DNA of 40,071 nt from a virus. The notes under the pieces were generated by a model that was not told the DNA's origin, ran no database searches, and worked only from the letters and a program-made list of their open reading frames with translations. The translations under genes were made by a program, and so were the position numbers. The stretch is from the IMG/VR virus record IMGVR_UViG_3300038409_000024, positions 1 through 40,071 of that record; one strand, given 5' to 3'. This document shows, piece after piece, positions 1 to 40,071 of the stretch; the stretch's first letter is position 1, and every line of letters begins with the position of its first letter.

Positions 1-1811
1 CCGTAGGGGAGCACCATGACCGGCCGCTTGGTCACCTTGCGGTCGATCCCGACGTTGAGCAGCGCCTCGGCGTGGAAGCCGTCCTCGGCGTCCGGGCCGG
101 AGACCGAGTTGCCCAACGCCTTGTCGTCCAACGCCCGCAGCCTCTCCGTGGCCACGGCCGCCACGTCCCCGTACACGTCGTTCGGCTTGTCGCCGGGGAC
201 GAGGTTGACCGCCCGGCCCCCGACCTCGTCGCGGAGCATGGCGGAGTAGTGCTGGAGGCCGTTGCAGGTGCCGTCCAGGGCGATGGCCATGTGGGAGACG
301 TAGTCCCGGCCCACGCGCATCGCCTCGGCCCACTCGAGGCACCACGCGAGGAACGACCACGGCTTGTCCGCCTCGGTCCACCAGCGGTTGCTCAAGGGGT
401 CGTTGGCGACCTCCGTCGCGTGGATCGCATGCTCCCAGGCCCACTGGTACCGCTCGTCCAGGGACACCTTGTCGTTGCCCCACAGGTTCGCCCCGTGGAC
501 GCCCAGCCACCACACGCCGCGCTCCCCCAGCGGTTTCCCTTCCGCGAACTCCAGCAGAGCCCGGGCCTCGTCGGGGCCCTGCGGGTGCAGCGTCGTGGCC
601 GCCGAGTAGCAGCGGCCCCGGAAGTCCAGCCGGTGGGGGAAGTAGATCGCCGGCTGCTCGGCGTTCTCCTGGGCGATGTCCAGGCAGCGGTGGAACTCGA
701 AGCGGCCAGCGCGTTCCTTCTGGTCCCGCTGGTGCCAGTCCCGGAGCCGGCGGCGCCACGCCCGGCGGTGCTCGCCGCCCTTCACGTCGTCGATGACCTC
801 CTGGGGGGCCACCGGCCGGGGCTCGCTCTCCCGCGGGGGGATGGGCAGGCCCTGGGCGTTGTTCTCCCAGGCCTCCTGCATGACCGCCAGGACCCGCCTG
901 TTGATCCTCCAGGGGGTCGCCTGGAGCCCGTTCAGGCCCTTGTAGACCCGGCTCAGGTCGGCCGCCTCCAGGGCCTCCATCTGGCCCTTGAAGGGGCGCG
1001 TAAGGAGCCTGGAGCGGGACTTCATGACCCCGTAGTAGGCCCCGCCGAAGGTGCTCGTCCAAGGGGCCGGAGGGACCACGGTGGGGAGCATGAAGGGGCG
1101 CGTGAGGGCGGCTGCGTCGTTGTACTTGCGCAGCCACTCGTGGATCTCAGGGGTGAAGGAGAGGAGGTGAAGCTGCTGGCGCCGGCCGGTGCGCTGCAGT
1201 TTCGTCTCGATGATGCCGGTGGTCTCGATGGCCAGCTCGATCAGCTTGGTGCCCAGGTGGACGCGCTGCTTCTGCGTCCAGGGGCGCTCGACCACCGAGA
1301 ACTTGCGGTTGGCCAGCTTGACCGCGTTAGCCTGCCGGTTCTGGCCAAGGCCACGGTTCTTCGCGTTGCGGACCACGGCCCGGAACAGGGCGGTGTTGGC
1401 CGCCTCGAAGCTGTCGGCGATCAGCTCGGCCTCCAGCATGTCGGCCACGTAGACGGCCGCCGACTGCAGGGAGCGGTTGCTGTTGGCGTAGCCCAGGACG
1501 GCCCGCAGGGTGAGGTAGGCGGCCAGCTCGGCGTCCACGCCGCGGAGGAGAGCTGCCGCGGTGTGCCGGCGCCCGGCGCCCTGCTTGGGCCCACAGAAGG
1601 CGCGTATGGCGTCCGCCAGGGGGCCGATGGCCCGCTTGGCGAGATGCACCCCGCCTGGGGTCTCGGCCGCCTCGCCGCGGTCGAGGGCCTTGGCGAAGCC
1701 GGCGCGGGCGCGGTGGGCGCCGCGGTCCTTCATGGCCTGCTCACGCTCACGCTGGAGGGCGGTGCTGTCGGGGGTCACGCCGGGGGCGGTAGTCCAGCCC
1801 ATGTCATCCAT
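1..1811 (-). CDS. Single-subunit T7-like RNA polymerase, 3' end cut by the window edge
   Basis: DNA-directed RNA polymerase of the T7/mitochondrial single-subunit family, which transcribes the phage's middle and late genes. About 603 codons are visible. The reading frame shows the family motif YFPHRLDFRGR, then DGTCNGLQHYSAMLRDEVGG around the first catalytic Asp (T7 D537 region), then DRKVTKRPVMVLPYG, which holds the catalytic Lys and Tyr (T7 K631, Y639). The window ends right there, so the second catalytic Asp and the C-terminus are missing. ATG at 1811 follows AGG with 7 nt spacing; an in-frame GTG at 1844 is an alternative start. It lies downstream of the integrase and two small genes. An inverted repeat precedes it. 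Family assignment is certain; promoter specificity cannot be read. Confidence 0.97.
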   Translation of the reverse strand, partial: MDDMGWTTAPGVTPDSTALQREREQAMKDRGAHRARAGFAKALDRGEAAETPGGVHLAKRAIGPLADAIRAFCGPKQGAGRRHTAAALLRGVDAELAAYLTLRAVLGYANSNRSLQSAAVYVADMLEAELIADSFEAANTALFRAVVRNAKNRGLGQNRQANAVKLANRKFSVVERPWTQKQRVHLGTKLIELAIETTGIIETKLQRTGRRQQLHLLSFTPEIHEWLRKYNDAAALTRPFMLPTVVPPAPWTSTFGGAYYGVMKSRSRLLTRPFKGQMEALEAADLSRVYKGLNGLQATPWRINRRVLAVMQEAWENNAQGLPIPPRESEPRPVAPQEVIDDVKGGEHRRAWRRRLRDWHQRDQKERAGRFEFHRCLDIAQENAEQPAIYFPHRLDFRGRCYSAATTLHPQGPDEARALLEFAEGKPLGERGVWWLGVHGANLWGNDKVSLDERYQWAWEHAIHATEVANDPLSNRWWTEADKPWSFLAWCLEWAEAMRVGRDYVSHMAIALDGTCNGLQHYSAMLRDEVGGRAVNLVPGDKPNDVYGDVAAVATERLRALDDKALGNSVSGPDAEDGFHAEALLNVGIDRKVTKRPVMVLPY

Positions 1812-1872
1812 GTCATCACCTGTGTCACTTTGGGGGTGTGTCACGCGGTCTACCTGCCTTGGCGGGAGGACC

Positions 1873-1933
1873 GTGAAAAGCGGTTACCCCTTGTGAAAAG
1901 CCGTGATTTTACTGGCCTTTCCGGGGTAACCGC
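1873..1933. promoter_or_regulatory. Inverted repeat and direct repeats ahead of the RNA polymerase gene
   Basis: Two perfect 11-bp arms, GCGGTTACCCC (1880-1890) and GGGGTAACCGC (1923-1933), enclose a 32-nt AT-richer loop. GTGAAAAGC occurs twice exactly 20 bp apart (1873-1881 and 1893-1901), about two helical turns. This lies about 30-120 bp upstream of the polymerase start. The layout suits an operator for a dimeric regulator or an RNA hairpin in the leader. No convincing -35/-10 pair is seen, so the exact role is open. Confidence 0.5.
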
Positions 1934-2050
1934 CTAATGGCAGGCATCGGCGTCAAGATCGTGCTTCTCGTCCCGGTGCCCGTTTTGCTGGACTTTCGGG
2001 TCCGCTGGGGGACCCGTGGAGGGGCCTATGTCACGGCCCATGTCAAGTTC

Positions 2051-2287
2051 TCAGCCGCGCTTCACGGGCCTGTCGAACCCGAGAGGCGGTCTTGCCTGAG
2101 CCAGGATCGTGGAGAGCACGTCACCGTTGATGCGGCCGGCCTCCTTCGGAGGGGCGTAGCCCATGATGGGCAGGGAGTACGCCCCGTCCTCAGTACGCAA
2201 CTCGAAGAACACGGTGTTGCCCTTGGCAATGAGGCACCACGGGTAGTGGCGGTCGTCGCACAGGGCAGCGGCGTTGTTCGTCTTCAT
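2051..2287 (-). CDS. Small hypothetical protein (78 aa)
   Basis: Unrecognised 78-residue soluble protein. It begins MKTNNAAALCDDRHYPW and has a compact, beta-rich looking middle (KGNTVFFELRTEDGAYSLPI) and a basic C-terminus. The ATG at 2287 shares one base with the stop of the upstream 45-aa membrane gene (TGATG junction), and GGAGGA precedes it, so the two genes are translationally coupled. It lies between integrase and RNA polymerase, a position that in T7-like phages often holds small early host-interaction proteins; no function can be named. Confidence 0.8.
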   Translation of the reverse strand: MKTNNAAALCDDRHYPWCLIAKGNTVFFELRTEDGAYSLPIMGYAPPKEAGRINGDVLSTILAQARPPLGFDRPVKRG

Positions 2288-2424
2288 CAGTCCTCCTTCT
2301 TGCTGTTGTCGTCGTCGTCGTCGGTAGGGGAGAGCCAGTTGTCCACCATGAAGAACAGGCCCACGAGGATGGGCAGCCCAAACACGAACCAGGGCACCCA
2401 CCAGGAAGTGGCCAAGAGCACCAT
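2287..2424 (-). CDS. Small single-pass membrane protein (45 aa)
   Basis: 45-residue protein with one strongly hydrophobic segment (about residues 3-27, rich in Trp, Phe, Leu and Val) followed by an acidic tail containing five consecutive Asp and ending KKED. The ATG at 2424 is preceded by GAGAGG at 6 nt spacing. It is coupled to the next gene through TGATG. It probably sits in the inner membrane; possible roles are host takeover or lysis timing, but nothing in the sequence decides. Confidence 0.75.
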   Translation of the reverse strand: MVLLATSWWVPWFVFGLPILVGLFFMVDNWLSPTDDDDDNSKKED

Positions 2425-2445
2425 CAGGAACCTCTCGGGAGTTGG

Positions 2446-2482
2446 AAAGAAAAGGGGCCGACCCCCGCGAAGGAGCCGGCCC
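2446..2482 (-). terminator. Rho-independent terminator downstream of integrase
   Basis: On the minus strand an 11-bp GC-rich stem (arms at 2472-2482 and 2454-2465, loop TTCGCG region) is followed by CTTTTCTTT. It lies just after the integrase stop and before the 45-aa membrane gene, so it separates the regulator/integrase unit from the downstream genes. Confidence 0.75.
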
Positions 2483-2524
2483 AGGCATGGTCTCTCACAC
2501 AGTGAGAACTGCCTAACTAGGGGT
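2483..2524. other. Gap after integrase with a small palindrome, possible attP area
   Basis: 42 bp between terminator and integrase stop. TCTCAC-ACA-GTGAGA (2493-2507) is a perfect 6-bp-arm palindrome. The same bases include GGTCTCTCAC (2489-2498), the start-associated sequence of the early cassettes, here on the plus strand with no gene behind it. attP often lies next to int, but no core can be defined from one strand of evidence. Confidence 0.3.
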
Positions 2525-3643
2525 TCAGGCGGCGAAGGGCAAGACCTTGGCCGTCTGCAGGCTGGCCGCCAGGGCGGCGTAGTCGTCGGCATCGTCGACC
2601 GGGTGAACGTACCGCTGGTGCATGGTGAGGGAATGTCCGCACCACGCGGCGATCTGGGCAGCGGTGATCCCCTGCCGGGCGAGGACCCGGCTGTTGGCCC
2701 AGCGGGTGCAGCCCGTGTGCCGGTAGGTGTAGGGGACGCACCGCTCGTCGAGCCACGCGATGCGCTCCCGCAGCAGCCCCCAGAACGTGTGGAGCCGCTC
2801 GTCGTGGAGCCAGTCGAACGGGCCCGGCGCGTCCGGGTGCCGCTCCTTCACCCGCTCCAGGGCCTCGCGGGCTCGGGGCGAGCAGGGCAGCTTCCGGGTC
2901 TTGCCGTTCTTCGCGATGCTGGCGTGCACCGTGATCCTGGTGGGGGCGATGTCCGCCCAGGGGATCATCTTGATCTCCTTCGGAGGGCGGATCGCCGTCT
3001 CGGCGAGGACGATGAACAGGTCGTGATAGTCCTCCGCACCCAGCTTCAGGCACGTCGCGAGTATCTCCTGCTCCTCCTCGGGAGTGAAGTACCGCTCCCT
3101 GTGCACCACGCCGCGACGCTGCTTGGGTAGCCTGAAACGGCCCTCGACAAGCCCCATGCCGATTGCAGCGTCCAACAGGACGGAGATGGCCGCCCAATGG
3201 TGCTCCAGGGTCTGTGGGCAGTTGCGCTTGGCCTCGCGGCGGTGGACCATGTACTCGGTCACCTTGGCGTAGGTCAGGCACTCGCTCGCCGGCATCTTGG
3301 GCCCGCACCAGTCGGCGAACAGCTCCGCGTTCCGGTGCTGCGGGTGCCTCTGCCAGCGCCGGTCGCGGGGCGCCTTGGCGCTCTTCTGGGTGGACCACTG
3401 GACCTTCCAGCAGTGCTCGACGAGGTCGCTGATCGTCTGCGCTCGCGCCGCCACGCTGTTCGTGTGCGTGGGGGCCTGATAAGGCCTCCCGGCTGCGTGG
3501 TCCGCCTTGGTCTTGAGGTCGTGGGCGATGGCCTCGGCCTCGGTCTTGAAGGTGGCCCGCTGGCGCTTCGGCCAGTCGGCGAACTTCAGGTCCCAGCGCC
3601 AGCTACCGCTCTCTTTCTGCTCGATGGTCATGCGCGTACTCAC
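2525..3643 (-). CDS. int: Tyrosine recombinase (phage integrase)
   Basis: Site-specific recombinase that would join phage attP to a host attB and, with a directionality factor, reverse the reaction. The N-terminal part (about residues 1-180) is a basic arm/core-binding region. The catalytic domain shows box I Arg in ETAIRPPKEI, the beta-hairpin Lys in KNGKTRKLP, box II as YTYRHTGCTRW (Tyr in place of the usual first His, as in many phage integrases), GHS in AAWCGHSLTMHQ, and the nucleophile Tyr in QRYVHP near the C-terminus. All active residues are therefore present. Length 372 aa fits the family. The GTG at 3643 overlaps the upstream regulator stop as GTGA, a junction repeated elsewhere here; ATG at 3631 is the alternative. 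Its position upstream of the RNA polymerase recalls some T7-like cyanophages. Confidence 0.95.
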   Translation of the reverse strand: MSTRMTIEQKESGSWRWDLKFADWPKRQRATFKTEAEAIAHDLKTKADHAAGRPYQAPTHTNSVAARAQTISDLVEHCWKVQWSTQKSAKAPRDRRWQRHPQHRNAELFADWCGPKMPASECLTYAKVTEYMVHRREAKRNCPQTLEHHWAAISVLLDAAIGMGLVEGRFRLPKQRRGVVHRERYFTPEEEQEILATCLKLGAEDYHDLFIVLAETAIRPPKEIKMIPWADIAPTRITVHASIAKNGKTRKLPCSPRAREALERVKERHPDAPGPFDWLHDERLHTFWGLLRERIAWLDERCVPYTYRHTGCTRWANSRVLARQGITAAQIAAWCGHSLTMHQRYVHPVDDADDYAALAASLQTAKVLPFAA

Positions 3644-4005
3644 TTCCTTCCCAAGTCGTGGGCAATAGCCCGCCACACCCTGAGCCCCTTCGGGGACAGG
3701 TGCATGAACTTCTCCCGGCGGTCGAGGACGTTCGGAATGAACTCGACCAGCCCCATGCCGCCCATACGGTTCGGCTTCGGGGGCAGGTTCGACAGCACGG
3801 CCATTGCCCGTGAGACCGTGCTGTCGGAGGCTGAAAGGGCCCTGAGCAGGGCCTTCTGGGTGGTGCCGGGGTTAGCCGCCACCAGCAGGAATGTTCGGGC
3901 CTGCAGCACTGTAATGTCCGGGTGCATGTCCTGCAGCCGCATGAGAGCGTCTGCCAACTGGCCGGCGAACGGATCCGGCCGCGTGTCCTCCTTCGAGAGA
4001 GACAT
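3640..4005 (-). CDS. MarR-like winged-helix transcriptional regulator
   Basis: 121-residue DNA-binding protein. After a short N-terminus it has the MarR pattern: a helix (ITVLQARTFLLVAANPGTTQ), the helix-turn-helix with recognition helix ALSASDSTVSRAMAVLSNL, then the wing (GMGLVEFIPNVLDRREKFMHL) and a C-terminal helix starting SPKGLRVW. It is directly upstream of and coupled to the integrase (4-nt overlap), so it is a good candidate for the lysogeny or integrase regulator. It may bind the repeats near the polymerase gene, but that is inference. The start ATG has AAGGG upstream. Fold confidence is high; the regulated target is unknown. Confidence 0.85.
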   Translation of the reverse strand: MSLSKEDTRPDPFAGQLADALMRLQDMHPDITVLQARTFLLVAANPGTTQKALLRALSASDSTVSRAMAVLSNLPPKPNRMGGMGLVEFIPNVLDRREKFMHLSPKGLRVWRAIAHDLGRK

Positions 4006-4092
4006 ACTTTGATGCCCTTCTTCTCACCCGCTGCCTTGCCCGGGATAGGGTAGGTTACTACGGGGCAGTCAGCATTCCGTCTAAGTCAGTAT
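4006..4092. other. Short intergenic leader before the MarR-like gene
   Basis: 87 bp without a gene. The minus strand holds the element GTAACCTACCC that recurs in similar form in the leaders of nearby cassette genes, and an AAGGG ribosome site before 4005. No hairpin with a T-tract is visible. Confidence 0.35.
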
Positions 4093-4320
4093 TCACTTGA
4101 AGACAAGAGCCCACACCGTGGGGTGATAGGTTCCATCCCTCGGCCTGGAAGCACCGTAGTGCTCGGCAATCTGCCGCGCACGCTCTGTAGCGTCCGCGAG
4201 GGACGCATCCACGTCTTCGCTGACATCCTGGAGCATTGCGAGCATCTCAGGCTCGTATCGCTCCAGGAACTCTTGGGCCGTGCAGAAGTTCACAGCCACA
4301 AAGGCCATTCGTGCTGACAT
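4093..4320 (-). CDS. Small hypothetical protein (75 aa)
   Basis: 75-residue, mostly helical acidic protein with the core FLERYEPEMLAMLQDVSEDV and the C-terminus HPTVWALVFK. No family is recognised. The ATG at 4320 has AGGA about 11 nt upstream; ATG at 4308 is a second choice. It is the last gene of the early cassette block, preceded by a hairpin (4369-4402) but lacking the GGTCTCTC start-associated sequence found before most of its neighbours. Confidence 0.7.
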   Translation of the reverse strand: MSARMAFVAVNFCTAQEFLERYEPEMLAMLQDVSEDVDASLADATERARQIAEHYGASRPRDGTYHPTVWALVFK

Positions 4321-4368
4321 CCCCGTTGTTTTCCTGTTGCCATAGTGTTTGCTGATCCTTCCCCAATG

Positions 4369-4402
4369 AAAAGGGGACGGCCGCCTCACGGCAACCATCC
4401 CC
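4369..4402 (-). terminator. Hairpin terminator after the DUF7417-like gene
   Basis: Minus strand: 13-nt arms (4390-4402 and 4373-4385; two G-T pairs) around a GTGA loop, followed by TTTT (4372-4369). One of a series of cassette-separating hairpins. Confidence 0.7.
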
Positions 4403-4436
4403 TATGGTTAACGTCACGAAGTCTCTGGCAGTGTGG

Positions 4437-4634
4437 CTAGTGCACCACACGGCCGTCGCCCACATCCAGCAGCTCCCGCAGGCGGGGGCCGGCAGTCCGG
4501 GGCGGGTTCCACGCGAGCCCGGTGTCGAGCATGTACTGGAACAGCTCCACGGTCTCAGGCAGCTCCAGCTCCCCGTTCTCGTAGGCGTCCAGGCGCTCCT
4601 GCAGCGGGTACTCGCGAAGATCGTACTTGGGCAT
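4437..4634 (-). CDS. DUF7417-like small phage protein
   Basis: 65-residue acidic protein with the recognisable signature KYDLREYPLQERLDAYENGE followed by ELFQYMLDTGLAW and a Leu-rich end (LRELLDVGDG). Proteins with this pattern are common small phage proteins of unknown function, annotated as DUF7417. The ATG at 4634 is preceded directly by AGGTCTCTC, the start-associated sequence of this block. A hairpin terminator follows the gene. Confidence 0.8.
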   Translation of the reverse strand: MPKYDLREYPLQERLDAYENGELELPETVELFQYMLDTGLAWNPPRTAGPRLRELLDVGDGRVVH

Positions 4635-4770
4635 GAGAGACCTGCATATGGTTGGTGGCTGGCGTCATCCCCCGCCAGCATTGGGGCCGCAGCAACCGCC
4701 GTCGTGGCGGAAGCTGGGGTAGGTTCACGATGTCAAAGAGCAGAGCCCCAGACGTAAGGCGACAATCCCT

Positions 4771-4920
4771 CTATGTCAAGGGGTCGCCCGGGTTCACGTC
4801 CCGGGCGGTGTATTTGCGCACGCGCTTGTCGCGCCTGAGGGCGTGCCTGCGCTGGGGCTTGTGGGGCACCCGGATGGGCGCCCCAGTACGGCGAGGCTTT
4901 CGCGGCTTACGCTTGGCCAT
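4771..4920 (-). CDS. Very basic small protein (49 aa)
   Basis: 49 residues with a dense run of Lys/Arg (MAKRKPRKPRRTGAPIRV) and a basic middle (RRHALRRDKRVRKY), so it probably binds nucleic acid. The start codon lies inside the 3' end of the upstream 90-aa gene (14-nt overlap) with GGAG 8 nt upstream, so the two are coupled. No family is recognised; an early host-DNA or RNA-binding protein is a guess. Confidence 0.65.
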   Translation of the reverse strand: MAKRKPRKPRRTGAPIRVPHKPQRRHALRRDKRVRKYTARDVNPGDPLT

Positions 4921-5179
4921 CGCCGTTCTCCCCTGGTGTGCTGTAGAGCAGCACCGAGCCCGGCACCATGCCGCCCTTAGGCGACCGCTTCTCAGGCTCG
5001 TTGAACCACTCGCGAACTCGCTTGCGGTTCTCCGGCGTGTTGTGCACGTCGGCGTAGGACTCGTTGAAGTCCGGGTGCTTCGAGACTGCTGCGTACGTGA
5101 TGCCACGAACGTGCATCTTCGTACGGGCGCAGTCCGGGCCGCCCTTGACGACAACGGAGATGTAGATGGGGTTTGCCAT
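4907..5179 (-). CDS. Hypothetical early protein (90 aa)
   Basis: 90-residue protein starting MANPIYISVVVKGGPDC, with a charged central segment (NTPENRKRVREWFNEPEKR). No family is recognised. The start is set by AAGGAG eight bases before ATG 5179, a more conventional ribosome site than in the neighbouring cassettes, which use GGTCTCTC. It overlaps the next basic gene by 14 nt. Confidence 0.8.
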   Translation of the reverse strand: MANPIYISVVVKGGPDCARTKMHVRGITYAAVSKHPDFNESYADVHNTPENRKRVREWFNEPEKRSPKGGMVPGSVLLYSTPGENGDGQA

Positions 5180-5213
5180 TGGCAACTCCTTCTGTGTTGA
5201 CCCTACTAACGCC

Positions 5214-5242
5214 AAAAGCCCCACTCCTTTCGGAGCAGGGCT
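5214..5242 (-). terminator. GAAA-loop hairpin terminator
   Basis: Minus strand: 11-nt arms (5232-5242 and 5217-5227) with a GAAA loop, followed by TTTT. It lies directly after the stop of the 87-aa gene. Confidence 0.75.
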
Positions 5243-5249
5243 GATGGGT

Positions 5250-5513
5250 TCAGGCAGACTTGCGGTCCCGCACCATGTCCGCCGTGATTTTCACCACATG
5301 CTTGGTGCGGGCTTCCGTCTCGACGCAGATACGCAGGTAACTGTCCGCCGCCTTGTGGGCGCTGTCGTCGCGGTAGGCGAAGCCACTCCGCTGGAATGCC
5401 TCGCCGTGCCTGTTGGTGCCCTGCACCATCCAGACGTAGGCGTAGACATTGTCGCTGGAGCGGGTGACGACATGACCACCAGGGAACGTGACGGTGTAGG
5501 TGTAGCGTGCCAT
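5250..5513 (-). CDS. Early cassette protein, paralogue of the 104-aa neighbour
   Basis: 87-residue protein. The N-terminal half aligns with the next upstream cassette (5595-5909): MARYTYTVTF / MAKHNYVARF, then VVTRSSDNVYAYVW / VLTRTSQDRVYTHAW, and AHKAADS / AHKAINS. The fold is probably a small alpha/beta domain. The start follows GAGGTCTCACAC, a variant of the block's start-associated sequence, and a GAAA-loop hairpin follows the stop. Function unknown; it probably arose by tandem duplication. Confidence 0.85.
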   Translation of the reverse strand: MARYTYTVTFPGGHVVTRSSDNVYAYVWMVQGTNRHGEAFQRSGFAYRDDSAHKAADSYLRICVETEARTKHVVKITADMVRDRKSA

Positions 5514-5554
5514 GTGTGAGACCTCGCGCTGTGTTGGGGTAGGCTTGTAACGCC

Positions 5555-5585
5555 GAAAGGGCCGCCACCTTTCGGTGACGACCCT
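5555..5585 (-). terminator. GAAA-loop hairpin, repeat copy 1
   Basis: Minus strand arms GGGTCGTCACC and GGTGGCGGCCC around GAAA, followed by TTTC. The same hairpin sequence occurs at 7143-7168 and 7383-7408. It separates the 104-aa and 87-aa cassettes. Confidence 0.7.
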
Positions 5586-5594
5586 GACGAGGCG

Positions 5595-5909
5595 TTAGGC
5601 GCTCTTGCCCCAATCCTTGATCGACTTCTCGACCACCTTCAGGTTCCTGAAGGCGGCGTCATCCTCGACCTCGGACACAGGGACGGCGAGGCGCTCAAAC
5701 ACCTTGGTGCTCTCGTAGGCACCCGAGTTGATCGCCTTGTGGGCCAACTCGGCGCTCCCGGCGAAGCCGGAAGCCACGGCATGCTTGCGCTCGCCATCCT
5801 GCGTCCACACGAGGAGGACCGCCCAGGCGTGGGTGTAGACGCGGTCCTGCGACGTGCGAGTGAGAACACCGAACTCGCCGAACCGGGCAACGTAGTTGTG
5901 CTTAGCCAC
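5595..5909 (-). CDS. Early cassette protein, paralogue of the 87-aa neighbour
   Basis: 104-residue protein with the same N-terminal pattern as the following gene (MAKHNYVARF, VLTRTSQDRVYTHAW, SAELAHKAINS) and a longer charged C-terminal tail ending KSIKDWGKSA. It uses GTG at 5909 with GAGGTCTCTCAC immediately upstream. Function unknown. The pair is an in-place duplication within the cassette array. Confidence 0.85.
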   Translation of the reverse strand: MAKHNYVARFGEFGVLTRTSQDRVYTHAWAVLLVWTQDGERKHAVASGFAGSAELAHKAINSGAYESTKVFERLAVPVSEVEDDAAFRNLKVVEKSIKDWGKSA

Positions 5910-5970
5910 TGTGAGAGACCTCGCTTGCTAGTTCTGCACCCTGCCGTTAGGGGCAGGGCCTACAACGCCG

Positions 5971-5999
5971 AAAGGGCCCCTAGCTTTCGCTAGAGACCC
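5971..5999 (-). terminator. GAAA-loop hairpin
   Basis: Minus strand arms GGGTCTCTAGC and GCTAGGGGCCC around GAAA, followed by TTTC. The sequence differs from the other copies but the stem length and loop are kept, which suggests the structure is selected. Confidence 0.7.
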
Positions 6000-6012
6000 T
6001 GTTCAGCCCACC

Positions 6013-6315
6013 TCACTCCCCGAGCAACGTGGCTGGTTCCCAGCCCATCGCCTTGGCCAGCTCGACCGACTGCGTGGCGTCGTTCTTCACGATGGCCAGC
6101 ACAAGCCCTGCGGTGGTGAACCGCTTGCCGGTGGCGGGGTTCTTGCGGCGCAGCGCGTCGTAGCACTGGGCTGCGCTCCAGTTGTGCACGCTCTCCTGCA
6201 GCGCCTTGCGGAGCGCCTTGGGGAGCAAGTCGTAGGCTTCCATGTTGCCCAGCTTGCCGTTCCGCGTGTAGCGAACGGAGCGGCGGTCAACAGTGTCCGA
6301 CATATTCGATGCCAT
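6013..6315 (-). CDS. DUF6525-like protein (100 aa)
   Basis: 100-residue protein with the pattern NMEAYDLLPKALRKAL ... NWSAAQCYDALRRK, which resembles the small DUF6525 family (REYDRLP, LRRWL, PWS motifs) known mainly from alphaproteobacteria; its role there is unknown. The match is from memory of the motif, so moderate. The ATG at 6315 is preceded by AAAGGGTCTCTCAC. A hairpin follows the stop. Confidence 0.8.
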   Translation of the reverse strand: MASNMSDTVDRRSVRYTRNGKLGNMEAYDLLPKALRKALQESVHNWSAAQCYDALRRKNPATGKRFTTAGLVLAIVKNDATQSVELAKAMGWEPATLLGE

Positions 6316-6355
6316 GTGAGAGACCCTTTACGGTTGTTCACACCCTACAAACGAC

Positions 6356-6388
6356 AAAAGGGACCGCTGCCGTTAAGGCAACGATCCC
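6356..6388 (-). terminator. Hairpin terminator after the GP88-like gene
   Basis: Minus strand: 12-nt arms (6377-6388 and 6360-6371) with a short TTAAC loop and TTTT following (6359-6356). The best T-tract among the cassette hairpins. Confidence 0.75.
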
Positions 6389-6402
6389 CTTGCGTCAAGT
6401 AA

Positions 6403-7074
6403 TTAGTGCAGCGGATAGCTGACGTTCTCGACCGTCGGGTCCCAGCAAGCACGGCATGGGCCGCACTTGCCTTGCCGAGTGTAGGCACCACACTCGAACC
6501 CGTGGACGATGTCGCCCTTGCGGTGCACCGTGGACGTGTTCTCCCAGCGGGCTCTTGGCGCGTCCCCGACCATGGTGGACGAGACGCGGATCACGAGGTT
6601 GCTCGGGAGTTGGCCACCCTGCTTGTACCAAGCATCGACGATGCTGGCCTCGCGAGTAGGCAGCCAATGCCTTACGTCAGGTGTTAGGCCGCAGACGAGC
6701 ACGATGGCGGCCAGCATCTCCACCGACTGCAAGTCACCACTGGCGAACCAGCGATGTTCGGAGACACCCTGCTTACGCAGGCCGTTCCTGATCTGGAAGG
6801 CCATCGCCGCGGCCCACTTGCCGGGGTTCGCAGCGATCAAGGCGGTGGCCTTCATGTAGTTGGCTTCCCATCCGGCCTTGACCGATGGGTAAAGGGCGTT
6901 GCCCTTCATAGCGTAGCACTTGCTGCACACGCTTCCCTCCACCTCGGCCAGCTTGCGCCCCGTCTGGCACCGTGTGGCCGGGATCGACCACGATGTGCCG
7001 GGCATCTTGCCCACCTTGATGGAGACCGAACCTGCCTCGGCTTTAGCCGAAGCCAACGTCATTGCCTGTGTCAT
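6403..7074 (-). CDS. GP88-family phage protein
   Basis: 223-residue protein resembling the phage GP88 family (gene product 88, found in many unrelated phages, function unknown). Visible marks are KMPGTSWSIPATRC, the pair of Cys in SVCSKCYAMKG, HRWFASGDLQS, LPTREASIV and the C-terminal CGPCRACWDP, where paired Cys could bind metal. ATG 7074 is preceded by AAGGTCTCC, a shortened start-associated sequence. It is the largest gene of the early block and has its own hairpin terminator. Confidence 0.88.
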   Translation of the reverse strand: MTQAMTLASAKAEAGSVSIKVGKMPGTSWSIPATRCQTGRKLAEVEGSVCSKCYAMKGNALYPSVKAGWEANYMKATALIAANPGKWAAAMAFQIRNGLRKQGVSEHRWFASGDLQSVEMLAAIVLVCGLTPDVRHWLPTREASIVDAWYKQGGQLPSNLVIRVSSTMVGDAPRARWENTSTVHRKGDIVHGFECGAYTRQGKCGPCRACWDPTVENVSYPLH

Positions 7075-7142
7075 GGAGACCTTGGGATGTTGTTGGTGGT
7101 TGGGCGATCCCTGCCGTAAGGCAGGTCCTCGCAACGCCCTAA

Positions 7143-7168
7143 GGGCCGCCACCTTTCGGTGACGACCC
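7143..7168 (-). terminator. GAAA-loop hairpin, repeat copy 2
   Basis: Same 26-nt hairpin as at 7383-7408 and 5559-5584 (arms GGGTCGTCACC / GGTGGCGGCCC). It lies just after the 55-aa gene; the following T-tract is weak (TTAGGG). Confidence 0.65.
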
Positions 7169-7177
7169 TGCCAAGGC

Positions 7178-7345
7178 TCAGTAGATGCGGAGTGCCGGAG
7201 GCGCCTCTTCCACCCCGAGCAGCTCGGCCACCGCGTCAACGATGTCCTGCGCCTTGCCCTGCGCCTTCACGTCGTCGCTCTCGCGGAGGTCGACCGTGAT
7301 GGTGGTGGTCTGGAAGATTGCCTGGAAGCGGTACCAACGTGCCAT
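7178..7345 (-). CDS. Small early cassette protein (55 aa)
   Basis: 55-residue protein MARWYRFQAIFQTTTITV... with an acidic helical second half (AQDIVDAVAELLGVEEAP). The beginning (MAR-Y-F) echoes the paralogous 87- and 104-aa cassette proteins, so a distant relation is possible. ATG 7345 follows GAAAGGGTCTCAC. Identical hairpins flank it on both sides, which marks it as one complete cassette of about 240 bp. Confidence 0.75.
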   Translation of the reverse strand: MARWYRFQAIFQTTTITVDLRESDDVKAQGKAQDIVDAVAELLGVEEAPPALRIY

Positions 7346-7382
7346 GTGAGACCCTTTCGGTTGGTGGCTTGTAACGCCCTAA

Positions 7383-7408
7383 GGGCCGCCACCTTTCGGT
7401 GACGACCC
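7383..7408 (-). terminator. GAAA-loop hairpin, repeat copy 3
   Basis: Identical to 7143-7168. It follows the 169-aa membrane protein gene. Confidence 0.65.
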
Positions 7409-7416
7409 TGTTCAGG

Positions 7417-7926
7417 CTAGCGACGGACAGCGAGCGTGAACGCCACGCGGCTGGCAGCGTAGATCATCGCCGGGATGACGAGACCGAACGGGAGAGCGAG
7501 GTAGACGAGGAGGCCTTCGGCCTGTGCCCCGAACGCGGCCGCATTGAGCAGCGCCGAAACGATCAGCGTACCGGCGATAGCCGGCCGAGCGAACCGCTCC
7601 ACTTCCTCCCTCACCTTCGGTGTGGCAGCACAGAGTGTGCCGCACTCGAAAGCGAGGAAGCCGAGGTCAATACCGATGGCCATCGCCCACGCCTCCCATA
7701 GGGGCGCCCTGGTGATGAGCACGATGCCGTTGGCGAGATGCTCTAGGCTCAGCGCCGTCAGCACGACAACAAGGGACGCGGTGAACACCGCAGCCCATCC
7801 CTGTCTGCGCAGGCGCCGCCGGAAGCCGGCAGTCACGCTCTTCGCAGGCCTCGCCTTCGAGCGCCCCTTGGCCCGCGCCTTGGGGAACTCGTGGACGACA
7901 TTCTCGGCAACTACGTTGTCAAGCAT
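7417..7926 (-). CDS. Four-helix membrane protein (169 aa)
   Basis: Inner-membrane protein. The first 50 residues are basic (KARAKGRSKARPAKS, RRRLRRQGW), probably cytoplasmic. They are followed by four hydrophobic segments near residues 46-73, 80-103, 118-138 and 143-165. No family is recognised. ATG 7926 is preceded by ATAGGTCTCTC, which selects this start over an upstream in-frame ATG. An early membrane protein in this position could act on the host envelope or on superinfection, but that is inference. Confidence 0.85.
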   Translation of the reverse strand: MLDNVVAENVVHEFPKARAKGRSKARPAKSVTAGFRRRLRRQGWAAVFTASLVVVLTALSLEHLANGIVLITRAPLWEAWAMAIGIDLGFLAFECGTLCAATPKVREEVERFARPAIAGTLIVSALLNAAAFGAQAEGLLVYLALPFGLVIPAMIYAASRVAFTLAVRR

Positions 7927-8000
7927 GAGAGACCTATGTGTGAGGTTGTTGTGGTTGTTGTCTGCAGTCACTGCCTTACGGCAGGCTTGCAACGCCGAAA

Positions 8001-8026
8001 GGCCCCTTGGGTTTCCCCAAGAGGCC
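8001..8026 (-). terminator. GAAA-loop hairpin after the first early gene
   Basis: Minus strand 11-bp stem with a GAAA loop, followed by TTTC. It separates the 61-aa and 169-aa genes. Confidence 0.7.
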
Positions 8027-8034
8027 CGTCAGGC

Positions 8035-8220
8035 TTACCTGTCGTGGTCTGTGTGTCTCAGCGCCGTAGGCGGTTGCCACAGGCGCTCCTCGTTGTCCAC
8101 GGCCCACTCATGCGCCAGGGTGACGCCGTAGGCGACCACCAGAAACAGCATCAGCAAGCCGCCGAGCCAGAGACAAGGCTCGAGTTCTGCCCAGAGGGCA
8201 GGGTCAGACCAGATGTGCAT
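8035..8220 (-). CDS. Small membrane protein, first early gene (61 aa)
   Basis: 61 residues with one hydrophobic span (about residues 17-36, LWLGGLLMLFLVVAYGVTLA) between polar ends. ATG 8220 follows GATAGGTCTCTC. It is the first gene after the long non-coding region and so would be the first product made after host-promoter transcription; in T7 that position is held by anti-restriction gp0.3, but no similarity is seen. Confidence 0.75.
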   Translation of the reverse strand: MHIWSDPALWAELEPCLWLGGLLMLFLVVAYGVTLAHEWAVDNEERLWQPPTALRHTDHDR

Positions 8221-8557
8221 GAGAGACCTATCAGGTTGGTTGGTTGACTGTGTTTCGACCCTTTTGGGCCATCATCAGCAGGCTTGCACAAGCCTGGACA
8301 CACCCCATGAGCGCCTTCCGGCTGTGGCTTGCGCCTCCCTCATGGGTTCCCTACGCCGCCTATGGTGGCGGTTCGGGTTGCGGGTCCGGAGGTCCGAAGG
8401 GTCTGGGCGAGCCCCACTCACCGTATGTCGCCGCACTGTGGAGCTTCGCTCTCTGGCGGAAGGTGAGTGGATTGTTGCGGGCTTTCCCTTGCCCCATGTG
8501 GGCCGGTTGTCCGGTCGGGGCGGGTACCGTTGAAGGCCGTTCGCCGTCGACCCCTTA

Positions 8558-8587
8558 ATCAAAGCACGGATCATCGCCTTTTGTCAA
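8558..8587 (-). promoter_or_regulatory. Candidate host sigma70 early promoter
   Basis: On the minus strand a perfect TTGACA (8587-8582) is followed, after 18 bp, by TTTGAT (8563-8558; 4 of 6 matches to TATAAT). It points leftward into the early cassettes and lies about 340 bp ahead of the first early gene. It is the only consensus -35 in the region with a reasonable -10. Confidence 0.5.
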
Positions 8588-8984
8588 ATGTCTCACCATG
8601 TCAGGCTTTGCCTCCCGGGCGGTGAGAAGACACAGGCGAAAAACACAGGGGAGGGAACGCGGGAGGGCGAAGCCCGGCGCTCGCAGGCACCCACACGACC
8701 CTCCAGGCCACCCAAGCGAGACGCAACGTCTAGCGAAAACCCTCGTAACACGCGCCTTAAGTGCCCCTCGGTGACACGGCCGGTGACATGAGCCGGCCTC
8801 GCGGGCACGAAAACGAGGGCGTATGGGGGGGTCGCGCACACGCGCCGATTGTCGAACAGGACCTTAGACATTCGCAGCAAACTATCCGGGGTGTGAGTCA
8901 GCCCGCCGCATGCCCCTAGGAAGCCTTCCCGAGCCCGTACAGGGCCCTGGAGGGGACCTGGCTGTCTCCCTAGGGGGAACCCAA

Positions 8985-9004
8985 GAGATCGCGCAAAACC
9001 CCCT
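8985..9004. repeat. Left arm of a 20-nt perfect inverted repeat
   Basis: Reads GAGATCGCGCAAAACCCCCT on the plus strand, the exact reverse complement of 11379-11398. The two arms flank the terminase large subunit gene and its neighbours. This copy lies 20 bp after the stop of the 63-aa late gene. Confidence 0.85.
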
Positions 9005-9025
9005 CCAGGCGCTTCCTACGGCATC

Positions 9026-9217
9026 CTAGAGGTCGTACTCTGGTGTCCAGTCCGCGGTGAACCCAATAGGGCGCTTCAGGCGCCGGCGTATGGGCCGACC
9101 ATCCGGGTCGACCAGCCCAGTGTCGCCCCACTCGGGGGGCTCCTCGACCACCAAGGGGTAGACCACTGCGACATCGTCGTCCCAGTCGGCCCTTGGCCTA
9201 CGTGAGACACTTGACAT
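9026..9217 (-). CDS. Last late gene, T7 19.5-position protein (63 aa)
   Basis: 63-residue charged, Pro-rich protein (MSSVSRRPRADWDDDVAVVY ... FTADWTPEYDL). No family is recognised. ATG 9217 has AGG about 6-7 nt upstream. It lies between the terminase and the genome-end region, the place of gene 19.5 in T7; only the position, not the sequence, supports that link. Confidence 0.6.
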   Translation of the reverse strand: MSSVSRRPRADWDDDVAVVYPLVVEEPPEWGDTGLVDPDGRPIRRRLKRPIGFTADWTPEYDL

Positions 9218-9242
9218 TCGTCAACCTGTGCCTACGTAAGAA

Positions 9243-9265
9243 CTTATATATACACTATAGGTGGA
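9243..9265 (+). promoter_or_regulatory. T7-type promoter core on the plus strand
   Basis: TACACTATAGG (9251-9261) matches the -9 to +2 core shared by T7-, K11- and SP6-class promoters (CACTATAGG). The upstream recognition segment is TATATA-rich instead of the T7 CGACT. +1 would be G9260. It lies in an unusually AT-rich patch downstream of the terminase, the place of T7 phi-OR, but faces against the genes. The minus strand offers only the weaker CACCTATAG. Confidence 0.4.
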
Positions 9266-9334
9266 TGTTAGGTGTTCCTCTAGAGGACACCTGAGGGGAT
9301 GTTTCATCTTCCTCCCCTTAGGTGACACCCAACA
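9266..9334. promoter_or_regulatory. Mutually exclusive hairpins downstream of the terminase
   Basis: Plus-strand hairpin A pairs AGGTGT 9270-9275 with ACACCT 9287-9292. Hairpin B is a 12-bp stem (one G-T) pairing 9288-9299 with 9313-9324. An outer stem can join 9266-9275 to 9325-9334. Hairpins A and B both need the CACCT at 9288-9292, so only one can form. On the minus strand it follows the terminase stop and may be a late terminator or attenuator. Confidence 0.6.
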
Positions 9335-9353
9335 GCAGCACTAGAGTCCATCT

Positions 9354-11114
9354 TCAGCGTCCCTTACCTGTCCTTCTAAGTGCACCACTAGAGAACTCTC
9401 TCTGGGGGCCTAGTGACTTGCCTAGAGTGTGCTGTAAGAACCTCTGAAGCTCGGCATCTAGGAGGGCCTCCTTGCGATCCGTGACTGCCTTCAGGGTGTC
9501 CCTGGCCACAGAGTCCATGAAGTGGGTCACGGCGCCGGCAAGGGCGTCCAGGCGGTCGTCCTGGGCGAGGGCTCCCTTCGCCCGGACCATGCGAGTCATC
9601 TGGTAGAAGCCCCGGTAGTAGGGGGCTCGGTCACCGTCGTACCGCTTCACGCTGGCGTAGTCGGCCTCGATCACGCTCGGGCAGACCACGAGCCGGTGCT
9701 GGTTCATGACCGGCTCCAGGGTGTCGATGATCCGCTGCTCCTTCATCGCCTTCGACCAGTCGGCGTCCTCGACCCCGCAGTCGTGGATGGCCAGGGAGGC
9801 CACCATGCTCTGCAGGAGCTTCGTGAACATGCCGCCGCCGAAGTTCGGCTCGCACTTGATGAGCCTCACGTCGTGCTTCTTGGCGATCTGGATGAGGGAC
9901 TTGAGGGTCTCGTTGGTGTAGCCGCCGATGAACCCGCCCCAGGCGGTCAGGAAGAGCCTCCCGTGGAGGAGCTTCACCACCGCGTAGGCGGTCTCGTCCC
10001 TCCCTCGTCCCGAGGGATCAACGAACATCACGGCGCTCTCGTAGGGCGCGGAGTCGGGGGACCACCACATCGGCCGGTGGAAGCGGTCGCCGGCCATCCC
10101 CAGGGCGGGGAGGTCGGGCACCACCATCTCCTTCGAGCCCGCCCACATGAAGTCCACGGGGGCCCTGAAGGGGTCCAGGGGGTGGACGATGAGGTCGGCG
10201 AGCTTCAGCGGGAACTTGTCGGCGTCGGTGAGGGAGGTGTCGAGCTGGAATTGGAGCTGGAAGCCGGAGCGGCCGTAGGACAGCTCGCGCTCCGTGAGGT
10301 CGGCGTCGGAGAAGCGGGCCGGATCGGTAGGATCACGGACGAGGCTCGAGTTGTCCACCAGCTTCTTTCGGATGGCTGGAGCCAGCTTCAGGCCGTACCT
10401 GTTGAGGTCGGCAGGGAACCGTGCGGGCCAGATGCGGACCACGTAGCCCCTGTCTGGGAGGGTGTTGTAGACGGACTGCTCGGTCTGCGGGGTGCCCAGG
10501 TAGACGATCCGTCCACCCGGCTTCAGGACTGCGTCGAACTCCTTGACGGACTCCAGGATCTTGTCGCGCTTCGCCTGGGTGTCCGAGTTGGTGGGGATCT
10601 CGATGTCGTCGGCGACGATCACGTCGGAGCGTGAGCCAGTGAGCTGGCCGGAGATGCCCAGGCTCTTCAGCGAGGGGGCGATGTCCGGCTTGGCGAGAGC
10701 CACGTCGAACGCCTGGACCGAGCGCCGGCCGTCCATGCGGGGCGCAAGGTGCTGCAGGATCGGCACCTCGTTCAGGAGGCGGAGGACGAAGCTCGCCAGC
10801 TCGATGGCCTTGGGGGCGTTGGCGGAGACCGCCATCACCCGGGTCTGGGCGTCGCGGTACCACAGCCAACAGATGAAGGCCGCCGTCACCCAGGACTTGC
10901 CCACACCACGGAACGCCTCGACGATCAGACGCCGGGGCCCGTGCTGCAGGAATGATGCGATGTCGTACTGTACCCAGGTGGGGTCGGGGAGCCCCAGGTG
11001 CTTCCAGATGACGTATAGGAAGTTCCTGAAGTCCGCCTTGAGAGGATCGGCCTCCCCCACCGGAGTGAGGGAGGTCGAACCGAGTAGCTCCTGGGCGAGC
11101 TTAGACCGGGTCAC
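9354..11114 (-). CDS. Terminase large subunit (T7 gp19-like)
   Basis: Packaging motor ATPase and nuclease that cuts concatemers and drives DNA into the prohead through the portal. The ATPase domain has the Walker A FRGVGKS near residue 70, the stretch SGQLTGSRSDVI and the Walker B VADDIE. YLGTPQTEQSVYNTL matches T7. The nuclease domain has the metal-binding DPSGRGRDETAYAV, FGGGMF, DTLEPVMNQHRLV and DDRLDALAGAVTHF. With the GTG at 11114 it is 586 residues, the length of T7 gp19; an upstream GTG at 11138 is possible. It overlaps the 70-aa gene by 14 nt. The last 80 bases use unusually AT-rich codons and hold CACTAGAG repeats (9339, 9386). Confidence 0.97.
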   Translation of the reverse strand: MTRSKLAQELLGSTSLTPVGEADPLKADFRNFLYVIWKHLGLPDPTWVQYDIASFLQHGPRRLIVEAFRGVGKSWVTAAFICWLWYRDAQTRVMAVSANAPKAIELASFVLRLLNEVPILQHLAPRMDGRRSVQAFDVALAKPDIAPSLKSLGISGQLTGSRSDVIVADDIEIPTNSDTQAKRDKILESVKEFDAVLKPGGRIVYLGTPQTEQSVYNTLPDRGYVVRIWPARFPADLNRYGLKLAPAIRKKLVDNSSLVRDPTDPARFSDADLTERELSYGRSGFQLQFQLDTSLTDADKFPLKLADLIVHPLDPFRAPVDFMWAGSKEMVVPDLPALGMAGDRFHRPMWWSPDSAPYESAVMFVDPSGRGRDETAYAVVKLLHGRLFLTAWGGFIGGYTNETLKSLIQIAKKHDVRLIKCEPNFGGGMFTKLLQSMVASLAIHDCGVEDADWSKAMKEQRIIDTLEPVMNQHRLVVCPSVIEADYASVKRYDGDRAPYYRGFYQMTRMVRAKGALAQDDRLDALAGAVTHFMDSVARDTLKAVTDRKEALLDAELQRFLQHTLGKSLGPQREFSSGALRRTGKGR

Positions 11115-11313
11115 CGGCCGGCACGCACTTCGCGGCACCGACGAAGGTCGCCTTCGGGTCCTTTAGCAGGGGGGCCCAGGCCTTGGTGATGTCGACGGCC
11201 ATCTTCTCGCAGTGCTCCTTCTTCAGGAGGGGCGTGGCGATGGTCAGGTCGCCGCAGGCCGGCTCGCCGTTGGAGGCGATGAGACAGACAGACAGAACCA
11301 GATTGAACAGCAT
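11101..11313 (-). CDS. Small exported Cys-containing protein (70 aa)
   Basis: 70 residues with a hydrophobic N-terminus (MLFNLVLSVCLIAS) that looks like a signal peptide or anchor, then a soluble part with Cys at about 20, 35 and 63 (ACGDL, HCEKM, KCVPAG), suggesting periplasmic disulfides. AGGA lies before ATG 11313. It sits between the small and large terminase, where T7 has its spanin gene 18.5, so an envelope or lysis role is possible, but no spanin pattern is seen. Confidence 0.75.
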   Translation of the reverse strand: MLFNLVLSVCLIASNGEPACGDLTIATPLLKKEHCEKMAVDITKAWAPLLKDPKATFVGAAKCVPAGDPV

Positions 11314-11348
11314 TCAGGGGTGTCCTGGTAGGGTGGGAGGAGCGCAGC

Positions 11349-11388
11349 CCCCCTCGACGGCCTCTGTAGAGGGCGGAGAGGGGGTTTT
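11349..11388 (+). terminator. Plus-strand hairpin with T-tract
   Basis: On the plus strand CCCCCTC (11349-11355) pairs with GAGGGGG (11378-11384), with an inner CCTC/GAGG stem, and TTTT follows. On the minus strand no T-tract follows, so it is oriented against the genes. It overlaps the start of the 20-nt repeat at 11379. Confidence 0.4.
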
Positions 11389-11398
11389 GCGCGATCTC
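11379..11398. repeat. Right arm of a 20-nt perfect inverted repeat
   Basis: Reads AGGGGGTTTTGCGCGATCTC on the plus strand, the exact reverse complement of 8985-9004. It lies in the 180-bp gap between the small terminase gene and the 70-aa exported protein gene, a gap with no other gene. Confidence 0.85.
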
Positions 11399-11493
11399 GG
11401 GGGGTGGGGTGGTAGTCTGGATAGGGCGAGAGGAGGCGGGCCTCTACGGGCTCGCCAGGGGCCTTTTCGGGCTAACCCGAATTGGGTACGACT

Positions 11494-11742
11494 TTAGTGG
11501 TAGGTATCGTCCTCAGCCTCCCTGGCGATGTGTTCCGCGTCCGGGAAGGGGAGGGCGGCCTGCCGAAGCTGATCCAGGGGGTCGCCCTTCCCCGGTATAG
11601 CGTCGATGCCATTGTCCTTGAGAAACTGGCGGGCGACTGCAAGATCAGCAGCGGTCGCCTCGCCCTTTTCGATCTTCTCCGCGAGGGCCTTGGCGATGGC
11701 CCCGTGGAGGGCGTCGAGGGACTCTTTGGTAGCCTTACTCAT
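11494..11742 (-). CDS. Small terminase / DNA maturase A (T7 gp18-like)
   Basis: 82-residue protein. The helical N-terminal half (KESLDALHGAIAKALAEKI) and AADLAVARQFLKDNGIDAIP match the pattern of T7-like gp18 small terminases, which recognise the DNA end and stimulate the large subunit. Length (T7 89 aa) and position between holin-like gene and large terminase agree. ATG 11742 lies inside the 3' end of the upstream 30-aa gene. Confidence 0.88.
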   Translation of the reverse strand: MSKATKESLDALHGAIAKALAEKIEKGEATAADLAVARQFLKDNGIDAIPGKGDPLDQLRQAALPFPDAEHIAREAEDDTYH

Positions 11743-11827
11743 CGTGTGTAAGCACCAGAAGTAGGAAGACGATGATGAGGGGGATGAGGCCTCCCCATGC
11801 AATCGAGAAGAGGATGGTCTCAACCAC
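11735..11827 (-). CDS. 30-residue hydrophobic peptide
   Basis: Single hydrophobic segment (FSIAWGGLIPLIIVFLLLVL) with short polar ends, starting at GTG 11827 inside the end of the holin-like gene and overlapping the small terminase start by 8 nt. The tight packing on both sides supports translation. It could modulate the adjacent holin-like protein; no homologue is recognised. Confidence 0.55.
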   Translation of the reverse strand: MVETILFSIAWGGLIPLIIVFLLLVLTHDE

Positions 11828-12023
11828 GGTTGAAGTAACCTCCGAAGACGGTAGCGACGAGGGCGACGACGCCGGCGACGATGCCGGCGGTGGACTTGGC
11901 GGTGTGAACGTCCTTCTCGACCTTGTCTACGCGGTCGGTGACCGCCACGAGCCGGCCGCGGTCCTCCAGGAGGAGGTCAACCTTGGCCTCTAGGCGACCG
12001 AGGGAGCGGTTCATCTCCTCCAT
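11820..12023 (-). CDS. Holin-like protein at the T7 17.5 position (67 aa)
   Basis: 67 residues: an N-terminal charged helix with heptad-like spacing (MNRSLGRLEAKVDLLLEDRG ... DRVDKVEKDVHTAK), then one transmembrane segment (AGIVAGVVALVATVFGGYF) and the end NRG. T7 holin gp17.5 is also 67 residues and also lies between tail fibre and small terminase. Known architecture of this kind (coiled coil plus C-terminal membrane helix) also occurs in XhlA-type proteins. The start overlaps the tail fibre stop by one base. Lysis role inferred from position and topology. Confidence 0.7.
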   Translation of the reverse strand: MEEMNRSLGRLEAKVDLLLEDRGRLVAVTDRVDKVEKDVHTAKSTAGIVAGVVALVATVFGGYFNRG

Positions 12024-13576
12024 TACGGCCGCCCGAACAGGCGGATCGTGCCGCCGGTGATGAGGCCGCTTCCGCTAGTCACCCGGATGAAGTTGATGAC
12101 GGAGGTTGTCTCGACGTAGCCGTTGCACTCGCCGTCCGCGGATGTGCCAGCGTCGCGCTGCTTGTAAGACAGGACCGGCTTCCACCCACCATTGAGGTTG
12201 GTCAGCTTGACCCACCCGCTCATGGGATTGCTGGTGTCCGTAACCATGATTTGGAAAGTGTTGCTCCGGGCGCCTGCGCCTTCCGACGCATAAGAGACGG
12301 TCTCGAATGTGGACCCGCCGTCGTCTGAAAACTTTATGGCTATGAAGTCGGTGCCGCTGAAGGTGATGGACTCCATCACGATCATCAGCTCCGAGCAATT
12401 GGCGATGTCGGCTTGGTTGAAGTCGTTGTCCCCGCCAGCGGGCGATGTCGTCTGGCCGATGAGGGTCCAGCCGCCCCCGTCGCTACCAAGCGCGGCGATG
12501 GCCTGCGCCGTGCGGAGCGGGGTCATGACCACGGTGTTGTCGGAGCCGGCTTCGGCCACTGCCTGAGAGGCGAAGTGGCTGTTCGTCAGTATCCACCCGC
12601 CGTCGCACAGGAGGGTGCCGGACAGGTTGATGTAGGAGGCGGCGAGCTGGATCGTGCCGGCGCCCGATACGCCGTCCCACAGGCTGATTTGCCAAAGGTC
12701 GGCGAGGGCCCCGTTTTTGACGATGCGGATGCCGGGCTTGCCGGCGGCTATGTCGCTCGGCTTCAGTTCGAGCACGGCCGTGCCCGATGTCGATGTGAAG
12801 CCGCCATCGACTTGTACGCCCCCGGAAAGGACGGGACTGGCCTTGGGCGCCTTGGCGGTGTCCAGGGCGTCTAGGGCGTTGGCGACGTTGGCCCCTGAGA
12901 CGGAGCTGTCGTTGGCGATATCCGAGGCGTTGCCGCCGGTGTCGTTGTAGGCGATGGCCCAGGCGACGCCGGTCCACACCTTCATCTTGGAGACGCCGGT
13001 GTTGAAGTAGAGTGCCCCGGTGACGAGGGCGTTGCCGTCGTTGTCGAGGGTAGGGTCGCTGGCCTTCTCGCCCAGGTAGCGGTCGTCGAAGCTGTCGTAG
13101 GCGGACGCGGCGGCCACCACGGAGGCGGCGGCGTTGGTGGCGGATGAGGAGGCAGCCGTGGCGGATGAGGCGGCAGCCGTGGCGCTGGCCGCGGCGGCGG
13201 CCACGTCGGCGTCAATGTCGTCCTGGACGGCGGCGAGGGCGGCCTCAGCGGCTGCTGTGCCGGTGACAGACGCCACGTCGGCGGCCTCGGCGGCGATGTA
13301 GACGGCCTGCTTCTGGGAGGCGTTCAGGTGCCGCCCGAGGATCACGGCGCCGTCGGCCCAGGTGACGATGGGAGTGGTGGTCGTCTCGCGATAGATGCGG
13401 ATGGCGACATCAGCTCCCGGAGCGGTGTCGAAGGTGAGGGTGTAGTCGGAGATGGTGAACGCCGACGTGGCCACCCCATCAAGGGTCGCCTTTACGTGGG
13501 ACGCGGAGAGATAGTCGAAGGGGAAGACGTAGTCGGTCTCTGACCCGTCCCCCGTGTAGGTGACGTAGGTTGCCAT
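12023..13576 (-). CDS. Tail fibre protein with T7 gp17-type N-terminus
   Basis: 517-residue receptor-binding fibre. Residues 1-115 match the T7 tail fibre attachment domain (YTGDGSETDYVFPFDYL, HVKATLDGV, RETTTTP, GRHLNASQKQAVY). Residues of about 115-170 are Ala/Ser-rich, a likely trimeric coiled coil. The rest holds a beta-rich region with a WTGVAW segment and a C-terminal domain (GGGWTLIGQTTSP ... GGTIRLFGRP), probably the host-binding tip. It is attached to the tail by the N-terminal domain. The tip would set host range and is the least conserved part. Confidence 0.93.
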   Translation of the reverse strand: MATYVTYTGDGSETDYVFPFDYLSASHVKATLDGVATSAFTISDYTLTFDTAPGADVAIRIYRETTTTPIVTWADGAVILGRHLNASQKQAVYIAAEAADVASVTGTAAAEAALAAVQDDIDADVAAAAASATAAASSATAASSSATNAAASVVAAASAYDSFDDRYLGEKASDPTLDNDGNALVTGALYFNTGVSKMKVWTGVAWAIAYNDTGGNASDIANDSSVSGANVANALDALDTAKAPKASPVLSGGVQVDGGFTSTSGTAVLELKPSDIAAGKPGIRIVKNGALADLWQISLWDGVSGAGTIQLAASYINLSGTLLCDGGWILTNSHFASQAVAEAGSDNTVVMTPLRTAQAIAALGSDGGGWTLIGQTTSPAGGDNDFNQADIANCSELMIVMESITFSGTDFIAIKFSDDGGSTFETVSYASEGAGARSNTFQIMVTDTSNPMSGWVKLTNLNGGWKPVLSYKQRDAGTSADGECNGYVETTSVINFIRVTSGSGLITGGTIRLFGRP

Positions 13577-13594
13577 TGCTCTTGATGGGTGAGG

Positions 13595-13622
13595 AGCCCC
13601 CGGCCGGTGAAGGCCAGGGGCT
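13595..13622 (-). other. Hairpin between the gp16-like and tail fibre genes
   Basis: Arms AGCCCC-C-GGCC and GGCC-A-GGGGCT (one mismatch, 6-nt loop) in the 57-bp gap. No T-tract follows, so an RNA processing or pausing site is more likely than a terminator. Confidence 0.45.
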
Positions 13623-13633
13623 TAGAGGGTGTG

Positions 13634-16600
13634 CTACTGCGGCTGACGCGGCGGTGGCCGCTCAGGCAGGTTGAGGGCGCTGGGCCCGACGAGGAACGAG
13701 AGCCCGTTGCCGATGCCAGCGAGGTTGTTGAACGGCAGCATCGAGAACAGGTCCCTGGTTTCCGTCTGGGCCGGAGCCCGGAGGTTCCAGAGCGAGTTCG
13801 TCATCCCGCCTACGCCGCGGCCCGCCCGATCAATGAAGTTGATGAAGGGCATGCCGAGGACGGCGTTGGAAGGCTGCGCCGTGGTGCGGGCGTTGAAGAT
13901 GCCCTCCTTGTTCCCCCCGAGCAGCAGGGCGCTGTCGGTAATCATGGGGAGGAGAGCCGACCAGCCAGACCGCGAGAATGCGGCCAGGGCCAGGGCCTCG
14001 ACTGAGGCGTTCTTCTTGACGTACTCGTCGTAGTCCGACCGGCCGAGGGCCGTGAGGTGGACCTGAGCAGCCCGGACAATCGCAGCCGACGCCATGCTCC
14101 AGAAGAACGTGGCCATCGCACGGGGGTCACCCATGTGGATGTTGTAGTTCAACTGGTTGGCGTGGGCGACCATCGGGAAGGACCGGAACTGGAAGATGAT
14201 TTGCATGATGGGATCATCACGCAGCTTCCGAGGCACGGTTCCCTGGTCGCCCTGCTGGATGATGGCTCGGGCGCGGCGCCAGATGGCCCGCTCGAAGACC
14301 ATCTTGGCCTCCTTGTCCGTCCACTGCCAAGCACGGGCGGTGGGCACCAGCTCGCCGGTGAGGCGGCCTTCGGTGACCCCGACGTGGTCGATGAACTGCT
14401 GCAGGATGCGTTTGAGCATGTCCTCGCCGACCCCGAGCTGCGCCATGCGACGGGCGAAGCCGGTGGTCGAGGAGAACGTGATGCGGCGCTCAGGGTGAAC
14501 CCCGAGGTCCAGGTTGTTGTCCTTGCGGTACTTGGCCGCGTAGTTGGCAACGTCCTGGACGAGCCACATGCGGGTGTGCCGCTCCTGCGTCCTCTGCCAG
14601 AAGTTCTGCATCGACAGCGTGTTCTGGATGTGCTCGCCGGCCGACATCAGGCGCTCCGCCCCCGCCTTGAAGCGGTTGGGAGAGCCCCCGTAGGGCATCT
14701 CGTCGATGCCGTCGATGTCGTCCCAGCGGAACCCGTGAAGGTGCTCGTGGGACCCGAGGGCCTCGACGAACTGGGCCAGCTCGCGCTTCATGAGGCTCTT
14801 CCCCGTGACGGGGTCGATGAACCTCTTGAAGGCGGGGGACTGCTGCATGGCAGCCTTGATGCCGACCTGTCCGATGGCGGTGCCATACTCGGACGACTGG
14901 GCGAAGCCGACTTGGTTCAGGTAGACCGTGCGGAGGAACGCCCTGGTCATCCGGAGGTGCCACGCCCAGTTGTCGAGCTGAGCGGGGTTGGGACGACCGA
15001 GGACCCGGTCGATGTCGAACCGGAGCTTCTCGATCTCGTTCTTGATGTGCTCGGCCGTGTAGCTCGGGTTCTTTTCCGAGTGCATGCGGTTATACACGAT
15101 CAAGTTCTCGATGGTGGCGTCGATCTCCTGCTGGTTGGTCCAGCCGTTGACCAGGAAGCGGGTCTCCCCGCCGGCCTGATTGGCCATCGGCAGCTCGACG
15201 CGGACGTTAGCCGCCGCCCAGTGCCCCGACATCTGCCTAAAGTACTTCTTGGAGATGGCGGTGATGTCGTTGTTGAGGATGTCCGCGAAGTGCAGCTCCT
15301 CGTCAACGCCATTGCGTCGGACGGTGTGGACGTAGGTCTCGTCGAACCACTCACGCTTCTTCAGGTGGCCTGCGGAGGTCTTACCGTCCCCTGACGGGGG
15401 GTAGACCCACTCCAGCATGTCGTCGATCAGGGCGTCGTCGACACCCTTCTCGCGGAGCTGGGCGGCCAGGGCCTCCCGAGCGTCCTTGTTCCCCATGTGG
15501 GCGTTCTCCCAGCGGTGGTGACCGATGCCGAGGCTCCGGTCGTCCAGGATGTCCACCCACATATCGAAGAACTTGAGCAGCTCGGCCTCGTCCCGCGGCT
15601 CCACACCGCGCTTGATGCGCTCGGAGTTGTGGGACTTGGCCAGCATCTTCACTACCTCGGGGTGCCCGAAGTAGGCCACAGCATCCGCGACTGCGTTGTA
15701 GTCGTAGATGCGGGGGATCTGGTACACGTCCGGGTCGATGTACTCGGCGCCGGAAACCGGACGGCCCTCCTTGCCTTCGTGGCGCAGGGGGTTCATCAGG
15801 TCGAGGCCGGCCTCCTTGTAGACGCGGCGGAAGGCGTTGAGCAGCTCCACTGCCTCCGGGTCGATCTGGTGCCTGGAGGACCGGATAGCCCGGCCCGCCA
15901 TGACGTACAGCTCCTGCCGGCGCGTGGCGAGCTGGGCCGGTGTGAGGCCCAGGCGCTCCGCCCACTTCTGCTCGATGCCAACCCTGGACTGCTCGAAGTC
16001 GGTGAGCCAGCGGCTCTCCATCTGCATCTGATCCAGGTTCATCGGCCGGAAGTTGGTCCGGTGATCGCGCATGCCCACAGCGTTGTTCAGAACGCTCCCG
16101 CCGATGGCGCGAGTGCCCGGCGAGGGGGACATGACGTACAGCGAGGCGGGGTCTATGCGGGCCCAGCCGGCGCCGTGGGGGATCAGGTCCCCGTCCACGT
16201 CGGCGAAGGCGGTCCAGGCATCGTCCTTGAACCGGGAGCGGAGTGCGTCCAGGTTCTGGATGAGCGTCTGCTCGTCAGGGGTCAGCTCTTTCCGGCCCCC
16301 GGCGTTGTTCCACCAGGAGGTGATGCGGGCCCCGAGGCCGGTGACCTTAGGCCCCTGGCGGGGCTTCTGGTACAGCTCCCGGGCTCCTTCAGGGGCCCCG
16401 GGCATGGTGCTCTCGCGGACACCCAAGACCTCGAAGAGGTGGTCGAAGGCGGCGTACACACGCTGCTTCTCGGCCTCGTCGGTGAACTTGTTGAACCACA
16501 TGGCGTGGTTCTTGATGGTCCCGCCGGAGCGGTCGGACACCCACGACTGGAAGGCGCGGGCGGTGACCTCCATAGGGTTCTGGAGATACTCGCGAGCCCG

Positions 16601-19600
16601 CCGGCCGCCGGAAAGGAAGGTGGCCTTGTTGCCCTCGTTGGCGAAGATGCCGGTCTTCGTGGTGGCGGCGCCGATCAGCCTATTCTGGAGTTCGGCGACC
16701 TTGCCCTGTACCTCGATGACATACTCATGGTGACTCAAACCACGCAAGTCCGCCCACGCCTTCAGCCATCGCTGGTAGAACTCCAGTTCGGCCGTGAGCC
16801 GGGCCACGTCCTCCCCGTACAGGGCGGTGTGGACACCGGCGATGGCGTCCCGGACCTCGGGGCGAATGGCGATCTTGGACTCGGGGGCGGTGACGCCTCG
16901 GGACACGTCGATGTACCCGCCGCGGTGGTTGGGGAACCCGATGTTGAAGAGGAAGTTGGCCAGGGTGTGCCAGAACTCGTGGGCGACGGTAGACGCCTCA
17001 CGCCCGACGCCGCCGATCATCAACGGGCTGTAGTTGATGACCGCGTCCGGGTCCTGAGCATTCTGGCCCTCCCTGATCCAGGTGTGGGCCATCCCGTAGG
17101 CACCAGGGTCTAGCATCCGCTCGGCAAACCAGCCTTCCAGGCGCCCGCCGTGGAACATGGTCTCGACGGGGATGCCGATGGCGGTGGCCACGGACTGCAG
17201 GTCGCGTCGGAGGAGGGCGTCAACGTTGCCCAAGCGGGCGGCCCGCTGAGCGCCGAGGCTGTCCAATCCGAGGGTGATGCGGTCTCCGAAGGTCTCCCAC
17301 AGCTTGTCCAGGGGACGCGCCGCGGGGTTCGCGAACTCGTCAATGCGGCCAGAGCTGATGTCGTCGAAGACATCACGGGCGGTGCGGAAGCCCGAGATGC
17401 CCAGGGCCCGCTTCAACGCTCCGAACCACTCCAGGACTTTGTCCAGGACGGCGTCCAGCTTTCCGAAGGTCTCCCCACGGAAGCGGCCGTCGAGCATACG
17501 GGCGACGACCTCCTCGTCCATCTGGAACTGCATGAGCCCTTCGGACTTGTACTGCGCCTCGACCTCCTCGCGGATGTGTCGGAAGCGTCTGGAGTTGGTG
17601 ACCTGGACCAGCTTGTCCCAGTCCTTGTCGCCGATGACGCCGTGGGCCCGGAGGGCGTGGATCGTCTCGTGGAAGACGGTGCGGGCCAAGTCCCACGACT
17701 CCAGAGAGGCGTGGATCAGGCGGTTGCGGTAGTAGCCCCACTCGCCGCCGTCGATGGACTCGGTGATCTTCAGCCTGATCTTGTCCCGGAGGCGCTCCGG
17801 GATGACCGTGTAGAAGACCCTCTCGGCCTCGTCGATGGCCTCGTCGATGGGCTGCAGGACGCGGCCGTCTGCAAGGTCCAGGGGAAGCTGCTTCCAGTGG
17901 ACGGACTGGTTGGCGTCGTCGGCGCGGCCGGCGCGGAAGGCGGCGTCGTGGGCGCCGTTGATGCGCTCACCCTCGAAGTGCTCCACCAGCGGCTCGCGCT
18001 TGCGGAACGCCTCACGCCACGCGAACATCTCCCTGTGGGTCCACCGAGGGTTCTCCCCGGTGTCGGTGGTCTCCCCGCGTAGCTGGTTGGTCTCGACGCC
18101 AATGCGCTGTATCCACTGGATGTAGGCGTGGCTGGCGCCGCCCTGGATAGGGCCTTCCGGGTGATGGAAGACGCTGTAGTGGACTACGCCGACCCGCTTG
18201 CCGTCCTTGTAGAGGGCGAGGACACGGGTTGGGCCGTACTCACCCTGTATGCCGACGATGTGGCCCTCGGCAATGTCCTTTTCGGTCAGGTGACGGGCGG
18301 AGAAGCCCTTGGGGAGCTTGGTCGTGCGGGCGGCGCGGACGCGCTCGCGGAGGATCTGCTCGGCCCCTTCGATGGTCGTGGCCTCGTCGAGAGACCTCAC
18401 CCGAGGGAGCTGCTTCATCTTCCGCCCGGCGTCGATGCCTTTGGCGTCCGACAGCATGTCCTCCAGTTGCTCGTCCTGAGCCCGCATGAGGGCGTTCATC
18501 AGGTCGGCGAACTTCAAGGTGCCGCGCCCCTTGCGTGGGGTGGCGGGGGCCTGGGGCTGGGCAGCCTCCACAGGACCGTCGGGGATATTGTTGCCCTCCC
18601 GGAACCGGCGGATGTCCTCGTGGGCCTCCCTGACGGCCGAGCGAACGGCCTCGGAAGGGGTCTCCTTCAAGACCTGCTCCAGCTCCGCGGCGCGGTCCTC
18701 CAGCTCCTTGAGCTTCTGGGCCACGTCCTGAGGGACCTGGAGCCCCGTCTCCGGAGAGACAGGATCGCCGGGGACCGTGTGCAGGCCTTGTCCGGTGACC
18801 GCCTCGGCCTGCCCAAGGCGGTGCCGAGCGCTGCTGATGATGGCGCCGATGACCTGACCGATGGCCGCGTCGTCACCTAGCCGGCCTGTAGCGGAGCTGA
18901 ATTGCTCCCGGGCGGCCTTGATGAGGTCTGCGACAGGAACTCGGGCCAGGATCTCACGCAGCGGGCCCTCGCCCAGGCGTCGGAGGGCGTTGGTGAGCGA
19001 GGTGTTCTCCCCGTTGGCCCAGGGAGGGGCCGTAGGAGCGGCTGCGGGAGTGCTTTGCGCGTTCTCTAGGGGATTGGTGGGGGTTCGTACCGGCTCCGTG
19101 GGAGCGGGCTGTACGGGGCTCTGAGGCGCCTCTGGCGCTTGCGCAGGAGCCGGGGCGTTGTCCTCGTCGATGAGCCGGTTCAGCTCGTCGATCTCGGTGT
19201 CCCAGCGGCCCCGATCCCAGTTCGCAACGTCCTCCATCGTGGGGGCGTCCGTCCTGGGGGACCCGGAGACGGCGTCGCCGGCCTCCTGAGCGGCCCTGCG
19301 GGACCGAAAGAGGTTCATGGGGGAGCCGCCGACGGTCCTGTAGAGGCCTCGGCCGCGCTCAATGACGCTCTCGGAGATGCGGCGGACGGTGTTGGCCTCC
19401 CCGTGGAGGGCCGGATTGCGGGCCAAGGGGCCTGCAGCGCCTCCGATGAGGAGCCCGAGGGCCGCCGCGGAGTAGTAGTCGGCCTGGGTGGTGGGAACTC
19501 CGCTCATCTCGCCGATGCCGGTGGCCACGGTGTTCGCCCAGGCGCCTCCGAAGGCGTTTCCGCCCCACCAGGAGGCCTCCTGAACCCACCGAGGGGCTCT

Positions 19601-20203
19601 CTGGATGGCGCGAGAGAGCTGAATGGCCCTCATGGCGCGGTAGGAGGCCCCGAAGCTGGTCCAGGAGGTGATATCGGTCATGCCGGCGAGGAAGGAAGCT
19701 CCCAGGCCGGTCCAGCCGCCGTACCCGATCATGTCCAGGTGGTCCTGGCGGGTCCGGGCAAGCTCCAGAAGGCGGTTGAAGTGGGTCTCGGAGACGGCTC
19801 CGGAGAGCTGCTCCATCGCCTCAGGGCGCAGCCCGCCCTTCTCGGCCTCCTTCAGCAGCTCCAGGTACCTGTCCCGGTTCCATGAGGGGTCCGGGGGGAA
19901 GGCTGAGTTGGGGCCGAAGGTGTCGAAGACGTTGGGGCCGCCCCCGTGGATGTCGAGGGTGTAGCCGCCGGTGGGCTGGATGCCGAGGGCCGCCCGGCCC
20001 AGCTCAGACCAGCCGTTGGGGCCGTAGTAACGCTGCTCGAACTGACGCTCGGCAGCCCTCTCGGCCTCGTTGGCCTGGAGCTGGGCGGTGAACGGGACAG
20101 TGTCCTCGGTGACCGAGACGAACCCGCGCCGCTCGTGGGCAGGCGGAGGGTTCCGGTCGGTATGCTCGTCGGCTGGGATCTGATCTGGGGTGGGGGCGGC
20201 CAC
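13634..20203 (-). CDS. Giant internal virion/ejection protein (T7 gp16-position, 2189 aa)
   Basis: Largest gene of the window; T7 gp16 has 1318 residues. It would be ejected first into the host to form the channel across the envelope. Residues of about 1-290 are helical with Gly/Ala-rich segments (MAGMTDITSW type, possible membrane-active). About 320-400 is a Pro-rich linker. Two zincin-like motifs are visible: HETIH at residues 845-849 within LARTVFHETIHAL, and HEFWH at 1075-1079 within STVAHEFWHTLA. The C-terminal third (RTVYLNQVGFAQ, FQFRSFPMVAHANQ, SMLPFNNL) follows the pattern of T7-like gp16 C-termini. No transglycosylase motif is obvious; cell-wall activity may sit in the neighbouring SleB-like protein. 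GTG 20203 has AAGGA upstream. Confidence 0.9.
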   Translation of the reverse strand: MAAPTPDQIPADEHTDRNPPPAHERRGFVSVTEDTVPFTAQLQANEAERAAERQFEQRYYGPNGWSELGRAALGIQPTGGYTLDIHGGGPNVFDTFGPNSAFPPDPSWNRDRYLELLKEAEKGGLRPEAMEQLSGAVSETHFNRLLELARTRQDHLDMIGYGGWTGLGASFLAGMTDITSWTSFGASYRAMRAIQLSRAIQRAPRWVQEASWWGGNAFGGAWANTVATGIGEMSGVPTTQADYYSAAALGLLIGGAAGPLARNPALHGEANTVRRISESVIERGRGLYRTVGGSPMNLFRSRRAAQEAGDAVSGSPRTDAPTMEDVANWDRGRWDTEIDELNRLIDEDNAPAPAQAPEAPQSPVQPAPTEPVRTPTNPLENAQSTPAAAPTAPPWANGENTSLTNALRRLGEGPLREILARVPVADLIKAAREQFSSATGRLGDDAAIGQVIGAIISSARHRLGQAEAVTGQGLHTVPGDPVSPETGLQVPQDVAQKLKELEDRAAELEQVLKETPSEAVRSAVREAHEDIRRFREGNNIPDGPVEAAQPQAPATPRKGRGTLKFADLMNALMRAQDEQLEDMLSDAKGIDAGRKMKQLPRVRSLDEATTIEGAEQILRERVRAARTTKLPKGFSARHLTEKDIAEGHIVGIQGEYGPTRVLALYKDGKRVGVVHYSVFHHPEGPIQGGASHAYIQWIQRIGVETNQLRGETTDTGENPRWTHREMFAWREAFRKREPLVEHFEGERINGAHDAAFRAGRADDANQSVHWKQLPLDLADGRVLQPIDEAIDEAERVFYTVIPERLRDKIRLKITESIDGGEWGYYRNRLIHASLESWDLARTVFHETIHALRAHGVIGDKDWDKLVQVTNSRRFRHIREEVEAQYKSEGLMQFQMDEEVVARMLDGRFRGETFGKLDAVLDKVLEWFGALKRALGISGFRTARDVFDDISSGRIDEFANPAARPLDKLWETFGDRITLGLDSLGAQRAARLGNVDALLRRDLQSVATAIGIPVETMFHGGRLEGWFAERMLDPGAYGMAHTWIREGQNAQDPDAVINYSPLMIGGVGREASTVAHEFWHTLANFLFNIGFPNHRGGYIDVSRGVTAPESKIAIRPEVRDAIAGVHTALYGEDVARLTAELEFYQRWLKAWADLRGLSHHEYVIEVQGKVAELQNRLIGAATTKTGIFANEGNKATFLSGGRRAREYLQNPMEVTARAFQSWVSDRSGGTIKNHAMWFNKFTDEAEKQRVYAAFDHLFEVLGVRESTMPGAPEGARELYQKPRQGPKVTGLGARITSWWNNAGGRKELTPDEQTLIQNLDALRSRFKDDAWTAFADVDGDLIPHGAGWARIDPASLYVMSPSPGTRAIGGSVLNNAVGMRDHRTNFRPMNLDQMQMESRWLTDFEQSRVGIEQKWAERLGLTPAQLATRRQELYVMAGRAIRSSRHQIDPEAVELLNAFRRVYKEAGLDLMNPLRHEGKEGRPVSGAEYIDPDVYQIPRIYDYNAVADAVAYFGHPEVVKMLAKSHNSERIKRGVEPRDEAELLKFFDMWVDILDDRSLGIGHHRWENAHMGNKDAREALAAQLREKGVDDALIDDMLEWVYPPSGDGKTSAGHLKKREWFDETYVHTVRRNGVDEELHFADILNNDITAISKKYFRQMSGHWAAANVRVELPMANQAGGETRFLVNGWTNQQEIDATIENLIVYNRMHSEKNPSYTAEHIKNEIEKLRFDIDRVLGRPNPAQLDNWAWHLRMTRAFLRTVYLNQVGFAQSSEYGTAIGQVGIKAAMQQSPAFKRFIDPVTGKSLMKRELAQFVEALGSHEHLHGFRWDDIDGIDEMPYGGSPNRFKAGAERLMSAGEHIQNTLSMQNFWQRTQERHTRMWLVQDVANYAAKYRKDNNLDLGVHPERRITFSSTTGFARRMAQLGVGEDMLKRILQQFIDHVGVTEGRLTGELVPTARAWQWTDKEAKMVFERAIWRRARAIIQQGDQGTVPRKLRDDPIMQIIFQFRSFPMVAHANQLNYNIHMGDPRAMATFFWSMASAAIVRAAQVHLTALGRSDYDEYVKKNASVEALALAAFSRSGWSALLPMITDSALLLGGNKEGIFNARTTAQPSNAVLGMPFINFIDRAGRGVGGMTNSLWNLRAPAQTETRDLFSMLPFNNLAGIGNGLSFLVGPSALNLPERPPPRQPQ

Positions 20204-20212
20204 TAGGGTTCC

Positions 20213-20650
20213 TTACAAGGGGAGTTTGTTGAAGAGGTCGGCCTCGGCTTTCCGACGCCGGACAAGTCCGGGCAGCACGCGGCCACCTCCCCGAGTCCAC
20301 TTCATGAACTCAGCGGCGACGACCTTGCCGTCCGCGTTGGCGTTGACCTTCTTCAGGAGACCGGAGCGCGAGAGGGCTCCCTCTCCGCAGTTGTAGGCGA
20401 ATGAGACGAGGGCGTCGTACTGGTTCTGGTTCAGGGTGACCTTCGCCAGCTTGTTGACGGCAGCCTCGAACTTGGACAGCTCTCGGAGGAGTGCGGCCTC
20501 GGCTTCGTCCTTTGTCCAGACCATGCCGGGCTTCACGCCCTCGGTGCAGCCGTAGCCGATTGTCCAAACACCGGCGGGGCAGCGGTATGCTTTCAAGAAA
20601 AGGCCCTCGAAGCTCTTGACGAGCCCGAGACCCACAGAACTGATCTGCAT
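20213..20650 (-). CDS. GH24 endolysin (T4/P22-type lysozyme)
   Basis: 145-residue muramidase cleaving peptidoglycan at the end of infection. The catalytic triad E-x8-(D/C)-x5-T is complete as E15, C24, T30 within KSFEG and CPAGVWTIGYG. LNQNQYDALVSFAYNCGEGA and the C-terminal GLVRRRKAEADLF are typical of the family. There is no signal peptide or SAR helix, so a holin is needed for release. It sits between the SleB-like and giant ejection protein genes, unlike T7, whose lysozyme is an amidase in the DNA metabolism block. Confidence 0.96.
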   Translation of the reverse strand: MQISSVGLGLVKSFEGLFLKAYRCPAGVWTIGYGCTEGVKPGMVWTKDEAEAALLRELSKFEAAVNKLAKVTLNQNQYDALVSFAYNCGEGALSRSGLLKKVNANADGKVVAAEFMKWTRGGGRVLPGLVRRRKAEADLFNKLPL

Positions 20651-20660
20651 TGATCCTTGA

Positions 20661-21707
20661 TTAGAAAGAGCCCCCGGTGCGGTAGTCGTCGTAGGGATCG
20701 TCGACTACGTGCTGCTGGGGGATGGTGGGGGTGTTGATGCCCCGCGTTCGCACGCGGCGAGCGGTCGGCCGGACTGGACCCGTAGGGGTCACGGGGGTGG
20801 TCCAGGGGTTCTCCACGGCGGGGAGGACGTAGTCGTCCGTGTTCTCGAACGACGGGCCCGTGTTGCGGATGGAGTGCCGGCCCTGCGGGGCCAGGAAGGC
20901 GTGCCCAGGGTCCCGCATGGTGACGTTGTCGTAGCGGCCGTCGCCATGGGCGTTGAAGCGGGTCCACGTCCTCCAGGTCCGGTACAGGCGCGGGTTGCCG
21001 GCCTCCAGGCCGAGCATGGTGCGCTCGTGGACGATGAAGTGGGTGGCGCCCCCGGTGGGGTCATTCTCGCGGCCGTTGGCGTACCGCTCGATCCAGTCAC
21101 GGGTCTCGCGGAACTCCGGGCTCGCCAGGATGGCGGAGACCTGATTGGCCCGGCCCGGCTCGATGCTGGGCTGGTACCAAGTGCTGCCGACCATGTCCCC
21201 GAGGGGGAGACGCTGGGCGCGGCTGCGGTTCACCATCGTGGCCGCGATGTTGCGTGCCTCCTCGTGGGTGCCGTTGCGACGGCGCTCCATGAGGGACATG
21301 ATGGCGGCCCGCCCGAACTCGTCCTGGGCCTGCCACCCGGCGTGGGTGCGGGTCCAGTTGTCGACACCCCGGAACCTGAAGGACAGGCGGGGCGGCGGCG
21401 AGCCGGCGATGATGGCGTCCGACCGGGCGGAGCCCTGGGGAGGGCGGGCCTCCGGCGGGGCGTGATCGGTGTCCGGCTTGGTGGGCCCGGACGGGGCGTA
21501 GGCGGTCTCTCGGTTGCTGTTGACGATCCTCCAGAAGTCCTCGGAGGCGGGGTCATGCTGCCAGGGGTCCCTACCGGCCGGCGGCCAGTTGGCCGTGAGA
21601 CGGTCGAAGTAGTCGGGCCCCTGCCTCTCCTGCCCCCCTGCCGGGGCCTGGGGATTGAACAGGCCCTGGAGGAAGGTCAGGAGAGGGTTGGTGGCGTTGT
21701 CGGCCAT
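20661..21707 (-). CDS. Virion protein with SleB-like cell-wall hydrolase domain
   Basis: 348 residues. The first 120 are Pro/Gly-rich and disordered (NPQAPAGGQERQGPDYF). Residues of about 125-290 fit the Hydrolase_2/SleB pattern: HEEARNIAATMVNRS, LPLGDMVGSTWYQPS, NDPTGGATHFIVHE and PGHAFLAP. This fold is a lytic transglycosylase-like or amidase hydrolase of peptidoglycan. The ATG shares a base with the stop of the gp15-like gene (TAATG), so it belongs to the ejection operon and probably opens the cell wall at entry, a role held by the gp16 N-terminus in T7. Confidence 0.85.
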   Translation of the reverse strand: MADNATNPLLTFLQGLFNPQAPAGGQERQGPDYFDRLTANWPPAGRDPWQHDPASEDFWRIVNSNRETAYAPSGPTKPDTDHAPPEARPPQGSARSDAIIAGSPPPRLSFRFRGVDNWTRTHAGWQAQDEFGRAAIMSLMERRRNGTHEEARNIAATMVNRSRAQRLPLGDMVGSTWYQPSIEPGRANQVSAILASPEFRETRDWIERYANGRENDPTGGATHFIVHERTMLGLEAGNPRLYRTWRTWTRFNAHGDGRYDNVTMRDPGHAFLAPQGRHSIRNTGPSFENTDDYVLPAVENPWTTPVTPTGPVRPTARRVRTRGINTPTIPQQHVVDDPYDDYRTGGSF

Positions 21708-23986
21708 TAGTTTCCTTGCTGGCTCTCCTGCCGCTTGCGGATCAGCTCCTCGATCTCCTTGCGAGCCTGATCGCGGTAGTACCTGCGCAGGGCGGTGCCG
21801 GGGTCGCGGTTCACGCCCATCGGCCTGGGGCCGGGGATGGTGTTGGCGATCTCGTCTGCCCTGGAACTCTCAGTCGGAGTCCGGGCCTGAGCGATCTGGT
21901 TCATGGTGATCGTCACGAGGTTCCCGTCGCGGCCCTCTAGGGGGACGACGGAGTTCCCGTGGATGGTGGCGAGGTTCCACTGGCCGGTGCCGGAGGGCAT
22001 CAGGGTGATGTGCTCGGGGCGGCTCGCTCCCCACCGCCGGGCGTGAGCCTGGAAGGCGGGGTCGTTGTTCCAGCGATCAGTGAGGAGGCGGTTGATGACC
22101 GACTCGTCCACGCCGCGCCGGAGGCCGGGTGAGCCCACGACGACGTGGCCGTTGACGTACACGGCCCGGTCCTGGATGTACCGCTGGGCCTCGGAGACGG
22201 CGTGCTCAGGGGAGTTCGCCTCGCCTGTCCCGAGAAGCACTCTGGCGATCTCGGTTACGCGGCTGCGGAGGTACTGGGTGTTCTGAGGCTGTCCGCCCCA
22301 GTTGCCCCAGCCGGGCATCCAGGACTGCCAGTAGTTGTCCCGGTCGTAGTTGCCTTGGTCGAACGTGGCGATCCGGCGGAAGTCGATCCCGGCGACCGCA
22401 TCGTTGATACGGCGGGTACCGCCACTGGCTTCGAGGTGGGCGCTCTGGTCCGCCTCGGGCATCGAGAACCACCGCTGGAGGCCAGCTCGGATTTGCTGGC
22501 GGCCCCTGCCGAGACCGATGAGGACTTGGGCGGCCTCGAAGTATCGGCTGGCGTGGTTGGAGACGCCGAGGGCGGGGTCCCGAAGGTACTCAGGGTTCTG
22601 TGCGGCTATCCGCTCGTACTGGGTGAGGCCCCGGTCGAATGCCTCCTGGGCGTTGGGGTTGTTCGACGTGGACGTGAGCAGGCGGAAGGCCCCCTGCAGC
22701 TCGTCGCTCTCGGGGAGCCTGAGGCCCAGGTTGATGAAGGTGGTGCGGATGCGCTCGGTCTCTGCGGCGGCCCGCTGGGTCCTGTTCGGGCCCCCGGGAA
22801 GCTGCGTCTCGATCCGCCTACGGGAACTCTCTAGGAGGTCGTTGCGGAGGTCTTCGAGCTGCTTGGTCCGGTCGTAGTGCTCGGTGTGCTCGGCGTGCCC
22901 TGGGATGGAGACACGCGACGTGTACCGCGAGTCCTGGACCATCCCGATGTTGAAGGGGAGGGTGCTCCCGTCGGGGCCGACCACGCCGCGCTCGGCGGCC
23001 TGAAGGTTGTGAGCCCTGGTGCCCTGCCTGAAGGCGTCGATCTCGTACCGGCGAGCGGTCTGGAGGATCGTCGTCTCGACGGCCCTGATCTTGTCCCCCA
23101 TCCGGGTGCTGGTGGCGAGAGACTGCGGACGGCCGTTCTCGTCAAGGCGCTGGTGCCGGACGATGGCGCGGAGCACGGGGGCCATCCTGGGATCGGTGGC
23201 GTGGCGCTCGAGGACGTTGACCATGATGTCCTCGATCTCCCGGTGGGAGCGGTCGAGGGACCCGCCTTGCCGGCGGTGGACGAAGTCACGGGCAGCGTCC
23301 CAGACGGAGGCGGCCGTGGTGTCGTGGTCGATGGAGTCCGGGGAGTTGACGGCGGCGATCAGGTGCCGGTTCAACATCTCCCCGGTGGCCTCGCTCGCCT
23401 CGACGTTGGCGTTCCTGCGGCGCTCCTCGTCGTGCCGGTGAGACTGCCGCCCGATGAGGGACTGCAGGGCCTCTACGGCCGCCTTGGAGCCCTCTGGGTT
23501 GCCTCGGAGGGAGTTGATGAAGGGGCGGGCACGCTCACGGAAGTAGGTGTCGACGTTGAAGCCCTGGGTGCCGAAGCCGGCCCGGTAGTTGGGGTCGCGG
23601 TCGGCCTCAGCGCCAACGTTCTCGATGCCGGCGAGAGCGTGGTGTGTCCGGATGAGCTGCCGGGTGAAGGGGTCGTTCCAGAACTCGGAGCCGGGGAGGT
23701 GGGTGAGGCGGTCGGCGGGGTTCAGCGCGGCGTAGTACTGGTAGTACTGACCGATGCGCTCCCGCTTCGCCTCGTTGTCCTTGATGTGCTGGTTGGCCCG
23801 GTGGTAGCCCAGGAGGGCGGTGTTGAAGCCGCCGAGGGCCTGGGTGAGGGCCTCCATGTTCGTGTCCACCGGCTTGGCCGGGGCGCCCTCGTAGGTCGAG
23901 GGGCCCGGCTGCGACGGCTGGATGCGCTCGGCCTCAGACAGGTCTCGGACCTGGACGCGCCCCTTGGGGATCTCAGGAGGCGGCAT
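21707..23986 (-). CDS. Internal virion protein C (T7 gp15-like)
   Basis: 759-residue, mostly helical protein (T7 gp15 has 747) with an early QALGGFNTALLGYHRANQHI and many charged helices through the middle. Known role of the family: inner core and periplasmic tunnel for genome ejection. Order gp14-like, this gene, SleB-like, gp16-like supports the call more than any single motif. It overlaps the gp14-like gene by 14 nt. Confidence 0.85.
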   Translation of the reverse strand: MPPPEIPKGRVQVRDLSEAERIQPSQPGPSTYEGAPAKPVDTNMEALTQALGGFNTALLGYHRANQHIKDNEAKRERIGQYYQYYAALNPADRLTHLPGSEFWNDPFTRQLIRTHHALAGIENVGAEADRDPNYRAGFGTQGFNVDTYFRERARPFINSLRGNPEGSKAAVEALQSLIGRQSHRHDEERRRNANVEASEATGEMLNRHLIAAVNSPDSIDHDTTAASVWDAARDFVHRRQGGSLDRSHREIEDIMVNVLERHATDPRMAPVLRAIVRHQRLDENGRPQSLATSTRMGDKIRAVETTILQTARRYEIDAFRQGTRAHNLQAAERGVVGPDGSTLPFNIGMVQDSRYTSRVSIPGHAEHTEHYDRTKQLEDLRNDLLESSRRRIETQLPGGPNRTQRAAAETERIRTTFINLGLRLPESDELQGAFRLLTSTSNNPNAQEAFDRGLTQYERIAAQNPEYLRDPALGVSNHASRYFEAAQVLIGLGRGRQQIRAGLQRWFSMPEADQSAHLEASGGTRRINDAVAGIDFRRIATFDQGNYDRDNYWQSWMPGWGNWGGQPQNTQYLRSRVTEIARVLLGTGEANSPEHAVSEAQRYIQDRAVYVNGHVVVGSPGLRRGVDESVINRLLTDRWNNDPAFQAHARRWGASRPEHITLMPSGTGQWNLATIHGNSVVPLEGRDGNLVTITMNQIAQARTPTESSRADEIANTIPGPRPMGVNRDPGTALRRYYRDQARKEIEELIRKRQESQQGN

Positions 23987-24509
23987 TGGCGGGCTGGGCG
24001 TAGGGGTTCGGCCGGTAGGCGTTCACGGCGCCGGTAGCGGCCTGGATCATGTAGGGGAGGGGGGAGGGAGGGGCGGCCGTGGGGACGTTGAAGATGCGGC
24101 CACGGGCCCTGTGGAAGGACGCCTCGCCCTCGTTGCGGAGGGCCAGATGGCGGTTCTCGAAATTGGTCTGCAGGGCGGTGACGGCGCGGCCCTCCTGCCC
24201 GAGGAAGTCGTTGAGCAGGGCGTTGACGGAGAGGCCCGTCACGCCGGCCTCGCCGGACGCTACGGTGGCCGTGGCGCGGCTGCGGAGGCCCTCCAGGCGG
24301 CGGTCGAGCAGGGCTGCAGAGGCGGCCTCGCGCTCCTGGACGACACGAGCGTTGCGGTTCGCGATCTCGTCCTGGTAGGAGGAGATGACGTTGAGCTGGT
24401 TCTGGCGGTGCTGCTTGTTCTGGGCGTCGGCGTTGGCCGAGGCGCTGACGAAGCCCATCGTGGCCTGGGCGATGCTCAGGGCCGCGATGATCTCAGGGCC
24501 GATGCACAT
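23973..24509 (-). CDS. Internal virion protein B (T7 gp14-like)
   Basis: 178 residues. It begins MCIGPEIIAALSIAQA; T7 gp14 also begins with Met-Cys and a hydrophobic helix that forms the outer-membrane pore of the ejection machine. The middle is an Ala/Gln/Arg-rich helix (NRNARVVQEREAASAALLDR), and a low-complexity Pro-rich end follows. T7 gp14 is 196 aa. Position between gp13-like and gp15-like genes agrees. Confidence 0.85.
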   Translation of the reverse strand: MCIGPEIIAALSIAQATMGFVSASANADAQNKQHRQNQLNVISSYQDEIANRNARVVQEREAASAALLDRRLEGLRSRATATVASGEAGVTGLSVNALLNDFLGQEGRAVTALQTNFENRHLALRNEGEASFHRARGRIFNVPTAAPPSPLPYMIQAATGAVNAYRPNPYAQPANAAS

Positions 24510-24510
24510 A

Positions 24511-24975
24511 TCAGTGGCGGTGACTCATGTAAGTGACGAAGGGGATACCCCCCATCGACACTCGCTGGGGGAGGATGACGGCACCCAGCCACCGGAGCCA
24601 CTTCAGCAGGCGCTCGTTGCGAGCGTCCACGAAGTTGGTCAGCACGGGGTACATGGAGTGCATGGTGTCCCAGACCTGCCGGGACGTGACCGCGAACTCG
24701 ACTGGAAAGTCGTAGATCGTCGGTGTGTTGACGGACCACGCGATGGCGATGTCCATGGAGTCCTCGATGGGACACAGGCCGAACAGCGCCTCGGGGCGGT
24801 CGTTGACGCCGGCTGCCCAGACTGAGAAGCGGGCGGCCACGTAGGCGGGCAGGATCATCTCGGGGGTCCTGCCGCCGGACGCGGCGTGGATGGCCTCAAC
24901 CTCCTCCTGACGTAGGCGACCGGCCACGTCGAGGGCGTCCTCAACAGTGGCCGGCCGAATGAAGACGGGCTTCAC
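24511..24975 (-). CDS. T7 gp13-like protein (GNAT-like)
   Basis: 154 residues with an acetyltransferase-like start (FIRPATVEDALDVAGRLRQEEVEA) and the pattern ALFGLCPIED ... GIPFVTYMSHRH of T7 gp13/DUF2833 proteins. T7 gp13 (138 aa) is an internal virion protein needed in assembly; catalytic acetylation is not established. The start is GTG 24975, overlapping the stop of the 58-aa membrane gene by one base (TAGTG). Confidence 0.85.
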   Translation of the reverse strand: MKPVFIRPATVEDALDVAGRLRQEEVEAIHAASGGRTPEMILPAYVAARFSVWAAGVNDRPEALFGLCPIEDSMDIAIAWSVNTPTIYDFPVEFAVTSRQVWDTMHSMYPVLTNFVDARNERLLKWLRWLGAVILPQRVSMGGIPFVTYMSHRH

Positions 24976-25151
24976 TACTTGCTGTCCCAGCTATCCGCGA
25001 GACGGGCGGTGTGCCGGGCGTCAGCGTCGGCAGCATCGGCCTGCCGCTCGGCGGCGTCGGCGATGCGGCCCAGCTCCCCGAGGGCGGCGAAGGCCGCGTA
25101 CACGAGGAAGCAGAAGGCGAAGAAGAAGAAGAACGGGAGTTGTTCCGTCAT
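24975..25151 (-). CDS. Small membrane protein (58 aa)
   Basis: 58 residues: a hydrophobic N-terminus with five consecutive Phe (PFFFFFAFCFLVYAAFAAL), then a charged Ala/Asp/Arg helix (RIADAAERQADAADADARH). ATG 25151 lies one base after the tail tubular B stop, and the stop is coupled to the gp13-like gene. It could join the virion ejection set or the lysis genes; not recognised. Confidence 0.7.
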   Translation of the reverse strand: MTEQLPFFFFFAFCFLVYAAFAALGELGRIADAAERQADAADADARHTARLADSWDSK

Positions 25152-25152
25152 G

Positions 25153-27618
25153 TTACCTTTCGAGCACGTCGGGGCTGTAGGTTCCGGCCCAGGCGGCCTT
25201 GGTGAAGGACGCTGGCCTCCAGGTGTCGACCACCACGTCGATGGTGACGCGGTCGTTGCGGCTCAGGATGGGGATGGAGAGCTTCCCCGAGGCGAGGCTC
25301 AGGGCTCCCGTTACGGCCTCCCCGGCAAGCAGTGAGGAGAACGGGTAGGTGCGCTTGGGACGGGCCTGGGGAGTAACCTCGACCTCGAAGTAGGCGGCCT
25401 TGTCGTAGGCCAGGGAGAGGTTGTGCACCTGGGTCCGGCCGGGTACCTGGGACTGCCCCTGCTGGTCCCGCAGGAACAGCGTGGAGAAGCGGTAGCGGCA
25501 CTCGTACTCCAGGCCGAAGCGGACATTGTCGGCGCTCGTATCGCCCAGGAGGTAGACCGTAGTGCCCGTGTAGGACTCCACCGTGTGCTCCACTCCGGCT
25601 GGCGTATCGCCATCCGGTAGGGTCACCGCGACGATGTCTGAGGGGACCGTGTAGGGGAGAGTGTAGGCGGTGCGGTCGTTGACGGAGTCGTATACGCCGT
25701 CGTCGAGGACCACGGAGCGGTCGAGGGCCACGCGGAAGGTGAGCCCGGTGTCCGGGACGCCGCCCTCCAGGTTCATCCGCTCGATGAAGTAGCTCCCGCT
25801 GCGCTCCACGAGGAGGACGAGGTACTTCTTGTCGAAGGTGGCCTTGATGATCCGGGTCACCCCGGGGAGCGGCCAGCGCACCCAGGCGGACTGGAGCTTC
25901 TCGTTCCCGCGCCAGTGGAAGGCGTAGACGTACAGGGCGTCTGCGTCGCCACTGGTGAGCAGAACGGCGAGGTCCAGTGCGGGCGAGGCGACCAGGGTGT
26001 GGACGCCGGCCGGCACGTAGGATGGTGCGTGGGCGTTCGTGTTCTCGTCGTCGGCCTGCTTGATCTGGGCGTCGTAGTAGTACTCGTACAGGGACGCCCA
26101 CTCGTCGCCCTCGGAGACGAAGTAGACGCCAGAGCCGGCGGCCACAGGCTGGATGCGGTAGTCGGAAGACAGCTCGGAGAGGGGCCGGGCGTTGACCGTC
26201 TTAGGGGTCAGCAGCTCGTTGCCCGACAGGCGGAACTGGGTGTTGTCCGACCACAGCAGCAGCTCCTCCGCGTAGGGGACCGCATGGCGCAGGTAGGAGA
26301 CCTTGATGTGGCTCGCAGCGCCGTCGATGGGGTCCGTGTCGAGGAGGGCCAGGAGGGTCTGGCGGTAGAACTGGAAGAAGCTGCCGGCGCCGGAGAGGAC
26401 GTAGCTCTCTTCGGTCAGGAAGCCCAGGCGGTTCTTGTGGAAGAACACGTCCTGGATAGCGTGCCCAACGAAGGAGGGGTCGGGGACCGTGTCCTCGTTC
26501 CCGCAGGTGCGGCTGCCCCAGCGGAGGTTGCCCGCGGCGTAGGTGGTCGCATCGGTGGTGGCGCCGTCCTTCGGGGGCCCGAAGTAGAAGGCGCCGTCCT
26601 CCAGGCGGACCAGGACGTGGGGCATGGTGGTGGCATCGAGGCCCAGCTTGGCGCCGGGGGCCACGCACTCCTTCCACACGCCTGAGCCCTCGGCGTCGTC
26701 GCGCTTGACGAACTCCACCCAGTAGTCATCGCCGCCCGTCTGCTCGTCCCCCGCCACCTTGATGACGACCCCGTCGGGGCCGTAGAGGGGCAGGTCGGCG
26801 AACTTCTGGACGGTGTCCTTGGCCTCCTTCATCGCCTTGCCGGCGTAGCCGTCCTCGACGGACAGCGTGAAGTTGGTGGACGTGTTGCGGAGGTAGAGGG
26901 TCGAGTTATAGCGGCCGACCGCCCAGGGGGTCGTGTTGAATGTTCCGAGGCCGTACTGAGCTGCGGGGGCGTTCGCGTCGTCGTCTGGGACGGCGAAGGC
27001 GCCGTTCGTGCCGGTGGCGAGCCCGTAGTAGAGCTGGCCGGCGATCTGCACGGTGTCCACCCACGGGGAGTGGGACTGGTCGCCGCCGGAGGGCGTGGTG
27101 TAGGAGGCCGCCAGGACGCCGTCCACGTAGACCCGGTAGGTCTTGCCGTAGTTGCCGGCGAGGACCCCGATCAGGCCCTCGTAGGGGCGGGAGGCCTGCG
27201 TGGAGGAGCCCTGGGCGACGGTCTTGCCCTTGTTCACGATGAACGTGTTGTCGGCCACGGTGAGGGCCCGCAGCTCGTCCGACGGCGTCGTCATGCTGGA
27301 CAGGTAGCCGGAGCCGCTGGTGTTGGTGACGGTCTTCTCGGTGCCCTCCCAGTCCCAGACCTTCACGGTGCCGTCGGCGAGGATCGCGAGGAGGTACTTC
27401 TCGGTCTCGTCACGGATGATGAAGTGGGTGAAGGTGCCGGCGGGGAGGGACGTTGCGATGGCCGCGAGGTGGTCGGTACGGGCCCGTGGGGTGAGCCCAT
27501 CGACCAGGGAGGGGTGGAAGTTCTCGCAGGCTTCTGCTTGGCTCGGCAGGCGGGTATCGGCGGCCTGCTGAGAGACGCCGTTGATGAGGTTGGGGATGGC
27601 CCCCTTGACGGCGGCCAC
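25153..27618 (-). CDS. Tail tubular protein B (T7 gp12-like)
   Basis: 821-residue nozzle protein of the short tail (T7 gp12 794). The start VAAVKGAIPNLINGVSQQAA with SQAEACENFHPSLVDGL is the family hallmark, followed by ARTDHLA, beta-propeller-like repeats and TEESYVLSGAGSFFQFYRQT, DPIDGAASHIKVS, YAEELLLWSDNTQF. GTG 27618 is chosen because the conserved N-terminus begins there; a longer frame upstream only overlaps tail tubular A. Confidence 0.95.
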   Translation of the reverse strand: MAAVKGAIPNLINGVSQQAADTRLPSQAEACENFHPSLVDGLTPRARTDHLAAIATSLPAGTFTHFIIRDETEKYLLAILADGTVKVWDWEGTEKTVTNTSGSGYLSSMTTPSDELRALTVADNTFIVNKGKTVAQGSSTQASRPYEGLIGVLAGNYGKTYRVYVDGVLAASYTTPSGGDQSHSPWVDTVQIAGQLYYGLATGTNGAFAVPDDDANAPAAQYGLGTFNTTPWAVGRYNSTLYLRNTSTNFTLSVEDGYAGKAMKEAKDTVQKFADLPLYGPDGVVIKVAGDEQTGGDDYWVEFVKRDDAEGSGVWKECVAPGAKLGLDATTMPHVLVRLEDGAFYFGPPKDGATTDATTYAAGNLRWGSRTCGNEDTVPDPSFVGHAIQDVFFHKNRLGFLTEESYVLSGAGSFFQFYRQTLLALLDTDPIDGAASHIKVSYLRHAVPYAEELLLWSDNTQFRLSGNELLTPKTVNARPLSELSSDYRIQPVAAGSGVYFVSEGDEWASLYEYYYDAQIKQADDENTNAHAPSYVPAGVHTLVASPALDLAVLLTSGDADALYVYAFHWRGNEKLQSAWVRWPLPGVTRIIKATFDKKYLVLLVERSGSYFIERMNLEGGVPDTGLTFRVALDRSVVLDDGVYDSVNDRTAYTLPYTVPSDIVAVTLPDGDTPAGVEHTVESYTGTTVYLLGDTSADNVRFGLEYECRYRFSTLFLRDQQGQSQVPGRTQVHNLSLAYDKAAYFEVEVTPQARPKRTYPFSSLLAGEAVTGALSLASGKLSIPILSRNDRVTIDVVVDTWRPASFTKAAWAGTYSPDVLER

Positions 27619-27620
27619 GG

Positions 27621-28214
27621 TTACCGGCGGCCCTTGATGGTGCCCATGAGGGTGGCCATGCCACCGTCTCCGGAGAGGACGTTCAGGTCGCCGACGAGCC
27701 ACTCGTGCTCCCACATGGCGGCCTTCGCCATCATCTCGTCCTGCTGCTTGAAGCGGCGCATGGGGTTGTCGCCCCGGTAGTCGTCCTGGAAGGACAGGGC
27801 GGCGGTGATGGTGGCCCAGTCGCGCATTGGCTCGGGGCACTCCAGGAACTCGCGGGTGACCACGATGCGCCCGGTCTTCGTCTCGGTGAACACGTAGGAG
27901 TTCGTCGAGCGGTCGAGCAGCTTCCCGGAGACGATGACCATGTTCGTGTCGTTGTCGTCGGTGGTGAAGCGGATGGTGTTGGCTGGGACCAACAGGTGCC
28001 CATCGCCGTTCGGCGTGAGCACGTAGTCGATGAGGGTGTTGAAGGTCCAGCCGTGCGTCTGGTGACGGCGGAGGGCCTGGTTCAGCTTGGTGCGGGCAAG
28101 CTCGGCGTCGGTGAACGACTCGCTGTCGCCGTCCAGCTCCACGATGGGGCTTTCGCCGACAGCGGCAAGGATGGTGTTCACCGCCTCCAGCTCGGTAGAG
28201 AGTGCGAGGGTCAA
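27621..28214 (-). CDS. Tail tubular protein A (T7 gp11-like)
   Basis: 197 residues, as in T7 (196). Conserved stretches are ELEAVNTILAAVGESPIVEL, TFNTLIDYVLTPNGDGHLLVPANTIRF (split in two motifs) and AALSFQDDYRG. It forms the ring between portal and nozzle and the site where fibres dock. The start is TTG 28214, with AAGGA six bases upstream, an uncommon start codon that no nearby ATG replaces. Confidence 0.95.
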   Translation of the reverse strand: MTLALSTELEAVNTILAAVGESPIVELDGDSESFTDAELARTKLNQALRRHQTHGWTFNTLIDYVLTPNGDGHLLVPANTIRFTTDDNDTNMVIVSGKLLDRSTNSYVFTETKTGRIVVTREFLECPEPMRDWATITAALSFQDDYRGDNPMRRFKQQDEMMAKAAMWEHEWLVGDLNVLSGDGGMATLMGTIKGRR

Positions 28215-28255
28215 GGGGAGTCCTTGTCGGTGTAGGCGGAAGGGTTGGAAGGGAG

Positions 28256-28283
28256 AAAAAAGGGGGCCCCCGGAGGAGCCCCC
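28256..28283 (-). terminator. Strong terminator after the major capsid gene (T-phi equivalent)
   Basis: Minus strand: nine-pair GC stem (28283-28275 with 28270-28262), then TTTTTT (28261-28256). It lies between the capsid and tail tubular A genes, the same place as the T7 late terminator T-phi. Confidence 0.9.
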
Positions 28284-28301
28284 TAGTTCAACGGAGAAGA
28301 G

Positions 28302-29240
28302 TTAGACGCCCTTGCTCAGCTCGACCGAGCAACGCACGTCGAGCGTGTCGTGGCCGACGGCCATCTTGGCGAGCATGAAGGTGCCCTGGTTCCGGATCTC
28401 CCACTGCGACTCCATGGCGATGTCCATGAGCTGGACAGTGCCAACGGCCCAGCGGTTCGCCACGACGCCGATGGTGTCGGAGAAGTCGCCCTGGTACTTG
28501 GTCAGGCCAGTGACGACGTTCGTCGAGGGGAGGTTGTTCGTCTTGACGATGTCGATGCCGGCAATCGTCTCGATCTTGCCAGAGGCGATGCTGCCAGCGC
28601 CGCTGTAGTCCTTGTTGACGTAGCTCGTCGCCTGCGACATCAGGTAGTACTGCGCCGGGCGGAGGTAGCAGGCGCGGTCGGACGCGCCAACGTCCTTCTC
28701 GTCCAGCTCCTGGGCCGCCTCGAAGAGGGCCGCGCCGATCACGGTCGCGGTCGTGGCGAGGGTAGCGCCCTTCAGGAGCTGGGTGCCGCCGGAGCGGCCG
28801 GTCAGCTCGTTGGAGGCGCGGGCCGCCTTGACCGCCATGGTGGCGACGTTGATGTCGTACTGGCGAGCCAGCTCACGGCCCATCTCGGTGGCGTAGGGGC
28901 CACGCACGTCGTAGTGGTTCATCAGCTCGTCGATCTGAGCGATGAAGATGGGGGCGATCAGCAGGCCGTCGATGGAGATGGTCTGCTCGGCGTGGTTCAC
29001 GGACTGGCCGTCGATCCAGGCGCCGGGGGTGTGGTAGCTCGAAGTGACCGAGCCGATCAGCGGGAACTGGGCGGTCTTGCCGTTCCGGATCTGACGGGTG
29101 AAGAAGCGGGACTTGAAGACGGTCGCCCGCTCGAACTCGGTGAGGATCTCGCCGCCGAACTGCTTGAGAAAGAGGGCATCCGTGTCGCCGGCCGCGTTGA
29201 TTTGGCCAATGCGAGAGACAGTGCTGTCGGGTGCAGCCAT
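28302..29240 (-). CDS. Major capsid protein (T7 gp10-like)
   Basis: 312-residue HK97-fold capsid subunit (T7 10A 345). Typical stretches are FLKQFGGEILTEFERATVFKS near the start, HAEQTISIDGLLIAPIFIAQ, DELMNHYDVRGPYATEMGRE, LRPAQYYLMS and KTNNLPSTNV. AAGGA precedes ATG 29240. No 10B-type frameshift extension is possible, because the terminator follows within 20 bp of the stop. Confidence 0.96.
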   Translation of the reverse strand: MAAPDSTVSRIGQINAAGDTDALFLKQFGGEILTEFERATVFKSRFFTRQIRNGKTAQFPLIGSVTSSYHTPGAWIDGQSVNHAEQTISIDGLLIAPIFIAQIDELMNHYDVRGPYATEMGRELARQYDINVATMAVKAARASNELTGRSGGTQLLKGATLATTATVIGAALFEAAQELDEKDVGASDRACYLRPAQYYLMSQATSYVNKDYSGAGSIASGKIETIAGIDIVKTNNLPSTNVVTGLTKYQGDFSDTIGVVANRWAVGTVQLMDIAMESQWEIRNQGTFMLAKMAVGHDTLDVRCSVELSKGV

Positions 29241-29465
29241 GGGAATGGTAGTCCTTGAAGGTGGTGGGGTTGGTGCCCATCACGTCCAGGGGTAGGCAGT
29301 ATGCGAGGTTGTTCCGTGTGCTGCGGCCCTCGGGCGGGAGCACGTCGGAGCCCCACTACGGCTTGGGCCTGTAGTGGATGGTCGCCCTCCTTGAAGAGGA
29401 GCGGCGAATGGGAGCCCCCGCCGGCCATTACGGTCGCAGCGGGGACTCCTTGGGGGCAGTAAGGA
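29241..29465. other. Intergenic region upstream of the capsid gene
   Basis: 225 bp. It holds a hairpin at 29411-29449 (arms GGAG-CCCCGC type, one mismatch, 17-nt loop, no T-tract) just after the o-spanin-like stop, and the capsid ribosome site. A stretch at 29241-29340 on the minus strand has strongly codon-like composition without a complete gene (see findings). A phage promoter is expected here but none was recognised. Confidence 0.45.
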
Positions 29466-29714
29466 CTACTTGAGCGGGCCGTTAATGGCCCGGCAGGCGT
29501 CTCTCAGCCTGCTGTAGTCCGTAATCACTTGGGGCAGCACGGAGCCCGGGGGTAATTGCACCAGCTCGTCAGCGGCCTTAGTCTGCACACCCGCCGAATA
29601 GTCAATGAGGGGCGGGCAGCGCGTAACGACGACGGAGTCAGAATTTCCCGTCGCGCAGCCGCTGAGCAGTGTCGTCAGCAGTGCGAGGCTGTGCCATGAT
29701 CTCAGCGACCTCAT
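29466..29714 (-). CDS. Lipoprotein, o-spanin-like (Rz1-type)
   Basis: 82 residues with a signal peptide ending in the lipobox LLSGC (Cys19), then a short periplasmic region (VVVTRCPPLIDYSAGVQ). It starts inside the preceding i-spanin-like gene in another frame (77-nt overlap), the classic overlapped Rz/Rz1 arrangement. It would be anchored in the outer membrane and join with the i-spanin to fuse the membranes at lysis. Confidence 0.85.
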   Translation of the reverse strand: MRSLRSWHSLALLTTLLSGCATGNSDSVVVTRCPPLIDYSAGVQTKAADELVQLPPGSVLPQVITDYSRLRDACRAINGPLK

Positions 29715-29859
29715 GGGCGACCTTGACCTCGGCGGCGGCGATCTCCCCGGCGACCTCCCTGCGGGCGTCCTTGCGGGCCTTCCACTTGGTCACGAAGCTG
29801 CCGAGGGCTCGGCCGATCAGCAGCAGCGCGGGGATCAGCTTCAGGAGAGATGCCATCAC
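29638..29859 (-). CDS. i-spanin-like protein (Rz-type, short)
   Basis: 73 residues: an N-terminal membrane segment (LLKLIPALLLIGRALGSFV), then a charged helix (KWKARKDARREVAGEIAAAEVKVAHEVAEIM) ending AQRLRDGKF. Shorter than Rz, but it shares its topology and the out-of-frame overlap with the lipoprotein gene. The start is GTG 29859 or the adjacent ATG 29856. Confidence 0.78.
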   Translation of the reverse strand: MMASLLKLIPALLLIGRALGSFVTKWKARKDARREVAGEIAAAEVKVAHEVAEIMAQPRTADDTAQRLRDGKF

Positions 29860-29863
29860 CGGC

Positions 29864-30055
29864 TTACTGCTTCGACTTCTTGGTGACGAAGCCGGCGAAG
29901 AACTCGATGTACTTGTACGCCTTCGCGAGGTACTCGTTGTCCTTCGGGGTCTTCGTCATGTTGACGACGGCGAGGCACAGGGAGTGCGCCGCCAGGATGA
30001 GCGTCATCGCCTCGGAGAGGTACGGGACGCTCTGGAGGAGCTCGAAGATCTCCAT
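29864..30055 (-). CDS. Small protein next to spanins, holin candidate (63 aa)
   Basis: 63 residues with a central hydrophobic helix (SEAMTLILAAHSLCLAVVNM) and a second amphipathic, aromatic helix (AYKYIEFFAGFV), then a basic tail KKSKQ. GAAGGAA precedes ATG 30055. Its position directly before the spanin pair suggests a holin, competing with the 67-aa protein at 11820-12023. Topology is marginal, so this is a candidate only. Confidence 0.6.
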   Translation of the reverse strand: MEIFELLQSVPYLSEAMTLILAAHSLCLAVVNMTKTPKDNEYLAKAYKYIEFFAGFVTKKSKQ

Positions 30056-30075
30056 GGGGAGTATTCCTTCTAGGG

Positions 30076-30906
30076 TCAGAACTGGGAAACGGCGAGGCGG
30101 CGGGCCACCTCGTCACGGTAGGCTTGGTCGGTCTGGTAGCGCGGGTCGCTCATGGCCTTGGTCATCTGCGCGGACGACTGGAACGGCTGCACGGAGCCGC
30201 TGTGGACGGCCTGAGTGCCGCTCAGCAGGGACGGCTCACGCTGCGCATCGAACTTGGCCTTCAGGCCGGCGATGGCGAGCGACGTGGTGTTCCGGTCGCG
30301 GGAGTTGACGGCCCGGTTGTAGGCCTCGACCTCGCCCTGGGGCAGGTTCTGCGCGGCCCACGCGATCATCGCGTTGAAGCTCTCCTCGCCGCCGGCCGCC
30401 GCCATGTAGGCGCTGCGGTCGTTGGTGTGGATTGCCTTGCGGCCGTCGATGAACTCGTTGACGAGGGCGAGAACGTCCGTCCCCTGGGGGAAGGCGCTCT
30501 TGATCCCGTCGGCAATCTTCTGGCGGTTCTCCTGGGCGATGTCGCCGGTCGAGTCGTACTCGGACTGGAACTGGTTGACATCGAACCCGGTGGCCGCCGC
30601 GACCTTCTCCGCAGCTTCCTGCTGGGGATCCTTCGGGGGGATCGCAGGGGCCGCGTTGGGTGGGGTCTCAGGGGTGGCCCCAGGCTGCTCGCCCGGGCTT
30701 GCGGCCGGCTGCTCGCCCGTAGCACCACCTTTGGACTTGGCCAGCTCCTGCTGCAGGCGGGTGACCTCCGCCCGCTGGTCGGTCCAGCTCTTGGCGAGGG
30801 CCTTCTGGTCGCCCGAGAAACCTTCGGGCTGCCACTCGGGGCGCTGCTCCGCCGGAGCCGGAGGGGTAGCTCCGGACTCCGGGGAGGTGATGACGACCTG
30901 GGTCAC
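30076..30906 (-). CDS. Scaffolding/capsid assembly protein (T7 gp9-like)
   Basis: 276 acidic, Pro/Ala-rich residues (T7 gp9 307). EWQPEGFSGDQKALAKSW is followed by a coiled-coil stretch (AEVTRLQQELAKSK), a low-complexity Pro/Gly/Glu linker, then helices including FNAMIAWAAQNLPQGEVEAYNRAV, a motif of T7-like scaffolds (given here in shortened form: MIAWAAQNLP). It lies between portal and capsid genes as expected and is lost from the mature head. GTG start at 30906. Confidence 0.9.
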   Translation of the reverse strand: MTQVVITSPESGATPPAPAEQRPEWQPEGFSGDQKALAKSWTDQRAEVTRLQQELAKSKGGATGEQPAASPGEQPGATPETPPNAAPAIPPKDPQQEAAEKVAAATGFDVNQFQSEYDSTGDIAQENRQKIADGIKSAFPQGTDVLALVNEFIDGRKAIHTNDRSAYMAAAGGEESFNAMIAWAAQNLPQGEVEAYNRAVNSRDRNTTSLAIAGLKAKFDAQREPSLLSGTQAVHSGSVQPFQSSAQMTKAMSDPRYQTDQAYRDEVARRLAVSQF

Positions 30907-30910
30907 GCGG

Positions 30911-31153
30911 TCAGTGGCGGACGCGGCGGGTCTTCACGCCGTCGGTGCCGGTGTACTCGGCCACGCCGGGCTTCGCCTGCGGCGCCGGGTCGGTCTTCGC
31001 CGCGACCTTCGCCTCGGCCGGGCCCTGCTGCACAGGGGCAGCCGCCGGGGCCGGGGCCGCGCCCACGACCGGGGCGGTCCTGCCGGCAGTCTCCAGCGCC
31101 TTCACCGACTCGGCGTTCGCCGGGGGAAGGGTCTTCATCAGGTCATCAGCCAT
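30911..31153 (-). CDS. Ala/Pro-rich small protein (80 aa)
   Basis: 80 residues: a short helical start (MADDLMKTLPPANAESVKAL), an Ala/Pro-rich middle and a basic end (TDGVKTRRVRH). Low complexity; no family recognised. The start overlaps the upstream 53-aa gene end by 8 nt. It lies between portal and scaffold, so it is probably a head-related minor protein. Confidence 0.7.
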   Translation of the reverse strand: MADDLMKTLPPANAESVKALETAGRTAPVVGAAPAPAAAPVQQGPAEAKVAAKTDPAPQAKPGVAEYTGTDGVKTRRVRH

Positions 31154-31307
31154 TGTCGGTCTCGTCCTTCTTCTCGGGGAAGACGGGCTCCATCCCGCCG
31201 TCCGTGTGAACCCACTCGACGCCCTGGCCGCCCTCGATCACCTTCTCGGCGATCTCCTTGACGGTCTCGACGGCGTCGTTGACGGCCTTGTCCAGGTCGC
31301 CGCTCAC
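31146..31307 (-). CDS. Small acidic protein (53 aa)
   Basis: 53 residues: helix (DLDKAVNDAVETVKEIAEKV), then WVHTDGGMEPVFPEKKDETDNG. The GTG at 31307 overlaps the upstream stop as GTGA, and its own stop overlaps the next ATG region, so it is embedded in a tight operon. No homologue recognised. Confidence 0.65.
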   Translation of the reverse strand: MSGDLDKAVNDAVETVKEIAEKVIEGGQGVEWVHTDGGMEPVFPEKKDETDNG

Positions 31308-31606
31308 TGGCCGGCCTCGTTGGACTCGTCGTCGCTGATGAGGCTCGTGGCGTAGCCGAGGATGTGGCCGACGGCGTCGACCCAGCCGGCCTCGTAGCCC
31401 AGGTCGAAGTCACCCATCTGGACCTCGCCAGTGGGCTCCTCCGGGGCCGGCGCAGGGGCCTCCACGACGGGGGCCTCCACGACGGGGGCCGGCGCAGGCG
31501 CAGGGGCCGGCGCAGGCGCAGGGGCCTCGGCGGGCGCGGGCAGAGCGACGGGCGCCTCGACCACCGGGGCCGGGGCTTCCACGGGCTTGCTCTCTTCCAT
31601 GTTCAT
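31304..31606 (-). CDS. Pro/Ala-repeat protein with acidic C-terminal domain (100 aa)
   Basis: 100 residues. The first 60 are an irregular APAP / VVEAP repeat (extended, Pro-Ala rod-like). The last 40 form a compact acidic segment (GDFDLGYEAGWVDAVGHIL). The ATG overlaps the portal stop. It may be a head decoration or a tethered adaptor; only the location supports this. Confidence 0.7.
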   Translation of the reverse strand: MNMEESKPVEAPAPVVEAPVALPAPAEAPAPAPAPAPAPAPVVEAPVVEAPAPAPEEPTGEVQMGDFDLGYEAGWVDAVGHILGYATSLISDDESNEAGQ

Positions 31607-33207
31607 TCAGTTCCTTGTGCGGGGGGTTGTTGCTGTTCCGCCTGAGCGTCCATCGCCTTGCCGGCGAGGCCGCCCATTTGGTTGATCGCATTGGGGCCGA
31701 GCTGCTGCATCATCTGCTGCATCATGCCCTGCTGCTCTGCTTGCTGGACCTCCTCCTCGGTCTTGATAAGGCCGGTGGGGTCCACGCTGTACGCTGCCGC
31801 TGAGCGGGAGGCCAACTCGCCGCCGTTGATGTAGCGGAGCGCGTACTCGGGGGTGAGGGTGGAAACGAAGTCGGCGATAAACGCCTTCAGGTTTCGCTGA
31901 TCGTGACCTCGGCCAATCGCTTCCAGTCCACTGACGAGGACCGGGTGGACCTTGTCGGTGGGGAGCTTGGGCTGGCCCAGTCGCTTCTCCATACGCTTCT
32001 CGAAGAGGCGCACGGAGGGCATCTGGAAGTCGGCGGCAAGCAGGGTGTATACCCCGCCAAGTCCGTCATCCAGCTCAGATGCCATGTATCGGATTTCCTC
32101 GGCAGTGACACGCTCACCTTGTCGTTGGATCGACGAGTGCAGAAGGAAGGCGTAGCTCAGCCGGTTGGCGATCTCGTCTGCTGTCGCTTTCGCCGTCGCG
32201 AGGTCTTGCTGCTTTTGGACCTGCATGGCGGTAACGTCGGCGGCGTTGCCGGGGACGGTGGCGCCGTTGCGGGCCTTCTGGACGACCTGAATGCTTGTGA
32301 CGCCAGCAGGATTGACCATGAAGACAACGCGAGCACTGGCTGCGCTGCCCTCCACCAGGGTCTCAGAGAGAGCCTCCAGAGAGTCCAGATCACCGAGGTA
32401 TTCCTCCACGTAGCTGCGGCCGTAGTGCTCGCCGGGCTGCGTGGCGAAGCGGAGCACGAGCCAGGGCATCTCTCCGTCCACGTAGGTGCCCCACGAGGAC
32501 TCGATGAAGATGTCGGCGGCCTCCTGGTAGCAGACCCACTTGCCGGTCTCAGAGTCCCTGAAGCAGACCGTGTAGATGTTTACGTCGGCCTGCTGGAGCT
32601 GCTCGGGGGAGAGCCCCTTGTAGGCGTCGAGGGTGGCGATCTGCTTGCGGATGTCCTCGGGGACTGAGGCGAAGTCGAGCTTCTCCCAGATGATGACTTC
32701 CAGGAGGTTGCCGGCCGAGTCGCGCCGGCAGACGTACTGGTCGAGGCGGTAGGAGCGGGCCCGGTCCCCCTGCTTCGGGGGGATATAGATGGCCGAGTTG
32801 CCGGTCACCACGAGGTGCATGAGGGAGACGAAGGCGGCCGGGCGGAAGACGCATGCTTCCAGCTCGGTGGCCACGGCCCGCTCACGGGACGCGAGGGCCT
32901 TCTCGAACTCGCCCCGGGCGGCCCCTAGCTCCTCCAGGACCTTGTCGTCGATCCGGTAGTTGAAGAACGGGATCGCCGGGTAGAGGGAGAGCAGAAGCTT
33001 TGAAGCGAGGGTGCGAGCGCCGCGGGCGCCCAGGGACTGGTAGGGGGTGGGGAGTTGGGACGACTGGCTGAAGCCTGCGTCAGGCAGGATCGCGGGGATC
33101 GTCAGGGCGGCACATTGCCGGGCCCGGTCGAGGAAGGGGCGCCTGTCGTTTTCGAGGGAGGCGTACCGGGAGCCTAGCTTGACCGCCAGGGTCCTCCTAG
33201 TAGCCAT
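31603..33207 (-). CDS. Portal / head-tail connector (T7 gp8-like)
   Basis: 534 residues (T7 536); forms the dodecameric DNA channel. Typical stretches are RARQCAALTIPAILP, YQSLGARGARTLASKLLLSL, FFNYRID, LVVTGNSAIYIPP, EYLGDLDSLEALSETLVEG, FMVNPAGVT and RLSYAFLL with AEEIRYMASELDDGLGGVY. ATG 33207 lies inside the end of the small gene upstream (11-nt overlap). One of the surest calls. Confidence 0.97.
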   Translation of the reverse strand: MATRRTLAVKLGSRYASLENDRRPFLDRARQCAALTIPAILPDAGFSQSSQLPTPYQSLGARGARTLASKLLLSLYPAIPFFNYRIDDKVLEELGAARGEFEKALASRERAVATELEACVFRPAAFVSLMHLVVTGNSAIYIPPKQGDRARSYRLDQYVCRRDSAGNLLEVIIWEKLDFASVPEDIRKQIATLDAYKGLSPEQLQQADVNIYTVCFRDSETGKWVCYQEAADIFIESSWGTYVDGEMPWLVLRFATQPGEHYGRSYVEEYLGDLDSLEALSETLVEGSAASARVVFMVNPAGVTSIQVVQKARNGATVPGNAADVTAMQVQKQQDLATAKATADEIANRLSYAFLLHSSIQRQGERVTAEEIRYMASELDDGLGGVYTLLAADFQMPSVRLFEKRMEKRLGQPKLPTDKVHPVLVSGLEAIGRGHDQRNLKAFIADFVSTLTPEYALRYINGGELASRSAAAYSVDPTGLIKTEEEVQQAEQQGMMQQMMQQLGPNAINQMGGLAGKAMDAQAEQQQPPAQGTE

Positions 33208-33373
33208 TGATGGTCAGGCCGGTGCCCCTGGAAGTGCCCCTGGGAGGGGCTGCGGAGGGGGTAGGCGCGTTCTGAGGGGGAGGGGAGGGGGTACCCACCG
33301 GGATGACAGGGGCCTGCTCAGGCGGCGCCGGAAGGACCGGCTCGCGCTCTGGGCCCGAGGTGCCGAGACACAT
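33197..33373 (-). CDS. Small MC-type virion protein (58 aa), gp7.3-like end
   Basis: 58 residues beginning MCLGTSGPE, Pro-rich in the middle, ending RGTSRGTGLTINGY. The Met-Cys start and the terminal Gly-Leu-x-Ile motif are shared with the next upstream gene and recall T7 gp6.7 (MCFSP start) and gp7.3 (ends RSSGGGINI), small proteins that reside in the T7 virion. Its place just before the portal fits. No strong ribosome site is seen. Confidence 0.65.
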   Translation of the reverse strand: MCLGTSGPEREPVLPAPPEQAPVIPVGTPSPPPQNAPTPSAAPPRGTSRGTGLTINGY

Positions 33374-33376
33374 GGT

Positions 33377-33589
33377 CTAGGTACCGCTGGACGGGGTGGG
33401 GATGTTCAGGCCGGAGCCCCCCTGGGGGCCGGCGGACGAGCGATTGATGCGCAGGCTGCCCCGGCCGCTGCGATTGGCGGCCAGGGAGGTGCGCTCGCTG
33501 GTTGGAAGGAGGGGCGCCGTGGGGCGCTCCTCCGGGGGTGCAGGCGCCGCTGCAGGCTGCTGCGGTTCCGGCGCCGAGGGCATGCACAT
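33377..33589 (-). CDS. Small MC-type virion protein (70 aa), gp6.7/gp7.3-like
   Basis: 70 residues: start MCMPSAPEPQQPAAAP, Pro-rich linker, then TSLAANRSGRGSLRINRSSA and the end GGSGLNIPTPSSGT. The segment resembles the T7 gp7.3 C-terminus (SLSVARSSGGGINI), and the Met-Cys start resembles gp6.7 and gp14. It is probably a paralogue of the following 58-aa protein. Confidence 0.7.
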   Translation of the reverse strand: MCMPSAPEPQQPAAAPAPPEERPTAPLLPTSERTSLAANRSGRGSLRINRSSAGPQGGSGLNIPTPSSGT

Positions 33590-33590
33590 G

Positions 33591-33860
33591 CTACTGCGAC
33601 TGCTCCTTCAGGATGGCTGCGAGGTGGTCTATGACCTCCCTGCGGCCCTCCATGCGGCGGTAATCATCCAGCGTGGGGCAGACGGCGAGGGGGAAGACCC
33701 TGTCGAGGTGCTCCACTAAGCCTGCCTCAACCCAAGGGAGGGACAGGAGGGGAGCCGTGCTAGGCCGGCTAATTGCGGCAGCAGGTCGCAGGGTGTTCTC
33801 GGGGGCGGGCGGGAACGCCGCAAGGGCGTCCCCACCGCGCTTGATCCTTACGTCAGACAC
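33591..33860 (-). CDS. Hypothetical protein before the head genes (89 aa)
   Basis: 89 residues, basic start (MSDVRIKRGGDALAAF), then LPWVEAGLVEHLDRVFPLAV and a helical C-terminus (RRMEGRREVIDHLAAILKEQ). The start is GTG 33860. No family recognised. The stop lies one base before the 70-aa start. Part of the small-gene cluster that in T7 lies between exonuclease and portal. Confidence 0.7.
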   Translation of the reverse strand: MSDVRIKRGGDALAAFPPAPENTLRPAAAISRPSTAPLLSLPWVEAGLVEHLDRVFPLAVCPTLDDYRRMEGRREVIDHLAAILKEQSQ

Positions 33861-33874
33861 TTACTGTGCCTGTC

Positions 33875-34372
33875 CTACCGTACCGGCCCACCGGCCGGCG
33901 GCGGGGGTACCTGCGACCCAGGCGGGGGCGGCGGAGCCCGGTTCACTGGGGCGCCAGCGGGCGGCGAGGCGGCCGGCGGCGGAGCGGACGGCATCGGTGA
34001 GCCAGCCGGCGTGGAGGCGGCCAAGTCCACCCGCGGGGGCGGCTGCGGGACGAAAGGGCCGGGGGTGGCGACCGTCGGCGCCGGGGCCTGGGTGTAGGTC
34101 GGCAGCGGGCCGTTCTTCAGCTCGTTGGCCACCAGGGTCGCGTAGCCGGCGAGGTCGACCCACGAGTCGTCGTAGTTGGGGTCGCCGTAGAGGATGCGGC
34201 TCAGCTTCGAGGCCATCATCTCCATCGCCTCACGCTGGTAGTCGTCCATCAGCGCCCACGACGGAGTGGACTGGAAGACGCGCTTCATCGCCTGGGCCCC
34301 TTTCGCGTTGTCGCGGAAGCTGCCGTAGCGGCTGCCGCGCTCAGTGAGGACGGTGTTCAAGGTGTCTGCCAT
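33875..34372 (-). CDS. DUF6378-like protein with Pro-rich tail (165 aa)
   Basis: 165 residues. The first 90 match the DUF6378 pattern: LTERGSRYGSFRDNAKGAQ, DDYQREAMEMMASKLSRIL, GDPNYDDSWVDLAGYATLV. The family is widespread in phages, with no settled function. The last 65 residues are a Pro/Ala-rich tail, not part of the domain. ATG 34372 overlaps the exonuclease end by 16 nt. Confidence 0.88.
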   Translation of the reverse strand: MADTLNTVLTERGSRYGSFRDNAKGAQAMKRVFQSTPSWALMDDYQREAMEMMASKLSRILYGDPNYDDSWVDLAGYATLVANELKNGPLPTYTQAPAPTVATPGPFVPQPPPRVDLAASTPAGSPMPSAPPPAASPPAGAPVNRAPPPPPGSQVPPPPAGGPVR

Positions 34373-35088
34373 AGGATGGGTTCCTTTCGCTTGAAGTCGT
34401 AGCAGTGGGCTTGGAGGATGCGAGCCACGTTGACCTGGACCTCCAAGTCTTTGAGGGTGAGACCGGCGGCGAGGTAGGCTTCCCGCACGGCGATGACGCG
34501 GTCGACGGCCTTGCTGAGGATCGCCGCCGCCTTCTTCGGCCCGCAGCCGGGGATTCCGGTGTACCCATCGGACTTGTCGCCCGTGAGCACCTGGAGCCAG
34601 AGCTGGTTGAAGGCGAAGTCTTCGGCGACCCTGTAGACCCCCTCGCCGGGCCGGTAGTGGAGCCCAGGGATTTGCAGGAGGTCCTTGTCGGGGGAGAAGA
34701 TGACCCGACTGTCCGGGCGGTTCTTCATGGTGGCCAGAATGCCCACCACATCGTCTGCTTCGAGGCCGGGCTTCTCCTTCGAGGGCCACCGCTCGAACGC
34801 CCAGGCCCGCAAGTCCTTGAAGACCAGCGGGGGCTGGGAGCCCTTACGGTTCGCCTTGTAGGAGGGCAGGACCGCCTTGCGGAAGTACGGCCCCTTCGAC
34901 CAGCAGAGGACGAGGTCGTCGCACTCGGAGCCGGTCAGGAGGGCTGCGACGTTGTTCGAGAGGCACCGCTTGGCTTCGGCGAAGTCCGCGTGGACCGTGT
35001 AGATTTCGTCGTCCCAAGCGATGCCCTTCTGGGCGGCTGCGGCGGCCTGATAGGCGAGGCCGTCCGCGTCAACGATCAGCGTCGTCAC
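34357..35088 (-). CDS. 5'-3' exonuclease (T7 gp6-like, FEN family)
   Basis: 243 residues (T7 gp6 300). Acidic metal sites appear as LIVDADGLAYQ near the start, the arch-side YKANRKG, GLEADDVVG, FSPDKDLLQIPG and the helix-3-turn-helix GDKSDGYTGIPGCGPKKAA. It removes RNA primers and degrades host DNA for nucleotides. The start is GTG 35088, fixed by a GTGA overlap with the upstream gene and GGAGGG just upstream; a longer frame has no ribosome site. Confidence 0.94.
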   Translation of the reverse strand: MTTLIVDADGLAYQAAAAAQKGIAWDDEIYTVHADFAEAKRCLSNNVAALLTGSECDDLVLCWSKGPYFRKAVLPSYKANRKGSQPPLVFKDLRAWAFERWPSKEKPGLEADDVVGILATMKNRPDSRVIFSPDKDLLQIPGLHYRPGEGVYRVAEDFAFNQLWLQVLTGDKSDGYTGIPGCGPKKAAAILSKAVDRVIAVREAYLAAGLTLKDLEVQVNVARILQAHCYDFKRKEPILWQTP

Positions 35089-35261
35089 TTGCCCTCCCAT
35101 ACGGGCGCCGACGGCCCCGACAGGATGCAGTCGCATTCCGGGTGCAGGCATTCGGTGTGGGGGCAATCATCTGCCGAGTAGTCCGCCACCGGCCAGCGGA
35201 TGCCGTACTTCTCCCGTAGCTTCGCAGCCCAGACCGGGTCAATCAGTGTGTGTCCTTCCAT
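35085..35261 (-). CDS. Small Cys/His-rich protein between polymerase and exonuclease (58 aa)
   Basis: 58 residues: LIDPVWAAKLREKYGIRWPV, then a compact CPHTECLHPECDC cluster (four Cys, two His in 13 residues) likely to bind zinc. ATG 35261 lies 19 nt inside the polymerase 3' end, and the stop overlaps the exonuclease start. It may be a replisome-associated DNA-binding peptide; no family is recognised. Confidence 0.8.
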   Translation of the reverse strand: MEGHTLIDPVWAAKLREKYGIRWPVADYSADDCPHTECLHPECDCILSGPSAPVWEGK

Positions 35262-37072
35262 GTCTCACCTTTCTGGTACTGAGCGTCGAGGGGGCAGCGG
35301 AACGAGTAGAACTGGCCGGCGCCACGGATGGCGGCGACGGCACGATCTCCGTAGGTGTCAGCCAATGCAGGGATCACGGATGCCTGCCATTCGTCATGGA
35401 TTAGGCCGTGCAAAGCCCATTCCCGTCCGAACTCCCAGCCATCCGCGGTGAGGACGCGATAGAGGATCGCCAGACCCCGCTTCATCTGCACCGCACCAGC
35501 AGACTGGAGCAGCGTATTCAGAGCGGCGTGTTGTCCTCGGCAGACGAGCCGGCGGCCGTCCAGGCCCCGGAGGAACCCCTGCTTAGCAGCCTTTCCTTGA
35601 ACCGCCTCAACGAGTGCTCCCAGGGCCGGCAGTCCCCTGAGAAGGCGCTCGCGAGCGCGGCGGCCCATAGCTCGGCCTCCTCCGAGAATGCGTCCAAGTT
35701 CGGTATCGGCGGCTCCGTAGATAAGAGCGTAGAAGAAGACCTTTGCAACGTCTCGTGTGCAGCCAATGAGGTTGGCGTTGATGGTGTGCATGTCCGTTCC
35801 CTGAGACTTGTCGCCTCGAAGAACGGTCTCGATGTAGGCTCCGCCATCGTACCTCGCCATGTAGCCCGCAAGGTCACGTAGCTCCAAGGCGTCAGCGTCG
35901 CAGCCGACCAGTACGCAGCCCGCGTCGGCAAGCCAAGCGTCCCGGCACTCCTCCCCGTAAGGCGCATGATTACCTGGAACCTGGGCCACGTTGGGGGAAG
36001 CGTGGGCCATGCGTCCGGTGTGAGCGCCGTTCGTCTTGATACGGTGCCGTATACGCCCCGAGGCGTCCACATGCTTAAGCCAAGCCTGCCGTCCATTGGC
36101 AATCTGACCCAGCCGCTTATCGACGGTGTAGAACTCGGCGAGGACCTTAGCCTGGGGGTATGGAAGCGCCGTAAGTATGTCGCCATCGACTGTGGGTGTT
36201 CCATCCTTTCCGAAGGACTCGGGCTTCCACCCAAGGCCCTGCAGCCGCTCGGCGACCATCTGCCGGGAGGCGGGGTTGAAGGCAACGAGCCGCCGCTTGG
36301 TGAACTCGACGCCCTTGACGTACCCAAACTTGCGGTTGCTCGCCTTCGGGGTGAAGGTGTGCGTCCGCTCGATGGGCGGGAAGGCGGCCTGTAGCTCCGT
36401 GTTCAGTTGCTGCTTGCGAGCAGTCAACTTGGCGACGAGGGCGACCATCTTGGCCTTATCGACGCGCCAGCCGTGGCGCTCGATCATGCCGGCGATCTCC
36501 GCGACGCTGTGCTCCAGGGCGACGCAGTCCTTCCCAGGCGGCGGGTCAGGATCGAAGGGGTCGATGCACCAGTTGGTCAGCTCCTTAAGGCACCTGTTCC
36601 AGAGCGTGCGGGTAACGTTCACGTCCTGGTCCATGTACTCGCCCATCGTCTCGTTGTAGGTGTCCCAAGGGCCCTTGTAGTCGCCCTTGTAGTTGCCCAG
36701 GCGGTAGCCCCAGGCTTCGAGGGTCTGGGCTCCAGCGAGTTTGCCCGGCATCTGCTTGGCCTTCACCCGCTTGGCGTCGAGGTCCCCGACGTGGGGCCAC
36801 AGGAGCGAGGTCAGGACGAGGGTGTCGAGAACCAGGCCTCGGGGCTTGAACCACGGGAAGACCTTACGCAGAGCGGGGATGTCGAACTTGATGATGTTGT
36901 GCCCGACCAGGAGGTCGGCATCGTCAAGCAGGTGCACCGCCTCCTCGACCTGACGCCCGACGAACCGGGTGTAGAGCCCGGTGTCGAGGTTGTAGATGCC
37001 GATGCAGTGGACCTTGGTCAGTACGTCGAGGAAGCCGTCAGTCTCGCAGTCGAAGACATACCGACCAGCCAT
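35243..37072 (-). CDS. Family A DNA polymerase (T7 gp5-like)
   Basis: 609-residue replicative polymerase with 3'-5' exonuclease. The exonuclease shows FDCETDGF (D8, E10) and VGHNIIKFDIPAL. The polymerase shows NGAHTGRMAHASPNVAQVPG, motif A VGCDADALELRDLAGYMAR, O-helix RDVAKVFFYALIYGA, and motif C HDEWQ near residue 560. T7 gp5 has 704. Between AAFPP and VAFNPASR the T7 thioredoxin-binding loop (about 76 residues) is replaced by about 30, so thioredoxin clamping is probably absent. Confidence 0.97.
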   Translation of the reverse strand: MAGRYVFDCETDGFLDVLTKVHCIGIYNLDTGLYTRFVGRQVEEAVHLLDDADLLVGHNIIKFDIPALRKVFPWFKPRGLVLDTLVLTSLLWPHVGDLDAKRVKAKQMPGKLAGAQTLEAWGYRLGNYKGDYKGPWDTYNETMGEYMDQDVNVTRTLWNRCLKELTNWCIDPFDPDPPPGKDCVALEHSVAEIAGMIERHGWRVDKAKMVALVAKLTARKQQLNTELQAAFPPIERTHTFTPKASNRKFGYVKGVEFTKRRLVAFNPASRQMVAERLQGLGWKPESFGKDGTPTVDGDILTALPYPQAKVLAEFYTVDKRLGQIANGRQAWLKHVDASGRIRHRIKTNGAHTGRMAHASPNVAQVPGNHAPYGEECRDAWLADAGCVLVGCDADALELRDLAGYMARYDGGAYIETVLRGDKSQGTDMHTINANLIGCTRDVAKVFFYALIYGAADTELGRILGGGRAMGRRARERLLRGLPALGALVEAVQGKAAKQGFLRGLDGRRLVCRGQHAALNTLLQSAGAVQMKRGLAILYRVLTADGWEFGREWALHGLIHDEWQASVIPALADTYGDRAVAAIRGAGQFYSFRCPLDAQYQKGETWKDTH

Positions 37073-37081
37073 TCGTTCTCC

Positions 37082-37348
37082 TTATCCGGCGTTGAAGCTG
37101 GCGAACACCACGTCACCGCACGAGTACCCCTTGCTGGGGTGCACGGTGCCGATGCGCGTGGCCTCGATGTCCTTAGGCCCGGCCCAAGACATGAAGTCGT
37201 AGCTGGGGCAGATGGCCAGTGCCTCGGCCTTGGTCAGGGCAACCACGATGCAGGCGTCGTACTCGTCGTAGCCCACATTGTCGGTGCGCTTGAGCAGCCA
37301 CAGGTAGCCTCCGCCCCTGCGGTGGACCCGCCTCACAGCCTGCCTCAC
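37082..37348 (-). CDS. Hypothetical protein (88 aa)
   Basis: 88 residues: basic start (VRQAVRRVHRRGGGYLWLLK), then DEYDACIVVALTKAEALAI, SYDFMSWAGPKDIEATRIG and SCGDVVFASFNAG. No family recognised. GTG 37348 overlaps the HD gene stop as GTGA; GTG 37336 with GAGGCAGG upstream is an alternative. It lies between the HD hydrolase and DNA polymerase genes in the nucleotide/replication operon. Confidence 0.75.
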   Translation of the reverse strand: MRQAVRRVHRRGGGYLWLLKRTDNVGYDEYDACIVVALTKAEALAICPSYDFMSWAGPKDIEATRIGTVHPSKGYSCGDVVFASFNAG

Positions 37349-37914
37349 AGCCTGATCCCCAACGCCTCCGCCAAGTCCGTGTACCGCTCCAGCCAATCCG
37401 CGGCGTCCTTCTGGGGATCGGTGGTGGGCTCGACGCCCAGGTGGTGGCAGGGAGGCTCGGGCACCATGTCCCACTCGCGGTCGCTCGAAAACATGAGGTC
37501 CCGCTTCTCGGTGGCCACGGCGACCCAGTCGGCTCGCTTGACGATGTCGTAGGTCTTCGGCGGCATCGGGAACGGCACCTGGAGCACCTTGAACAGGGCG
37601 ATCTCCGCGGCCGTGTCGATCCGCTTCCACTCCTCGCGCATCGCGTTGCTCATGGCGGACTTAACAGGCCAGCCAACGTCGTTGACGACGGTTTCGGCCA
37701 CGTCGTGGACGAGCCCGTACATCGCCTCCCAGGTGTTTACGTCGAGCAGCTTGCTCACGAACACGGAGTGCTTGGCCACCGAGTACGGAGAGTAGCTGTG
37801 GCCGGTGAAGCGGTTGAGGTGCGAGAGGGAGCGGGCGATGTCGATCACCCGCACCCCTGGCATCTCGTGCGACCCGATCTCGTAGGTCGCACGGCCGTAC
37901 TGCATCCAGGTCAT
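37345..37914 (-). CDS. HD-domain phosphohydrolase (YfbR-like)
   Basis: 189 residues. The HD pattern reads SPYSVAKHSVFVSKLL (first His), GLVHDVAETVVNDVGWPVK (HD pair plus Glu/Asp), then the later Asp in VKRADWVAVATEKRDLM. Phage proteins of this form are thought to act as 5'-deoxynucleotidases or related nucleotide phosphatases, adjusting dNTP pools. ATG 37914 overlaps the upstream stop (ATGA). It probably supports DNA synthesis with the adjacent polymerase. Confidence 0.9.
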   Translation of the reverse strand: MTWMQYGRATYEIGSHEMPGVRVIDIARSLSHLNRFTGHSYSPYSVAKHSVFVSKLLDVNTWEAMYGLVHDVAETVVNDVGWPVKSAMSNAMREEWKRIDTAAEIALFKVLQVPFPMPPKTYDIVKRADWVAVATEKRDLMFSSDREWDMVPEPPCHHLGVEPTTDPQKDAADWLERYTDLAEALGIRL

Positions 37915-38033
37915 TGTCTCCAATCCTCCAGCACGTCGATGTAGAACCGGGTGCAGTCGTGCACCCACGCGATGTAGAGGGACGTGCTGAACACGGCCCA
38001 CTGCTTCATCACGGCGATCATCTGCTCGTTCAT
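37911..38033 (-). CDS. Small protein (40 aa)
   Basis: 40 residues, MNEQMIAVMKQWAVFSTSLY ... FYIDVLEDWRQ, with an amphipathic aromatic helix. Both ends overlap neighbouring genes by 4 nt (ATGA), strong evidence for translation despite the length. Unknown function. Confidence 0.7.
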   Translation of the reverse strand: MNEQMIAVMKQWAVFSTSLYIAWVHDCTRFYIDVLEDWRQ

Positions 38034-38146
38034 CCGTTGTCGCGCTCCATCCAGATGATGTAGCCGATGGTCAGCAGGCCCCCGAGGGTCACAGCGCCCC
38101 AGGCGGTGAACATGGCCCAGAAGAAGGGCGCGGCAGGGTGTGTCAT
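38030..38146 (-). CDS. Small single-pass membrane protein (38 aa)
   Basis: 38 residues with one hydrophobic helix (FFWAMFTAWGAVTLGGLLTI) and a short polar end (WMERDNG). Its stop overlaps the next ATG by four bases. Part of a chain of coupled genes between primase and HD hydrolase. Function unknown. Confidence 0.7.
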   Translation of the reverse strand: MTHPAAPFFWAMFTAWGAVTLGGLLTIGYIIWMERDNG

Positions 38147-38148
38147 GA

Positions 38149-38640
38149 CTAGATGCTCCCTATGGTGACGAGGTTCTTGAAGTGGGTCTCACGGGCCGGC
38201 TGCTGGAGTTTCAGGATGCGCTCCATCAGGTCGGGTACGGTGTCGGCGGGGACGATGATCGGCTTGGGGACCGGGGCGAAGTGGACGAAGTCCCCTAGGC
38301 GCTTGGCCTCCGGGCGGAGCTGCGGTTGGGCGTCGATGGCGCTCCAGGTCACGTCCGGCGAGGGCATCTCCGTGACGTAGACGGTAGGGCCGAAGCGCAG
38401 CGCGGCGGGGAGGAGCAGGTGATCCAGGTAGCTGTGGTCCCGCATGTAGTGCCACTCCGCCATGCTGCTGATGCCTTCGCAGCCCTGTTGCGGGTGGCGG
38501 AGCGCGAGGCGCATCCGTTGCCGGCACACGTCCTGCGCGGCGCTGAGCTGCCAGCCGGCCTGCTGCAGGCGCAGCGTGTTGCTCTCCCACCCAGCCCAGC
38601 GGAGCCGGACGGGGCGAGAGAGCATGGGATCAGGGCCCAT
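38149..38640 (-). CDS. Conserved-looking phage protein of unknown function (163 aa)
   Basis: 163 residues with LSRPVRLRWAGWESNTLRLQ, GWQLSAAQDVCRQRMRLALRH and a C-terminal PVPKPIIVPADTVPDLMERI. This pattern recalls a family seen in T7-like phages of marine bacteria, with no known role; the recollection is moderate. ATG 38640 shares a base with the upstream stop (TGATG); Met6 is a second possible start. Confidence 0.8.
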   Translation of the reverse strand: MGPDPMLSRPVRLRWAGWESNTLRLQQAGWQLSAAQDVCRQRMRLALRHPQQGCEGISSMAEWHYMRDHSYLDHLLLPAALRFGPTVYVTEMPSPDVTWSAIDAQPQLRPEAKRLGDFVHFAPVPKPIIVPADTVPDLMERILKLQQPARETHFKNLVTIGSI

Positions 38641-38816
38641 CAGGCCGCCTGCAACTCCCGGATCATCGCGTCGAACTCGAGTCTCAGGTTCGCCACGATG
38701 CGCTCGGCGCGGGCGATCTCCCGCAACTTCGCCTTGATCTGGGTCTTGACCTCCTTGGCCCGCTCGTCGCCCATCTCGTCGGCGGCTTCCTTGGCCAGCT
38801 TCATCACGTCGATCAT
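38640..38816 (-). CDS. Small coiled-coil protein (58 aa)
   Basis: 58 residues, almost entirely helical and charged (MIDVMKLAKEAADEMGDERA ... RIVANLRLEFDAMIRELQAA), with heptad-like Leu/Ile spacing. It starts two bases after the primase-helicase stop. Probably a small dimeric regulator or replisome accessory; not recognised. Confidence 0.75.
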   Translation of the reverse strand: MIDVMKLAKEAADEMGDERAKEVKTQIKAKLREIARAERIVANLRLEFDAMIRELQAA

Positions 38817-38818
38817 GC

Positions 38819-40071
38819 TCAGAAGTCCTCGTTGGCTGTGGTGGGGAACGGGCATCCGTCCGGCCGCCGCTCGGCGGTGTAGAACTTGCCCTTGTCGGCG
38901 TCGTAGGTGAGAGGGATCACGGAGCCCACGGCCCGCTTCTTCGAGGCCGCCCGGAGGCGCCCCTTCAGGATGCGCAGGTCGGTGAGCGAGTCCTGGTCCT
39001 GCTGGTCCCTCTCCAGGGCGAGCAGGGCGTGAGCCCAGAACATGATGGCCCTGGAGCCCCGGAAGTGCCGAGCCATGACCCTCCCGCCTTCCTCGTGCGG
39101 GGTTCCGTCCGCAGTCGTCAGGTGGGAGATGAACATGATCCAGCAGTCCAGCTCCTTCACCAGCCCGCCCAGCTCCTTGACGATGTTGTCGAGGTCTTTC
39201 ACGTCCCCGATGTCGAAGGCAGTCAGGTGGTCGATGTAGAAGAGCCGGACCCCGTGGGCCTTGTTCAGGTACCTGATGCGGTCCCTGACGATTGGCCAGT
39301 CGATGGCGCCGAAGTGGTCGTAAAGGTGGAGTTTCCCAACGTCCTCAGACCGGAACGCCTCTCGGGCCCGCGCAAGCCCAGCGTCACGAGAAGCGTCGTC
39401 GGGAGCCCAGACCTTCTCTTGCTGGATGCTGGCGAGCGCTTCGGCCGTCTCTGCTGGGGTGGACTCGAACAGGAAGGCCCCAACATCGAGACCGCCCAGG
39501 AGATCCGCAGTGATCTGTTGGAAGACGAAGGTGGTCTTTCCACCTCCCGACGGTGCGCCCAGTCCGACCAGTTCGCCGTGGCGGCGGCCATAGAGAAGAT
39601 CATCGAGCGGCGGAAGACACCACGGGAGACCACCCTGCGGCGGCTCTTCATCGAGCGCATTGAACGCATCCTCCAGGCTGATGATCCCATCGGGGCGCCA
39701 CTCCTTGGCGTCCCACAGGGCCTTGACCAACTCCTCGACGCGGCCGGCGACGAGCATCGCGTTCGGGTCCTTAAGAGGCAGCCCGACGACCTGTGCCTTC
39801 CCAGCGGGGAAGAGGCCGGCGCACTCCTCCACGGCGTCCCTGCCGGGCTCGTCCATGTCGAAGCACAGGACCACCCGCTCGAACCGCAGGAGCCACTGTA
39901 GGTTGGCCGCGAGGTTCTTGCGGGCGTTGGGGGCCCCGGCGGACAGGCTGACGACCGGCCATCTGTGGTCGAGCACCTGGGACACCGTGAGAGCGTCGAT
40001 CTCCCCCTCGGTGACGATGATCCGCCGGCCGGCGTCGCGCCACAGGTGCTTGCCGTACAGCATCTCGCCGT
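38819..40071 (-). CDS. Primase-helicase (T7 gp4-like), 5' end cut by the window edge
   Basis: Bifunctional replication protein: primase plus hexameric 5'-3' helicase. About 417 C-terminal codons are visible. The TOPRIM part shows VTEGEIDALTVSQ and VVLCFDMDEPGRDA. The helicase shows Walker A GAPSGGGKTTFVFQQ, Walker B RLFYIDHLTAF, FISHLT and FRGSRAIMFWAH (motifs 3 and 4 of DnaB-like helicases), ending in an acidic/aromatic tail (TTANEDF) like the T7 gp4 tail that contacts the polymerase. The zinc-binding and primase N-terminus lies beyond 40071. In-window start codons are internal. Confidence 0.96.
   Translation of the reverse strand, partial: GEMLYGKHLWRDAGRRIIVTEGEIDALTVSQVLDHRWPVVSLSAGAPNARKNLAANLQWLLRFERVVLCFDMDEPGRDAVEECAGLFPAGKAQVVGLPLKDPNAMLVAGRVEELVKALWDAKEWRPDGIISLEDAFNALDEEPPQGGLPWCLPPLDDLLYGRRHGELVGLGAPSGGGKTTFVFQQITADLLGGLDVGAFLFESTPAETAEALASIQQEKVWAPDDASRDAGLARAREAFRSEDVGKLHLYDHFGAIDWPIVRDRIRYLNKAHGVRLFYIDHLTAFDIGDVKDLDNIVKELGGLVKELDCWIMFISHLTTADGTPHEEGGRVMARHFRGSRAIMFWAHALLALERDQQDQDSLTDLRILKGRLRAASKKRAVGSVIPLTYDADKGKFYTAERRPDGCPFPTTANEDF

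Follow-up and report, generated by a model that had tools for sequence, protein, structure and literature searches.

Private linkers in an early-gene array of a temperate T7-like phage and its relatives

Why should neighbouring small genes of a phage share a short sequence directly before their start codons and be followed, most of them, by a hairpin? This question is raised by positions 4093–8220 (minus strand) of the window, i.e. the whole stretch of 40,071 nt of IMG/VR virus record IMGVR_UViG_3300038409_000024 that was analysed. A preliminary description had seen in this block an array of single-gene cassettes, which could be gained, lost or shuffled by recombination in shared hairpins and which would be read by a common control.

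The early region and its ten genes

The phage is a temperate T7-like one, and the block is its early region. Gene order in the window runs terminase, non-coding region, array, MarR-like regulator, integrase and T7-type RNA polymerase, and everything that defines temperate T7-like phages of the LUZ100 type is present (early genes, MarR-like regulator, integrase, T7-type RNA polymerase and T7-type structural genes). The features around the array are as follows (handles such as L003 denote other phages that were compared).

9354–11138, minus: terminase large subunit, source of the tree
8558–8587, minus: candidate early promoter, sigma-70-like TTGACA-N18-TTTGAT, 367 nt upstream of array gene 1
8221–8557, minus: untranslated leader of array gene 1, sequence not conserved among relatives
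4093–4320, minus: last small gene, homologues in L002, L003 and L100; outside the array grammar, no start motif
3640–4005, minus: MarR-like winged-helix regulator, homologues in L002, L003 and L100; no start motif
2525–3676, minus: tyrosine integrase
3–1844, minus: T7-type single-subunit RNA polymerase, N-terminal part, cut by the window end

L003 and L100 likewise have TTGACA promoters, 309–621 nt before gene 1. An HK022 put-like antitermination leader was considered and rejected, since the 340 nt before gene 1 are no more similar between relatives than shuffled sequence; a put-like leader in which structure alone is kept, the sequence being free, may nevertheless exist. No motif common to the late genes of the window was found. 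The nearest terminases are those of alphaproteobacterial prophages (60%), and the closest relatives of the GP88 protein are in Roseobacter phages.

The array itself consists of ten genes, almost all mutually unrelated, listed here from first to last with their start motifs and hairpins. Family searches gave no match for gene 1.

8221–8229, minus: start motif AGGTCTCTC, gene 1
8035–8220, minus: gene 1, 61 aa, probable membrane protein
8000–8027, minus: hairpin 1 after gene 1, GAAA loop, tail TTTCGGCGTT
7971–7984, minus: hairpin 2, CTGCC-GTAA-GGCAG
7927–7935, minus: start motif AGGTCTCTC, gene 2
7417–7926, minus: gene 2, 169 aa, probable membrane protein
7382–7409, minus: hairpin 1 after gene 2, GAAA loop, copy A
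7346–7354, minus: start motif GGGTCTCAC, gene 3
7178–7345, minus: gene 3, 55 aa
7142–7169, minus: hairpin 1 after gene 3, GAAA loop, copy A
7110–7125, minus: hairpin 2, CCTGCC-TTAC-GGCAGG
7075–7083, minus: start motif AAGGTCTCC, gene 4
6403–7074, minus: gene 4, 223 aa, Pfam GP88 family
6357–6391, minus: hairpin 1 after gene 4, TTAAC loop, tail TGTCGTTTG
6316–6326, minus: start motif GGGTCTCTCAC, gene 5
6013–6315, minus: gene 5, 100 aa, DUF6525 family
5971–6002, minus: hairpin 1 after gene 5, GAAA loop, different stem
5939–5958, minus: hairpin 2, CCCTGCC/GGCAGGG
5910–5921, minus: start motif AGGTCTCTCACA, gene 6
5595–5909, minus: gene 6, 104 aa, paralogue of gene 7
5558–5585, minus: hairpin 1 after gene 6, GAAA loop, copy A
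5514–5524, minus: start motif AGGTCTCACAC, gene 7
5250–5513, minus: gene 7, 87 aa, paralogue of gene 6
5217–5242, minus: hairpin 1 after gene 7, GAAA loop, tail TTTGGCGTT
4907–5179, minus: gene 8, 90 aa, ordinary Shine-Dalgarno (SD) sequence AGAAGGAG, no start motif
4771–4920, minus: gene 9, 49 aa, overlaps gene 8, no start motif
4635–4643, minus: start motif AGGTCTCTC, gene 10, in a linker without strong hairpin 1
4437–4634, minus: gene 10, 65 aa, DUF7417 family
4370–4405, minus: last terminator-like hairpin, GTGA loop, after gene 10

A GGTCTC core lies at most 22 nt from the start in eight of the ten genes, while the best common 6-mer of shuffled upstream regions occurs in four to five genes at most. 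The motif is found at all eight starts for which it had been claimed (8220, 7926, 7345, 7074, 6315, 5909, 5513 and 4634, minus strand), the starts without it being those at 5179 (which has AGAAGGAGTTGCCA) and 4920. It is unusual solely by its position before starts, where it occurs in the array only; the word itself is common in the genome, and, one mismatch being allowed, AGGTCTCTC shows no enrichment over the window as a whole (16 occurrences vs 13.4 expected). The hairpins also proved to be as first described: one follows most genes, six have a GAAA loop (8015, 7397, 7157, 5988, 5573 and 5231), three of these are of one sequence (7397, 7157 and 5573, with 30–38 nt identical between linkers), and CCTGCC/GGCAGG hairpins lie at about 7984–7971, 7125–7110 and 5958–5939. 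Two further hairpins have other loops (6391–6357 and 4405–4370). Rfam gave no matches.

Relatives and the hairpin stems

In the terminase tree, the window and six metagenomic relatives form one clade of seven (support 100/99), to which the array is restricted among the phages compared. The early region is readable in five of the six relatives, and the architecture of the array is the same in all five. Profile scans with DUF6525, the regulator, GP88 and the membrane protein yielded L100 as the sole new array phage, and a scan with the RNA polymerase two further ones. A start motif is common to 8/10, 5/7, 10/11, 8/9, 11/11 and 5/5 array genes in six phages (the counts for L170 and L171, whose array genes were picked via the motif, being descriptive only), while shuffles of the same gene sets reached at most five genes, except for one Markov shuffle set (L003) that reached seven. 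Order and content of the genes differ between relatives, with DUF6525 before DUF7417 in the window and after it in L003, while in L100 and L171 GP88 comes ahead of the large membrane protein. The idea of a modular single-gene array, in which a motif precedes unrelated genes, is borne out.

The start motif has an SD-like core of 4–6 nt, mostly 5–9 nt before the start (four phages tested), and its conservation extends past this core into the spacer (TCTC, CAAG, GAGAC, GAGAGC), which SD pairing does not account for. GGTCTC in the window and GAGACC in L003 are reverse complements, yet an orientation-free DNA site was discarded because, with L100, L170 and L171 included, this looks like chance around SD cores. 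In L003, L100 and G005, linker elements are confined to the array and, in G005, to the position before the integrase, unlike stoperators (cluster A, L5 type), which are asymmetric sites of the phage repressor scattered over the genome, outside the early genes too; none were found ahead of late genes where searched, which speaks against a phage RNA-polymerase promoter in the linkers. Nor do the linkers score higher for a sigma-70-like promoter than shuffled sequence does (best score per linker in the window 6.56 vs 6.70 shuffled, with L002, L003 and L100 similar), and a scan for promoter and terminator consensus gave too few sites for use; the linkers may hold a promoter of some other, non-sigma-70-like type.

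In an alignment of hairpin 1, 98.8% of cells are paired, with two-sided changes at 11 of 12 pairs and in 33 cells, vs 10.7 in shuffled controls (0/500). Because these compensatory changes keep the pairing while the sequence changes, the stem structure is under selection. This argues against an improbable alternative in which the linkers are by-products of gene duplication and insertion, the repeat being simply carried along with each copied cassette and doing no more than an ordinary ribosome site and terminator would. Such an origin would fit the paralogy of window genes 6 and 7, the ordinary SD cores within the start motifs and the longest exact repeats, which lie between adjacent linkers in all four genomes checked. 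However, simple duplication does not explain an array in which nearly all genes are unrelated, and adjacent linkers are not significantly more similar than distant ones (521/5000), which leaves local copying unsupported.

What the hairpins do is suggested by their tails, which are T-rich more often than expected in the four phages tested (0–2 of 5000 random sets equally high), and by a terminator score d above 0 in 34 of 42 linkers (7/8 interior linkers of the window), vs 2/60 coding windows. The G+C-rich hairpin plus U-tract of intrinsic terminators is thus found, except in most linkers of L100, whose hairpins are weak terminators (median d −2.3, 2/7 above 0); those of L171 are borderline, and termination may therefore not be the common function. 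In the T7 early region, small host-takeover genes lie downstream of a host promoter and are separated by RNA hairpins, which are RNase III sites. The present array resembles it in position, in its candidate host-type promoter upstream and in its hairpin-separated small genes, but T7 sites are fewer, long (about 20 bp or more) and imperfect, whereas here a short perfect hairpin, a U-tract and a shared start motif occur at nearly every gene. That the hairpins are likewise processing sites, at which a long early transcript is cut into single-gene mRNAs, is unlikely: same phage order, same genomic position, a promoter upstream and none in the linkers, strong stems with poor U-tracts in L100 and L171, and a helix of roughly 20 bp predicted in L170 (from U-tract, second hairpin and start motif) are all in its favour, but most stems of hairpin 1 are 8–14 bp, which is short for RNase III, the U-tract enrichment points to termination and the L170-type fold is not general across genomes.

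A very improbable alternative is attenuation of read-through, in which, on RNA extending past a hairpin, the start motif would be silenced by pairing either to the U-tract or to the last part of the preceding gene, so that only some transcripts are translated. Striking folds of this kind are predicted in individual linkers of L170 and L002, but pairing with the U-tract shows no excess over shuffles in 6/6 genomes and no co-evolution between genomes (155/720 permutations), and pairing with the post-stop segment gives a weak signal in the window (53/2000) and none in L002, L003 and L100. SD sequestration was rejected in both forms.

Linkers alike within a genome and different between genomes

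For 40 of 43 linkers, the nearest linker is in the same genome. Median similarity is 14–42 within genomes and 7–10 between them in 14 of 15 pairings, shuffled sequence giving 8; the residual likeness across genomes consists of L002–L170 (median 16) and one pair between the window and L170 (24). Even orthologous genes have different linkers (14 pairs, median 8, 13 at shuffle level), as exemplified by GP88 of L100 and L171, which is 78% identical as a protein (terminase 61%) and has a linker score of just 9. An exact scan for the hairpins across viral contigs gave zero matches because their sequences are private to each genome. These data suggest a plug-in platform for genes, whose connectors are rewritten as a set in each phage. 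For the preliminary description, this means that its grammar is found in related phages while its literal motif is not, GGTCTC being so used in no close relative and each phage having its own. Recombination in shared hairpins, which was not observed, is plausible inside one genome; between these relatives, hairpins share little sequence and would offer poor homology for exchange.

SAS/ESAS elements of cluster K mycobacteriophages, with which the array had been compared, are apt as a parallel in the sense of working alike. SAS is short and asymmetric, is built on an SD core and stands a few nt ahead of the start codon in many unrelated non-structural genes; it is conserved beyond SD pairing, absent from structural genes and tied to larger intergenic gaps, and ESAS is an extended form with a second element upstream (PMC3203893, PMC12699233). 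Here too, an asymmetric motif with an SD core lies in one orientation a few nt before the starts of unrelated genes, and the other traits just named are shared as well. The differences are that (i) instead of the SAS consensus GGGATAGGAGCCC (at most two mismatches) the window has AGGTCTCTC and its relatives other motifs, (ii) SAS has nearly one cluster-wide consensus and stays with gene families, whereas the present motifs are specific to each genome and orthologues differ in their linkers, (iii) the imperfect inverted repeat of ESAS is 17 bp long, lies upstream of roughly every second motif and has the same sequence within a genome, while the second hairpins of the window are 5–7 bp and found in three linkers, (iv) hairpin 1, with its compensatory changes, behaves as an RNA hairpin and the repeats of ESAS do not, and (v) the present unit includes a terminator-like hairpin.

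Could the start motif, or the whole linker, be the binding site of a co-evolving phage-encoded reader (protein or RNA), which would make the early region one regulon? We consider this unlikely. Conservation into the spacer and confinement of the motif to the early array where searched would be expected of such a site, and a parallel change of specificity between subclusters has been proposed for ESAS (PMC3203893). However, no candidate reader gene was found (nor any factor for the common control that had been proposed), the motif is absent before the regulator genes tested, hairpin sequence varies inside most genomes, so that only the start motif could be read as sequence, and homogenisation driven by copying yields the same pattern without a reader. 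Also unlikely is a private early-gene code, in which motif and hairpin form would be read by the phage's own cognate factor, entering genes would have to take the resident linker to be expressed, and linkers would be rewritten together as phage and reader diverge, serving as a self tag of early genes.

A proposed platform for early genes

The reading that we find somewhat probable is an array of mostly single-gene autonomous expression units, with a host-type promoter upstream, leaky terminators or 3' ends and linkers homogenised per genome. Transcription would start at the host-type promoter about 370 nt upstream of the array, and each linker would present, in order, a terminator-like hairpin with a short U-tract, sometimes a small second hairpin, an A/C-rich stretch and the start motif, i.e. 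a Shine-Dalgarno core with a genome-specific spacer. Leaky termination and/or protection of 3' ends is the probable role of the hairpins, and a gene with its own mRNA end and ribosome site could enter the array, leave it or change place while its neighbours stay unaffected. Copying within the genome (gene conversion, unequal crossing-over or insertion together with a resident linker) may homogenise the linkers, as a result of which relatives would keep the architecture and not the sequence.

Such an array has partial counterparts elsewhere. Like the PeSL promoter-terminator motifs of T4-type phages (Arbiol 2010 and Comeau 2014, as described in papers citing them), it has stem-loop linkers repeated between small fast-changing early genes and tied to gene shuffling; unlike PeSL as presented there, its linkers have no sigma-70-like promoter above chance, and a start motif instead. 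The order early genes, regulator, integrase, RNA polymerase is shared with LUZ100 (PMC10134795), Lo5R7ANS, Pasto, RHEph01, CRP-125 and YIMV22061. Those six, however, have a shared start motif in 0/6 and a hairpin with d above 0 in one gap only. Integron cassettes (for integrons in phages see PMC9892861) are promoterless single genes with a folded attC element, alike within an array and different between arrays. The present genes resemble them in being single and promoterless with an array-specific folded element, but attC was rejected, as linkers of the window, L002, L003 and L100 have no RYYYAAC/GTTRRRY boxes and the integrase is phage-type.

Phages keep most of their host-takeover and anti-defence functions among the early genes, which turn over fast, and an array of autonomous units whose linkers are alike within a genome and change as a set between genomes would be a concrete platform for this turnover. 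As an example of concerted evolution in the regulatory sequences of phages it is tractable, and it turns the way in which phage gene linkers are maintained, copying or a dedicated reader, into a testable question, while private linkers could reveal early-gene arrays in metagenomes without protein homology.

The early region and its neighbours

The main genes of this 40,071-bp virus record lie on the minus strand (primase/helicase, DNA polymerase, head-tail connector, capsid, long internal protein, lysozyme, tail fibre and terminase), and those around the ten-gene block are arranged as follows.

Gene layout around the block
9354-11138, minus strand: terminase
8221-9353: about 1.1 kb without clear genes
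8220-4093, minus strand: block of ten genes
3640-4005: MarR-like regulator, after the block
2525-3676: tyrosine integrase, after the regulator
After the integrase: T7-type RNA polymerase, N-terminal two thirds, cut by the window end

Since this order is that of LUZ100, which is T7-like and has temperate features (PMC10134795), and is also present in Lo5R7ANS, Pasto, RHEph01, CRP-125 and RHEph21, the block 8220-4093 is the early region of the phage. The non-coding 8221-9353, which holds a block near 8880 (CCCCGGATAGTTTGCTG...) conserved in the window, L001, L002, L003 and L009 (metagenomic relatives, the last outside the clade) and then a T-rich GTGTTTTT element, is probably a concatemer junction or terminal-repeat region. 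A strong intrinsic terminator (28260-28284) directly follows the capsid gene (28302-29240), where T7 has its late terminator, and a single ORF of 2189 aa (13634-20203) occupies the position of the T7 internal virion proteins.

Within the array, genes 6 (5595-5909) and 7 (5250-5513) are paralogues (38% over 65 aa), the N-terminus of gene 3 resembles theirs, and the GP88-family protein (6403-7074) has relatives 57-60% identical in marine Roseobacter phages, including the temperate T7-like CRP-125 and the unrelated CRP-4. Judging from the nearest prophages and these GP88 relatives, the hosts are likely Alphaproteobacteria.

Start motifs and hairpins across the clade

Among relatives gathered by terminase and RNA-polymerase searches, six metagenomic genomes (L001, L002, L003, L100, L170 and L171) cluster with the window in the terminase tree (100/99 support); L001 is short, and the five others, whose early region is readable, have a common layout of small genes, mostly one per unit, with a hairpin 3' of the gene and a motif before the next.

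Start motifs, and array genes carrying their own genome's motif
Window: AGGTCTCTC, 8 of 10
L002: AAAGGCAAGAGAC, 5 of 7
L003: GAGGAGACC, 10 of 11
L100: GGAGCAAGTCAC, 8 of 9
L170: CTGAGAGAGCA, 11 of 11 (genes chosen via the motif; a descriptive count, no test of arrays)
L171: TTGGAGAGCACA, 5 of 5 (likewise)

The preliminary description, which saw here single-gene early cassettes with a shared start motif and GAAA-loop hairpins, is borne out as an observation, and only in part as an interpretation. In the window, GGTCTC precedes 8/10 array starts (at most 4-5 in shuffled upstream regions); it is common elsewhere in the genome, so what counts is its placement before starts. Within the motif, 4-6 nt can pair with the 16S tail, at a distance of mostly 5-9 nt to the start (four phages tested), but nucleotides are conserved past this SD core, which SD pairing does not account for, as the authors of the cluster K start-associated sequences (SAS) argued likewise (PMC3203893). 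In L170, a start motif and a terminator-like hairpin (8003-8057) also precede the integrase gene, where other genomes differ.

Seven of the eight interior window linkers carry a 10-12 bp hairpin that ends in a T-rich tail and scores 16-40 as a terminator (63 after the capsid gene; above 0 in 2/60 coding windows), a score that serves for comparison only. Set against dinucleotide shuffles, linkers fold more stably (z -3 to -5), the one at 4635-4770 excepted. Across the window and L002, seven distinct GAAA hairpins are paired in 98.8% of cells, with two-sided changes at 11/12 pairs, a covariation reached by 0/500 shuffles; the hairpin is thus maintained as an RNA structure even as its sequence drifts. 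L170, whose nine commonest copies of this first hairpin are nearly identical, adds little here.

In an unbiased screen of 51 early regions, L100, L003 and the window came out on top; L002 did not stand apart from the rest, owing to its very short genes. Six named isolates that share this gene order have no common start motif, and a hairpin scoring above 0 in one gap only. That the array arose once, in the clade ancestor, is the simplest reading, of which the tree is no proof. The early region of L009 has a short unit, CTCTCCGGCGCGAAC, repeated in frame (15470-15670), which codes for a pentapeptide-repeat-like protein.

Genome-private linkers

Median local alignment scores of linkers are 14-42 within genomes versus 7-10 between them (shuffled, 8), with L002-L170 as the exception (16), and the nearest linker is in the same genome for 40/43. 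For linkers upstream of orthologous genes the median is 8 (14 pairs), one pair reaching 17 (DUF6525, window versus L002). The GP88 proteins of L100 and L171 are 78% identical (terminases, 61%), and yet their upstream linkers score 9. So a gene can be common to genomes while its linker belongs to the genome in which it resides; such a gene has perhaps moved. The leftover resemblance between genomes (best window-L170 pair, 24, and an apparent kinship among the L100, L170 and L171 start motifs) fits common descent followed by rewriting.

Transcription and known systems

Sigma-70-like promoters in the linkers did not exceed chance, and TTGACA promoters lie 309-621 nt upstream of gene 1 (window, L003, L100), so transcription must cross several terminator-like hairpins. 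L003 has one even upstream of its first array gene (13256-13319), which early transcription must read past or begin after. A conserved antitermination leader was sought and not found. T-rich tails stand behind the hairpins in four phages. As terminators, the hairpins of L170 and L002 score high, those of the window moderately and those of L003 and L171 low, and in L100 most fall below 0; either the hairpins terminate leakily and to varying degrees, or what they share is another role, as protected 3' end or processing site. In L003, L100 and L170, the linker elements scanned for occur only in the array, plus the copy before the L170 integrase, a confinement that speaks against late-gene promoters and against dispersed operators.

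The array functions like SAS/ESAS and the promoter-terminator linkers (PeSL) of T4-type phages but belongs to neither, tests for the cluster K SAS consensus and for a PeSL promoter in the linkers having come out negative. It is best described as an early-gene array specific to this clade, with linkers private to each genome, in which termination at the hairpins would be leaky, each gene might be expressed autonomously, linkers may be copied within a genome and a dedicated reader could recognise them.
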